From contig JAFQHF010000056.1 of the NCBI GenBank assembly GCA_017398105.1, forward strand, positions 1-41,049: a stretch of DNA of 41,049 nucleotides. The letters are read 5' to 3'. A model generated the notes under the pieces. The model saw nothing but the letters and a program-made list of their open reading frames with translations. It had not been told where the DNA came from and ran no database searches. Numbering within the stretch: the first letter of the stretch is position 1; each line of letters begins with the position of its first letter. The position numbers and the translations under genes were made by a program. Origin of the DNA: Oscillospiraceae bacterium. Lineage in GTDB: Bacteria > Bacillota_A > Clostridia > Oscillospirales > Oscillospiraceae. Shown piece after piece: positions 1-41,049 of this stretch.

Positions 1-414
1 AACCACCCTGAGGGCATCAAGGGTGCGGAAGCTGTCGCCTCTACCATCTTCCTGGCTCGTACAGGCAGAACCAAGGCGGAGATCAAGTCTTACATCGAAG
101 AGAACTTCCACTACGATCTCAGTCGTACCTGCGATGAGATCCGTCCGTCCTATTACCATGTGGAGTCCTGCCAGGAAACTGTCCCGGAGGCGATCACCGC
201 ATTCCTGGAAGGAGAGTCCTTTGAAGACGTGATTCGCACAGCGGTATCCCTGGGTGGTGACTGTGATACCCTGACCTGCATCGCCGGTTCCATGGCAGAA
301 GCCTTTTATGGTGTCCCGGAGGAACTGAAAGCGGAGTGCAGAAAGAGACTGCCCAATGATATGCTGGAAGTGCTGCAGAGATTTGATACCTGGTTGGCAG
401 CTGTTGTGGCATAA
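1..414 (+). CDS. ADP-ribosylglycohydrolase family protein, C-terminal part (5' end outside window)
   Basis: The reading frame is open from base 1 to the TAA at 412-414 and gives the last 137 residues of a protein. Visible motifs are NHPEGIKGAEAVA at the start, and further on SLGGDCDTLTCIAGSMAEA. These match the DraG/ARH-type ADP-ribosylglycohydrolase fold, in which the GGDxDT segment near the C-terminus carries metal-binding aspartates. The family removes ADP-ribose from proteins or small molecules, but the substrate cannot be told from this fragment. The gene ends 60 bases before a strong terminator hairpin and looks unrelated to the downstream thioredoxin operon. The missing N-terminus lies upstream of the window, so length and start cannot be judged. 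Confidence 0.85.
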   Translation, partial: NHPEGIKGAEAVASTIFLARTGRTKAEIKSYIEENFHYDLSRTCDEIRPSYYHVESCQETVPEAITAFLEGESFEDVIRTAVSLGGDCDTLTCIAGSMAEAFYGVPEELKAECRKRLPNDMLEVLQRFDTWLAAVVA

Positions 415-472
415 AAGTGCATCCGGGAAACAATCTGGATGCGAATGTATGATAAGCATCGTCTGTCTTCAT

Positions 473-514
473 AAAAAAGCACCGGATTTCGAAAGAAATC
501 CGGTGCTTTTCTTA
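473..514 (+). terminator. Intrinsic terminator after the ADP-ribosylglycohydrolase gene
   Basis: The stem is GCACCGGATTTC paired with GAAATCCGGTGC across a GAAA tetraloop, preceded by A's and followed by TTTTCTTACCTTTT. The flanking A and T runs make it usable in both directions. It separates the first gene from the thioredoxin operon. Confidence 0.9.
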
Positions 515-562
515 CCTTTTAGCGCAAAGCGGAACCTTGGAAATCCGGATTCTTTCTGTTTG

Positions 563-603
563 GTGATGTCATCACGGAAAGTCCTTCGCCGTTTGTCTAT
601 AAT
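563..603 (+). promoter_or_regulatory. Probable promoter and operator of the thioredoxin operon
   Basis: TATAAT lies at 598-603, 36 bases before the trxA start. No good -35 is present 17 bases upstream. In that place, at 563-575, is a perfect inverted repeat GTGATG-T-CATCAC. A weak -35 next to a palindrome would fit an activator or repressor site; this is inference. Confidence 0.5.
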
Positions 604-639
604 AAAGCCATAAAAAGAAGATATAAGGAGGGCTAACCT

Positions 640-945
640 ATGGCAGCTATCAATATCAATCAGAATAATTTTCACAATGAAGTTATGAATTCCGAAAAGA
701 AAGTTCTGCTGGATTTCTGGGCACCCTGGTGTGGTCCCTGTCGGATGGTGGTTCCTATGGTAGAGGAGATCGCAAAGGAACGCCCCGATATTAAGGTCGG
801 CAAAATCAATGTGGATGAGAACCCGGAGCTGGCAAAGCAGTTCGGTGTTTTGAGCATTCCCACCTTAGTGGTGATGGAAAACGGAAAGATCGTCCGGAAG
901 GAACGGGGGGCAAGACCCAAGAAAGCGATCCTCGCCATGCTGTAA
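640..945 (+). CDS. trxA: Thioredoxin
   Basis: This 101-residue protein has the classical single thioredoxin domain. The active site is WCGPC around residues 30-34, preceded by LLDFWAPWCGPC, and the cis-proline loop is SIPTL. It reduces protein disulfides in the cytoplasm and is itself reduced by a thioredoxin reductase, which is not encoded nearby. The start is fixed by AAGGAGG just upstream. The rhodanese gene follows after 12 bases and the disulfide reductase overlaps that gene, so the three form one operon. The context suggests handling of persulfides and low-molecular-weight disulfides in addition to general reduction. Confidence 0.95.
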   Translation: MAAININQNNFHNEVMNSEKKVLLDFWAPWCGPCRMVVPMVEEIAKERPDIKVGKINVDENPELAKQFGVLSIPTLVVMENGKIVRKERGARPKKAILAML

Positions 946-957
946 GGAGGTGCGGTT

Positions 958-1281
958 ATGGGATTCTTCGATTTCTTCAAACAGCCTGACATCAATCAGG
1001 GCGTAAAAGAGTATCAGCAGCGGGAAGGCGCTATTTTGCTGGATGTACGCACTGCGCAGGAATACCGGGATGGATTTATCCCCGGCAGCAAAAATATTCC
1101 TCTCGGGAGCATTGACAAAGTTGACGCAGTTGTGGAAAATAAAGATACAGCCCTGTATGTCTACTGCCACTCCGGTGCCCGGAGCCGTCAGGCAGCGGGC
1201 ATTTTGCAGCACATGGGATATACAAATGTAAATAATATCGGCGGCATTGCCGCATATCGCGGAAAGGTGGAGTCTGTATGA
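958..1281 (+). CDS. Single-domain rhodanese (sulfurtransferase)
   Basis: A 107-residue protein with one rhodanese domain and no signal peptide, so it is cytoplasmic. The active-site loop is CHSGARSR, with the persulfide-forming cysteine around residue 65, and the front part has the family pattern ILLDVRTAQEYRDGFIPGSKNIPL. Such PspE/GlpE-like proteins move sulfane sulfur between thiols, cyanide or carrier proteins. The RBS is AAGGAGG ending 8 bases before the ATG. The stop overlaps the start of the next gene as ATGA. Co-transcription with thioredoxin and a CoA-disulfide-reductase-like enzyme suggests a persulfide-reducing role. Confidence 0.92.
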   Translation: MGFFDFFKQPDINQGVKEYQQREGAILLDVRTAQEYRDGFIPGSKNIPLGSIDKVDAVVENKDTALYVYCHSGARSRQAAGILQHMGYTNVNNIGGIAAYRGKVESV

Positions 1282-2966
1282 AAGTCGTGATCGTAGGTGG
1301 CGTGGCAGGCGGGGCCACGGCTGCAGCAAGAATCCGCAGACTGGATGAGCAGGCAGAAATCGTTGTGTTCGAGCGGTCAGGCTATATTTCCTATGCCAAC
1401 TGCGGTCTTCCTTATTACATCGGCGGCGTGATTGAAGATCCGGAAGATCTTACCTTGCAGACTCCGGAAAGCTTCTTCTCCCGGTTCCGTATTCATATGA
1501 AGGTACATCACGAAGTTACCGCCATTCATCCCGACAAAAAGACAGTTTCCGTGAAAAACCTGAACACCGGAGAAGTCTTTGAAGAAAGTTATGATAAGCT
1601 GCTGCTTTCTCCCGGCGCAAAGCCTGTATGGCCCAACCTGCCCGGTATGGACAGCGACAAGCTGTTTACCCTGCGTACCGTGGAGGATACCTTCCGTATC
1701 AAAAAATTTGTGGATCAGAACAAGCCGAGATCCGCTGTGATGGTGGGCGGCGGCTTCATTGGTCTGGAAGTGGCAGAGAACCTGCGGGAGCTGGGCATGG
1801 ATGTGACCATCGTCCAGCGGCCCAAACAGCTGATGAATCCCTTTGATGCGGATATGGCTTCCTTTATCCACAGCGAGGTTCGCAAGCACGGCGTGAAGCT
1901 GGCGCTGGGCTACAGTGTGGAAGGCTTTGAGGAAAAGGACGGCGGTATCAATGTGTTGCTGAAGGACAGCGCACCCATTCATGCGGATATGGTGGTGCTT
2001 GCCATTGGTGTCACCCCGGAATCCTCCCTTGCCAAAGAGGCGGGGCTGGCTCTCGGCATGAAGAGCAGCATCCTGGTGAATGACCGGATGGAAACCTCCG
2101 TCCCTGATATCTACGCTGTGGGCGATGCGGTGCAGGTAAAGCACTATGTCACCGGTGAGGATGCCCTGATCGCCCTGGCAGGGCCTGCCAACAAGCAGGG
2201 CCGGATCGCAGCGGACAATATCTGCGGCGGCGACAGCCGGTACTTAGGCTCTCAGGGAAGCTCCGTAATCAAGATTTTTGATATGACCGCAGCCACCACC
2301 GGCATCAATGAGACCAATGCCCGGAAATCAGGGTTCAATGTGGATACGGTGATCCTGTCTCCCATGAGCCACGCAGGCTACTATCCCGGCGGCAGGCTGA
2401 TGACCATGAAGGTGGTTTTCGAAAAGGAAACCTACCGCCTGCTGGGCGCCCAGATCGTGGGTTACGATGGTGTGGATAAGCGGATCGATGTGCTGGCTAC
2501 TGCCATTCATGCGGGAATGAAGGCAACTGATCTGAAGGATCTGGATCTTGCCTATGCGCCGCCTTACTCCTCTGCAAAAGATCCTGTCAACATGGCAGGC
2601 TTTATGATCGACAACATCTTCAAGGGGCTGAAGCAGTGGCATTTAGCCGATGCTGCCCAATTGCCCCGGGACGGCAGTGTGACCCTGCTGGATACCCGGA
2701 CGGTGGGGGAATACAGCCGGGGGCATATCGACGGCTTCCAAAACATCCCCGTGGACGAGCTACGGGAGCGGATCGATGAGATCGAACCCGGAAAGCCCGT
2801 TTATGTGATCTGCCAGAGCGGTCTGCGCAGCTACATCGCTACCCGGATTCTGGAAGGGTATGGCTTCGAAGCCTATAACTTTGCAGGTGGTTTCCGGTTC
2901 TACGATGCGGTCATGAACGATAAGGCGCTGATCGAAGCAGCCTTTGCCTGCGGCATGGATAAATAG
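1278..2966 (+). CDS. CoA-disulfide reductase-like FAD/NAD(P) oxidoreductase fused to a C-terminal rhodanese domain
   Basis: At 562 residues it has the usual length of the CoADR-Rhod fusion. The N-terminus VVIVGGVAGGATAAARIRR is the FAD-binding Rossmann motif, and SYANCGLPYYIGG holds the single redox cysteine near residue 43 typical of CoA-disulfide reductases. A second nucleotide-binding motif, VMVGGGFIGLEVAENL, is near residue 155, and PDIYAVGDAV is the second FAD contact. The last ~100 residues are a rhodanese domain with active loop CQSGLRS. Characterised relatives reduce CoA disulfide, CoA persulfide or polysulfide with NAD(P)H. It is translationally coupled to the rhodanese gene. A duplicated hairpin and a repeat element follow the stop codon. 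Confidence 0.93.
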   Translation: MKVVIVGGVAGGATAAARIRRLDEQAEIVVFERSGYISYANCGLPYYIGGVIEDPEDLTLQTPESFFSRFRIHMKVHHEVTAIHPDKKTVSVKNLNTGEVFEESYDKLLLSPGAKPVWPNLPGMDSDKLFTLRTVEDTFRIKKFVDQNKPRSAVMVGGGFIGLEVAENLRELGMDVTIVQRPKQLMNPFDADMASFIHSEVRKHGVKLALGYSVEGFEEKDGGINVLLKDSAPIHADMVVLAIGVTPESSLAKEAGLALGMKSSILVNDRMETSVPDIYAVGDAVQVKHYVTGEDALIALAGPANKQGRIAADNICGGDSRYLGSQGSSVIKIFDMTAATTGINETNARKSGFNVDTVILSPMSHAGYYPGGRLMTMKVVFEKETYRLLGAQIVGYDGVDKRIDVLATAIHAGMKATDLKDLDLAYAPPYSSAKDPVNMAGFMIDNIFKGLKQWHLADAAQLPRDGSVTLLDTRTVGEYSRGHIDGFQNIPVDELRERIDEIEPGKPVYVICQSGLRSYIATRILEGYGFEAYNFAGGFRFYDAVMNDKALIEAAFACGMDK

Positions 2967-2970
2967 TCGA

Positions 2971-3226
2971 ACCCCCCGGCGTAGCCGGGGGTTCAGACTG
3001 TAGAAAAAGCCTCGCAGAGTTTTCTGCGTGAGCAGAAAATAAAGTCCAAAACCGTTTTCGACCGCGGCATGTACGTGGGCGAAAACACTTCTCAGGCTGC
3101 AAGTGTGCGAGTTGTGTGCCGGAGGCACACAAGGAGTGCGCGCAGCAGACTGCATAAAATCTGGCGGAAAGCCCCGAAGGGGATTTTCGACACGCTGAAC
3201 CCCCGGCGTAGCCGGGTGTTGTTTTT
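2971..3226. repeat. MITE-like element, copy 1, set between two copies of a GC-rich hairpin
   Basis: The core runs from about 2992 to 3199 (208 bp). It begins TTCAGACTGTAGAAAA and ends so that its complement reads TTCAGCGTGTCGAAAA, that is, imperfect terminal inverted repeats. Both sides carry nearly the same palindrome, CCCCCGGC-GTA-GCCGGGGG at 2972-2991 and CCCCCGGC-GTA-GCCGGGTG at 3200-3218, as if a terminator hairpin had been duplicated on insertion. Internal features include an apical hairpin GTGTGCC-GGA-GGCACAC near 3115. There is no open frame for a transposase. A second copy is at 29061-29357. The element fills the 321-base gap between the converging genes. Confidence 0.75.
3198..3226 (+). 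terminator. Terminator of the thioredoxin operon
   Basis: The hairpin CCCCCGGC-GTA-GCCGGGTG is followed by TTGTTTTTGG. It is the right-hand copy of the hairpin that flanks the repeat element, and it lies between two convergent transcription units. Confidence 0.65.
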
Positions 3227-3287
3227 GGTACAGCCAATATGAATTCTTCACAATATAGCCTGCTGCCATTTTGTCAAAAAAATAGTA

Positions 3288-4343
3288 TTACAGTGCGTCG
3301 GTGATCAGCTTCTGATACATCTGCTCCGTCAGATCGCAGCCGTAGAACAGCTTATAATAAGCCGTCACTTCCTCCTGCAGATCATATTCTGTATATTCGG
3401 GATAAAGCAATTCTCCAAGCCAGAGCATTCCCAGATACCGCTGCACTGCAGGAGGAGAGGACAGCCAGCCATAGGGGCCGTAGGGCGTTTTGTAATACGT
3501 TCCGTTAGCCACGGCGGACACGCTCTGCCATTGGGGTTCGTCTGCAATGGCGCAGTAGCAGCTGTCGGGCGCGAAAATAATGACATCGGGATTCCACAGC
3601 AGGATCTGTTCCAGATCCACCTCGTTGCCGGCACCGCTGGAGACTACATCCTCCACCACGGCCAGGTTATTGCTCATGAGATTGATGGTTTCGGCGTGGA
3701 AGGAACCCTCTGCGATGACATTGACACCCTTGTCACCCAGGCAGTACAGCAGCGATTTTCTGGCGTTGTCCGCATCCACCCGCTCCATCATGGCGGTGAT
3801 TTTTTCGTAGGTTTCCCGGCACCACAGGGCAAGCTCCTCCGCTTTTTCCTCCCGGTTCAGGAGCTTTCCCAGAATGCGGTAGGCTTCCGGGGCGGTGGAT
3901 ACGGTGGCATCGATATGGATAAAGGGAATGCCGGTCTGCTCTGTCAGGGCGGTCAGATCATCAGCGGTGGTTTTCTTTGCCTCGCCAATGTCGATCACAA
4001 GGTCAGGATCAGCAGCCAGCAGCGCTTCCAGATCCATCTCTCCCTTGCCGCCGTAGAGCTGACCGATTTCCGTTTTTTCAAAAATATAGGAGGGCAGATA
4101 CGTGGCCGCATCCTCTGCGTAGGCATTGCTGACACCCACCAGCATATCACCGGCCAGCGGCAGAATGTAAATCTGAGACAGAGGGCCGGAGATGGCAATC
4201 CTGGTGATTTCTGCGGGGATGGTTACGGTTCGCCCGGTGGAATCCGTGAATTCCCGGGTTTCGGCAGCAGGAGAAGCTGCGCTTTGCCCGCAGCCGCAAA
4301 GCAGTACAGACAGAATCAGCAGAAGACAGATGTTTCTTTTCAT
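3288..4343 (-). CDS. ABC transporter substrate-binding lipoprotein, class III (BtuF/FhuD/MolA-like)
   Basis: The protein has 351 residues when started at the ATG at 4341-4343, which follows a GGAGGTC ribosome binding site; longer upstream frames lack one. It begins with a lipoprotein signal peptide, MKRNICLLLILSVLLCGCG, the cysteine being the lipidation site. The mature part opens with REFTDSTGRTVTIP, the standard beginning of periplasmic-binding proteins for siderophores, cobalamin and metal oxyanions. The cognate permease and ATPase are encoded just upstream in the same operon. The locus also carries XdhC, an NTP transferase and ModE-like domains, so molybdate or tungstate, as known for Haemophilus MolA, is my preferred substrate. 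Iron or cobalamin remain possible. Confidence 0.88.
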   Translation of the reverse strand: MKRNICLLLILSVLLCGCGQSAASPAAETREFTDSTGRTVTIPAEITRIAISGPLSQIYILPLAGDMLVGVSNAYAEDAATYLPSYIFEKTEIGQLYGGKGEMDLEALLAADPDLVIDIGEAKKTTADDLTALTEQTGIPFIHIDATVSTAPEAYRILGKLLNREEKAEELALWCRETYEKITAMMERVDADNARKSLLYCLGDKGVNVIAEGSFHAETINLMSNNLAVVEDVVSSGAGNEVDLEQILLWNPDVIIFAPDSCYCAIADEPQWQSVSAVANGTYYKTPYGPYGWLSSPPAVQRYLGMLWLGELLYPEYTEYDLQEEVTAYYKLFYGCDLTEQMYQKLITDAL

Positions 4344-4366
4344 GGTATTGACCTCCTTGCATAAAA

Positions 4367-5161
4367 TCATACCGGGATTTCGGAAACAGCAAATTGCTTC
4401 GGAATACAAATTCGGGCCTGATCCCGATACAGACTGACCACATCCACATCCACGCCGTAAAGGGCGTGGATGGTGTTTTCTGTCAGCACCTCTTCGGGTC
4501 TGCCCTGCGTCAGAACCCGGCCCTTCTGGATGGTCAGGATCCGGTCGGAGAACATATAGCTCTGTTCCGGGTGATGGGTGGTCTGGATAACGGTATAGCC
4601 TTCCCTTGCCAGATTCCGGGCCTGTTCCAGAACCAGCAGCTGATTGCCGAAGTCCAGATTGGCGGTGGGCTCATCCAGCATGAGGATGGGCGCTTTCTGC
4701 ACCAGAGCCCGGGCAATGAGCACCAGCTGCTGCTCACCGCCGGAGAGCCGGTGGAAGCACCGGTCCCGCAGCCGGGCGATGCCGACCTTCTCCATGGCCC
4801 ATTCGCAGATTTCGGTATCTGCTTTTTTGGGGCTGCGGAAAGTGCTCAGACCGCTGGTCCGGCCCATGAGGATGATGTCGAAGACACTGTAATTGAAGAT
4901 CGGGTGGCTGGACTGGGGGATATAGGCGACATGCCTGGCTGCCTCCTGGACGGAAAAGCTCCGGCTGTCGATGCCGTCTACCAGAACCTGTCCGGTGTAG
5001 CCGGACAGCAGCCCCAGTACACAGCGGAACAAGGTGCTTTTTCCCACGCCGTTTGGGCCCAAAATGGAGAGAAATTCCCCGCTTTCCACCGTAAAGCTGA
5101 TATCGTGCAGAACGGGACGGTCGCCGTAGGAAAAGCTCAGGTTTTTTACTTCAATGCTCAT
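4367..5161 (-). CDS. ABC transporter ATP-binding protein, FecE/BtuD/MolC type
   Basis: The start is taken at the ATG at 5159-5161 (MSIEVKNLSFSYGDRPVLHD), giving 264 residues with GGGGGATC upstream. Visible are the Walker A motif LGPNGVGKST, the Q-loop region YIPQSSH, the signature LSGGEQQLV, Walker B ILMLDEPTANLD and the switch histidine TTHHPEQS. It powers import through the permease encoded immediately upstream, whose last codons overlap this start by 11 bases. The protein is of the subfamily that serves class II importers with helical-backbone binding proteins. Confidence 0.93.
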   Translation of the reverse strand: MSIEVKNLSFSYGDRPVLHDISFTVESGEFLSILGPNGVGKSTLFRCVLGLLSGYTGQVLVDGIDSRSFSVQEAARHVAYIPQSSHPIFNYSVFDIILMGRTSGLSTFRSPKKADTEICEWAMEKVGIARLRDRCFHRLSGGEQQLVLIARALVQKAPILMLDEPTANLDFGNQLLVLEQARNLAREGYTVIQTTHHPEQSYMFSDRILTIQKGRVLTQGRPEEVLTENTIHALYGVDVDVVSLYRDQARICIPKQFAVSEIPV

Positions 5162-6176
5162 AATGATCCCCCTTTCCGGTGATGAGCCACAGAAAGAAGG
5201 GCGCACCGATGAAAGCAGTCAGGATACCGATGGGAATACCGGCTGTGGTGGCGTTGCGGGATACGTTGTCTACCACCAGCAGGAATATGCCGCCGCCCAG
5301 CATGGATGCCGGCATGAGAAAGCGGTAGTCGCTGCCCACCAGGCGCCGCATCATATGGGGGATCACCAGTCCCACCCAGCCGATCATGCCGCTGACAGAA
5401 ACGGCAGAAGCGGTAGCCAGGGTGGAACAGATGACGATCCAAAGCCGGATGCGCGGCGCATTGACACCCATGGCCCGGGCTTCGTCATCGCCCATGGTGA
5501 TGACATTCAGCTGCCAGCGCAAGGCAAGCAGCGGGAACAGACCGGCCAGCATGGGGAGCAGAACGAAAAGGATGTCGCCCCATTTGACACCGCTGAGGCT
5601 GCCCATGAGCCAGTAGGTGATCTGGGGCAGCTGATTGTTGGGATCGGCCACCAGCTTCAGAAAGGAGGTGCCGGACTGGAACAGAGACGATACCATGATG
5701 CCTGCCAGAACAAGTCCCAGCACCCGGTCACCCCGGGCATGGCGGCTGACGGTGAACACCAGCGCTACCGTCATCAAGCTGGCGGCAAAGGCACCGATGG
5801 TAATGCCCACACTGGAAGCACCCAGCAGAATTGCCAATGCTGCACCGAAGCCCGCTCCGGCAGAGGCACCCAGAATATCCGGGGAGGCCATGGGATTCTG
5901 GAATACGCCCTGATAGCTGGCACCGGCAGCGGCCAGACAGCAGCCCACAAGAACGCTGAGTACCACCCGGGGCAGACGGATATTCCACACTGCCGCTTCC
6001 ACGGCCTCCGTCCAGAAGGGGGTGACAGGAATTCCCAGTCTGCTGCCCAGAACGCCCAGAAGCTCCGGAAGGGATACGGGATACCGGCCCAATGTAAAGG
6101 AGCCGAGCACACAGACGATCAGGATCAGACCCATGCTGCCCACCGTCCGGCGGTGCCGTTTTTCAATAGGATTCAT
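5151..6176 (-). CDS. ABC transporter permease, FecCD/BtuC/MolB family
   Basis: A 341-residue, highly hydrophobic protein of the size expected for the FecCD family, which has about ten membrane helices. Recognisable family segments are LPRVVLSVLVGCCLAAAGASYQG (a shorter part is diagnostic: GASYQGVFQNPMASPD) and GWVGLVIPHMMRRLVG, the coupling-helix region facing the ATPase. It forms the channel as a homodimer. Its start overlaps the end of the DUF364 gene as ATGA and its end overlaps the ATPase start, so the four genes are translationally linked. Substrate is inferred only from context. Confidence 0.93.
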   Translation of the reverse strand: MNPIEKRHRRTVGSMGLILIVCVLGSFTLGRYPVSLPELLGVLGSRLGIPVTPFWTEAVEAAVWNIRLPRVVLSVLVGCCLAAAGASYQGVFQNPMASPDILGASAGAGFGAALAILLGASSVGITIGAFAASLMTVALVFTVSRHARGDRVLGLVLAGIMVSSLFQSGTSFLKLVADPNNQLPQITYWLMGSLSGVKWGDILFVLLPMLAGLFPLLALRWQLNVITMGDDEARAMGVNAPRIRLWIVICSTLATASAVSVSGMIGWVGLVIPHMMRRLVGSDYRFLMPASMLGGGIFLLVVDNVSRNATTAGIPIGILTAFIGAPFFLWLITGKGDHYEH

Positions 6177-6916
6177 GTGCGTTCCCTCGTCAGTAAGAAT
6201 GGCTTGCCCATGGGATAGGGTGGGCCGGGAATGTTGTGGATGATTTTATGTTTCATACCATCCACATCGGTGATGACCAGACCTGCGATCCGGTCAATGC
6301 CCAATTCCAGAAGACCCGGACAGAGGGGGGCGCTGGGGCCTGCCAGAATGGTATAGGCATTTTTGCCAAGATCCAGCAAATGGGGCAGGGTCTTGTTCAC
6401 CAGCGTGCTGGCGGTCATGATGACCACATCGCACTGGGGGAGCAGCCAGTCGCAGGCAGAGTCGGGATAATCACCCGGTCTGGGATTCCGTTCCAGAATC
6501 CGCAGGGAAGCGGCCTGGTCATAAACGGATTGCGGCATATTCAGATGTCCCACCACGCCGATGTGCCTGCCCCGCAGATCCAGTCCGTCGGTGCAGTAAT
6601 TGTCAAAGGGTTCGTAGGCACCCAGCTGTTCCAGCCGGGCGGGCGTATTGTAATAGGCGTTGATGGCAGCCATGCCGAAACCGGCTTCCGTGAAATTCCA
6701 GCTTTTGGCGGCCCGGGCCAGCTGGGACAGGGTTTTGCCGGGATAGTCGCCGGTCAGCATCCGGGGGGCCGTGTCTGCCGGGGTGGTCATGGCCATGCCG
6801 AAGTGCGCATCCGTTTCCACTGCCGTCCAGCACTGACCGGCAAGGGTTCCCGTAACAGCGGCATCGGAGGTGATGCCATCGATCAGCACATCATAAAGTT
6901 CAAAGAAATTCTTCAT
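6173..6916 (-). CDS. DUF4213/DUF364-type protein (putative heavy-metal chelation domain)
   Basis: A soluble 247-residue protein. The N-terminal part up to about residue 95 resembles the enolase-like DUF4213 domain, and the segment from DLRGRHIGVVGHLNMPQS onwards is the Rossmann-like DUF364 domain. CDVVIMTASTLVNKTLPHLLDL and LAGPSAPLCPGLLELGID are the conserved parts. The domain is described in Pfam as putative heavy-metal chelation; no reaction is established. The gene lies between xdhC and the permease gene with a four-base gap and an ATGA overlap. It is therefore likely to act with the transporter on the imported metal or oxyanion. The RBS is weak (GGAACGGG inside xdhC), which suggests coupled translation. 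Confidence 0.8.
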   Translation of the reverse strand: MKNFFELYDVLIDGITSDAAVTGTLAGQCWTAVETDAHFGMAMTTPADTAPRMLTGDYPGKTLSQLARAAKSWNFTEAGFGMAAINAYYNTPARLEQLGAYEPFDNYCTDGLDLRGRHIGVVGHLNMPQSVYDQAASLRILERNPRPGDYPDSACDWLLPQCDVVIMTASTLVNKTLPHLLDLGKNAYTILAGPSAPLCPGLLELGIDRIAGLVITDVDGMKHKIIHNIPGPPYPMGKPFLLTRERT

Positions 6917-6920
6917 GTTT

Positions 6921-7919
6921 TTATAACCCGTTCCGTTCTGCCCGGTGGAGGATCATCTGGGCGGCAATGGAAATAGCAATTTCCGCCGGCGTTTCACCCT
7001 TGATATTCAGACCGATGGGGGTGGTGACCAGATCCAGTTCCTCATCCAGCAGACCGTATTCTTCTTTCAGAGTCCTGCGGACACCGGCTGCCTTGAAGGC
7101 ACTGCCGATGACACCGCAGTAGGTGGGGCGGCACCTGAGCACCTGTGCCTGCACGACCGTGTCATAGGCATGGCCACGGGTCATGACGCAGACGTAATCC
7201 TCACTGCCGATCTGCAGGTGATCCCCGATCCGCTGCAGATCCCCGCAGATGACTTCCTCTGCTCCGGGGAAAAGCTCCGGTTTCGTAAATTCCGCCCGGT
7301 CATCCATGACCACACAGCGGAAGCCCACATGGGACAAAACGGGGACAAGCTCCTGGGCTACATGGCCGCCGCCGAAAACATAAACCCTGCCGGAGGCGTT
7401 GATCTGTTCGGCAAAGATATCCCCGGTACGCTCCGGATGCCGGGACAGCACCAGATTTTCCGGCACTTCCATGCCCCAGAAACCTGTTTCGGGGGTGTAA
7501 AGGCCCATAACATCCTGGCTGCCCACATTTGTCAGCAACCACAGGTCGCTGCCCTTCCGGAATTCGGCCTCGGCCTTTTCGCAAAGGGTCAGAGTATGGT
7601 CATCCCCGGCGGGGATATAATGGAAAAACACATTGCAGGCACCGCCGCAGATCATGCCCAGATTCTGCACATCATCCTTGGTCAGGGTGAAGTCATGGCC
7701 CAGGGAGGTCTTTTCGGTCAGAACTTTGGCTGCGATCTGTTCGCTGCGGTATTCCACCGCGCCGCCGCCGATGGTGCCGCAGATGCGGCCTTCCGCGCCC
7801 ACAAGCATCCGGGCGCCGGCTCCCCGGGGCGTTGCACCGGAGGAGGCAATGACGGTGACCAGGACCAGAGCCTCACCATGCTCCAGCTTGTTTTTTATGG
7901 TTTTCAGCATATTTCGCAT
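6921..7919 (-). CDS. xdhC: XdhC/CoxI-family molybdenum-hydroxylase maturation factor
   Basis: This 332-residue protein has the N-terminal XdhC/CoxI domain (IASSGATPRGAGARMLV, CGTIGGGAVEYRSE, LGMICGGACNVFF) and a C-terminal Rossmann domain (VYVFGGGHVAQELVPVLSHVGF; later MTRGHAYD and CGVIGSAFK). Characterised XdhC proteins bind the molybdenum cofactor, protect it while the terminal sulfido ligand is added, and deliver it to xanthine dehydrogenase-type enzymes. Here the obvious client is the Mop-like oxidoreductase at 11041. The cysteines in CGTIGGG and ICGGAC are the conserved ones. The gene directly abuts the histidine phosphatase gene (stop at 7920). Confidence 0.93.
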   Translation of the reverse strand: MRNMLKTIKNKLEHGEALVLVTVIASSGATPRGAGARMLVGAEGRICGTIGGGAVEYRSEQIAAKVLTEKTSLGHDFTLTKDDVQNLGMICGGACNVFFHYIPAGDDHTLTLCEKAEAEFRKGSDLWLLTNVGSQDVMGLYTPETGFWGMEVPENLVLSRHPERTGDIFAEQINASGRVYVFGGGHVAQELVPVLSHVGFRCVVMDDRAEFTKPELFPGAEEVICGDLQRIGDHLQIGSEDYVCVMTRGHAYDTVVQAQVLRCRPTYCGVIGSAFKAAGVRRTLKEEYGLLDEELDLVTTPIGLNIKGETPAEIAISIAAQMILHRAERNGL

Positions 7920-8468
7920 TTATGATTCCTCCAATAATTCAAAGCGTCCATTCTCCCATAGCAGAGAAATGATTTCTGCATAATCCGGCTTATACCATCT
8001 GCCGCCAATATCTTGCAGGAACTGGGCAATGATGCCGCCGTGGGCAACCACTGCAAAATCGCCGGGGCTTTGCTTGGCGGCTTCTTCCATGGCCCCTTTA
8101 AACCGGGCAAGTCCCTCAGCGTGGTCTTCCGCTCCCGGCAGGGGGATCGTCAGATCGTGGAACCGGGCGGCATACAGCTCCGGATACCGCCGGCGGATCT
8201 GGTCGAAGGTCAATCCGTCCCATTCCCCGGCGTACATTTCCCGCAGGCCGTCCAGAATGGCAACGGGAAGCCCGATGGCCTGTGCTGTCTGCACCGCCCG
8301 GGTCAGGGGACTGGAAAATACGGCGCTCACCGCAGGCAGAAGCTTCGCCATTTGAGCTGCCTGAGCAAGTCCCTTTTCTCCCATGGGGATGTCTGTTGTG
8401 CCGATGCACATTCCTTTTCCCCCGGGAAAATCCGGCAGACCGTGGCGGATCAGGTAGACCTTTTTCAT
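7920..8468 (-). CDS. Histidine phosphatase (phosphoglycerate mutase-like) family protein
   Basis: A 182-residue cytoplasmic enzyme of the one-histidine phosphatase branch. The catalytic phosphohistidine motif is LIRHG (RHG) at the N-terminus, FSSPLTRAVQTA provides the second arginine, GEWDG follows, and VVAHGGII supplies the second histidine. Relatives include alpha-ribazole phosphatase CobC and many enzymes of unknown substrate. The start overlaps the stop of the NTP-transferase gene (ATGA). Its place between cofactor-nucleotide chemistry (NTP transferase) and XdhC suggests a phosphomonoester or nucleotide formed in molybdenum cofactor handling, but no substrate can be read from the sequence. 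Confidence 0.88.
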   Translation of the reverse strand: MKKVYLIRHGLPDFPGGKGMCIGTTDIPMGEKGLAQAAQMAKLLPAVSAVFSSPLTRAVQTAQAIGLPVAILDGLREMYAGEWDGLTFDQIRRRYPELYAARFHDLTIPLPGAEDHAEGLARFKGAMEEAAKQSPGDFAVVAHGGIIAQFLQDIGGRWYKPDYAEIISLLWENGRFELLEES

Positions 8469-9391
8469 TCAAACATTCCTCCGAAATATTGCTCGTACAG
8501 CAGCTTTGCCTGCTCCTTCAGATCCTGTTCGTAAGCATTGTAGCGCTGCAAAAGCGCCTTGCCCCGGTCGGTCAGGACGCTGGTGCTGCCGCCGGCACCG
8601 CCCTGGCTGCGCTCGATGAGAGAGTGGTTCAGCTGACTTTCCAGGGTGCGGATAATATTCCAGCAGCTGGAATAGCTCAGCTGCATCCGCTGAGACGCAG
8701 CACGGACGGATTTGGTTTCGTCAATGAGCATCAGCAGCATGGCGATCTTGCTGTCGAAAAAGGGCTTTTCCTTGGCCAGGGAAACGCTGACTACCGGGCG
8801 TACCAGCTGCGAGTTGTGGTAGCTGACCAGTGCGGAAAAATCCTCCGGCGTATCCGCATCGTGGATGGTGCCGGGATCATCCACATCGATCCGCTTCAGC
8901 GTCACACTGCAGCGGTCCATGGCGCCCTTCAGACCCATTTCACCGCAGTCGTTCAGAATTTCCGGGATCAGTTCCTTAGCGATCAGAATGGGGTGTCCCT
9001 GCCTGCCCTCGCACATGGGACAGGCCAGCGGCGCGCCGGAATCCAGGATGGTCCTTACGGTTTTTGCGGTGAACAGGGGAACATCCACCGGTGTAAAAAG
9101 AACCTTGTCGCACTTGTCCTGCAGATAGTCCAGACCGATTTTGACGGAATCAAACATCTGGGTGGTTTCGTACCGGTCATTCCGCAGGAAAATAATGCCG
9201 TTTCCTGCCAGATGCCGTTCCAGCATGGTGGCATTGTAGCCTGTGACCATAACGATCTTGCTGACTCCGGCCTGACTCAGGGTGGCCACCACCCGCTGGG
9301 CAACGGAAATGGAGCCGATGGAGAGCATGGGCTTAAATTCTCCCATTCTGCTGGACATACCTGCCGCAACGATCAGGGCACCGATCTGCAT
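8465..9391 (-). CDS. MobA/MocA-like NTP transferase fused to a ModE-type winged-helix domain
   Basis: The ATG at 9389-9391 follows GGAGGCG and gives 308 residues. Residues 1 to about 195 form a nucleotidyltransferase domain: GALIVAAGMSSRMGEFKP is the nucleotide loop and FTPVDVPLF the metal-binding aspartate region, as in MocA and MobA, which add CMP or GMP to the molybdopterin cofactor. From about residue 215 follows a winged-helix domain (DSKIAMLLMLIDETKSVRAAS, LSYSSCWNIIRTLE) of the ModE N-terminal type, ending after ERSQGGAGGSTSVLT. The same domain stands alone at 20582. No molybdate-binding (Mop/TOBE) domain is present. It heads the seven-gene minus-strand operon. I infer a bifunctional cofactor enzyme and transcription factor. 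A palindromic site lies just downstream of its own promoter. Confidence 0.88.
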   Translation of the reverse strand: MQIGALIVAAGMSSRMGEFKPMLSIGSISVAQRVVATLSQAGVSKIVMVTGYNATMLERHLAGNGIIFLRNDRYETTQMFDSVKIGLDYLQDKCDKVLFTPVDVPLFTAKTVRTILDSGAPLACPMCEGRQGHPILIAKELIPEILNDCGEMGLKGAMDRCSVTLKRIDVDDPGTIHDADTPEDFSALVSYHNSQLVRPVVSVSLAKEKPFFDSKIAMLLMLIDETKSVRAASQRMQLSYSSCWNIIRTLESQLNHSLIERSQGGAGGSTSVLTDRGKALLQRYNAYEQDLKEQAKLLYEQYFGGMFE

Positions 9392-9423
9392 GTTGAACGC
9401 CTCCTCTGATTGCAATAAAAAGC

Positions 9424-9484
9424 AAGTTGTAATAAATTGCAAGTTCTATAAAAATACTATACGCAACATTGATGAAAATGTAAA
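9424..9484 (-). promoter_or_regulatory. Promoter of the minus-strand operon with ModE-like operator, site 1
   Basis: Read on the minus strand, -35 TTTACA (9484-9479) and -10 TATAGT (9461-9456) are separated by 17 bases. Immediately downstream, around +5 to +25, is a 22-bp palindrome at 9424-9445, written on the plus strand AAGTTGTAA, TAAA, TTGCAAGTT. A repressor here would block transcription, consistent with autoregulation by the fused winged-helix domain. Confidence 0.65.
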
Positions 9485-9499
9485 GAAAAAAGATTTTGT

Positions 9500-9530
9500 G
9501 TCTTGTAATTTTGTGCAGCTTTGCTATAAT
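9500..9530 (+). promoter_or_regulatory. Promoter of the methyltransferase gene with weak ModE-like site (site 4)
   Basis: -35 TTGTAA (9503-9508), a 16-base spacer and an extended -10 TGCTATAAT (TATAAT at 9525-9530). A degenerate match to the 9-4-9 site covers 9500-9521: GTCTTGTAA, TTTT, GTGCAGCTT. The transcript leader then carries a hairpin around 9561-9593 (GTCA...TGAC with CCTGAGC/GCGAGCC inside). Confidence 0.5.
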
Positions 9531-9610
9531 GGGAGCAAAGTTTTTGTCATTAGTAAATGCTGTCATCCTGAGCAAAGCGAGCCGAAGGCTGACAACATGG
9601 GGGGAATGGT

Positions 9611-10558
9611 ATGGGCATTTATGTATGGGGCACCGGCTGCGGTGCATCGGAACTGATCGAGCAAGGTTTGGCGTTGGCGCGCATATCTGCCTTTGTGGAC
9701 AGCTTTCCCGGCGGAGAAACCTTTCTGGGCAAGCCGGTTCTGCTGCCGGAGCAAGTGTGCCTCAATGACTGTGAACTGCTGATCGTCACCACCCGGCATA
9801 CCGATGCTGTGGCAAAGCGGTGCAGGCAGCTGGGAATTCCGGAAAGCAAGCTGCTGTTTCTGAAAAATAACCATGTGCTTTCCGACCGCAATGCTTCCTG
9901 CTCCATTGCCCGGAAGCTCCTGGGGGAAGAACTGCTGAATAAACTGCTTCCGAAGCAGAGAATCGTCCCGACACCTGCAGCCCTTGTCAATTCCATGCTG
10001 CCGGAGCGGGATTTGAGCAACGACTATGTGCGTCTGGCCACATTGGAGCTGCTGTGCCGCCGCCTGGCGGAGGTTCCCGGCGCGGCAGCGGAGCTGGGTG
10101 TCTATCGTGGCTTCTTTGCCCGCTGCATCAATCTGCTCCTTCCGGAGCGGAAGCTGTACCTGTTTGACAGCTTTGAAGGTTTCTCAGAAGAAGCCAAGGC
10201 ATCGGAATCCTTCCAGGCAGCCCATGCCAACACCAACATTGAGAATGTATTGGCCATTATGCCCCATCGGTCAGTGGTTACGGTAAAACCCGGATTTTTC
10301 CCGGCTTCCCTGAATGGGCTGGAAGAAAAATTCTGTCTGGTTTCTCTGGATGTGGATTTTGAGAAGACCACCCTGGAGGGACTTCGTTATTTCTGGCCGC
10401 GGCTGAATCAGGGAGGCTATCTGATGCTCCACGACTGGGCCAGCCCGAAGCTTCCCGGCGTTGCCCGGGCGCTGGAACGGTATGAACAGGAGCTTGGCAG
10501 GAAAATTCCCGCGCTTGCTTTGTGCGATGTGGGCGGAACCTTGGTGTTATGTAAATGA
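9611..10558 (+). CDS. Two-domain protein: small Rossmann-like domain plus TylF/macrocin-type O-methyltransferase
   Basis: The protein has 315 residues. Residues 1 to ~90 (IYVWGTGCGASELIEQGL ... DCELLIVTTRHTDAVAKRC) form a Rossmann-like domain of the kind often attached to carbohydrate enzymes. The rest resembles the TylF/MycF family of SAM-dependent methyltransferases: AELGVYRGFFARCIN is the SAM motif, LYLFDSFEGFSEE and LVSLDVDFEKTTLEGL are hallmark segments, and GGYLMLHDW is the metal-binding aspartate region. Most characterised members methylate sugar hydroxyls in antibiotics, but many gut bacterial homologues are uncharacterised. It is divergent from the cofactor operon and ends in its own terminator, so a link to the aldehyde oxidoreductase system is only suggested by position. 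Its start has only a modest RBS (GGGGGGAATGGT). Confidence 0.8.
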   Translation: MGIYVWGTGCGASELIEQGLALARISAFVDSFPGGETFLGKPVLLPEQVCLNDCELLIVTTRHTDAVAKRCRQLGIPESKLLFLKNNHVLSDRNASCSIARKLLGEELLNKLLPKQRIVPTPAALVNSMLPERDLSNDYVRLATLELLCRRLAEVPGAAAELGVYRGFFARCINLLLPERKLYLFDSFEGFSEEAKASESFQAAHANTNIENVLAIMPHRSVVTVKPGFFPASLNGLEEKFCLVSLDVDFEKTTLEGLRYFWPRLNQGGYLMLHDWASPKLPGVARALERYEQELGRKIPALALCDVGGTLVLCK

Positions 10559-10595
10559 GTTGAACATTTTGTTAAAATGCCTTTGCATTTTTAAA

Positions 10596-10637
10596 CGCAG
10601 CTTGTGCATCTTTCACAAGCTGCGCTTTTCTTTTTCT
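10596..10637 (+). terminator. Terminator of the methyltransferase gene
   Basis: CGCAGCTTGTG pairs perfectly with CACAAGCTGCG over a 7-base loop, followed by CTTTTCTTTTTC. Confidence 0.92.
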
Positions 10638-10639
10638 GC

Positions 10640-10689
10640 AACTTGCAATGATTTGCAAGTTGTAAGAAAAATACAATCTGGGATACAAT
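10640..10689 (+). promoter_or_regulatory. Promoter of the mop operon with ModE-like operator, site 2 (best palindrome)
   Basis: A perfect 9-4-9 palindrome at 10640-10661, AACTTGCAA, TGAT, TTGCAAGTT, overlaps -35 TTGTAA (10660-10665). After 18 bases comes -10 TACAAT (10684-10689). The same half-site architecture occurs at 9424 and 13799. It precedes the 85-residue gene and the aldehyde oxidoreductase. Confidence 0.7.
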
Positions 10690-10740
10690 AACATTGTGGC
10701 AAGACATAAACGGGCCAGAAATAGTCAGAAGGTGTTTTAC

Positions 10741-10998
10741 ATGGAAGAAAAGATTTTCGAAATTTCCGCAAAGGAAGTAACCATTGAAGTTGTGGACGAG
10801 GCCACGGGAAAGCAGTACCGCCGTACCCTCCCCATTGACTACTACGAGACTGCCAACGGTCTGGTGCTTCGGGGAGAAAATCTGGACGGCAGTATTTCCC
10901 AGCTGGTCTTCTATACGGCCCGGGGTATGCAGCGCATGCAGGACTTAACGGGCAAGGGCCCGGATGAGGACCCCTGCGGCGGCCACACGCACACTTAA
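10741..10998 (+). CDS. 85-residue protein of unknown function, first gene of the mop operon
   Basis: I do not recognise a family. The start at ATG 10741 follows AGAAGGTG; the alternative GTG at 10696 would add 15 residues without an RBS. The protein is small, soluble and acidic, with predicted beta strands (KEVTIEVVDEATGKQYRRTLP, then LVLRGENLDGSISQLVFY). It ends in a striking DEDPCGGHTHT tail with one cysteine and two histidines, a possible metal-binding end. It is 42 bases upstream of the aldehyde oxidoreductase and under the same operator-bearing promoter. A role as chaperone, metal donor or small partner of that enzyme is an inference from position alone. Confidence 0.7.
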   Translation: MEEKIFEISAKEVTIEVVDEATGKQYRRTLPIDYYETANGLVLRGENLDGSISQLVFYTARGMQRMQDLTGKGPDEDPCGGHTHT

Positions 10999-11040
10999 AA
11001 ATCCCAAATCTGATGATAAATTAAGGGAGGAAACGGTATT

Positions 11041-13794
11041 ATGATTAAAAAGACACTGATCATCAACGGCGTAACCCGGAATATCCTGGTGAACGAGAAT
11101 GAGACTCTCGCCACCTTCCTGCGTGAGCGCCTGCTGCTGACCGGCTGTAAGATCGGCTGCGGCGAGGGCCATTGCGGTGCATGTAATGTCATTGTAGACG
11201 GCAAGGTCACCCGCTCCTGTGTTGTAAAGATGGGCAAGGTCAAAGATGGCGCTGAGATCACCACCATCGAAGGTATCGGTACCATTTCCGACATGCATCC
11301 CCTGCAGGTGGCATGGATGGCCCATGGCTGCGCACAGTGCGGCTTCTGCTCCCCCGGCTTCATCATGTCCGCCAAGGTCCTGCTGGACAACAACAATGCT
11401 CCCACCCGTGAAGAAGTTCGTGACTGGTTCCAGAAGAACCGGAACCTGTGCCGCTGCACCGGTTACAAGCCCCTGGTCGATGCTGTTATGGATGCAGCCC
11501 GTGTTTACCGCGGAGAGATCACCAAGGAAGATCTGATCTTCAAGCCCACCGGTGATTCCATCATCGGCACCAAGTACATCCGTCCTTCCGCAGCTCAGAA
11601 GGTCACCGGTACCTGGGACTTCGGCGCTGACGATGCTCTGAAGATGCCCGAAGGCACCCTGCGTCTGGCCCTGGTTCAGGCCAAGGTCTCCCATGCTCTG
11701 ATCAAGGGCATCGACACCACCGAGGCTGAGAAGATGCCCGGCGTTGAGAAGATCATCACCGCTGCTGACATCGTGGCTGCCGGCGGCAAGAACCGTATCA
11801 ACGGCCTGGTCATGCTGCCTCTGAACAACAAGTGCGACGGCTGGGATCGTCCTGTCCTGTGTGACGAGAAGATCTTCCAGTTCGGCGATGCCATTGCCAT
11901 CGTTGCTGCTGACACCGAGGCTCATGCCCGTGCTGCTGCCGACGCTGTCAAGGTCGACATCGAACTGCTGCCCGCTTACATGAACGCCATGGATGCCATT
12001 GCCGAAGACGCAATCGAGATCCATCCCGGTGTTCCCAATGCTTACTACGAGACCAACTGTATCAAGGGCCCCGACATCGACTTTGATGCCGCACCCAATG
12101 TGGTCGAGATCGAGTCCTACTGCTCCCGTCAGCCCCACCTGCATCTGGAGCCTGACTGCGGCTACGCTTACATCGACGAAGACGGCATGGTCACCGTCCA
12201 CTCCAAGTCCATCGGTATCCACCTGCATATGCCCATGATTGCTGACGGTATCGGCGTTCCCATGGACAAGCTGAGAATCGTTCAGAACCACGCCGGTGGT
12301 ACCTTCGGCTACAAGTTCTCCCCCACCAACGAGGCTCTGCTGGGCGCTGCCGCCAAGATCATCGGCAAGCCCGTCTCCCTGGTCTTCAACCAGTTCCAGA
12401 ACATCACCTACACCGGCAAGCGCTCTCCCGGCTTCATGAACATCAAGCTGGCTGCTGACGAGAACGGTAAGATTCTGGGTCTGTGGGGCAACAACTACAT
12501 CGACCATGGTCCTTACTCCGAGTTCGGCGACCTGCTGACCCATCGTCTGAGCCAGTTTGTTGGCGCAGGCTATGACATCCCCACCATCCGCAACAAGTCC
12601 CAGACTGTCTTCACCAACCATGCATGGGGCTCCGCTTTCCGTGCTTACGGTTCTCCCCAGTCCTTCATGGGCTCCGAAATCGCCATCGACGTGCTGGCTG
12701 CCAAGATGGGCATGGATCCCTTCGACATCCGCGAGCTGAACTGCTACAAGGAGTCCGCAGGTTCCACCATCCCCACCGGCTACGCTCCCGATGTCTACTG
12801 CCTGGAAGAGATGTACAAAATGGCCCGTCCCCTGTACGAGGCAGGCAAGAAGCGCGTTGCTGAGAAGAATGCTGCTTCCGATGGCCGCTACAAGTACGGC
12901 ATCGGCGTTGCCTCCGGCGTTTACGGCTGCGGCCTGGACGGCGTTGACTCCTCTCAGGCTTACGCAGAGCTGAATCCTGACGGCACCGTCACCATGTACG
13001 CTTCCTGGGAAGATCATGGTCAGGGCGCTGACATGGGCGTGCTGCAGTCCGCACACGAGACCCTGCGTCAGATCGGCATCAAGCCCGAGCAGATCCGCTT
13101 GGTCATGAACGACACCAAGATCACGCCCAACTCCGGCCCCGCCGGCGGTTCCCGTTCTCAGGTCATGTCCGGTAACGCCTGCCGTCTGGCTGCTGAAAAC
13201 CTGATCGCTGCCATGAAGCGCGAGGACGGCACCATCCGTACCTATGAAGAGATGAAGGCTGAAGGCATCGAGACCAAGGTTCTGGGCAACTGGGTCACCG
13301 ACTACTGCGCCGAGCATCCCGTGGATCAGGCTACCTCTCAGGGCGATCCCTTCGCAACCTATATGTACACCCTGTTCCTGCCCGAGGTCTGTGTCGATAC
13401 CCAGACCGGTAAGGTCAAGGTTGAGAAGTTCACCTGCGTGGCTGACGTTGGCACCATCCTGAACAAGCTGCTGGTTGACGGCAACTTCTACGGCGGTCTG
13501 GCACAGGGCATCGGCCTGGCACTGACCGAGGACTTTGAGGATCTGAGCAAGCATACCAGCCTGAAGAACTGCGGTATTCCTTATCCCAAGGACATTCCCG
13601 ATGACATCGAGCTGCACTACCTGCAGACCTACCGTCCCAATGGTCCTTACGGTGCTGCCGGCTGCGGCGAGGCTCCTCTGGATGCTCCTCACCCCGCAAT
13701 CCTGAACGCAATTTACAACGCCACCGGCGCTCGTATTACCCGCATTCCCGCTCTGCCCGAAGTCGTCCTGGCTGCCCTGGCTGAGCTGAAGTAA
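11041..13794 (+). CDS. mop: Mop-type molybdenum aldehyde oxidoreductase (xanthine oxidase family)
   Basis: The 917-residue chain follows Desulfovibrio gigas aldehyde oxidoreductase (about 907 residues) along its whole length, as far as I can recall that sequence. Residues 1-80 are the plant-type [2Fe-2S] domain with C40, C45, C48 and C60; residues 80-160 hold the second cluster with C100, C103, C137 and C139 (AQCGFCSPGF, NLCRCTGYKP). No FAD domain is present. The molybdopterin part contains GGTFGYKFSPT, AFRAYGSPQ, WEDHGQGADMG and GPAGGSRSQVMSGN. The catalytic glutamate is E877 in GCGEAPL. Such enzymes oxidise aldehydes to acids using water and pass electrons to a ferredoxin or flavodoxin. Codon use is strongly biased to C-ending codons, which suggests high expression. 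RBS is GGGAGG. The sulfido ligand would come through XdhC. Confidence 0.95.
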   Translation: MIKKTLIINGVTRNILVNENETLATFLRERLLLTGCKIGCGEGHCGACNVIVDGKVTRSCVVKMGKVKDGAEITTIEGIGTISDMHPLQVAWMAHGCAQCGFCSPGFIMSAKVLLDNNNAPTREEVRDWFQKNRNLCRCTGYKPLVDAVMDAARVYRGEITKEDLIFKPTGDSIIGTKYIRPSAAQKVTGTWDFGADDALKMPEGTLRLALVQAKVSHALIKGIDTTEAEKMPGVEKIITAADIVAAGGKNRINGLVMLPLNNKCDGWDRPVLCDEKIFQFGDAIAIVAADTEAHARAAADAVKVDIELLPAYMNAMDAIAEDAIEIHPGVPNAYYETNCIKGPDIDFDAAPNVVEIESYCSRQPHLHLEPDCGYAYIDEDGMVTVHSKSIGIHLHMPMIADGIGVPMDKLRIVQNHAGGTFGYKFSPTNEALLGAAAKIIGKPVSLVFNQFQNITYTGKRSPGFMNIKLAADENGKILGLWGNNYIDHGPYSEFGDLLTHRLSQFVGAGYDIPTIRNKSQTVFTNHAWGSAFRAYGSPQSFMGSEIAIDVLAAKMGMDPFDIRELNCYKESAGSTIPTGYAPDVYCLEEMYKMARPLYEAGKKRVAEKNAASDGRYKYGIGVASGVYGCGLDGVDSSQAYAELNPDGTVTMYASWEDHGQGADMGVLQSAHETLRQIGIKPEQIRLVMNDTKITPNSGPAGGSRSQVMSGNACRLAAENLIAAMKREDGTIRTYEEMKAEGIETKVLGNWVTDYCAEHPVDQATSQGDPFATYMYTLFLPEVCVDTQTGKVKVEKFTCVADVGTILNKLLVDGNFYGGLAQGIGLALTEDFEDLSKHTSLKNCGIPYPKDIPDDIELHYLQTYRPNGPYGAAGCGEAPLDAPHPAILNAIYNATGARITRIPALPEVVLAALAELK

Positions 13795-13798
13795 TTTT

Positions 13799-13857
13799 AA
13801 GTTCCAAAAAGATACAAGTTATGTTATAATAGGAGAGGCGGCCCCCGCGGCCGCCTC
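13799..13857 (+). promoter_or_regulatory. Promoter of the reductase operon with ModE-like operator, site 3, and leader hairpin
   Basis: Directly after the mop stop codon lies a 9-4-9 site, AAGTTCCAA, AAAG, ATACAAGTT (13799-13820), then an extended -10 TGTTATAAT (TATAAT 13825-13830) with only a weak -35 (TTCCAA, 17-base spacer). A strong hairpin, GAGGCGGCC-CCCGC-GGCCGCCTC (13835-13857), follows at about the transcription start. It lacks a T run, so it is more likely a 5' stabilising hairpin or a weak terminator of mop. Confidence 0.55.
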
Positions 13858-13881
13858 TTCGCTAATATACAACCATTTATC

Positions 13882-14082
13882 TGTAGGGCGGGGTCATCTA
13901 AATTGTGGTATGATTGCCACCGGCAATCATTGCGATTATAAATCCGCTGCGCGAAGCACCACGCCGCCGATCAGGTATCGATCAGCGAAATGTACCGATA
14001 AACGCAGAAACCAATATGACCGATCATACGAAAACAAGGCAATTGATTGACTGCGTCGGCGGGGTCATGACCCCGCCCTACA
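13882..14082. repeat. TGTAGGGCGG palindromic repeat element, copy 1
   Basis: The element starts TGTAGGGCGGGGTCAT and ends with the complete palindrome GGCGGGGTCATGACCCCGCC followed by CTACA. The left palindrome is interrupted by about 65 bases that include a hairpin TGATTGCC-ACC-GGCAATCA. The inner segments CGCCGATCAGG and TGCGTCGGCGGGG recur in copy 2 at 16374. It fills most of the 313-base gap before the next gene and lies in that gene's presumed leader. Confidence 0.8.
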
Positions 14083-14107
14083 AATCTGTCTGAGGGGAGT
14101 GACCTTT

Positions 14108-16366
14108 GTGATTATCGAAGAACGGCAATCGACCCATGTGTACCGCCAGAAGCGTCTGTTTACCAAGGAAGAGCTGGAAGCCAAGGAGTCCCTCTGCGTT
14201 CATGAGCAGCCGGCCTACTGCAATGCTGCCTGCCCGCTGAAGCTGGATACCAAGGCCATGATGGCGGCGATTTCTTCCGGAGATTTTAATAAGGCTATGG
14301 CGCTTTATGAAAAGATCACCCCCTTTCCCCATATCCTGTCTGCCGGATGTGAGGCTCCCTGTGAAGGAAAGTGCAAGCTCTGGGAATTAGGCGAGGGGAT
14401 CAGCATCCGGGCATTGGAAGCTGCCGCTGTCCGTTACGGCGAACGGACAAAAAGAAAAGGCCTGCTGCGGAAGAAGACAAAGAAAGCCGCGGTTTACGGT
14501 GCTGACCTGTTTTCCCTGTTCCTGGCGGGAGAACTGGCGAAGAAAATGTACCCGGTGACGGTGTACTGCACGGAAAACGACTACGATTCTCTGATCCGCG
14601 CCTGCGTCCCCGGTTTACCGGAAGAAGTTCAGGCTGCCGCGGCAGCGGATCTGAAGAAAATCGACATTCAATTTGAATTTAACGCAGAGCCGGTATCTGC
14701 TTATGCCGGAACTGCTCTGAAATATGATCTGATTTGCGCGTCTTACGAAGTGGCAAACCAGCTGTATCCCGGATTGGAGGTTGACGAAGCCGTCATGGTC
14801 TGCCGGGAACGGGGACTTATTACCGGAAAAACCGAAGGCGTGCTGGGTGCGGCCTTTGGCGCAAAGAAAGCAGCCCTGTCGGCCGACCGCCTGGCCCAGA
14901 ACCTGGACCCTTCCAATACCCGCGGTGACGAGGGAAGCGTGGAAACGAAGCTTTACACCAATCTGGAAGGAGTACAGCCCTCCAGGCAAATACCCTGTGA
15001 CAGTAAGGAAAATGCAATTGCAGAAGCCTCCCGGTGTATCCAGTGCAAATGCGACGAGTGCATCAAGGGCTGTGCCTACCTGCAGCATTACAACAAATTC
15101 CCCCGGATTCTGACCCGGGAAATTTACAATAACGTCTCCATCATCATGGGCGACCATATGATGAACAAGCCCATCAACGCCTGCAGCCTGTGCGGGCAGT
15201 GCAGTGTCCTGTGCCCCAACGGCTATGATATGGCGCAAGTTTGCCATCTGGCCCGGCAGAATATGGTATACACCGGAAAAATGTCCCTGGCGCCCCATGA
15301 ATTTGCCCTGATGGACATGGTGTTTTCCAATGACGAAGCCTTTTTGTGCCGAAAGCAGCCGGGTTTTGACACCTGCAAATATGTATTCTTCCCCGGCTGC
15401 CAGGCTACGGCCATTGCTCCGGCTACCGTCCGGGCGGCATATCTTGACTTGTGCAGCCGATTGGACGGCGGCGTTGCCCTGATGCTGGGCTGCTGCGGTG
15501 CCATCTGTGATTGGGCAGGACGGTATGAAATGTATGAGGATACAGTCAAATTCCTGGACGAAAAGCTGGAAAGTCTGGGAAATCCTACGGTGATTGCCGG
15601 ATGTCCCACCTGCAAAAAGCAGCTGTCCCGGCATGAAACACTGGGGATCTGGGAGGTTCTGGAGAACATCGGTCTGCCGGAAAAGGCAAAACGTGCCGAT
15701 AAACCCATCGCCATCCACGATGCCTGCGGCGCAAGAGGCGACCATGAGACGCAGGATTCTATTCGCCGCATTGCCGAAAGTCTTGGCTGTCAGGTGGAGG
15801 ATACCCCGTACAGCGGTGACAAGTCTCCCTGCTGCGGCTACGGCGGTCTGCCCCAGTTTACCAACCGGGAAGTGGCGAAGAAAATGACGGACAAATGTCT
15901 GGAACGCTCTGACTTGCCCTACCTTTCCTACTGTATGGCCTGCCGGGATCGGTTCGCCCGGGAAGGGAGGGAGTCCATGCACCTGCTGGAGCTGGTCTAC
16001 GGAACTTCTGCTGACCACACACCCGACATCAGCGCCAAGCGGTATAACCGTCTGAGCCTGAAAAATGAACTATTGAAGGAAGTTTGGAACGAGGAGGTGG
16101 AAGCCGTGGACTTGGGCTTCTCCATTGAATATACCCCCGAAGCAGAAGCTATGATGGATGACCGGATGATCCTGAAGACCGACGTGATCCGGGTGCTGCA
16201 GTCTCTGCGGGAAACCGGCGAGGCGATCCTGGATGAGGAGACCGGCCTCATCGTCACCCGGGCAAGACTTGGCAATGTGACCTTCTGGGTAAAGTTTACC
16301 GAAACGGAGACCGGTTACTTAGTCCACCGGGCCTACAGCCACCGGATGACGATTCAATCCCGCTAA
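14108..16366 (+). CDS. Pyridine nucleotide-disulfide oxidoreductase-like protein with two ferredoxin-type cluster motifs and CCG (HdrB-like) domains
   Basis: A 752-residue multidomain protein starting at GTG 14108; GTG 14099 touches GAGGGGA and is less likely. The N-terminus has the GltD/DPD-type iron-sulfur domain (CNAACPLKLDT, GCEAPCEGKCKLWE). The following Rossmann segment, AAVYGADLFSLFLAGELAKK, has lost the usual GxGxxG, so flavin binding is doubtful. Then come CIQCKCDECIKGCAY and CSLCGQCSVLCPNG, both 4Fe-4S motifs, and an HdrB-like region with GCCGAICDWAG, GCPTCKKQL, CCGYGG and CMACRDRF. This architecture fits the family NCBI calls pyridine nucleotide-disulfide oxidoreductase/dicluster-binding protein. 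In this locus it is the natural electron partner of Mop. The last ~100 residues (from about 660) form a small domain I do not recognise. Confidence 0.85.
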   Translation: MIIEERQSTHVYRQKRLFTKEELEAKESLCVHEQPAYCNAACPLKLDTKAMMAAISSGDFNKAMALYEKITPFPHILSAGCEAPCEGKCKLWELGEGISIRALEAAAVRYGERTKRKGLLRKKTKKAAVYGADLFSLFLAGELAKKMYPVTVYCTENDYDSLIRACVPGLPEEVQAAAAADLKKIDIQFEFNAEPVSAYAGTALKYDLICASYEVANQLYPGLEVDEAVMVCRERGLITGKTEGVLGAAFGAKKAALSADRLAQNLDPSNTRGDEGSVETKLYTNLEGVQPSRQIPCDSKENAIAEASRCIQCKCDECIKGCAYLQHYNKFPRILTREIYNNVSIIMGDHMMNKPINACSLCGQCSVLCPNGYDMAQVCHLARQNMVYTGKMSLAPHEFALMDMVFSNDEAFLCRKQPGFDTCKYVFFPGCQATAIAPATVRAAYLDLCSRLDGGVALMLGCCGAICDWAGRYEMYEDTVKFLDEKLESLGNPTVIAGCPTCKKQLSRHETLGIWEVLENIGLPEKAKRADKPIAIHDACGARGDHETQDSIRRIAESLGCQVEDTPYSGDKSPCCGYGGLPQFTNREVAKKMTDKCLERSDLPYLSYCMACRDRFAREGRESMHLLELVYGTSADHTPDISAKRYNRLSLKNELLKEVWNEEVEAVDLGFSIEYTPEAEAMMDDRMILKTDVIRVLQSLRETGEAILDEETGLIVTRARLGNVTFWVKFTETETGYLVHRAYSHRMTIQSR

Positions 16367-16373
16367 ATCAGTC

Positions 16374-16514
16374 TGTAGGGCGGGGGCATGCCCCCGCCGA
16401 TCAGGCTGAAGTTTGCAGAATGTTTGTTATGAGGCATAGATTGGCACTGCGGATTCATGCAGAGATCGCTTAATAGCCGATCGTGCGTCGGCGGGGCCGT
16501 GACCCCGCCCTACA
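16374..16514. repeat. TGTAGGGCGG palindromic repeat element, copy 2
   Basis: Left palindrome TGTAGGGCGGGGGCATGCC with CCCGCCGATCAGG, a spacer of about 70 bases, and the right palindrome CGGCGGGGCCGTGACCCCGCC followed by CTACA. Both arms are intact, so this copy shows the full form: two hairpins with TGTAGGG/CCCTACA outer ends. It separates the reductase gene from the small redox gene. Confidence 0.85.
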
Positions 16515-16534
16515 GTGTAAGTGAGGGCAAGAAA

Positions 16535-16756
16535 ATGGCAACAGAAAAAAACTACTACACCATAGACCCGGAAGGAAAGCTCACCTGCATGAAGTGTAAG
16601 GTCAAGCTCCACAAGGGTAAGGCAAAATTCATGTATCTGGACAACGGCTTCCCGGTGGAACTGCCGGTGTGTCCCAAGTGCGGATTCGTATATGTTCCGG
16701 AGGAACTGGCCCTGGGCAAGGTGCTTTCCGTGGAGAAAGCCCTGGAGGATAAGTGA
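16535..16756 (+). CDS. Small double-CxxC redox or zinc-ribbon protein (DVU_1557-like)
   Basis: A 73-residue protein; the ATG at 16535 follows GAGGG at a normal distance, while the longer frame would run through the repeat. Two cysteine pairs, CMKC near residue 17 and CPKC near residue 45, flank a beta-rich middle (KAKFMYLDNGFPVELPV), as in rubredoxin-like or zinc-ribbon folds. It matches what I recall as the DVU_1557 family redox protein found beside Mop-type oxidoreductases. The stop overlaps the next start (TGATG), so the methyltransferase is co-translated. It may carry electrons for the oxidoreductase, or simply bind zinc. Confidence 0.8.
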   Translation: MATEKNYYTIDPEGKLTCMKCKVKLHKGKAKFMYLDNGFPVELPVCPKCGFVYVPEELALGKVLSVEKALEDK

Positions 16757-17274
16757 TGCAGGGCCACCCGGGCGGTGAGAAGCACAGCCGCTACTTAATT
16801 GAACTGAGCTTTCTGGAAGCGGGCAGCAAATGGCTGGACATGGGTGCCGGCGATGGTGAAACTGTCCGGCTCTTGCGAACATTGGGTTACAGTGCCGAGG
16901 GCATCGACCTGGAACCCCGGGGAAAGGATGTGACCAGAGGCAACTATCTGGAATGTCCCTGGCAGGACGGTTTCTTTGACGGGATTTTGTCCCAGTGCAG
17001 TTTTTATGTGGGCGGCAATATTCCGAATGCGCTGAAGGAAGCCTCCCGGCTGCTGCGAAAAGGCGGTAAGCTGGTGTTCTCTGATGTGACGGAAAATGTG
17101 GTAGCCTTGCTGAATCAATGCCGTCAGGCAGGTTTTGCCGTGCGCCATATGGAAGATATGACCGAACAGTGGAGGGAATATTACCTGGAAGCCCTGTGGA
17201 CGCAGGACAATGTTTGTCTTCCCCGGGGAAAGAAGTTCAGCTATATTCTGTTCGTCTGTGAGAAAGTTAGCTAA
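16756..17274 (+). CDS. Class I SAM-dependent methyltransferase (DVU_1556-like)
   Basis: A 172-residue protein beginning MQGHPGGEKHSRYLIELSFL. The SAM-binding loop is WLDMGAGDGETVRLLRTLGY, the acidic residue at the end of strand 2 is in GIDLEPR, and FFDGILSQCSFYVG and LRKGGKLVFSDV follow the class I order. It is shorter than most such enzymes. In related loci a methyltransferase of this type always seems to accompany the C-GCAxxG-C-C and radical SAM proteins, so it probably acts in making or modifying a cofactor or small thiol. The substrate is unknown. Start overlaps the redox protein stop by one base. Confidence 0.85.
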   Translation: MQGHPGGEKHSRYLIELSFLEAGSKWLDMGAGDGETVRLLRTLGYSAEGIDLEPRGKDVTRGNYLECPWQDGFFDGILSQCSFYVGGNIPNALKEASRLLRKGGKLVFSDVTENVVALLNQCRQAGFAVRHMEDMTEQWREYYLEALWTQDNVCLPRGKKFSYILFVCEKVS

Positions 17275-17280
17275 CAGATC

Positions 17281-17309
17281 GTAGGGCGGGGTCATGACCC
17301 CGCTCTACA
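17281..17309. repeat. TGTAGGGCGG palindromic repeat, copy 3 (single hairpin)
   Basis: A solo palindrome, GTAGGGCGGGGTCATGACC followed by CCGCTCTACAA. The single C-to-T change still allows G-T pairing in RNA. It lies 6 bases after the methyltransferase stop and 24 bases before the next start. Confidence 0.85.
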
Positions 17310-17332
17310 AAGCATTCAAAAGGGGGGCTATC

Positions 17333-17758
17333 ATGGACTTGGAAGAAAGAATCATGGAGTTAAGCCGCTATGGCTACGCCTGCGGGCAGATTCTGGCGAT
17401 TTTGCTTCTGGATACAATCGGAGAAGAGAATCCGGCGCTGGTTCGCTGTATGCAGGGCTTAAACGGCGGTATCGGATCTTCCGGTGATGTCTGCGGCTGC
17501 ATGGCGGCAGGCTGCTGCCTGATTTCCTATTTCACGGGAAAACCCGGCGATACTGAGTTCGACAGTCCTTATCACAAGGGGGCTATGGGGGAATTTACCC
17601 GGTGGTTCACCGAGGAGATGGAACTGGAATATATGGGCATCGACTGCCGTGATATCGTGGGAACCAATCCTGCCAGGAAGGTACAGTACTGCCCGAATAT
17701 AATTGCATCCACCTATGAAAAGTGTATGGAAATTTTAGAGAACCGAGGACTCATCTGA
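17333..17758 (+). CDS. C-GCAxxG-C-C family protein (DVU_1555-like)
   Basis: The ATG at 17333 follows AGGGGGG and gives 141 residues. The family signature is visible: a first cysteine in GYACGQILA near residue 17 and then DVCGCMAAGCC around residues 50-60, with two further cysteines in the C-terminal half (GIDCRD, VQYCPN). C-GCAxxG-C-C proteins are small helical proteins thought to bind a redox cofactor or metal; they are often exported or coupled to molybdenum enzymes, though no signal peptide is present here. The stop is followed directly by the ATG of the radical SAM gene. Confidence 0.87.
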   Translation: MDLEERIMELSRYGYACGQILAILLLDTIGEENPALVRCMQGLNGGIGSSGDVCGCMAAGCCLISYFTGKPGDTEFDSPYHKGAMGEFTRWFTEEMELEYMGIDCRDIVGTNPARKVQYCPNIIASTYEKCMEILENRGLI

Positions 17759-19075
17759 ATGGAAATCGGAAGAACCCAATCCGTATGCCCGGTCTGTCTG
17801 GCAAAAATCCCGGCGGTGAAAACCCTGGGGGAAGACGGCAATATTTACATGGAAAAACGCTGTTGGGAGCATGGCAGCTTCAAGACCCTCATCTGGGAGG
17901 GTGACCTGGAAAGCTATACCGCTTGGGCTTCCGGAGATGCCAACGGCATTGTCACGCCTGTCCGGGCACAGCCGGTGGAGAAAGGCTGCCCCTATGACTG
18001 CGGCCTGTGCCAGAGCCATGAGCGGGACGGCTGCTGTGTGCTGCTGGAGCTGACCAATCGCTGCAATTTGAAATGTCCTGTCTGCTTCGCCTCCGCAGGA
18101 GAGCAGAAGCCCTTTGATCTGTCTCTGGAGGAAATCGGGAGACAGTATGACCTGCTGATGGAACGGGGCGGCCCCTTCAATATTCAGCTATCCGGCGGCG
18201 AACCCACTATGCGTGATGACCTGGACAAGATCATTGCGTTGGGAAAAGAAAAGGGCTTTACCTTCTTTCAGCTGAATACCAACGGTATTCGCATTGCCCG
18301 GGAAGATGGCTATGCAGAGCATCTGGTGAAGGCCGGTGTCAGCGTGGCATTTTTGCAGTTTGACGGCCTGGACGATGAAATCTACCGGACTCTCCGGGGC
18401 GTAGATTTGCTGGAAACCAAGATAAGGGCCATCGACAACTGCAAAGCTGCCGGGCTGCCTGTGGTGCTGGTGCCGACCGTTGCTCCCGGGGTCAATGACC
18501 ATGCATTGGGAGACATCCTCCGCTTCGCTCTGAGCCGGGCACCGCATGTCCGGGGCGTGCATATCCAGCCCATTTCCTACTTCGGCCGCTGCGGCCTGGA
18601 AGCACCGGAAATCCGTCTGACCATTCCCGCCGTTCTTCGCAGGATCGAAGCGCAGATGGGCGGCGTTATGAAGATCACCGATTTTGGTGGCGGCGGTGCG
18701 GAGAGCCCCTATTGCTCTTTCCATGCCAGTTATATGCGAAAAAAGGACGGAACCATCAAGGCTCTGCCCCGGCGGCGGAGTCAGTGCTGCTGTGTCAAAT
18801 CCAGCGAAGCCCGGGATTTTGTGTCCCAGCAGTGGAGCGGCAAGGCTAGCTGCTGCGATGGGGATGAAGCCACCTCCTCTCTGGATGCCTTCCTGCAGCA
18901 GACTGTGGAAAATACCTTCACTGTTTCCGGTATGGTATTCCAGGATGCTTACAACTTAGACCTTGACCGGCTGCGCCGCTGCTATATCTGCGAGGTGGAT
19001 ACCGATAAGGGCATGGTTCCTTTCTGTGCCTACAATCTGACGGATATCCACGGACGGGCCCTGTATCGGAAATAA
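17759..19075 (+). CDS. TrsS-like radical SAM protein (cysteine form)
   Basis: A 438-residue radical SAM enzyme. The cluster-binding motif CxxxCxxC is C102, C106 and C109 in NRCNLKCPVCFA; GGEP (LSGGEPTMRDD) contacts SAM. The N-terminus has a CPVC pair (C10, C13) and a later GCPYDCGLC motif, and the C-terminus is rich in cysteines (QCCCVKS, ASCCDG, YICEVDTDKGMVPFC), so auxiliary clusters are likely. The arrangement fits the radical SAM (seleno)protein TrsS family seen with Mop-type oxidoreductases; in some species one cysteine is selenocysteine, here I see only cysteine codons. It adjoins the C-GCAxxG-C-C gene without a gap. Its product is not known. Confidence 0.87.
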   Translation: MEIGRTQSVCPVCLAKIPAVKTLGEDGNIYMEKRCWEHGSFKTLIWEGDLESYTAWASGDANGIVTPVRAQPVEKGCPYDCGLCQSHERDGCCVLLELTNRCNLKCPVCFASAGEQKPFDLSLEEIGRQYDLLMERGGPFNIQLSGGEPTMRDDLDKIIALGKEKGFTFFQLNTNGIRIAREDGYAEHLVKAGVSVAFLQFDGLDDEIYRTLRGVDLLETKIRAIDNCKAAGLPVVLVPTVAPGVNDHALGDILRFALSRAPHVRGVHIQPISYFGRCGLEAPEIRLTIPAVLRRIEAQMGGVMKITDFGGGGAESPYCSFHASYMRKKDGTIKALPRRRSQCCCVKSSEARDFVSQQWSGKASCCDGDEATSSLDAFLQQTVENTFTVSGMVFQDAYNLDLDRLRRCYICEVDTDKGMVPFCAYNLTDIHGRALYRK

Positions 19076-19083
19076 AGCCCTTC

Positions 19084-19160
19084 GTAGGGCGGGCTGCCCT
19101 CAGCCCGCCGCCAATTGCATATGTTTCCGAAAGCGGCGGCTTGAGGGCAAGCCGCCCTAC
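19084..19160. repeat. TGTAGGGCGG palindromic repeat element, copy 4 (short variant)
   Basis: Two hairpins: GTAGGGCGGGCTGCCC with TCAGCCCGCC at 19084-19109 and GGCGGCTTGAGGGCAAGCCG with CCCTAC at 19135-19160, separated by 25 bases. Copy 5 at 26951 has the same two arms in the opposite order, so it is the same variant inverted. Confidence 0.85.
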
Positions 19161-19176
19161 AGAGGATTTTACCAAA

Positions 19177-20394
19177 ATGGAACGAACGAAACTGGAAAAC
19201 TGGATTGAACAGGTTGAAGACCTACCGCAATTAACCCGGGAGGCCCTGGAAGAACTGCAGCTGCGGCGGCTCAATGAAACGTTGGCAAGGCTGAAGGCAA
19301 GAGGCGGGTTTTATAAGGACTATCCGGAAAAACTGGAAGCGCTTTCTGATTTGCAGAAGCTGCCCTTTACTACGGCGGCGGATCTGGCGGCCCATCCGGG
19401 ACTGTTTTTGCTGACCTCTCAGTCAGAAGTCAGCCGGGTGATCTCCGGAGCCACCTCGGGCACCACGGGGCCGGCAAAACGGGTGTTTTATACGGCCCGG
19501 GATACGGAGCATACGGTGGGATTCTTTGCTGCGGGTATTTCAGAAATGCTGTCGGCAGGGGAGAAATGCCTCATTGCATTTCCCTTCACCGGCCCCTTTG
19601 GCCTGGACGACCTGATCGCGCAGGCGGTGGAGCGGCTGGGAGCAGCTCCTATCAAGGCTGGCTTTGGTGGAGGCTGGGGAGAACTGACAGCGCTGGTTCG
19701 GGAAACTCAGCCGGAAACCTATATCGGGTTCCCTGTGGCACTGCTGGGCCTGTACCGGATGTACGGAGCGGATTTTCCTATCAAGCGGGCGCTGGTATCC
19801 GGGGATGCCTGCCCGAAGGGCGTCATGAAAGAACTGGAAAAGGTATTGGGGAACAAACTCTATCCCCACTACGGCAGCCGGGAATGTGGTCTGGGCGGTG
19901 CAGTGACCTGCCCGGCCTTCGAAGGAATGCATCTGCGGGAGAACCACATCATTTCAGAGATCATCGACGAGCAGGGAAACTTGCTTCCCGATGGAGAATA
20001 CGGCGAGCTGGTCATCACCACCATCGGTGCTGATGCCATGCCCCTGATCCGCTACCGCACAGGAGACTATACCCGGATTCTGCCCCAGTGTCCCTGCGGC
20101 GGTGTTACCAGACGCATCGATACCGTTTCCCGACGGGAAGAAATCATTTCCATCGAGGAGCTGGACAGCCGGCTGCTGCGAATCCCGGGATTGGTGGATT
20201 ATCGGGCTTCCTTTGACGGGCAGCTGATGATTGAGGCACGAACGCTTTGCGAAGGCCTGCAAAGACATATATATGATGCAGCAAAGCATATGTATCCGGA
20301 TCTGCAGATCAATGTTCATACCTCTTTATGCCGACAGTCTGACCGTCCCATGTACCTGGGAAAGCGGCATATCGTACAGGAGCGCTATGTGTGA
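19177..20394 (+). CDS. AMP-dependent CoA ligase of the phenylacetate-CoA ligase type (DVU_1553-like)
   Basis: The ATG at 19177 follows GAGG and gives 405 residues, within the PaaK-like size range. Signature segments are SGATSGTTGPAKRV near residue 90 (the phosphate-binding loop), RALVSGDACP, PHYGSRECGLGG (adenylate binding) and PLIRYRTGDYTRI. Such enzymes activate a carboxylate as acyl-adenylate and pass it to CoA. In this locus the carboxylate could be the acid made by Mop, turning an aldehyde into an acyl-CoA, or an intermediate of cofactor synthesis. Both are inferences. The gene is separated from the radical SAM gene by repeat copy 4. Confidence 0.85.
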   Translation: MERTKLENWIEQVEDLPQLTREALEELQLRRLNETLARLKARGGFYKDYPEKLEALSDLQKLPFTTAADLAAHPGLFLLTSQSEVSRVISGATSGTTGPAKRVFYTARDTEHTVGFFAAGISEMLSAGEKCLIAFPFTGPFGLDDLIAQAVERLGAAPIKAGFGGGWGELTALVRETQPETYIGFPVALLGLYRMYGADFPIKRALVSGDACPKGVMKELEKVLGNKLYPHYGSRECGLGGAVTCPAFEGMHLRENHIISEIIDEQGNLLPDGEYGELVITTIGADAMPLIRYRTGDYTRILPQCPCGGVTRRIDTVSRREEIISIEELDSRLLRIPGLVDYRASFDGQLMIEARTLCEGLQRHIYDAAKHMYPDLQINVHTSLCRQSDRPMYLGKRHIVQERYV

Positions 20395-20440
20395 GTTGAT
20401 TCGTTTTCGTGCAATTTCACACAGAAGTGTTCCGGCAACC

Positions 20441-20468
20441 TTGCATAAGGCATTTTTGGGAATATAAT
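20441..20468 (+). promoter_or_regulatory. Promoter of the stand-alone ModE-like regulator gene
   Basis: -35 TTGCAT (20441-20446), 16-base spacer, -10 TATAAT (20463-20468). A small palindrome CCTT-GCAT-AAGG (20439-20450) overlaps the -35. It lacks the 9-4-9 site found at the other promoters of the locus. Confidence 0.7.
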
Positions 20469-20472
20469 AATA

Positions 20473-20565
20473 GATGTCTACATGAGGAAGACGAAACGGC
20501 ACAAGCCTTCCCCACAGATAACATCCATTTGGGGAGGGATTCGGAGGAATCCCTCTTTTTTGTTT
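20473..20565 (+). ncRNA. Attenuator or riboswitch-like leader ahead of the ModE-like gene
   Basis: The leader can form two exclusive states. State 1: P1 GATGT (20473-20477) with ACATC (20521-20525) enclosing P2 GGAAG (20486-20490) with CTTCC (20507-20511), and downstream an intrinsic terminator AGGGATTC (20535-20542) with GAATCCCT (20547-20554) followed by CTTTTTTGTTTT. State 2: an antiterminator CCTTCCCC (20506-20513) with GGGGAGGG (20531-20538), which uses both the 3' side of P2 and the 5' side of the terminator. This layout is characteristic of a transcriptional riboswitch or protein-controlled attenuator. I do not recognise a known aptamer in it. Confidence 0.6.
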
Positions 20566-20581
20566 TCGGAGGTGTGTACAG

Positions 20582-20956
20582 ATGCGAATTGGTGCGGCTT
20601 TTCAGTCCGGGCAGCCTCAGACCTGTCTGGAAGCGGAATTCTCCGTCAGCAAGGGAGATGCGCATATCAGCAGCAAGCTGATTTCTTTGCTGTTCCTGAT
20701 CCGGGAGACACAATCTGTCCGGGATGCCTGCAGCCGTATGCAGATTTCCTACTCCACCGCCTGGAATATGCTCAACGCCGCAGAAAATGCGTTGGGTTAT
20801 CCGCTCCTGTTGCGCAACAAAGGCGGCCCCTCGGGCACAGGAAGCCTTCTGACCGGGAAGGGACAGGAACTGCTCAGTGCCTATGAGCGGTTTGAAAGTG
20901 CAGCGAAGGAGAATATGGAAAAGCTGTATGATACCTATCTGCGGGATATTCTATAG
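20582..20956 (+). CDS. Stand-alone ModE-like winged-helix transcriptional regulator
   Basis: A 124-residue protein with a GGAGG 10 bases before the ATG. From about residue 29 (SSKLISLLFLIRETQSVRDACSRM, then ISYSTAWNMLNAAENALGYPL and LLTGKGQELL) it aligns throughout with the C-terminal domain of the NTP transferase at 8465, which reads SKIAMLLMLIDETKSVRAA and LSYSSCWNIIRTLE. This is the ModE/LysR-type helix-turn-helix. There is no molybdate-binding domain, so any ligand sensing must be elsewhere. A leader with a terminator controls its expression. It probably binds the palindromes at 9424, 10640 and 13799, alone or mixed with the fused protein. Confidence 0.85.
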   Translation: MRIGAAFQSGQPQTCLEAEFSVSKGDAHISSKLISLLFLIRETQSVRDACSRMQISYSTAWNMLNAAENALGYPLLLRNKGGPSGTGSLLTGKGQELLSAYERFESAAKENMEKLYDTYLRDIL

Positions 20957-21005
20957 CAAATAGTCATGACCACCGGTGAAGTCGGTGATTTCCATAACAA
21001 CAAAA

Positions 21006-21047
21006 AATGCTCCGGAGATCCTTGTGATCCCCGGGGCATTGCTTTTT
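21006..21047 (+). terminator. Terminator of the ModE-like gene
   Basis: AATGCTCCGGAGATC pairs with GATCCCCGGGGCATT across CTTGT with one mismatch and one G-T pair, followed by GCTTTTTA. Confidence 0.9.
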
Positions 21048-21155
21048 ACTATTTCTTGTACGAGTTTTTGAGAAAAAGGTGAGTTCATCACAGTTTTTTT
21101 CTGCTTTTTGTGATAGAATAAAATCATCAAACAGATTCCATAAGGAGGAATGACG

Positions 21156-21548
21156 ATGATGAAATGGATTCCGGTTATTATGATACTGATGCTGCTTTTG
21201 GGCTGTGCCGCGCCGGCCCGGGAGGTTCCCGGCTATCGCCAGATCAGCATGGAAGAAGCAATCGACATGATGGAAGCAGAAAGCGGCTACATCATCCTGG
21301 ATGTCCGCACCCCGGAGGAATTCAGCGACAAGCATATTCCCGGCGCGATCAATGTTGCCAATGAGACAATCGGCACCGGGGAAATCCCGGAGCTTCCGGA
21401 TAAGGATCAGCTTATCCTGGTGTACTGCCGCAGCGGCAACCGCAGCAAGCAGGCTTCCGAAAAGCTGGCGGCGCTGGGGTACACCCGCATTGTGGAATTC
21501 GGCGGCATCAACAGCTGGCCGGGCGAGGTCGTGACCGGTTCGGACTAA
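21156..21548 (+). CDS. Rhodanese-domain lipoprotein
   Basis: The ATG at 21156 is 7 bases after AAGGAGG; the ATG at 21150 touches that site. The 130-residue protein starts with a lipoprotein signal, MMKWIPVIMILMLLLGC, with the lipidated cysteine at position 17. The rest is one rhodanese domain: YIILDVRTPEEFSDKHIPGAINV and the active loop YCRSGNRSKQA with its persulfide cysteine. It would act outside the membrane, transferring or binding sulfane sulfur. It appears to be transcribed alone. It is the third rhodanese domain in the first 22 kb. Confidence 0.92.
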   Translation: MMKWIPVIMILMLLLGCAAPAREVPGYRQISMEEAIDMMEAESGYIILDVRTPEEFSDKHIPGAINVANETIGTGEIPELPDKDQLILVYCRSGNRSKQASEKLAALGYTRIVEFGGINSWPGEVVTGSD

Positions 21549-21608
21549 GAGAAACAGATTTCCTATCTGCTGTATGGTCAGAGTTTCCTTCCATTTTCTG
21601 CATGCGCA

Positions 21609-21637
21609 TTGACAAATGTTAGGCCGCGGTTTATAAT
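21609..21637 (+). promoter_or_regulatory. Promoter and operator of the SorC-type regulator gene
   Basis: -35 TTGACA (21609-21614), 17-base spacer, -10 TATAAT (21632-21637). The -35 overlaps TGACAAATGTTA (21610-21621), which differs by one base from the palindrome TAACAAATGTTA found at 22547 and 22767. Autoregulation is likely. Confidence 0.75.
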
Positions 21638-21669
21638 TATAAAAAATGTAACAAAAGGAATGTTTGCAC

Positions 21670-22623
21670 ATGGCCTCTGCAGATAAGCGAATCGAACGAA
21701 TGGTTATGGCTGCCCGGATGTATTACGAGCAGGATATGACCCAGAATGAAATCGCGAAGGAACTGGGCGTATCGCGCCCTCTGGTCAGCATTCTGCTGAC
21801 CGAGGCGAAGCATTGCGGAATCGTCACCTTTCAGATCCATGATGTGGCCAATTCCCGGCAGCTGATGATCAATCAGCTGGAAAATAAGTTCCCCGGTATT
21901 CACTTTCAGATTATTCCGGATGAAAGCACTTCGGATGCCACGGACAATCTGCTGGCAAAAACGGCATTCCAGCTTTGCTTCCATCAATTAACAGATGTAA
22001 AAAACATCGGCATCGGCTGGGGTTCCATGCTCAGCCGCATGACTGCGGTGGCGGAAGCTGCTGCAGCCGGTCAGGCCCGTTCCGATCGGAATGTATTTCC
22101 TCTGGTGGGCGGCATCCGAACCTCCTACCGCGGATATCATACCAATGAAATTGTCCGCATGATCGGCGAGAAGACTGGGATAGATGTCCATTATCTGTAT
22201 TTCCCGGCATTCTTCGATGAAACGGCAGATCTGGAATACGTCAAGAAAATGGAAGACTTCCAGTTCATCAACCAGCTTTGGAATGCTATGGATGTGGCTC
22301 TGATCAGTATTTCCAATTACCCGTCCTACCCGGATGTGGGTGTGAAGTACCGGTTTGGCAATGATCTGATGAAGAAAAATGCGGTGGGAAGGCTTCTGGC
22401 GTATTATTATGATGTGGAGGGCAACCTGATCGATCCCTGGATCAACGGCGCCATGCAGCCGGATATTCAGCAGCTTCGAAACACAAAGCAGGTCGTTGCG
22501 GTGTGTTCCACACTGCTTCGCCCGGAATGCGTGATCGGTGCGCTTTTAACAAATGTTATAAAAACGATCCTGATTCCCGAATCCCTGGCGGAAAAAGTCA
22601 TTAAGGCATTAACAATGGAATAA
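21670..22623 (+). CDS. SorC/LsrR-family sugar-phosphate-responsive transcriptional regulator
   Basis: The ATG at 21670 follows AAAGGAA at 9 bases and gives 317 residues, the usual length of the family. The N-terminal helix-turn-helix is DMTQNEIAKELGVSRPLVSILLTEA. The C-terminal half is the sugar-binding domain, with NIGIGWGSMLSRM and VFPLVGG as typical segments of the phosphate-binding loop. Members such as LsrR, SorC and DeoR-like CggR sense phosphorylated sugars. The gene lies directly upstream of dhaL-dhaK-lsrF on the same strand, and matching operators lie at its own promoter and before dhaL, so it is the likely regulator of that operon. Confidence 0.9.
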   Translation: MASADKRIERMVMAARMYYEQDMTQNEIAKELGVSRPLVSILLTEAKHCGIVTFQIHDVANSRQLMINQLENKFPGIHFQIIPDESTSDATDNLLAKTAFQLCFHQLTDVKNIGIGWGSMLSRMTAVAEAAAAGQARSDRNVFPLVGGIRTSYRGYHTNEIVRMIGEKTGIDVHYLYFPAFFDETADLEYVKKMEDFQFINQLWNAMDVALISISNYPSYPDVGVKYRFGNDLMKKNAVGRLLAYYYDVEGNLIDPWINGAMQPDIQQLRNTKQVVAVCSTLLRPECVIGALLTNVIKTILIPESLAEKVIKALTME

Positions 22624-22637
22624 AGAACAAGGTTTGT

Positions 22638-22690
22638 CGTCAAACATGCTAAAACACCAATTGAGGTTTTAGCGTGTTTGACGATTTTTT
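22638..22690 (+). terminator. Terminator of the SorC-type gene
   Basis: A long stem, CGTCAAACATGCTAAAAC with GTTTTAGCGTGTTTGACG (one T-G pair), followed by ATTTTTT. Confidence 0.93.
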
Positions 22691-22710
22691 ATGGCATTCA
22701 TAAAAATGTA

Positions 22711-22778
22711 TTGAATCAGGAAATTACATATGTTAATATAAAAGTGCAGATGGTCTCTGACTAGTTTAACAAATGTTA
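22711..22778 (+). promoter_or_regulatory. Promoter of the dhaL operon with two SorC-type operators
   Basis: -35 TTGAAT (22711-22716) and -10 TAATAT (22734-22739) with a 17-base spacer. TTACATATGTTA (22724-22735) lies in the spacer, and the perfect palindrome TAACA-AA-TGTTA is at 22767-22778, about 20 bases after the start of transcription and 14 bases before the dhaL start codon. The same palindrome also occurs inside the sorC coding region at 22547-22558. Confidence 0.6.
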
Positions 22779-22792
22779 TGCGAGGTGCGAGT

Positions 22793-23398
22793 ATGATTAC
22801 GAAAGAAGAATTGATTGTCCGTATCAGAAATGCCTGTGACGCAGTGGTTGGCGCAGAAGCAGAGCTCACCGAGATTGACTCCCGTTTCGGCGATGCAGAC
22901 CATGGCTTTACCATGACCAAGATCGCGAATGCCATCCGGGATTCTCTGGAGGGGGCGGACTCCATCCAGGAAATGCTGGACAATGCAGCCTGTGCCGTGA
23001 TGGGCATCAACGGCGGCAGTGCAGTTCCCCTGTGGAATACCTGGCTGGACGGCCTGCAGGAGCATTCCGAGGCAGCGGATTCCATGACTGTGCAGCAGGT
23101 AAAGGACATGTTCCAGGGGGCTTATGAAGAGCTCTTCGACATGTCCACCGCCAAGGTGGGCGACAAGACCATGATGGATGCTCTGATTCCTGCCACCGAA
23201 GCCATCCAGGCCTGGGAGGGGGATATGGACGGCTTGTTTGCTTCTGCCGCAAAGGCCGCAGAAGCAGGCGCGGAAAACAGCAGGAATTTTGTTTCCCGTT
23301 TTGGCCGGGCCAGAAGCTATGGCAAGCAGACCATCGGCACACCCGATGCCGGTGCCGTATCCATGAAATACTTCTTTGCGGGCTTGGCAAAGAAGTGA
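22793..23398 (+). CDS. dhaL: Dihydroxyacetone kinase ADP/ATP-binding subunit, DhaL-like
   Basis: The start is ATG 22793 after GAGGTG, giving 201 residues. The DhaL all-helical barrel binds nucleotide through three aspartates; EIDSRFGDADHGFTM near residue 30 carries them, and INGGSAVPLW and the C-terminal PDAGAVSMKYFF are also family segments. DhaL transfers phosphate to the substrate held covalently by DhaK. No DhaM phosphotransferase subunit is encoded nearby, so the kinase may be ATP-dependent. It is the first gene of the operon dhaL-dhaK-lsrF-VOC. The order L before K is unusual compared with the common dhaKLM. Confidence 0.88.
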   Translation: MITKEELIVRIRNACDAVVGAEAELTEIDSRFGDADHGFTMTKIANAIRDSLEGADSIQEMLDNAACAVMGINGGSAVPLWNTWLDGLQEHSEAADSMTVQQVKDMFQGAYEELFDMSTAKVGDKTMMDALIPATEAIQAWEGDMDGLFASAAKAAEAGAENSRNFVSRFGRARSYGKQTIGTPDAGAVSMKYFFAGLAKK

Positions 23399-23439
23399 AA
23401 ATATCGTAAAAAAAGAAACGACATTCAGGAGGAAATCTT

Positions 23440-24438
23440 ATGAAAATGAAGAAATTTATCAACGACTCCAATACCGTTACTGACGAGCTGCTGGTTGGTC
23501 TGGGTCTGGCACATGCCGATATTCTGGATGTGGACGGCCATCTGGTCATCAGCAAGGATCTGAAGGATGCTGACCGCGTTACCATTGTTACCTGCGGCGG
23601 CTCCGGCCATGAGCCTGCACAGGCCGGCTTTGTCGGCAAGGGCATGCTGGATATTCAGGTCGTTGGCGATATCTTTGCGGCTCCCAACGGTCAGCTGGTC
23701 TTCGAGGCCATGAAGCGGGCCGACAAGGGCCACGGTGTGCTGCTGCTGACCCTGAACTATGCAGGCGATCAGCTGGCATGTAAGCAGGCAATCAAGCTGG
23801 CCAAGAAGGCCGGTATGAACTTCTGCCAGGTCGTTACCGGTGAAGAGATCCAGTTCGATCCCAATGGTGAGGACAATCAGCGCGGTCTGGCCGGTGCTGT
23901 GGCACTGTACCATGTGGCTGCCGCTGCTGCCCGTGCCGGTAAGTCTCTGGACGAGGTCGCTGCCATTGCCCAGAAGTATGCTGACAACATGGCATCCATC
24001 ACCGTCAAGTCCACCGATGCGACCCATCCTCAGAACGGTGCATCCTTCGGCGATCTGGGTGAGACCGATCTGATGGAAGTTGGCGCAGGTCAGCACGGCG
24101 AAGGCGGCGGTATCCGTATGCTCATGATGTCCTCCAAGCAGACCGTTGCGCTGGTGGCAGAGCCTCTGTGCAATAAGCTGGGTCTGACTGCCGGTGATAA
24201 GGCTTTCGTTATGATCAACGGCTGCGGCGCCACCACCATGATGGAGATGCTGGTTCTGTTCAAGGATACCGTGGAATTCCTGCAGGCCAAGGGTGTGGAA
24301 GTCGTCGGCAATATGGTGGGCGAGATCCTGACTGTTCAGGAAGCTGCCGGTTTCCAGATGAACATCGCCAAGTGGGATGAGGAGACTCTGGCTCTGTGGA
24401 ACACGCCCTGCCACACCCCCGCTTACAGCAAGGAGTAA
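23440..24438 (+). CDS. dhaK: Dihydroxyacetone kinase substrate-binding subunit, DhaK-like
   Basis: A 332-residue protein with TCGGGSGHEP near residue 55, the hallmark loop, and NYAGDQLACKQAI. The histidine that holds the carbonyl substrate as a hemiaminal is expected in GAGQHGEGGG, where the usual sequence is GIHxEPG; the histidine is kept but its surroundings differ. That change fits a substrate other than dihydroxyacetone, for example a four- or five-carbon ketose or dione; this is inference. AGGAGG precedes the ATG. The aldolase-like gene follows after 5 bases. Codons are strongly biased, which suggests high expression. Confidence 0.88.
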   Translation: MKMKKFINDSNTVTDELLVGLGLAHADILDVDGHLVISKDLKDADRVTIVTCGGSGHEPAQAGFVGKGMLDIQVVGDIFAAPNGQLVFEAMKRADKGHGVLLLTLNYAGDQLACKQAIKLAKKAGMNFCQVVTGEEIQFDPNGEDNQRGLAGAVALYHVAAAAARAGKSLDEVAAIAQKYADNMASITVKSTDATHPQNGASFGDLGETDLMEVGAGQHGEGGGIRMLMMSSKQTVALVAEPLCNKLGLTAGDKAFVMINGCGATTMMEMLVLFKDTVEFLQAKGVEVVGNMVGEILTVQEAAGFQMNIAKWDEETLALWNTPCHTPAYSKE

Positions 24439-24443
24439 GGACT

Positions 24444-25325
24444 ATGGCAGACGCAATCGGCAATAAGGCAGCAAAGGACTATCATCTGGATATTCCTGCT
24501 GCTGACCAGGGCTTCTTTGCCAAGGGCCTGGGAAACACTGACTGGGGCTTTAAAAACCGCATTGCCCGGATGTTTAACCCCGAATCCGGCAATACCGTGA
24601 TGCTGGCCTTTGACCACGGGTATATCATGGGCAGCACCGCCGGACTGGAACGGCTGGATGTGAGCATCGCACCTCTGTGCCAGTACGCAGATGTGCTGAT
24701 GGGCACCCGCGGTGCCATTCGCAGCTGCATTCCGCCCACGCTGAACAAGGCAGTGGCGCTGCGGGCTACCCACGATACCTCTGTCCTGTTTGAAGACCTG
24801 TCCACCGGCTCCGGCCTGGGCCTGGATATGGAGGATGCCCTGAGAATGAACGCAAGCTGCCTTGCCATGCAGTGCTTTGTGGGCGGCAAGGGCGAGCGTG
24901 ACTCTCTGGAAATGCTCTGCCGGGCTGCGGACGCAGGCTACCGTTATGGTGTGCCTGTCATGGGTGTCACCGCTGTGGGCAAGGAAATGGAGCGTACTCC
25001 CAAATACTTCCTGCTGGCCACCCGCATTCTGGCGGAACTGGGCGCAAGCATCATCAAGACCTACTACTGCGAGGACTTTGAGAAGGTCGTAGCCGCCTGC
25101 CCTGTACCCATCGTCATCGCCGGCGGCAAGAAGCTGCCCGAGGCAGATGCACTGACCATGGCATACAAGGCCATTCAGTCCGGTGCAAGAGGTGTGGATA
25201 TGGGCCGCAACATCTTCCAGAGCGAAAACCCTGTGGCCATGTGCAAAGCTGTGGGCAAGGTGGTTCACGAGAACTTTACGGATAAGGAAGCCTACGAATT
25301 CTTCCTGAACGAATCTCATAAGTAA
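24444..25325 (+). CDS. lsrF: LsrF-like class I aldolase/thiolase
   Basis: The ATG at 24444 after AAGGAGTAAGG gives 293 residues, nearly the length of E. coli LsrF (about 291). Recalled LsrF segments match closely: TVMLAFDHGY, GLERLDVSIAPL, ADVLMGTRGAIRS, the lysine of IIKTYYCE, PVPIVIAGGKKLPE, GARGVDMGRNIFQS. LsrF transfers an acetyl group from phosphorylated dione (from autoinducer-2) to CoA. Here it is joined to a DhaK/DhaL kinase in place of LsrK and to a SorC-type regulator as LsrR is, so a related phosphorylated ketone is the likely substrate. Other FbaB-like aldolase reactions cannot be excluded. Confidence 0.87.
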   Translation: MADAIGNKAAKDYHLDIPAADQGFFAKGLGNTDWGFKNRIARMFNPESGNTVMLAFDHGYIMGSTAGLERLDVSIAPLCQYADVLMGTRGAIRSCIPPTLNKAVALRATHDTSVLFEDLSTGSGLGLDMEDALRMNASCLAMQCFVGGKGERDSLEMLCRAADAGYRYGVPVMGVTAVGKEMERTPKYFLLATRILAELGASIIKTYYCEDFEKVVAACPVPIVIAGGKKLPEADALTMAYKAIQSGARGVDMGRNIFQSENPVAMCKAVGKVVHENFTDKEAYEFFLNESHK

Positions 25326-25345
25326 AAAGAAAAGGAGTATTTCCA

Positions 25346-25669
25346 ATGGCAGCTGAATATATGCACATCGGTATTCCCGTTCTGAATAAGAAACCCGGTA
25401 TGGTTTACAACGAATGGGGCAGATTCTGGGTTAACCCCAGCGTGGATGCCTACGACTACAAGATCGAGTATCTGAAGTTCGAGGAAGGCACCCGCTTCCC
25501 CGAAATCCTGTCCAAGCAGCCCCATGTTGCCTATAAGGTTGACAACGCCGATCCCTACCTGGCAGAAGCAGATCAGGTTATCTTCGGCCCCGAGGCTCTG
25601 GACGGCAATGTCCGCCTGGCTTTCATCATCAAGGATGACGCCATCATCGAGCTGTACGAAGAAAAGTAA
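25346..25669 (+). CDS. Small VOC-superfamily-like protein, last gene of the dhaL operon
   Basis: A 107-residue protein with a good RBS (AAAGGAG). It starts EYMHIGIPVLNKKPGM and has HVAYKVDNADPYLAEADQVIF and VRLAFIIKDDAIIELYE, the pattern of one glyoxalase/bleomycin-resistance (VOC) repeat with metal ligands His and Glu at opposite ends. VOC proteins isomerise, epimerise or cleave small ketones and aldehydes. In the lsr system the small protein after LsrF is LsrG, an isomerase of a different fold, so this protein could play an analogous part. The family call is by eye and moderate. Confidence 0.65.
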   Translation: MAAEYMHIGIPVLNKKPGMVYNEWGRFWVNPSVDAYDYKIEYLKFEEGTRFPEILSKQPHVAYKVDNADPYLAEADQVIFGPEALDGNVRLAFIIKDDAIIELYEEK

Positions 25670-25750
25670 GCGGAGCAGATCGTTTCCCGGTGAAAATGGG
25701 GGACTGCCGCAGAAATAGCGCCGTGCCGGTATCGTATTTGCAAATACCCA

Positions 25751-25780
25751 TTGAGAACCGGCGTGAAGCTGTGTTATACT
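25751..25780 (+). promoter_or_regulatory. Promoter of the aldo-keto reductase gene
   Basis: -35 TTGAGA (25751-25756), 18-base spacer, -10 TATACT (25775-25780) preceded by TGT. Just upstream, a nested inverted repeat is seen: GCCGGT (25725-25730) with ACCGGC (25757-25762) around GTATTT-GC-AAATAC. Confidence 0.7.
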
Positions 25781-25830
25781 ATGCATAACGAAGCATTCAA
25801 CCGGAAACCATTTTCTTAAGGGGGTATCTT

Positions 25831-26823
25831 ATGTATACTGCGGCAGAAAACAGATACGATGCCATGCCTTATAACCGTCTGGGCACCAGCGGGTTAAGGC
25901 TGCCTGCGGTGTCGATGGGCCTGTGGCACAATTTTGGCAATACCGGCCATTTTGACAATATGCGCCGGATGTGCTTTACGGCGTTTGACCACGGAATAAC
26001 CCATTTTGACCTTGCCAACAACTATGGCCCGCCGGAGGGAACTGCCGAGATCAATTTCGGACGTATTCTGAAGGAGGATCTTGGTGTCTATCGGGATGAG
26101 CTGATCGTTTCCACCAAGGCAGGCTACTGGATGTGGCCGGGCCCATACGGTGACTGGGGCAGCAGAAAGTATCTGCTTGCCAGCCTGGATCAGAGCCTGA
26201 AGCGGATGGGGCTTGATTATGTGGACATTTTCTACCACCACCGCATGGACCCCAATACGCCGCTGGAGGAAACCATGGGAGCCTTGGCAACGGCTGTGCA
26301 GTCCGGCAAGGCGCTGTATGTGGGCCTTTCCAACTATGACGGCGAGCATCTGGCACAGGCAGAGGCGATCCTGCGGGAGCTGCGGGTTCCCTTTGTGATC
26401 AATCAGAACCGCTATTCCATTTTCGACCGTACCATTGAGAGAAACGGTCTGAAGGAAACCTCCGCCGCATTGGGGAAGGGAATCATCGCCTTCTCGCCCC
26501 TGGCTCAGGGACTGCTGACGGACCGGTATCTGGAGGGAATCCCTGCCGACAGCCGTATCAAAACCGATGGCCGGTTCCTGAAGGAAAATACCCTGACAGA
26601 GCAGCGGCTGGAACAGATCCGGCAGCTTAACGACCTGGCGGCCCAGCGCGGCCAGACCCTGGCACAGATGGCGCTGAGCTGGATTCTCCGTGACGGCATC
26701 GTCACCAGCGTTCTGGCGGGGGCATCCAGACCAGAGCAGATTCTGGACAATATTCACGCGGCAGCGAATACCTCCTTTACGGAGGAGGAACTGGCGCTGA
26801 TCGACCGGATCAGCCTGGTATAA
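25831..26823 (+). CDS. Aldo-keto reductase, YghZ/Gpr (L-glyceraldehyde 3-phosphate reductase) type
   Basis: A 330-residue TIM-barrel reductase. Recalled YghZ segments are closely kept: SGLRLPAVSMGLWHNFG, FDLANNYGPPEGTAEINFGR (catalytic Tyr), STKAGYWMWPGPYGDWGSRKYLLASLDQSLKRMGLDYVDIFYHH (catalytic Lys and His, given here only as family identification of separate short motifs STKAGYWMWPGPYG and YVDIFYHH), FSPLAQGLL and VTSVLAGASRPEQ (NADPH binding). YghZ reduces L-glyceraldehyde 3-phosphate and detoxifies aldehydes such as methylglyoxal. It has its own promoter and terminator. Its place after the dhaL operon suggests removal of triose-type aldehydes formed there. Confidence 0.9.
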   Translation: MYTAAENRYDAMPYNRLGTSGLRLPAVSMGLWHNFGNTGHFDNMRRMCFTAFDHGITHFDLANNYGPPEGTAEINFGRILKEDLGVYRDELIVSTKAGYWMWPGPYGDWGSRKYLLASLDQSLKRMGLDYVDIFYHHRMDPNTPLEETMGALATAVQSGKALYVGLSNYDGEHLAQAEAILRELRVPFVINQNRYSIFDRTIERNGLKETSAALGKGIIAFSPLAQGLLTDRYLEGIPADSRIKTDGRFLKENTLTEQRLEQIRQLNDLAAQRGQTLAQMALSWILRDGIVTSVLAGASRPEQILDNIHAAANTSFTEEELALIDRISLV

Positions 26824-26837
26824 TGTATAAAAAATTA

Positions 26838-26888
26838 GCTCCGCAGTGTCTGCTGAATGGCAGAGGCTGCGGAGCATTTTTCGCTTTT
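26838..26888 (+). terminator. Terminator of the aldo-keto reductase gene
   Basis: GCTCCGCAG...GTCTGC with GCAGA...GCTGCGGAGC, small internal bulges, then ATTTTTCGCTTTTT. Confidence 0.92.
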
Positions 26889-26950
26889 TGGAATGTACTT
26901 ATCGGGTTAACTCAACAAGCTGGAAAATGGCAACGTAAAAATGTAACCCG

Positions 26951-27029
26951 GTAGGGCGGCTTGCCCTCAAGCCGCCGCAAGCGGCACCATTTTCCCGTTT
27001 TGCGGCGGGCTGAAGGCAGCCCGCCCTAC
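26951..27029. repeat. TGTAGGGCGG palindromic repeat element, copy 5 (short variant, inverted)
   Basis: GTAGGGCGGCTTGCCCTCAA with GCCGCC at 26951-26976 and GGCGGGCTGAAGGCAGCCCG with CCCTAC at 27004-27029. The arms are those of copy 4 in reverse orientation. It lies between two convergent genes. Confidence 0.85.
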
Positions 27030-27081
27030 TGCAGATTGATACCATGCTGCGTTAAGTCGATAAGCATATTTTGGAAAAATA

Positions 27082-28992
27082 TCAGCGGATGCGCACCAGG
27101 ACGGTGGCGCAGACAGGCGGAGCCTGTACGGTACCTTCGGCCAGAGCCAGAGGAGCGGTGCCGGACAGGTTCCGGGTGATGGAAACCTCCCAGCATCCCT
27201 CCGGAAGCGCGGCGGTGAAGGCCGTTTGGGATGCGTTGAAGATCACAAAAAGTTCTTCATTCCCGCTGCGGATATGATAGGCGGCGGACAGGGGGTGCTC
27301 CTGTGCGATGGGGGAAACAGCGGCGAGAACCTGATCCCGGTACTGCAGGCGCAGGCTGGGATGGGCGGCACGGAAGGCCAGCAGCCCCCGGTAGTAATCT
27401 GCGGTCTGACGGTATTCCTCTTTGCTCAGATCCTCCCACTTCAGGGCGTTGACGGCATCGCCGGAGCGGTAGCTGTTATCGTCAAAGCCGCCTTTGCCGT
27501 CGGGCTTGGTGCGCAGCATTTCTTCGCCTGCCTGGAAGAAGGGGATGCCCTGGGACAGAATGGAGAAAGCGGCAGCCAGATTGTTCATCCGGATACGTAG
27601 TTCCCGGGAAGCATCAGGTGCGGTCAGGGCGATCCGGTCAAAGAGGGTGTGATTGTCGTGGCAGGAGACATAATTGACACACTGGCAGGGCTGTGCGGCC
27701 CACTCGGGCATACCCATAAAGGAAGCATCCAGAGCCTGACGGGCGGTTTCGGCACCGGCAGCAAAGCCGGGGGCGGTGTTGCTGCGGATATCGCCCCGCA
27801 TCAGATCACGCATGGTATCGGAGAAAAAGGCAAAGCCGGGCATGTCGGGGGAGCTGGACTGAATGGCCAGCTGGGTGCCGGGTTTGGTCAAAGCGGTGGG
27901 CATGTCCCAGCCCTCGCCGTAGAAGATCACATTGGGGTGCTTTTCATGAACCGTGGAGACGATCTCGTTCATTGTCTGCACATCCAGCAGACCCACCAGA
28001 TCGAAACGGAAACCGTCAATATGGTATTCGTCTGCCCAGTAATTGACGCTGTCCACGATGTATTTGCGAACCATGCTGCGCTCGGAGGCAGTGTCATTTC
28101 CGCAGATGGAGCCGTTGGACCAGATGCCGTCCCGGTCGATCCGGCTGAAGTAGCCGGGGACGATCCGGTTGAAGCAGAAGTCTTCTCCGTCATAAACGTG
28201 ATTGTACACCACATCCAGGATGACGCTGAGCTTTGCGTCGTGGAGAGCTTTGACCATCTGCTTCATTTCGGCCACACGGACTTCGCCGTGATCGGGATCG
28301 GTGGCGTAGGAGCCCTCCGGCACGTTGAAATTCACGGGATCGTAGCCCCAGTTATATTGGGGATCTGCCCGGTCTTCTTCCGTAAAGCCGAAATCATAGC
28401 TGGGAAGCAGGTGCACATGGGTAACGCCCAGGTTCCGGATATGATCCAGGCCGGTGGGAATCCCCTGGCTGGTAGCGGTTCCGGTCTCGGCCAGGCCCAG
28501 GAACTTACCGCGGTGGGTGATGCCGGAGCCTGCATCCATGCTCAGATCCCGGATGTGCAGCTCATAGATCACCGCATCCGTGACATTCCGGCCGGCATGA
28601 GGGTCCCGGTCGGATTCCCAGCCTGCGGGATCGGTGCGGGACAGATCCAGGATCATGGCCCGCTGACCGTTGACACCGGTGCTGCGGGCGTAAGGGTCGC
28701 AGGCTTCTTCGGTCTTTCCTTCCAGCTCCACCAGATAGGTGTAGTAGGTGCCGTTCAGATCGCCTGCCTTTTCTGCGATCCAGGTGCCGCAGACATCGGC
28801 CTTCATGGGCAGCTGCTCCGGAAGGTCATGGCTTTCGGCGGTTCCGGAGGCGTAGAGGTTGACGGTTACTGCTTTCGCGGTGGGAGCCCACAGGCGGAAC
28901 TGGGTTTTCTCCGGGGACCAGACGGCACCCAGATCCGTTCCGGCGTAGTGAAAGCGGGCTTCAAATTCCGGGGAAGAATAGGTGATGTTCAT
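27082..28992 (-). CDS. pulA: Type I pullulanase (GH13)
   Basis: A 636-residue protein without a signal peptide, so intracellular. The N-terminal beta-sandwich (CBM48-like, LGAVWSPEKTQFRLWAPTA) precedes the GH13 barrel. YNWGYDP near residue 215 is the type I pullulanase signature; DVVYNHVYD is region I, the nucleophile aspartate is in GFRFDLVG near residue 326, the acid/base glutamate in FYGEGWD, and the third acid in VNYVSCHDNHT. It hydrolyses alpha-1,6 branches of pullulan, limit dextrins and glycogen. GGGAG precedes the ATG. It belongs to the maltodextrin locus though transcribed apart from it. Confidence 0.95.
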   Translation of the reverse strand: MNITYSSPEFEARFHYAGTDLGAVWSPEKTQFRLWAPTAKAVTVNLYASGTAESHDLPEQLPMKADVCGTWIAEKAGDLNGTYYTYLVELEGKTEEACDPYARSTGVNGQRAMILDLSRTDPAGWESDRDPHAGRNVTDAVIYELHIRDLSMDAGSGITHRGKFLGLAETGTATSQGIPTGLDHIRNLGVTHVHLLPSYDFGFTEEDRADPQYNWGYDPVNFNVPEGSYATDPDHGEVRVAEMKQMVKALHDAKLSVILDVVYNHVYDGEDFCFNRIVPGYFSRIDRDGIWSNGSICGNDTASERSMVRKYIVDSVNYWADEYHIDGFRFDLVGLLDVQTMNEIVSTVHEKHPNVIFYGEGWDMPTALTKPGTQLAIQSSSPDMPGFAFFSDTMRDLMRGDIRSNTAPGFAAGAETARQALDASFMGMPEWAAQPCQCVNYVSCHDNHTLFDRIALTAPDASRELRIRMNNLAAAFSILSQGIPFFQAGEEMLRTKPDGKGGFDDNSYRSGDAVNALKWEDLSKEEYRQTADYYRGLLAFRAAHPSLRLQYRDQVLAAVSPIAQEHPLSAAYHIRSGNEELFVIFNASQTAFTAALPEGCWEVSITRNLSGTAPLALAEGTVQAPPVCATVLVRIR

Positions 28993-29060
28993 GGCATGAT
29001 TACTCCCTGCTAAAAAGAATAGGATGATAGATTAACCAGACACTGTATTCGCGTCCGGCC

Positions 29061-29357
29061 CAGACTGTAGAAAAAGCCTCGCAGAGTTTTCTGCGCAAGC
29101 AGAAAATAAAGTCCAAATCGTTTTCGACCGCGGCGTGTACGTGGGCGAAAACACATATCAGGCTGCAAGTGTGCAAGTTGTGCGCCGGGGCCCCATCAAG
29201 CAAATTGTGCTTGATGGGGAGAGGAGATGCTCAGATACAGGTGGAATTTTCTGCTTGCAGAAAATGCAACAGTGTATCTGATGCATCGACGAAGTGCGCG
29301 CAGCAGACTGCAAAAAAACTGGCGGAAAGCCCCGAAGGGGATTTTTGACACGCTGAA
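29061..29357. repeat. MITE-like element, copy 2, carrying an extra block of hairpins
   Basis: It begins CAGACTGTAGAAAAAGCCTC and ends GACACGCTGAA, as copy 1 at 2992. Most of the sequence is the same (for example CGTTTTCGACCGCGG and GTGCGCGCAGCAGACTGC), but at 29188-29290 copy 1's apical hairpin is replaced by about 100 bases of other palindromes. The flanks are again related hairpins: a decayed GACACTGTAT...GTCCGG on the left (29039-29059) and GGACACTG-AT-ACAGTGTCC on the right. The element lies in the 397-base gap between lacI and pulA, both minus-strand genes, and no protein-coding frame of note is in it. Confidence 0.75.
29191..29287. other. Block of nested perfect hairpins inside repeat copy 2
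   Basis: Hairpin a: CCCCATCAAGCA (29191-29202) with TGCTTGATGGGG (29208-29219). Hairpin b: GATGCTCAGATACA (29226-29239) with TGTATCTGATGCATC (29273-29287), one bulged T, enclosing hairpin c ATTTTCTGC-TT-GCAGAAAAT (29246-29265). These are absent from copy 1, so they were gained in one lineage of the element. Confidence 0.8.
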
Positions 29358-29388
29358 CCGGACACTGATACAGTGTCCGGTCGTTTTT
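29358..29388 (+). terminator. Terminator-like hairpin between the repeat and lacI
   Basis: CCGGACACTG-ATA-CAGTGTCCGG followed by TCGTTTTTATT on the plus strand. Since lacI runs on the minus strand, the T run is on the wrong side for it. The hairpin may still end plus-strand readthrough, or be a duplicated target hairpin of the repeat. Confidence 0.5.
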
Positions 29389-29389
29389 A

Positions 29390-30418
29390 TTAGGAATTGG
29401 GGTCCAGCAGAGGGATTTTCTTCCGTTTTTCCGGTGCGGGGCCGCAGGAGGAACGCAGGATCAGCTCTGCATGGAGCAGATGGGTGCTCAAAGGAACACC
29501 GTTCAGCTGACAGGACAGGGCATAGAATGCACTCTTACCCAGGGCGGGGCGGTTCTGGCGGATGGTGGTCAGGGGCGGGATGGTATACCGGCACAGGGGA
29601 ATGTCGTCGTGGCCCATGATGCTGATGTCATCCGGTACCCGCAGACCCAGCTCGCTGCAGTAGAACATGGCACTGTGGGCCAGCATGTCATGACTGCAGA
29701 TGATGGCGGTGCAGCCGTTGTTCAGCAGCCGGGGCAGATGCTGGGACAGGCAGACATTGACATGATAGGCGTTGCCCATAACGGTATCGTCTGCGGGAAG
29801 TCCCATGGCGGTCATGACCCGGATGAAAGCCTGGTAGCGCTGCTGATAGACATAGGCTTCCAACGCGCTGCTGAGATAGCCGATCCTGGTGTGCCCCAGG
29901 GAGCGCAGATAGTTTACGGCCAGCTCGATGCTTTCGATGTTGTCGGCACCGATTTCGGTTACTTTGGGATTGCAGCTGACATGGTTGTCGTAAAGAATGG
30001 TGGGGGTTTTACAGGTTTCGCACTCCTTCAGCCAGGGGTCCCGGAAGCACAGGCCCAGGAACAGCGCGCCGCAGAAATTCTCCTGCATCATATAGGCGTC
30101 ATACCGGTACTCGGTCTGGAGCTGCTGCGTCAGGGGAATCACCTCCACCTGAAAACCGGCGGGCTCCGCTGCCTGGCGGAATCCCACGATGATATCGTAG
30201 CCAAAGTCATCGGGGTTCTGATATTCCATATTGATCACAAAAACAGCGATCCTGGGAAGAACGGCGCTGCGGTTGATCCGGGAATAGCCCAGCTCCACAG
30301 CCTTCTCCACAACGGCCTGCTGCATTTTTTTGCTGACATCCTTGGCACCGTTCAGGGCCTTGGATACGGTTGCTTTTGAAACGCCCAGCTCCTGGGCGAT
30401 ATCATCCAGAGTTGCCAT
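29390..30418 (-). CDS. LacI-family transcriptional regulator of the maltodextrin locus
   Basis: The ATG at 30416-30418 follows AGGAGG; longer frames have no RBS. The 342-residue protein begins ATLDDIAQELGVSKATVSKALNGAKDVS, the LacI helix-turn-helix and hinge. The rest is the periplasmic-binding-protein-like effector domain (GYDIIVGFRQAAE, GADNIESIELAVNYL, LGHTRIGYLS, DDISIMGHDDIPL). The neighbours (pullulanase, debranching enzyme, glucosidase, MalQ, MalEFG) and shared palindromes at 30519, 30658, 35788 and 35996 point to maltose or a maltodextrin as inducer. It probably also limits its own expression. Confidence 0.92.
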   Translation of the reverse strand: MATLDDIAQELGVSKATVSKALNGAKDVSKKMQQAVVEKAVELGYSRINRSAVLPRIAVFVINMEYQNPDDFGYDIIVGFRQAAEPAGFQVEVIPLTQQLQTEYRYDAYMMQENFCGALFLGLCFRDPWLKECETCKTPTILYDNHVSCNPKVTEIGADNIESIELAVNYLRSLGHTRIGYLSSALEAYVYQQRYQAFIRVMTAMGLPADDTVMGNAYHVNVCLSQHLPRLLNNGCTAIICSHDMLAHSAMFYCSELGLRVPDDISIMGHDDIPLCRYTIPPLTTIRQNRPALGKSAFYALSCQLNGVPLSTHLLHAELILRSSCGPAPEKRKKIPLLDPNS

Positions 30419-30460
30419 AGGATCACCTCCTGCGAAACATGCTTTCGGGAATTTAAGCGT

Positions 30461-30489
30461 ATTATAGCACACGGGTTCCGCAAATGCAA
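30461..30489 (-). promoter_or_regulatory. Promoter of lacI
   Basis: On the minus strand, -35 TTGCAT (30489-30484), 17-base spacer and extended -10 TGCTATAAT (TATAAT 30466-30461). Confidence 0.8.
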
Positions 30490-30515
30490 AACAAAATTGT
30501 AAAAACTGCACAAAA

Positions 30516-30557
30516 AGTTTCGAAATATTTCGAATGGGAGAACGGGTTAGTTATAAT
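30516..30557 (+). promoter_or_regulatory. LacI-type operator A and possible distal plus-strand promoter
   Basis: TTCGAAAT-ATTTCGAA at 30519-30534 is a perfect 16-base palindrome. It overlaps a poor -35 for TATAAT at 30552-30557 (plus strand) and lies 30 bases upstream of the lacI -35 on the other strand, so it could act on both. Confidence 0.6.
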
Positions 30558-30619
30558 GAATAAAAATAAGAAGGCAAATTGTGCTAGTTGACGAAAAATG
30601 AGTGGAAAATGAATGAATC

Positions 30620-30678
30620 TTGACGGATGCGGGAAAACGCAATATACTGAATAAGAACTAAACTTTACGAAACATTCG
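30620..30678 (+). promoter_or_regulatory. Main promoter of the debranching operon with operator B
   Basis: -35 TTGACG (30620-30625), 17 bases, -10 TATACT (30643-30648). AAACTTTACGAAACATTCGG at 30659-30678 covers the transcription start; its complement contains GTTTCGTAAAGTTT, which is identical to the site in front of malE. Confidence 0.75.
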
Positions 30679-30705
30679 GTTTTGGACGAAAGGAGAGGAT
30701 GGCGG

Positions 30706-32667
30706 ATGCGTTATTTTTGCGGCAGGCAGGACATGCAGAATCTTCCCATGGCCCGGCAGAAGTCCGTTCTGCTGACCAACGGACTGGGCGGTTATGCTTC
30801 GGTCACGGCTGCCTGCTCGGTGCCGCGTTGTGACCAGGGTATTCTGGTGGCGGCGGTAAAGGCGCCCAATGAGCGGATCACACTGGTGCATCGCCTGCGG
30901 GAGCGGTTGTGTCTGGGGCAGAGGAAGATGTATCTTTCCACGCAGGAATTCTTCGGGCGGGGCTCCGCAGAGCAGGGCTACCGGTATCTGACCGGGTTTT
31001 CTATGGAAGATGTTCCCCGGTGGACCTATCAGGTTCAGGGCGTGACGGTGAAGCGCACCCTGTGCATGCAGCGCGGCAGCAACACAGCGGCGGTGCTCTA
31101 TGAGATCGAAAACCGCTCCGGCCAGGACTGTACCCTGCAGATCGATCCGTTTCTGAAATTCGCGTCCAAGGAAACGGCGCTGTCCGAGAAAAAAGAATTT
31201 GCTTACTGCGCCGGCAGTGTTACGGATGGAACCTATACCCTGTATATCCGTACCGATGCGCAGCTGCACAAGGCTTATACCGGCTGGCAGACCCTTGCCT
31301 ATCCGGAGGATGCCAGAGACGGCCGCCCGGAAAAGGGTATGTGCGCCTGTTGTTGCCGGATCACCATTCGCGTTCCCGCAGGGCAGACCTGCAAAAAGGA
31401 AGTGGTTTTTTCAACGGAAAAAACGCCGCCCGGCGGAGCCGCCATCCTGGAAGCCAGCCGGAAGCATCACCGGGAGATGGAAAACCGCTGTGAGTTTTCT
31501 GACCCTGTTGCCCGGCAGCTGGCCGTCAGTGCGGATGCCTTTATTGCCCGGCGGGATTCCACCGGAGGAAAAACCATTTTGGCAGGCTATCCCTTATTCA
31601 GCGACTGGGGACGCGATACCATGATCGCCCTGCCGGGCTGCTGTCTGGCTGTTGGGCGGTATGAGGATGCCAAGAGTATCCTGCGCACATTCCTGTCCTA
31701 TGAAAAGGACGGCCTGGTGCCGAATCTGTTCCCGGAGGGGAAGAACCTGCCCATGTATAACACGGTGGATGCGGCGCTGCTGTTGATCGACTGCGTTTGG
31801 CAGTACTACAGCCGTACCGGCGACAGCGCCTTTGTCCGGGAAGCCTGGCCTACCATGGAGCATATCATTGCCTGCTACAGACGGGGCACCCATCATCGGA
31901 TCGGTATGGATGCGGACGGCCTGATCTTTGCGGGAGGCGGCTACGACCAGGTTACCTGGATGGATGTATGCGTCAACGGCATCCTGCCTACGCCCCGGCA
32001 CGGTAAACCGGTGGAGATCAATGCCTACTGGTATAGTGCCCTGCGGATCATGGACACACTGGCCAGAGAACTGGGACTGGATAAGGGGGACTACGGCATC
32101 CTTTCGGAACAGGTGAAGACCTCTTTCCTGGAAAAATTCTACCGTCCGGAGCAGGGCTGCCTGCGGGATGTGCTGTCCGGTACGGCGGCGGATGAGCAGA
32201 TCCGCTGCAACCAGATCTGGGCTGTGTCCATGCCCTTTACCATGCTGGAGCCGCAGCAGGAAAAGCAGGTGGTGGAGACGGTATACCGGCATCTGTACAC
32301 ACCCTGCGGCCTGCGCTCTCTGTCGCCGGAGGACCCGGAGTATCATCCGTTCTACGGCGGCCCTCAGGTGGAACGGGACATGGCCTACCATCAGGGCACG
32401 GTGTGGGTGTTCCCTCTGGGTGCCTACTATCTGGCGTACCTGAAAGTCCACGGGTACAGCCGGGAGGCTGCACGGTATGTCCGGGAGCAGCTGCAGCCTC
32501 TGGAGGCAATGCTGCACCAGGGCTGCCTGGGCCAGCTTCCGGAGATCTATGACGGAGATTTCCCTTCAGAGGGAAAGGGCTGCTTTGCCCAGGCCTGGAG
32601 TGTTGGAGAAATGCTGCGGGTATTTGAGATGCTGGAGAAAATCGAGAAAAGTGAGGCTGTTTTATGA
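30706..32667 (+). CDS. Amylo-alpha-1,6-glucosidase (glycogen debranching enzyme-like)
   Basis: The ATG at 30706 follows AGGAGAGG and gives 653 residues. An N-terminal domain (LLTNGLGGYASVTAACSVPRCDQGILVAA) precedes the (alpha/alpha)6 catalytic domain with FSDWGRDTMIALPG near residue 300, GLVPNLFPEGKNLPMYNTVDAALL, and VTWMDVCVNGILPTPRHGKPVEINAYWY, all typical of the bacterial GDE C-terminal domain. These enzymes remove alpha-1,6-linked glucose stubs. No transferase domain is fused, so MalQ may provide that step. It heads an operon overlapping the next two genes by 4 bases each. Confidence 0.92.
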   Translation: MRYFCGRQDMQNLPMARQKSVLLTNGLGGYASVTAACSVPRCDQGILVAAVKAPNERITLVHRLRERLCLGQRKMYLSTQEFFGRGSAEQGYRYLTGFSMEDVPRWTYQVQGVTVKRTLCMQRGSNTAAVLYEIENRSGQDCTLQIDPFLKFASKETALSEKKEFAYCAGSVTDGTYTLYIRTDAQLHKAYTGWQTLAYPEDARDGRPEKGMCACCCRITIRVPAGQTCKKEVVFSTEKTPPGGAAILEASRKHHREMENRCEFSDPVARQLAVSADAFIARRDSTGGKTILAGYPLFSDWGRDTMIALPGCCLAVGRYEDAKSILRTFLSYEKDGLVPNLFPEGKNLPMYNTVDAALLLIDCVWQYYSRTGDSAFVREAWPTMEHIIACYRRGTHHRIGMDADGLIFAGGGYDQVTWMDVCVNGILPTPRHGKPVEINAYWYSALRIMDTLARELGLDKGDYGILSEQVKTSFLEKFYRPEQGCLRDVLSGTAADEQIRCNQIWAVSMPFTMLEPQQEKQVVETVYRHLYTPCGLRSLSPEDPEYHPFYGGPQVERDMAYHQGTVWVFPLGAYYLAYLKVHGYSREAARYVREQLQPLEAMLHQGCLGQLPEIYDGDFPSEGKGCFAQAWSVGEMLRVFEMLEKIEKSEAVL

Positions 32668-34322
32668 CGGAACAGAAATTGGATAAAAGCAAGTGGGGCT
32701 GGTGGGAATCGGCTGTGTTTTATGAGCTGTATCCCAAAAGCTTCCAGGATACTACCGGCAGCGGCACCGGTGACCTGCGGGGCATCATCCAGAGGCTGGA
32801 TTACCTGCAGACGCTGGGAATTGATGCCATCTGGCTGTGCCCGGTGTGTGCATCGCCCCAGGTGGACAATGGGTATGACATTTCCGACTATTGCGCCGTT
32901 GATCCCATGTTCGGCACCATGGAGGACATGGAGGAACTGATCGCGGAGGCGAAAAAGCGGAATATCGGCATCATCATGGATCTGGTGCTGAACCATTGCT
33001 CCGATCAGCACCGGTGGTTTCAGGAAGCGCTGAAGGGCAGGGATAATCCCTGGCACGACTTCTTCATCTGGCGGGACGGGGAACCGGATTGCCCTCCCAA
33101 CAATATGCGTGCCACCTTCGGCGGCTCTGCGTGGACCTATGCGCCCAGTGTGCAGCAGTGGTATTTCCACCAGTTCGCTGTGGAGCAGCCGGATCTGAAC
33201 TGGGACAATCCCGAAATGCGCCGGGAACTGTATAAGACCATCCGTTTCTGGGTGAAAAAGGGCGTGGCGGGTTTCCGGCTGGATGTGATCGATCAGATCG
33301 GTAAGGATGCGGATAAGCAGATCACCTGCAACGGCCCGCGGCTGCACGAGTATCTGCAGGAGCTGTCCCGGGAGGCGCTCTGCGAGGAAAATCTGGTTTC
33401 CGTGGGCGAGGCCTGGGGAGCGGATACCCAGCGGGCCAAGCTCTACAGTGCACCGGACGGCAGCGAGCTTTCCATGGTGTTCCAGTTTGAGCACATCTGC
33501 CTGGATCAGGAACCGGGCAAGGACAAGTGGGATATGATCCCTCTAAGCCTGCCGAAGCTGAAGGACTGCTTCTGCCGCTGGCAGCAGGAGCTGTACGGCA
33601 AGGGCTGGAACAGCCTGTTCTTTAACAACCATGACCTGCCCAGAATCGTTTCCCGGTGGGGCGATGACGGTGTTTACCGGGTGGAGTCTGCCAAGATGCT
33701 GGCTACCATGCTCCACGGTATGCAGGGAACCCCCTACATCTATCAGGGCGAGGAGCTGGGCATGACCAATATCACGCTGCCCATCGAACAGCATGTGGAT
33801 ATTGAGACCTTGAATGTCTATCAGGAACGGATCAGCCAGGGCCATGATCCGGATGCGGTCATGGCGTCCATTCACGCCCGGAGCCGGGACAACGCCCGGA
33901 CCCCTATGCAGTGGACGGCGGGGGAAAACGCGGGCTTTACCACCGGAACGGCCTGGATGCCGGTCAATCCCAACTATACACAGATCAATGCAGAGGCGGC
34001 ACTGGCAGATCCGGAATCTGTTTTCCGGCATTATCAGAAGCTGATCCGGCTGCGCAAGACCTACGATGTGTTCCGGAAGGGCCGGTTCGCCCTGCTGTGT
34101 CCTGAGGATGACAGGATCTTTGCCTATACCCGGGATACGGAAAATGCCCATCTTCTGGTGGTCTGCAATTTCACGGCGCAGGCTCTGGAATTTGACGCGC
34201 CGGAGCGCTTCCGGAGTGCAAAGCAGCTGCTCTCCAATTACAGCACCGAAGACGGCCTGCTGCGGCCCTATGAAGCAGTGATGCTCTATTACGATGATTC
34301 GGAAAGGATGGAAAACGAATGA
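32664..34322 (+). CDS. GH13 alpha-glucosidase (oligo-1,6-glucosidase type)
   Basis: A 552-residue intracellular GH13 enzyme. Visible are GIDAIWLCPVCASPQVDNGYDISDY, DLVLNHCSDQHRWF (region I), nucleophile D in GFRLDVIDQIGK near residue 206, acid/base E in SVGEAWG, FNNHDLPR (region IV), QPDLNWDNPE, and TPMQWT. This pattern fits subfamily 31 (oligo-1,6-glucosidase, alpha-glucosidase, trehalose-6-phosphate hydrolase). The maltodextrin setting and absence of a trehalose PTS favour alpha-glucosidase. Both ends overlap neighbouring genes (ATGA), so translation is coupled. Confidence 0.92.
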   Translation: MTEQKLDKSKWGWWESAVFYELYPKSFQDTTGSGTGDLRGIIQRLDYLQTLGIDAIWLCPVCASPQVDNGYDISDYCAVDPMFGTMEDMEELIAEAKKRNIGIIMDLVLNHCSDQHRWFQEALKGRDNPWHDFFIWRDGEPDCPPNNMRATFGGSAWTYAPSVQQWYFHQFAVEQPDLNWDNPEMRRELYKTIRFWVKKGVAGFRLDVIDQIGKDADKQITCNGPRLHEYLQELSREALCEENLVSVGEAWGADTQRAKLYSAPDGSELSMVFQFEHICLDQEPGKDKWDMIPLSLPKLKDCFCRWQQELYGKGWNSLFFNNHDLPRIVSRWGDDGVYRVESAKMLATMLHGMQGTPYIYQGEELGMTNITLPIEQHVDIETLNVYQERISQGHDPDAVMASIHARSRDNARTPMQWTAGENAGFTTGTAWMPVNPNYTQINAEAALADPESVFRHYQKLIRLRKTYDVFRKGRFALLCPEDDRIFAYTRDTENAHLLVVCNFTAQALEFDAPERFRSAKQLLSNYSTEDGLLRPYEAVMLYYDDSERMENE

Positions 34323-35863
34323 AACGATTCAGCGGTGTTCTGCTGTCTGTCACCAGCCTGCCCTCCAGGTATGGCATCGGCTGCTTTGATCAGGCGGCCT
34401 ATGATTTTGTGGACTGGCTGGAAAAGGCCGGTCAGCGGTACTGGCAGATCCTGCCTCTGGGCAGTACTTCGCATTATGGGGCATTTGACTCTCCTTATCA
34501 GGCCTACTCCGCCTTCGCGGGCAGTCCGTATTTTATCAGCCTGGATGCACTGGTGGAGGAAGGGGTGCTGACCCGGGAGGAATGCGAAGCTGCAAGCTTC
34601 GGCAGCGATCCTCAAAAGGTGGACTACCAGGCGCTGTTTGAAAACCGCCTGCCGCTACTGCATAAGGCTTACCAGCGCAGCAATATCAGTGCCAATGGTG
34701 CTTACAATGCCTTCTGCGCGGAGAATTTCTGGTGGCTGGATGATTATGCCCTGTTTATGGCGGTGCGGGAATTCTTCGGCGGCGCCGGCTGGACCCAGTG
34801 GCCGGAGGATATCCGGATGCACTATGGGCCTGCTCTGGATTACTACCGGGAAAAGCTGTATTTCGAAGTGGAATTCCACAAATATCTGCAGTTTATGTTC
34901 TACGAACAGTGGAGCAGACTGAAAAAATATGCCAACGACAAGCATATTCAGATTGTTGGCGATATGCCCATCTATGTTTCTCCGGACGGCAGCGATGTCT
35001 GGGCCAATCCGGAGATGTTCCAGCTGGATGCGCAGAACCGTCCTACGCAGATCGCGGGCTGTCCGCCGGACAGCTTTGCGGCAGACGGTCAGGTCTGGGG
35101 CAACCCCCTGTACCGCTGGGATCATCACAGAGCCACTGGCTATCACTGGTGGGTGACCCGGATGTGGTACAGCTACAAGCTCTATGACATGGTTCGTCTG
35201 GATCATTTCCGGGGCTTTGACGAGTATTTTGCCATCCCTGCAGGCTCCACCAGCGCCAAGGACGGCCATTGGGAAAAGGGTCCGGGAATGGAACTGTTCA
35301 ACACTCTGAAGTGGAAGCTGGGCGACCGGGCAGTGATCGCGGAGGATCTGGGCCTGATGACAGACGGCGTTCGCCAGCTGGTGCGCGACAGCGGCTATCC
35401 CAACATGAAGGTGATCCAGTTTGCCTTTGACCCGGCGGACATCGGCGGTGCCAATGAATACCTGCCCCACAACTACGGGAATAACTGCGTGGTCTATACC
35501 GGAACCCATGACAATGAGACCATCGGCGGCTGGTTTACAGGCCTGGATGAAGAAAACAAGCGCCATGTCCGCAGCTATATCAGCGATTCGGAGACACCGG
35601 ATGCCGGAGTATACCGCAAGCTCATCGATCTTGCAATGCGCTGCTGCGCCGATACCTGCATCATCCCCATGCAGGACTGGCTGGGACTGGGCAGCGATAC
35701 CCGTATGAATACCCCCGGAACAGCGGGCAACAACTGGAGCTGGCGGCTGCAGCCGGGACAGGTGACGGATGCGCTGTGTGAAGAAGTACGAAATGTTTCG
35801 AAACGTTATGGACGCGCCAATTGGGATGCGCTGAAGGCTTTGGCGAAAAAGAACGGGATCTGA
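34319..35863 (+). CDS. malQ: 4-alpha-glucanotransferase (amylomaltase, GH77)
   Basis: A 514-residue GH77 enzyme. SLPSRYGIGCFDQAAYDFVDWL opens the protein, and QILPLGSTSHYGAFDSPYQAYSAFAG is the family signature. The nucleophile is in MVRLDHFRGFDEY, the acid/base in VIAEDLG, and the third carboxylate in GTHDNETIGGW. It transfers maltosyl and longer glucan units between maltodextrins, releasing glucose. It is the last gene of its operon; a LacI-type operator lies inside its last 80 bases. No intrinsic terminator is obvious before the malE promoter. Confidence 0.95.
   Translation: MKRFSGVLLSVTSLPSRYGIGCFDQAAYDFVDWLEKAGQRYWQILPLGSTSHYGAFDSPYQAYSAFAGSPYFISLDALVEEGVLTREECEAASFGSDPQKVDYQALFENRLPLLHKAYQRSNISANGAYNAFCAENFWWLDDYALFMAVREFFGGAGWTQWPEDIRMHYGPALDYYREKLYFEVEFHKYLQFMFYEQWSRLKKYANDKHIQIVGDMPIYVSPDGSDVWANPEMFQLDAQNRPTQIAGCPPDSFAADGQVWGNPLYRWDHHRATGYHWWVTRMWYSYKLYDMVRLDHFRGFDEYFAIPAGSTSAKDGHWEKGPGMELFNTLKWKLGDRAVIAEDLGLMTDGVRQLVRDSGYPNMKVIQFAFDPADIGGANEYLPHNYGNNCVVYTGTHDNETIGGWFTGLDEENKRHVRSYISDSETPDAGVYRKLIDLAMRCCADTCIIPMQDWLGLGSDTRMNTPGTAGNNWSWRLQPGQVTDALCEEVRNVSKRYGRANWDALKALAKKNGI
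35786..35808 (+). promoter_or_regulatory. LacI-type operator C inside the end of malQ
   Basis: CGAAATGTTTCGAAACG at 35789-35805; its complement reads CGTTTCGAAACATTTCG, matching operator A in all but two positions of the core. It lies about 200 bases before operator D, a distance suited to repression by looping. Confidence 0.55.
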
Positions 35864-35944
35864 TTGGGCATTTTCACTGTAAAATAACGGACTATTTATA
35901 GAATGTGCACAAAGGTTGAGACTAAAATTCGACATAATGCCTTA

Positions 35945-36012
35945 TTGACGGTCACAACATCACAGTGATATACTGTACATAATTCGTTAATAATAGTTTC
36001 GTAAAGTTTCGG
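35945..36012 (+). promoter_or_regulatory. Promoter of malEFG with operator D
   Basis: -35 TTGACG (35945-35950), 18 bases, -10 TATACT (35969-35974): the same hexamers as the debranching-operon promoter. GTTTCGTAAAGTTTCGG at 35996-36012 follows at about +15, placed to block elongation. Confidence 0.75.
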
Positions 36013-36022
36013 AGTTAAATCA

Positions 36023-36066
36023 GGAAAAGGACATGTCCTTTTCCGGTCTCAATCATCATTGAGACC
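36023..36066 (+). other. Two perfect tandem hairpins in the malE leader
   Basis: GGAAAAGGACA paired with TGTCCTTTTCC (36023-36044) is directly followed by GGTCTCAAT-CATC-ATTGAGACC (36045-36066). Neither has a T run. They may stabilise the transcript, or be a binding site for a regulator. Confidence 0.7.
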
Positions 36067-36141
36067 GATTATTACTGGCATCAACAGAAGGTTTTCTGTG
36101 GCTGCAATATATTATTTTACTCTACATAGGAGGAGAACACA

Positions 36142-37386
36142 ATGAAGAAGATCGTTGCACTGCTGCTGGTGCTGGCAATGGCTCTGTCTCTGGTCGCCTG
36201 CGGCGGCGGTGAGAAGGAAGCTGCTGCACCCGCTGCAACCCAGGCTGCTGAAAATGCAGGTCCTGCGGCTATCACCCTGAAGGTCTGGGCTCCCCAGGTC
36301 GACCAGGAAACCGAAGAGAGCTGGCTGCCCGTCATGCTGGCTAAGTTTGAAGAAGCACACCCCGAATATGCCATTACCTGGGATGTGGGTGTCTGCGGTG
36401 AAGGCGATGCTGCCGGTATCGTCAAGAACGACCCCTCTGCTGCTGCTGACGTTTACTTCTATGCAAACGACCAGATGGGCACCCTGATCGAGGCTGGCGC
36501 TCTGGCAAAGCTGGGCGGCTCCTACCTGGAGAATGTTAAGGCTAACTTCTCCCAGACCCACGTTGACCTGCTGACCTACACCGACGGCGGCGTCTACGGC
36601 TTCCCCACCTCTCCCAACACCTGGTTCATGTGGTACAACAAGGAGATCTTCTCCGAGGATGACATCAAGAACCTGAACACCATGCTGGAAAAGGGCGTTG
36701 TTTCCTTCCCCATGGATAACTCCTGGTACACCGGTACCTTCTTCTTTGGCGTAGGCGGCACCGTCTTTGGCCCCCAGGGCATCGATGCTGCTGCAGGCAT
36801 TGACTTCTCCTCCGATCTGTGTGTGGAAGCTGCCAAGTTCATGGTCGATATGGCTGCCAGCCCCAACTTCGTCAACGACGTTGACGGCACCGGCGTTGCC
36901 GGCATGCTGGACGGCTCCATCGGCGCTATGTTCTCCGGCGACTGGGAAGAGCCCAACCTGGCTGCCCTGGGCGACAAGCTGGGCTGCGCAGTCCTGCCCA
37001 CCTTCACCATGAACGGCACCGACTACCAGATGAAGTCCTTCGCTTCCAATAAGGCTGTTGGCGTTAACCCCAACGCAAAGAATCCCAAGGCTGCCATGCA
37101 GCTGGCTGAGTTCCTGGTTTCCGCTGAATCCCTGATGATGCGCTATGAGCTGAGCGGCTACACCCCCGCTGCCAACGGCGTTGAGGTCGATTCCGAGACC
37201 GTTACCGTCCTGAATAACCAGATGGCTTCCGCAACCATTCCCCAGCCCACCATCGCCCAGATGAACAACTTCTGGGACCCCGTCAAGAACTTCGGTCTGA
37301 ATATCCTGAACGGCTCCATCACCCACGACAATGCCGCTGAGATGATCCAGAAGACCATGGAGCTGCTGAACAGCACCGGCCTGTAA
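36142..37386 (+). CDS. malE: Maltose/maltodextrin ABC transporter substrate-binding lipoprotein
   Basis: A 414-residue lipoprotein: MKKIVALLLVLAMALSLVAC ends at the lipidated cysteine 20, followed by an Ala/Glu-rich linker to about residue 45. The mature part is a family 1 sugar-binding protein (LKVWAPQVDQETEESW, YGFPTSPNTWFMWYNKEIF, MLDGSIGAMFSGDWEEPN, NPKAAMQLAEFL), close to MalE/MdxE. It captures maltodextrins for MalF and MalG. Codon bias is strong, as expected for the most abundant component. AGGAGG precedes the ATG. A hairpin with a short T run after the stop may set its excess over the permeases. Confidence 0.92.
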   Translation: MKKIVALLLVLAMALSLVACGGGEKEAAAPAATQAAENAGPAAITLKVWAPQVDQETEESWLPVMLAKFEEAHPEYAITWDVGVCGEGDAAGIVKNDPSAAADVYFYANDQMGTLIEAGALAKLGGSYLENVKANFSQTHVDLLTYTDGGVYGFPTSPNTWFMWYNKEIFSEDDIKNLNTMLEKGVVSFPMDNSWYTGTFFFGVGGTVFGPQGIDAAAGIDFSSDLCVEAAKFMVDMAASPNFVNDVDGTGVAGMLDGSIGAMFSGDWEEPNLAALGDKLGCAVLPTFTMNGTDYQMKSFASNKAVGVNPNAKNPKAAMQLAEFLVSAESLMMRYELSGYTPAANGVEVDSETVTVLNNQMASATIPQPTIAQMNNFWDPVKNFGLNILNGSITHDNAAEMIQKTMELLNSTGL

Positions 37387-37419
37387 TTCCATATATCCCC
37401 CGGTATTGATCAAGCACCC

Positions 37420-37453
37420 GGCGGCGGTCGGAGGTTTCCGGCCGCCGCCTTTT
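37420..37453 (+). terminator. Intercistronic hairpin between malE and malF
   Basis: GGCGGCGGTCGGA (37420-37432) pairs fully, with one T-G pair, with TCCGGCCGCCGCC (37437-37449), followed by TTTTAG. The short T run suggests partial termination, or a 3' end stabiliser for a malE-only mRNA. Confidence 0.7.
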
Positions 37454-37493
37454 AGAAAAAATCGTCCTAAAAAAGACGAAGGGAGACGGTAAA

Positions 37494-38885
37494 GTGGCAA
37501 ATAAAGAAATGACGAAACCCATCGCCGCTTACAGCAAGATCGGCCCGACCACCCTTCAGGCTTCCCTGAAGAACGGCGGCGCGCTGGTCTGGGCATCCTG
37601 CCTGGTTATGGGTCTTGGCAACTTCGCAGCCGGCCAGTATATCAAGGGACTGCTGTTCCTGGCAATTGAGGCTGCATTCATTTACTATATGGTCACCAGC
37701 GGCTTTAACTGGCTGACCATGCTGCCCAGCCTGGGTGATACCCCCACGCAGGAAGTCTGGAATGACGATCTGGGCGTTTACGAGTACGTTCAGGGTGACA
37801 ACTCTCAGCAGATCCTGCTGTTCGCGGTTGCCACGCTGGCGATCCTGGCTTTCTTTGTTGTGGTCTGGCGGGCTTCCGTCCGCAGCGGCTACATGGGCCT
37901 GTGCGTCAAGCGCAGCGGCAAGAAGGCTCCTTCCATGAAGACGGATATCATCGCGCTGTTCAATGAAAACATTCACAAGCTGCTGATGGCACCTCCGTTT
38001 GCAATGCTGGCGATCTTCACCATGGTTCCTCTGGTTTACATGATGCTGATGGCCTTTACCAACTATTCCGCTGTGGATGACCACCTGATCCTGTTCGACT
38101 GGGTGGGCCTGAAGAACTTTGCAGCCCTGTTTGATTCCGGCAATGCCATTGGTAAGCAGTTCGGCGGCGTTCTGGCCTGGACGCTCATCTGGGCATTCTT
38201 CGCAACCTTCCTGAACTTCTTCCTGGGCACCTTCATGGCCATGATCATCCAGCGTCCCTCCACCCGTTTCAAGGGCCTGTGGAGAACCATCCTGTCTCTG
38301 ACCATCGCGGTTCCTCAGTTCGTTTCTCTGATGATCATCCGTAATATGTTCAAGGAGAACGGCGCGGTGAATACCCTCTTCCAGAGCCTGGGCGTTCTGG
38401 CTCAGGGCGAGGTGTTCCCCTTCATGACGGATGCCACCTGGGCAAGAGTGCTGCTGATCGTGGTGAACCTGTGGGTCGGTATTCCCTATACCGTTATGCA
38501 GGTTACCGGTATTCTGCAGAACATTCCCGCTGAGCAGTACGAGGCTGCCCGCATCGACGGCGCCAACACCGCACAGCAGTTCCGCTATGTTACCCTGCCT
38601 TACATGATCTTCGTGCTGACCCCCTACATCATCACCCAGTTCACCGGCAACATCAACAACTTCAACATCATCTACCTGCTCACCGGCGGCGGCCCCACCT
38701 ACGTCGGCGACTCTGCCGGTCAGACCGACCTGCTGGTCACCTGGCTGTACAAGCTGTCCATTGACAAGCAGCAGTACAACATGGGTGCCGTTATCGGTAT
38801 CTTCACCTTCGTGGTTCTGGCAGTGGTGGCGCTGGTCACCTACCGGAGCTCCGGATCTTACAAGGATGAGGAGGGCTTTAAATAA
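37494..38885 (+). CDS. malF: Maltodextrin ABC transporter permease, MalF-like
   Basis: A 463-residue membrane protein starting at GTG 37494 after GGGAGACGG. It has an N-terminal extension with two or more membrane segments (WASCLVMGLGNFAAGQYIKG; LFAVATLAILAFFVVVW) before the usual six-helix core. The EAA loop, which docks on the ATPase, is EQYEAARIDGANTAQQFRYVTLP. NFNIIYLLTGGGPTY is a typical MalF segment. It pairs with MalG. The stop codon overlaps the malG start by one base. Confidence 0.93.
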   Translation: MANKEMTKPIAAYSKIGPTTLQASLKNGGALVWASCLVMGLGNFAAGQYIKGLLFLAIEAAFIYYMVTSGFNWLTMLPSLGDTPTQEVWNDDLGVYEYVQGDNSQQILLFAVATLAILAFFVVVWRASVRSGYMGLCVKRSGKKAPSMKTDIIALFNENIHKLLMAPPFAMLAIFTMVPLVYMMLMAFTNYSAVDDHLILFDWVGLKNFAALFDSGNAIGKQFGGVLAWTLIWAFFATFLNFFLGTFMAMIIQRPSTRFKGLWRTILSLTIAVPQFVSLMIIRNMFKENGAVNTLFQSLGVLAQGEVFPFMTDATWARVLLIVVNLWVGIPYTVMQVTGILQNIPAEQYEAARIDGANTAQQFRYVTLPYMIFVLTPYIITQFTGNINNFNIIYLLTGGGPTYVGDSAGQTDLLVTWLYKLSIDKQQYNMGAVIGIFTFVVLAVVALVTYRSSGSYKDEEGFK

Positions 38886-39757
38886 TGGCTAAGAAACCTG
38901 TTTCCGTCAAGAAGCAGAAGCTGGTCACAGACATCGTTGTCCATGTCTTCCTGGTGATCGTTGCGGTGGTTTGGCTGATCCCCTTCATCTGGATCATTGC
39001 CCACAGCTTCCGCGGTGAGTCCACCGGCATGTACTGTGCCACCTTCTTCCCCAAGGAATTTACCTTCGACAATTACATCGGCCTGTTCACGGACAAAGCC
39101 ACCATGAACTTCCCCAAGATGTTCGTGAACACCTTTGTGATCGCCTGCTTTACCTGCGTGATCTCCACCTTCTTCGTGCTGTCTGTTTCCTACAGCCTGT
39201 CCCGTGTGAAGTGGACCATGCGTAAGTCCTATATGGACATGGCCATGATTATCAACCTGTTCCCCGGCTTCATGTCCATGGTTGCCATCTACTTCCTGCT
39301 GAAGGCCATGGGCCTGACCGAAGGCAACCGGATCCCCATCGCACTGGTCATCTGCTTCTGTGCAGGTGCCGGTACCGGCTTCCACGTCATGAAGGGCTAT
39401 ATGGATACCATTCCCAAGGCTCTGGATGAGGCGGCCATGATCGACGGCTGCACCCGCTGGCAGACCTTCTATAAGATCACGCTGCCCCTGTGCAAGCCCA
39501 TGATCGTTTACCAGGTCATCACTGCCTTTATGGGCCCCTGGATGGACTTCATCTTTGCCAAGATCATTGTCCGTGCCGAGACCCAGTACGCAACCGTTTC
39601 CATCGGCATGTGGAAGATGCTGGAAATGGAGTACATCGGCGGCTGGTTCACCCGGTTCTGTGCAGCAGCTGTGCTGGTCTCCATCCCTATTTCCATCCTG
39701 TTTATGATCACTCAGAAGTTCTATCAGGAAGCAATGGGCGGCGCCGTCAAGGGCTGA
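38885..39757 (+). CDS. malG: Maltodextrin ABC transporter permease, MalG-like
   Basis: A 290-residue permease with a GAGGAGGG ribosome binding site in the end of malF. About six membrane helices are visible (for example VVWLIPFIWIIAHSF and TFVIACFTCVISTFFVL). The EAA loop is ALDEAAMIDGCTRWQTFYKITLP. The C-terminus LFMITQKFYQEAMGGAVKG is the standard MalG ending, which reaches into the translocation pathway. No ATPase gene follows directly; the MsmX-like ATPase begins at 40929, after the TraX-like gene. Confidence 0.94.
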   Translation: MAKKPVSVKKQKLVTDIVVHVFLVIVAVVWLIPFIWIIAHSFRGESTGMYCATFFPKEFTFDNYIGLFTDKATMNFPKMFVNTFVIACFTCVISTFFVLSVSYSLSRVKWTMRKSYMDMAMIINLFPGFMSMVAIYFLLKAMGLTEGNRIPIALVICFCAGAGTGFHVMKGYMDTIPKALDEAAMIDGCTRWQTFYKITLPLCKPMIVYQVITAFMGPWMDFIFAKIIVRAETQYATVSIGMWKMLEMEYIGGWFTRFCAAAVLVSIPISILFMITQKFYQEAMGGAVKG

Positions 39758-39796
39758 TGCCTTCCTTCGAAGTCTGAGGACTTTCCTTTCTCCTAA

Positions 39797-39918
39797 CCGT
39801 CTGCGGTGCTGGTGAGCCGCAGACGGCTCCCGCGGCGATCCTTTCTCCTGGGGGATCGCTGCGGGGGACTCCTTTCCCGGATTCCCAAGGAAAGCGCTTT
39901 TGCGGAAGCGTTTTCCTT
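39797..39918 (+). terminator. Three hairpins after malG
   Basis: CCGTCTGCGG with CCGCAGACGG (39797-39826), CCGCGGCGATCC with GGATCGCTGCGG (39829-39864), and AAGGAAAGCGCTT with AAGCGTTTTCCTT (39887-39918, one mismatch). None has a clean T run after it; together they probably reduce readthrough and protect the malEFG mRNA. The last also resembles a catabolite responsive element (GAAAGCGCTTT), which I regard as secondary. Confidence 0.55.
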
Positions 39919-39952
39919 AGAAATTCGGAACCTGTCTGGAAGGAACTATCCT

Positions 39953-40726
39953 ATGAATCAAATCGGAAAAAGAAAAAAACGTACCATCAACGGCAATGCC
40001 CTGCGGACCTGGGCGCTGCTGTTTCTGGCTGCCGGTGTTCTTGGCCGGGGCCTGATCCAGAATCATATCCTGGAAGTAGGAAATCTGACGACCCAGCAGC
40101 TGCTGGAGGTCATGGGTGCCTCTGAGCAGGCAATGGCACTGGCCACCTGCGCTCTGGTGCTGCAGGCGCTGGAGACCTGCGCCGTGCCCTTGTATGCACT
40201 GATGCTGGTGGAAGGCGTGCAGAACACCTCTGATTTTCCGGCCTATTTCAAGCGCATTTTGGGCCTGGCTGTGCTCTGCGAGCTTCCCTACAATCTGGCC
40301 ATGCACGGAAAGCTGCTGTTCTTCAGCGATCGCAATCCCGTGTTTGCGCTGGTCATGTGCCTGGTGATGCTGTACCTGTTCAGCCGCTTCCCGGAGGGGA
40401 AGAAGGCCAATACGCTGGTGAAAATGATCATTACCATTGCAGCGATCCTCTGGTGCGAAATGCTGAAGATCGAATACGGCTCTGCCACGGTTCTGATCGT
40501 GTCCGTCATGTGGGCATTCCGAAAGAATTCCCTGTACCGCAATTTTGCCGGTGCGGCGGCAGCCATTGTCTGCACGGTCATGTCCATGTACTTCCTGGCC
40601 GCTCCCATGGCATTTATGATCATCCATGGCTACGATGGCGAGAAGAGCTCCAACAGCCGAAGGGTCAATTACCTGGCCTATCCTGCCATGCTGGCAGCGG
40701 TGGCAGTCATCGGCCTGGTTTTATAA
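39953..40726 (+). CDS. TraX-family membrane protein
   Basis: The ATG at 39953 follows GGAAGGA and gives 257 residues. The protein is hydrophobic with about seven or eight membrane segments. AVPLYALMLVEGVQNTSDFPAYFKRILGLAVLCELPYNLAM (seen in short blocks LYALMLVEGVQNT and LAVLCELPYNLA) matches the TraX pattern of a polar loop followed by an E-x-P-x-x-L helix. TraX of the F plasmid acetylates pilin; chromosomal homologues in Firmicutes are membrane acyltransferase-like proteins of unknown target. A place between malG and the ATPase gene is odd and gives no hint of function. Confidence 0.75.
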   Translation: MNQIGKRKKRTINGNALRTWALLFLAAGVLGRGLIQNHILEVGNLTTQQLLEVMGASEQAMALATCALVLQALETCAVPLYALMLVEGVQNTSDFPAYFKRILGLAVLCELPYNLAMHGKLLFFSDRNPVFALVMCLVMLYLFSRFPEGKKANTLVKMIITIAAILWCEMLKIEYGSATVLIVSVMWAFRKNSLYRNFAGAAAAIVCTVMSMYFLAAPMAFMIIHGYDGEKSSNSRRVNYLAYPAMLAAVAVIGLVL

Positions 40727-40795
40727 TCGTTTTACCATATTTGTATCCAGGCGGATCTGGTCTACTCCACATAATAGGCCCGATCTGCTGAAAAT

Positions 40796-40928
40796 AAAGG
40801 AGGAAATATCCGTCTGACGCACGGTGCGGCAGTGTGGAGACCTGTCGTAATGCTCCCGCAGAGTGGTTACTATGCGGGTATGCGAGAACGTACGCGAAAT
40901 GGTAGGTGCGTTTAGCGTCGAAAACAGT
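40796..40928 (+). other. Structured leader that separates a strong Shine-Dalgarno from the MsmX-like start codon
   Basis: AAAGGAGG (40796-40803) has no start codon after it; the next in-frame gene starts 125 bases later with only a weak RBS. The stretch between can fold as a closed multi-branch: CGCAC (40818-40822) with GTGCG (40906-40910), or GACGC (40816-40820) with GCGTC (40915-40919), enclosing GGCAG/CTGTC (40828-40846) and CCCGCA/TGCGGG (40855-40878). I do not recognise it as a known RNA class. Confidence 0.5.
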
Positions 40929-41049
40929 ATGGCAAGCTTAACTCTGAAGAACATCACCAAGATCTACCCCCACAGCGAAGACACCAAGAAGAAAAAGAAG
41001 AAGGGCGAGCCCGAGAAGAAGACCAACCTGAAGATCACCGAAGCCGGCG
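40929..41049 (+). CDS. msmX: Sugar ABC transporter ATPase, MsmX/UgpC type, N-terminal part (runs off the window)
   Basis: The first 40 residues begin MASLTLKNITKIYP, the usual start of MalK/MsmX/UgpC ATPases with the A-loop tyrosine. After the tyrosine comes a Lys/Glu-rich insertion (HSEDTKKKKKKGEPEKK) before the expected strand that leads to Walker A, which is outside the window. Such multitask ATPases energise several sugar importers and would serve MalFG here. Its start codon has a poor RBS; see the leader element upstream. Function is inferred from this short stretch and from the neighbouring maltodextrin permeases. Confidence 0.7.
   Translation, partial: MASLTLKNITKIYPHSEDTKKKKKKGEPEKKTNLKITEAG

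Follow-up and report, generated by a model that had tools for sequence, protein, structure and literature searches.

The palindromic elements that recur at promoters of a molybdenum-enzyme gene cluster in Oscillospiraceae contig JAFQHF010000056.1 raise the question of which protein reads them and in response to which signal. The window, i.e., the whole stretch of DNA analyzed, comprises 41,049 nucleotides. Sequence comparison makes it very probable that the protein encoded at 8465-9391, in which a MocA-like nucleotidyltransferase is fused to a ModE-type winged helix, has its operators in the palindromes of 10639-10662 and 9406-9463. The genes concerned are as follows.

3288..8468, minus strand: remainder of the cofactor/transport operon (phosphatase-like, XdhC-like, DUF364, FecCD-type permease, ATPase, binding protein)
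8465..9391, minus strand: 308-residue fusion of a MocA-like nucleotidyltransferase and a C-terminal ModE winged helix, without TOBE; candidate owner of the boxes
10741..10998, plus strand: 85-aa protein leading the mop operon, matching no family
11041..13794, plus strand: mop, molybdopterin-dependent aldehyde oxidoreductase (NF045668, 1517.7 bits against a cutoff of 1100)
14099..20394, plus strand: dicluster oxidoreductase, DVU_1557, methyltransferase-like protein, DVU_1555, TrsS and DVU_1553, a known mop neighbourhood
20582..20956, plus strand: ModE winged helix alone

The mop maturation cluster is of the DVU_1551-1559 type, with Mop, the dicluster protein, DVU_1557, DVU_1555, TrsS and DVU_1553 above their cutoffs; the DVU_1556 methyltransferase (99.9 vs. 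155 bits) and the XdhC relative (285.6 vs. 350 bits) score below theirs. Riboswitch control was also considered for the window and rejected, no Moco element being present in a scan at Rfam gathering thresholds. The sole Rfam family in the window at these thresholds is malK-I (40747-40934).

The initial annotation had described four 22-bp sites of identical 9-4-9 geometry, each on a promoter. The sequences and coordinates of its three main palindromes are exact, and its pattern, allowing up to three mismatches, gives six strand-matches, which fall at these three places only (mean of 0.46 in dinucleotide shuffles, 0 of 100 of which reached six); the palindromes at 9424 and 10640 are far above chance expectation. 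The frame had to be replaced by one with a base added on each side, i.e., a 24-bp palindrome, CRACTTGYA-N6-TRCAAGTYG, of 9-6-9 layout. The sites and promoters are listed below, with scores from a palindromic matrix that was built and iterated on mop promoters only (53 of 77 regions used), so that scores at mop are circular.

9406..9429, no strand: box 1 of an overlapping three-box array in the leader of mocA-modE, score 15.1
9423..9446, no strand: box 2 of the array, around the first site of the initial annotation and exact in the pattern search, score 19.3
9440..9463, no strand: box 3 of the array, over the minus-strand −10 TATAGT, score 14.2
9456..9484, minus strand: promoter of the mocA-modE/transport operon, TTTACA-N17-TATAGT
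9503..9530, plus strand: promoter of the 9611 gene, TTGTAA-N16-TATAAT (the fourth site of the initial annotation)
10602..10618, no strand: a second palindrome, also conserved, TTGTGCA-N3-TGCACAA, 20 bp ahead of the mop box
10639..10662, no strand: candidate operator at the mop promoter, 24 bp, CAACTTGCAATGATTTGCAAGTTG, score 28.1, found at the same spot in relatives
10660..10689, plus strand: promoter of the mop/small-gene operon, TTGTAA-N18-TACAAT (−35 TTGTAA, −10 TACAAT)
13798..13821, no strand: weak box-like palindrome after mop (the third site), score 10.4

Two of the four sites, at 9424 and 10640, thus stand well and were rightly placed on promoters, the former as part of three overlapping boxes with a pitch of 17 bp rather than a single site. 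The third was rejected as a full regulon member because of its weakness: about 1 in 100,000 shuffled positions reaches its 10.4 bits, and in the sequences of 10 relatives inspected it is clear only in L003 and degraded in L051, and it is probably not a conserved operator. The fourth was likewise rejected as a full member: it falls below the 6.6-bit listing threshold, and the conserved feature at that place is the promoter of the 9611 gene.

In related genomes, the palindromes of 9424 and 10640 recur at the same promoters. Upstream of mop, the pattern derived from the window alone has a match (p ≤ 0.05) in 30 of 38 further loci where a ModE helix is in view, in 1 of 15 loci with mocA but no helix seen, and in 10 of 22 in which neither mocA nor helix was found, many of these loci being related by descent. 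If the single positive mocA locus (L039) and L026, both cut by the contig end, are set aside, the second count becomes 0 of 13. Four loci truncated within mop (L031, L036, L047, and L068) were left out of the third count and of the search for helices elsewhere, and L062, which is too short, was left out of the mop-pattern count; gene layouts were read for loci other than those between L031 and L046, with L032 and L055 assigned by the near-identity of their sites to L023 and L049. Where the box is at mop and the helix is not nearby, 15 of 16 genomes encode the helix elsewhere (E ≤ 1e-27). Box and helix are both absent from L015, L027 is weak at mop (11.7), and L052, in a genome without a strong helix match, has one stray match of 17.9.

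Across 81 loci (1.48 Mb), the matrix gives 92 matches of at least 16 bits against 0 in a resampled control: 57 at mop (53 loci have such a box there), 18 before mocA-modE, and 17 elsewhere. In 12 whole genomes, the strict form of the motif is confined to these loci, into which all 12 places with 0-1 mismatch fall. A box of at least 9 bits lies within 260 bp upstream of the fusion in 33 of 38 mop loci uncut there, some of these boxes being common to the divergent mop promoter, and in mop genomes that carry the fusion apart from mop, a box is upstream of the fusion in 5 of 11 uncut cases. A CTT variant of the box, CRASTTCTT, was seen in L131, L133, and L175; a tie between this variant and the letters of the helix is hinted at by these three cases only, and we put it forward as no claim.

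Outside the mop setting, 11 fusions of enzyme-then-helix order, distant from mop, were collected from three outgroup genomes and two draws. Within the 260 bp downstream that were searched, 6 of the 11 have a site of at least 14 bits and 5 have no good site; the boxes by these distant fusions precede modAB, Moco or xanthine-dehydrogenase-type genes. L118 and L128, which resemble the two domains but in reverse order, show no site of 9 bits and were left out of the 11. Scored with the matrix from mop promoters, boxes reach 25.4 before modA and modB in L130, 19.7 and 25.3 before modA in L022, and, in L049, 16 to 23 in the interval that separates modA from a di-TOBE gene. Targets above family cutoffs are modA (L022, L049, and L130), MoaA (L132), a selenium-dependent XDH (L133), and mop; other boxes include one before a FecBCD-type transporter. 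The earlier proposal of one regulon of transport, cofactor and enzyme genes is supported by the element before mop, mocA-modE, modA, the FecBCD-type transporter, Moco and xanthine-dehydrogenase-type genes, though not by the third and fourth sites, which are unconvincing as members.

Both ModE-like proteins of the window had been named as fitting candidates, but only the fusion at 8465 accompanies the motif. Its helix matches the ModE model TIGR00637 at 65.7 bits (E 3e-18), below the cutoff of 98.5, and lies at the C-terminus, where the curated ModE definition has an N-terminal helix scoring at the cutoff. Pfam finds only NTP_transf_3 and HTH_1, and no TOBE (Mop) molybdate-binding domain in either the fusion or the 20582 protein. 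The enzyme part scores below cutoff against MocA (TIGR03310, 114.3 vs. 186.45 bits) and DVU_1551 (NF045665, 186.1 vs. 315 bits); the latter model, of 359 positions, is matched at 1-196 only, and the remainder of the window protein is the ModE helix. The fold is that of a MocA-type nucleotidyltransferase (model pLDDT 85.5), with Rv0371c (2we9, E 8.5e-11, TM 0.82 on the target) as best PDB match, and the 50 matches listed in the fold search were all nucleotidyltransferases or fusions of them; the helix was placed by sequence and not by this search. The nucleotide-binding loop signature SxRMGxxK is present in the window fusion and in 49 of the 58 ORFs that combine the helix with a recognizable enzyme domain.

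The 20582 protein has HTH_1 alone in Pfam, matches TIGR00637 at 57.4 bits (E 1.1e-15, again below 98.5), and keeps MRIGA at its start. It is a truncated paralogue, the remnant of a second fusion minus its enzyme domain. As general owner of the boxes it was rejected, and we regard it as extremely improbable that this helix, and not the fusion, binds them: it is of ModE type, belongs to the same cluster, and has a recognition helix (ISYSTAWN) similar to that of the fusion (LSYSSCWN), but of the 58 loci that reach that far just four contain it (the window, L001, L003, and L051), whereas 53 loci have a box of at least 16 bits at mop.

It is only slightly less improbable that the palindromes are mere promoter elements (the −35 region), or else terminators that have been conserved together with the genes they belong to. 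The right arm of the mop box contributes the TTG of the −35 box, which may account for part of that arm, and close relatives have flanks in common. However, over 40 diverse promoters the mean information is 1.03 bits per column inside the 24 bp and drops to 0.24 and 0.16 on the two sides, no promoter function is evident for the left arm, unrelated operons (modA, transporter, Moco genes) also have boxes before them, and in arrays, which are frequent, adjacent boxes are spaced at exactly 17 in 27 of 36 cases. That the boxes belong to another regulator of molybdenum genes, with the fusion a co-regulated enzyme that binds elsewhere, is less far-fetched but still unlikely. The second palindrome, at its fixed distance of 20 bp from the box in 27 of 53 promoters, suggests that another factor may act at the mop promoter; where the fusion lies apart from mop, 6 of 11 lack a box before their own gene, and none of 12 stand-alone ModE helices from the order has one within 0.4 to 1.5 kb on either side. 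Against this, genomes in which the fusion is away from mop have the box as well, adjoining the fusion in 6 of 11, mop loci with mocA and no helix are devoid of it, and its frame matches that of the ModE box given in PMC545781.

Returning to the fusion as the owner of the boxes, we suggest that its ModE-type winged helix would bind the 9-6-9 palindrome as a dimer, in the manner of E. coli ModE at its own box, and that the fusion would control itself through the three boxes at its cofactor/transport operon. Since these cover the −10 and the expected start, repression is expected there. The mop box, whose centre would lie about 46 bp ahead of the expected start, ends in the −35 (44 of the 53 promoters that were aligned have a spacing of 17 or 18), therefore either the sigma factor would be blocked or activation would occur by contact; repression is the favoured sign. 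The signal would most likely be read by the fused MocA-like domain, as a nucleotide, molybdopterin or the finished cofactor, and sensing through TOBE is disfavoured because the fusion lacks this domain. Of the 58 copies, 9 have lost the catalytic loop but retain both domains and, in many cases, the box, so the enzyme may have turned into a pure sensor more than once. A fuller model, offered tentatively, is that the fusion may be a cofactor-sensing trigger enzyme, whose MocA-like domain reads molybdopterin, its nucleotide or the finished cofactor, not molybdate, and sets the helix on arrays of 17-bp pitch, with some copies being pure sensors and one copy in the window now a bare helix.

Compared with known systems, the putative regulon resembles that of E. 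coli ModE in its homologous winged helix and in boxes before modA, Moco and molybdoenzyme genes. The E. coli box is ATCGNTATATA-N6-TATATANCGAT (PMC545781); it has the same 9-6-9 frame, and each arm likewise has C as its outermost and A as its innermost base. As the initial annotation had stated, the motif is not the TATATA-type box in its letters (inner letters ACTTGY here, NTATAT in E. coli), but the frame is common to both. Unlike in E. coli, there are no TOBE domains, the helix is C-terminal behind a MocA-like enzyme, and the boxes often form 17-bp arrays. The single-helix ModE of Desulfovibrio likewise has no TOBE, and its sensing mechanism is termed unclear by the authors; its motif, CGGTCACG-N14-CGTGACCG, differs in letters and spacing, and a fusion to a nucleotidyltransferase is unmentioned in the portion of the source available (PMC545781). 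The enzyme domain and its place in the mop maturation cluster are akin to those of the DVU_1551 NTP transferase and MocA, apart from the scores below both cutoffs. An enzyme that makes a cofactor and controls its own pathway through a DNA-binding domain would have parallels in BirA and NadR, cofactor enzymes that double as repressors; their folds are unrelated to the fusion, whose two activities are predicted.

No description of the motif or of the fusion regulon was found in a library of open-access papers, in which "ModE" is inseparable from "mode" as a search word and a miss is possible. Because the helix is joined here to a cofactor-pathway enzyme and the candidate operators can be specified to the base, the question of how ModE proteins without TOBE sense their signal becomes testable at the bench, and the operator matrix would permit annotation of molybdenum regulons in gut Clostridia. 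The regulator predicted to dock on these palindromes by the molybdenum-enzyme genes of gut bacteria would unite cofactor synthesis and DNA binding in one protein, which suggests that cells could tune the expression of molybdenum genes to the state of the cofactor.

The genes and elements of the window that matter for what follows are:

11041-13794, mop, the molybdopterin-dependent aldehyde oxidoreductase gene
14099-20394, the known mop maturation neighbourhood
9391 down to 3288, minus strand, operon divergent from mop, encoding a MocA-like nucleotidyltransferase carrying a ModE helix at its C-terminus (hereafter the fusion), phosphatase-like, XdhC-like and DUF364 proteins and a FecBCD-type transporter
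Starts 9406, 9423 and 9440, a three-box array
10602-10618, palindrome TTGTGCA-N3-TGCACAA, within the hairpin that terminates the 9611 gene
20582-20956, the second ModE, a bare helix
40747-40934, malK-I RNA (111.6 bits)

The closest fetched loci are those of uncultured Oscillospiraceae L051 (mop 99% identical) and L001 (98%).

The initial annotation had described three main palindromes and a weaker fourth, and the three (9424, 10640 and 13799) lie exactly where it placed them; the pattern drawn from them, AASTTNYAA-N4-WTRCAAGTT, exceeds chance, with six strand-matches at the three palindromes vs. a mean of 0.46, and never six, in 100 shuffles. A conserved island, TTTCTGCGACTTGYA-N6-TRCAAGTTGAAA, is common to the sequences preceding mop in the fetched loci. 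It lies ~390–410 bp before mop in most Oscillospiraceae, ahead of an 85-aa gene, and has a 24-bp core, CRACTTGYA-N6-TRCAAGTYG (the box), holding 1.03 bits per column in 40 diverse promoters vs. 0.24 and 0.16 in the flanks. The final TTG of the box is the start of the −35 in mop promoters (TTGTAA-N18-TACAAT in the window), and 44 of 53 have a −35/−10 distance of 17 or 18. Where matches of at least 9 bits lie within 120 bp of each other, the spacing is exactly 17 bp in 27 of 36 neighbouring pairs, boxes at this pitch overlapping by a 7-bp edge, CAASTTG; such arrays occur in 17 of the 81 loci, and in the window box 9440 overlies the minus-strand promoter's −10, TATAGT. The palindrome at 13799 survives only as a weak box (10.4 bits, and 10.2 at the same place in L003), the other relatives compared keeping the −10 and a hairpin there, and the fourth, at 9500, is the 9611 gene's promoter, which carries a TTTTGTGCA half-element. 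The interval between mop and the 14099 gene also holds an extended −10 promoter with a strong GC hairpin directly after it (13820-13860; kept in the relatives compared) and an inverted repeat pair around GGCGGGGTCAT/ATGACCCCGCC (13879-14085), perhaps a small interspersed element.

Conservation was assessed non-circularly with the initial pattern alone, 230–700 bp before mop, against 200 Markov resamples per locus. Excluding the window, the pattern was conserved upstream of mop at p ≤ 0.05 in 30 of 38 helix-bearing loci (p ≤ 0.01 in 26), including 12 of the 14 whose mop is less than 80% identical. Among loci with mocA in which the helix was not seen, 1 of 15 was positive, and none of 13 once this locus and L026, both cut by a contig end, were removed; loci with neither mocA nor helix in view gave 10 of 22 (four loci left out). 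The palindromic matrix scored at least 14 bits in the mop region of 36 of the 38, a circular figure since the matrix was built on mop sites; the exceptions are L027 (11.7 bits) and L016 (box at −113 instead). Matches of at least 16 bits numbered 92 in 1,479,227 bases vs. 0 in 1,476,620 positions of resampled control. Mop promoter regions account for 57 of them (53 loci) and the stretch ahead of mocA-modE for 18 (13 loci); of the 17 elsewhere (9 loci), one is a stray (L052). The other matches elsewhere are placed as follows:

L022, before modA
L049, interval between modA and a di-TOBE gene (same sites in L055)
L023, interval between a FecBCD-type permease and binding protein (same site in L032)
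L021, before a TrsS-like gene
L016 and L035, behind the fusion gene

Across 12 genomes, CRASTTGYA-N6-TRCAASTYG with up to two mismatches occurs at 22 places vs. 10 for the pattern read backwards. All 12 places with zero or one mismatch, and 4 of the 10 with two, lie inside fetched mop loci. In its strict form the motif is therefore almost exclusive to the mop locus, and two-mismatch matches elsewhere are at background level.

When the best match to the palindrome TTGTGCA-N3-TGCACAA is taken in each of 53 mop promoters, 27 have it exactly 20 bp ahead of the box; matches reach p ≤ 0.05 in 26, 23 of them at this distance. Across 13 genomes the palindrome occurs at 2–15 places each and its reversed pattern at 0–2, many of the former being copies of one repeat in G002 and G003. 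It may belong to a wider regulator.

The helix was sought in whole genomes for 38 of the 42 loci lacking it in the flank, the remaining four being cut inside mop. Sixteen genomes (L076 apart) have a box of at least 14 bits at mop and no helix in its flank; 15 carry the helix elsewhere (E ≤ 1e-27), and in the sixteenth, L026, the best helix match is 3.1e-13 and a contig end truncates the mocA gene. L015 has neither a box at mop nor a helix in the whole-genome search. A further 21 genomes include just one with a box at mop, L076 (17.5 bits). Helix matches of ≤1e-15 occur in three of the 21 (L073, L074 and L076), in open frames of 307–367 residues, one match containing an internal TAG; in the remaining 18, matches are weaker or absent. 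In the three, the fusion is on another contig or distant from mop, and a box follows it closely. The boxes behind these fusions are:

L130, 25.4 bits, before modA, modB and an ATPase gene
L132, 16.2 bits, before a MoCF-domain gene, MoaC and MoaA
L131, 15.8 bits, before a 241-residue ORF, then xanthine-dehydrogenase-type genes
L133, 14.2 bits, before a selenium-dependent xanthine dehydrogenase
L134, 9.6 bits, before a xanthine-dehydrogenase-type gene

Two genome draws contributed six more fusions, giving 11 away from mop; the class sampled has the helix at 1e-15 in 5 of 245 genomes, the order sampled in 15 of 295 (both centres counted). Among the 11, a site of at least 14 bits lies within 260 bp downstream of six, and none in that span of the other five. 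None of 12 stand-alone helices has a box in the stretch fetched. The motif thus tends to accompany the fusion rather than mop. A box of at least 9 bits lies within 260 bp before the fusion gene in 33 of 38 uncut mop loci, window included, part of these boxes being common to the divergent mop promoter (the five without are L001, at 8.7 bits, L019, L020, L029 and L033), and in 5 of 11 uncut cases where the fusion lies apart from mop; on these counts self-regulation would be common, not universal.

Stand-alone ModE helices of the order have 121–158 residues (L141–L148 and L151–L154; box absent nearby), and in L118 (364 residues) and L128 (308) a ModE-like stretch precedes a weakly MocA-like one, the reverse of the window fusion. 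A variant box with CTT replacing GYA, CRASTTCTT-N6-AAGAAYTTG, adjoins fusions neighbouring xanthine-dehydrogenase-type genes (L131, L133, L175 and L176).

In Pfam, the fusion comprises NTP_transf_3 and a LysR-type HTH_1, with no TOBE domain found. Residues 206–289 align with E. coli ModE, and in a confident structure model (pLDDT 85.5) the enzyme part resembles Rv0371c and MobA. The domain pair is present in all 120 matches listed of 2296 homologues, named, where a name is given, ModE-like protein or NTP transferase. Of the 58 helix-bearing ORFs whose enzyme domain can be recognised, 49 retain the loop signature SxRMGxxK and nine have lost it; for six of the nine (L020, L029, L130, L133, L175 and L176) there are sites of 14–25 bits, which suggests that catalysis is dispensable for the work of the helix. 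The second ModE, seen in 4 of 58 loci reaching its place, is a degenerate paralogue of the fusion in two stages of decay: full fusions without the loop signature in L001 (18448-19455, 335 residues) and L003 (19090-19977, 295 residues), and bare helices, the enzyme domain gone and MRIGA kept at the start, in the window and L051 (19499-19873).

From the motif, promoter positions, co-occurrence and target genes, all computed here, we propose that a fusion dimer would bind the box and repress its own operon, whose boxes cover the −10 and start. At mop, the bound fusion would be centred near −46 and its right arm would fall in the −35, fitting repression or contact activation. The lack of TOBE makes the MocA-like domain the likely reader of the ligand; L049 has a separate di-TOBE gene, which itself adjoins boxes. 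The E. coli-type ModE box is ATCGNTATATA-N6-TATATANCGAT (PMC545781), and has the outer C, the inner A and the 9-6-9 frame in common with CRACTTGYA-N6-TRCAAGTYG. The aligned recognition stretches read SYKSAWDAI in E. coli ModE and SYSSCWNII in the window fusion, SYS and W being conserved in most fusions. Judged from sequence, the fusion would act in a ModE-like manner but is not a full ModE by the defining domains, and its box would represent a class of ModE-type operators serving a MocA-ModE fusion that lacks TOBE.
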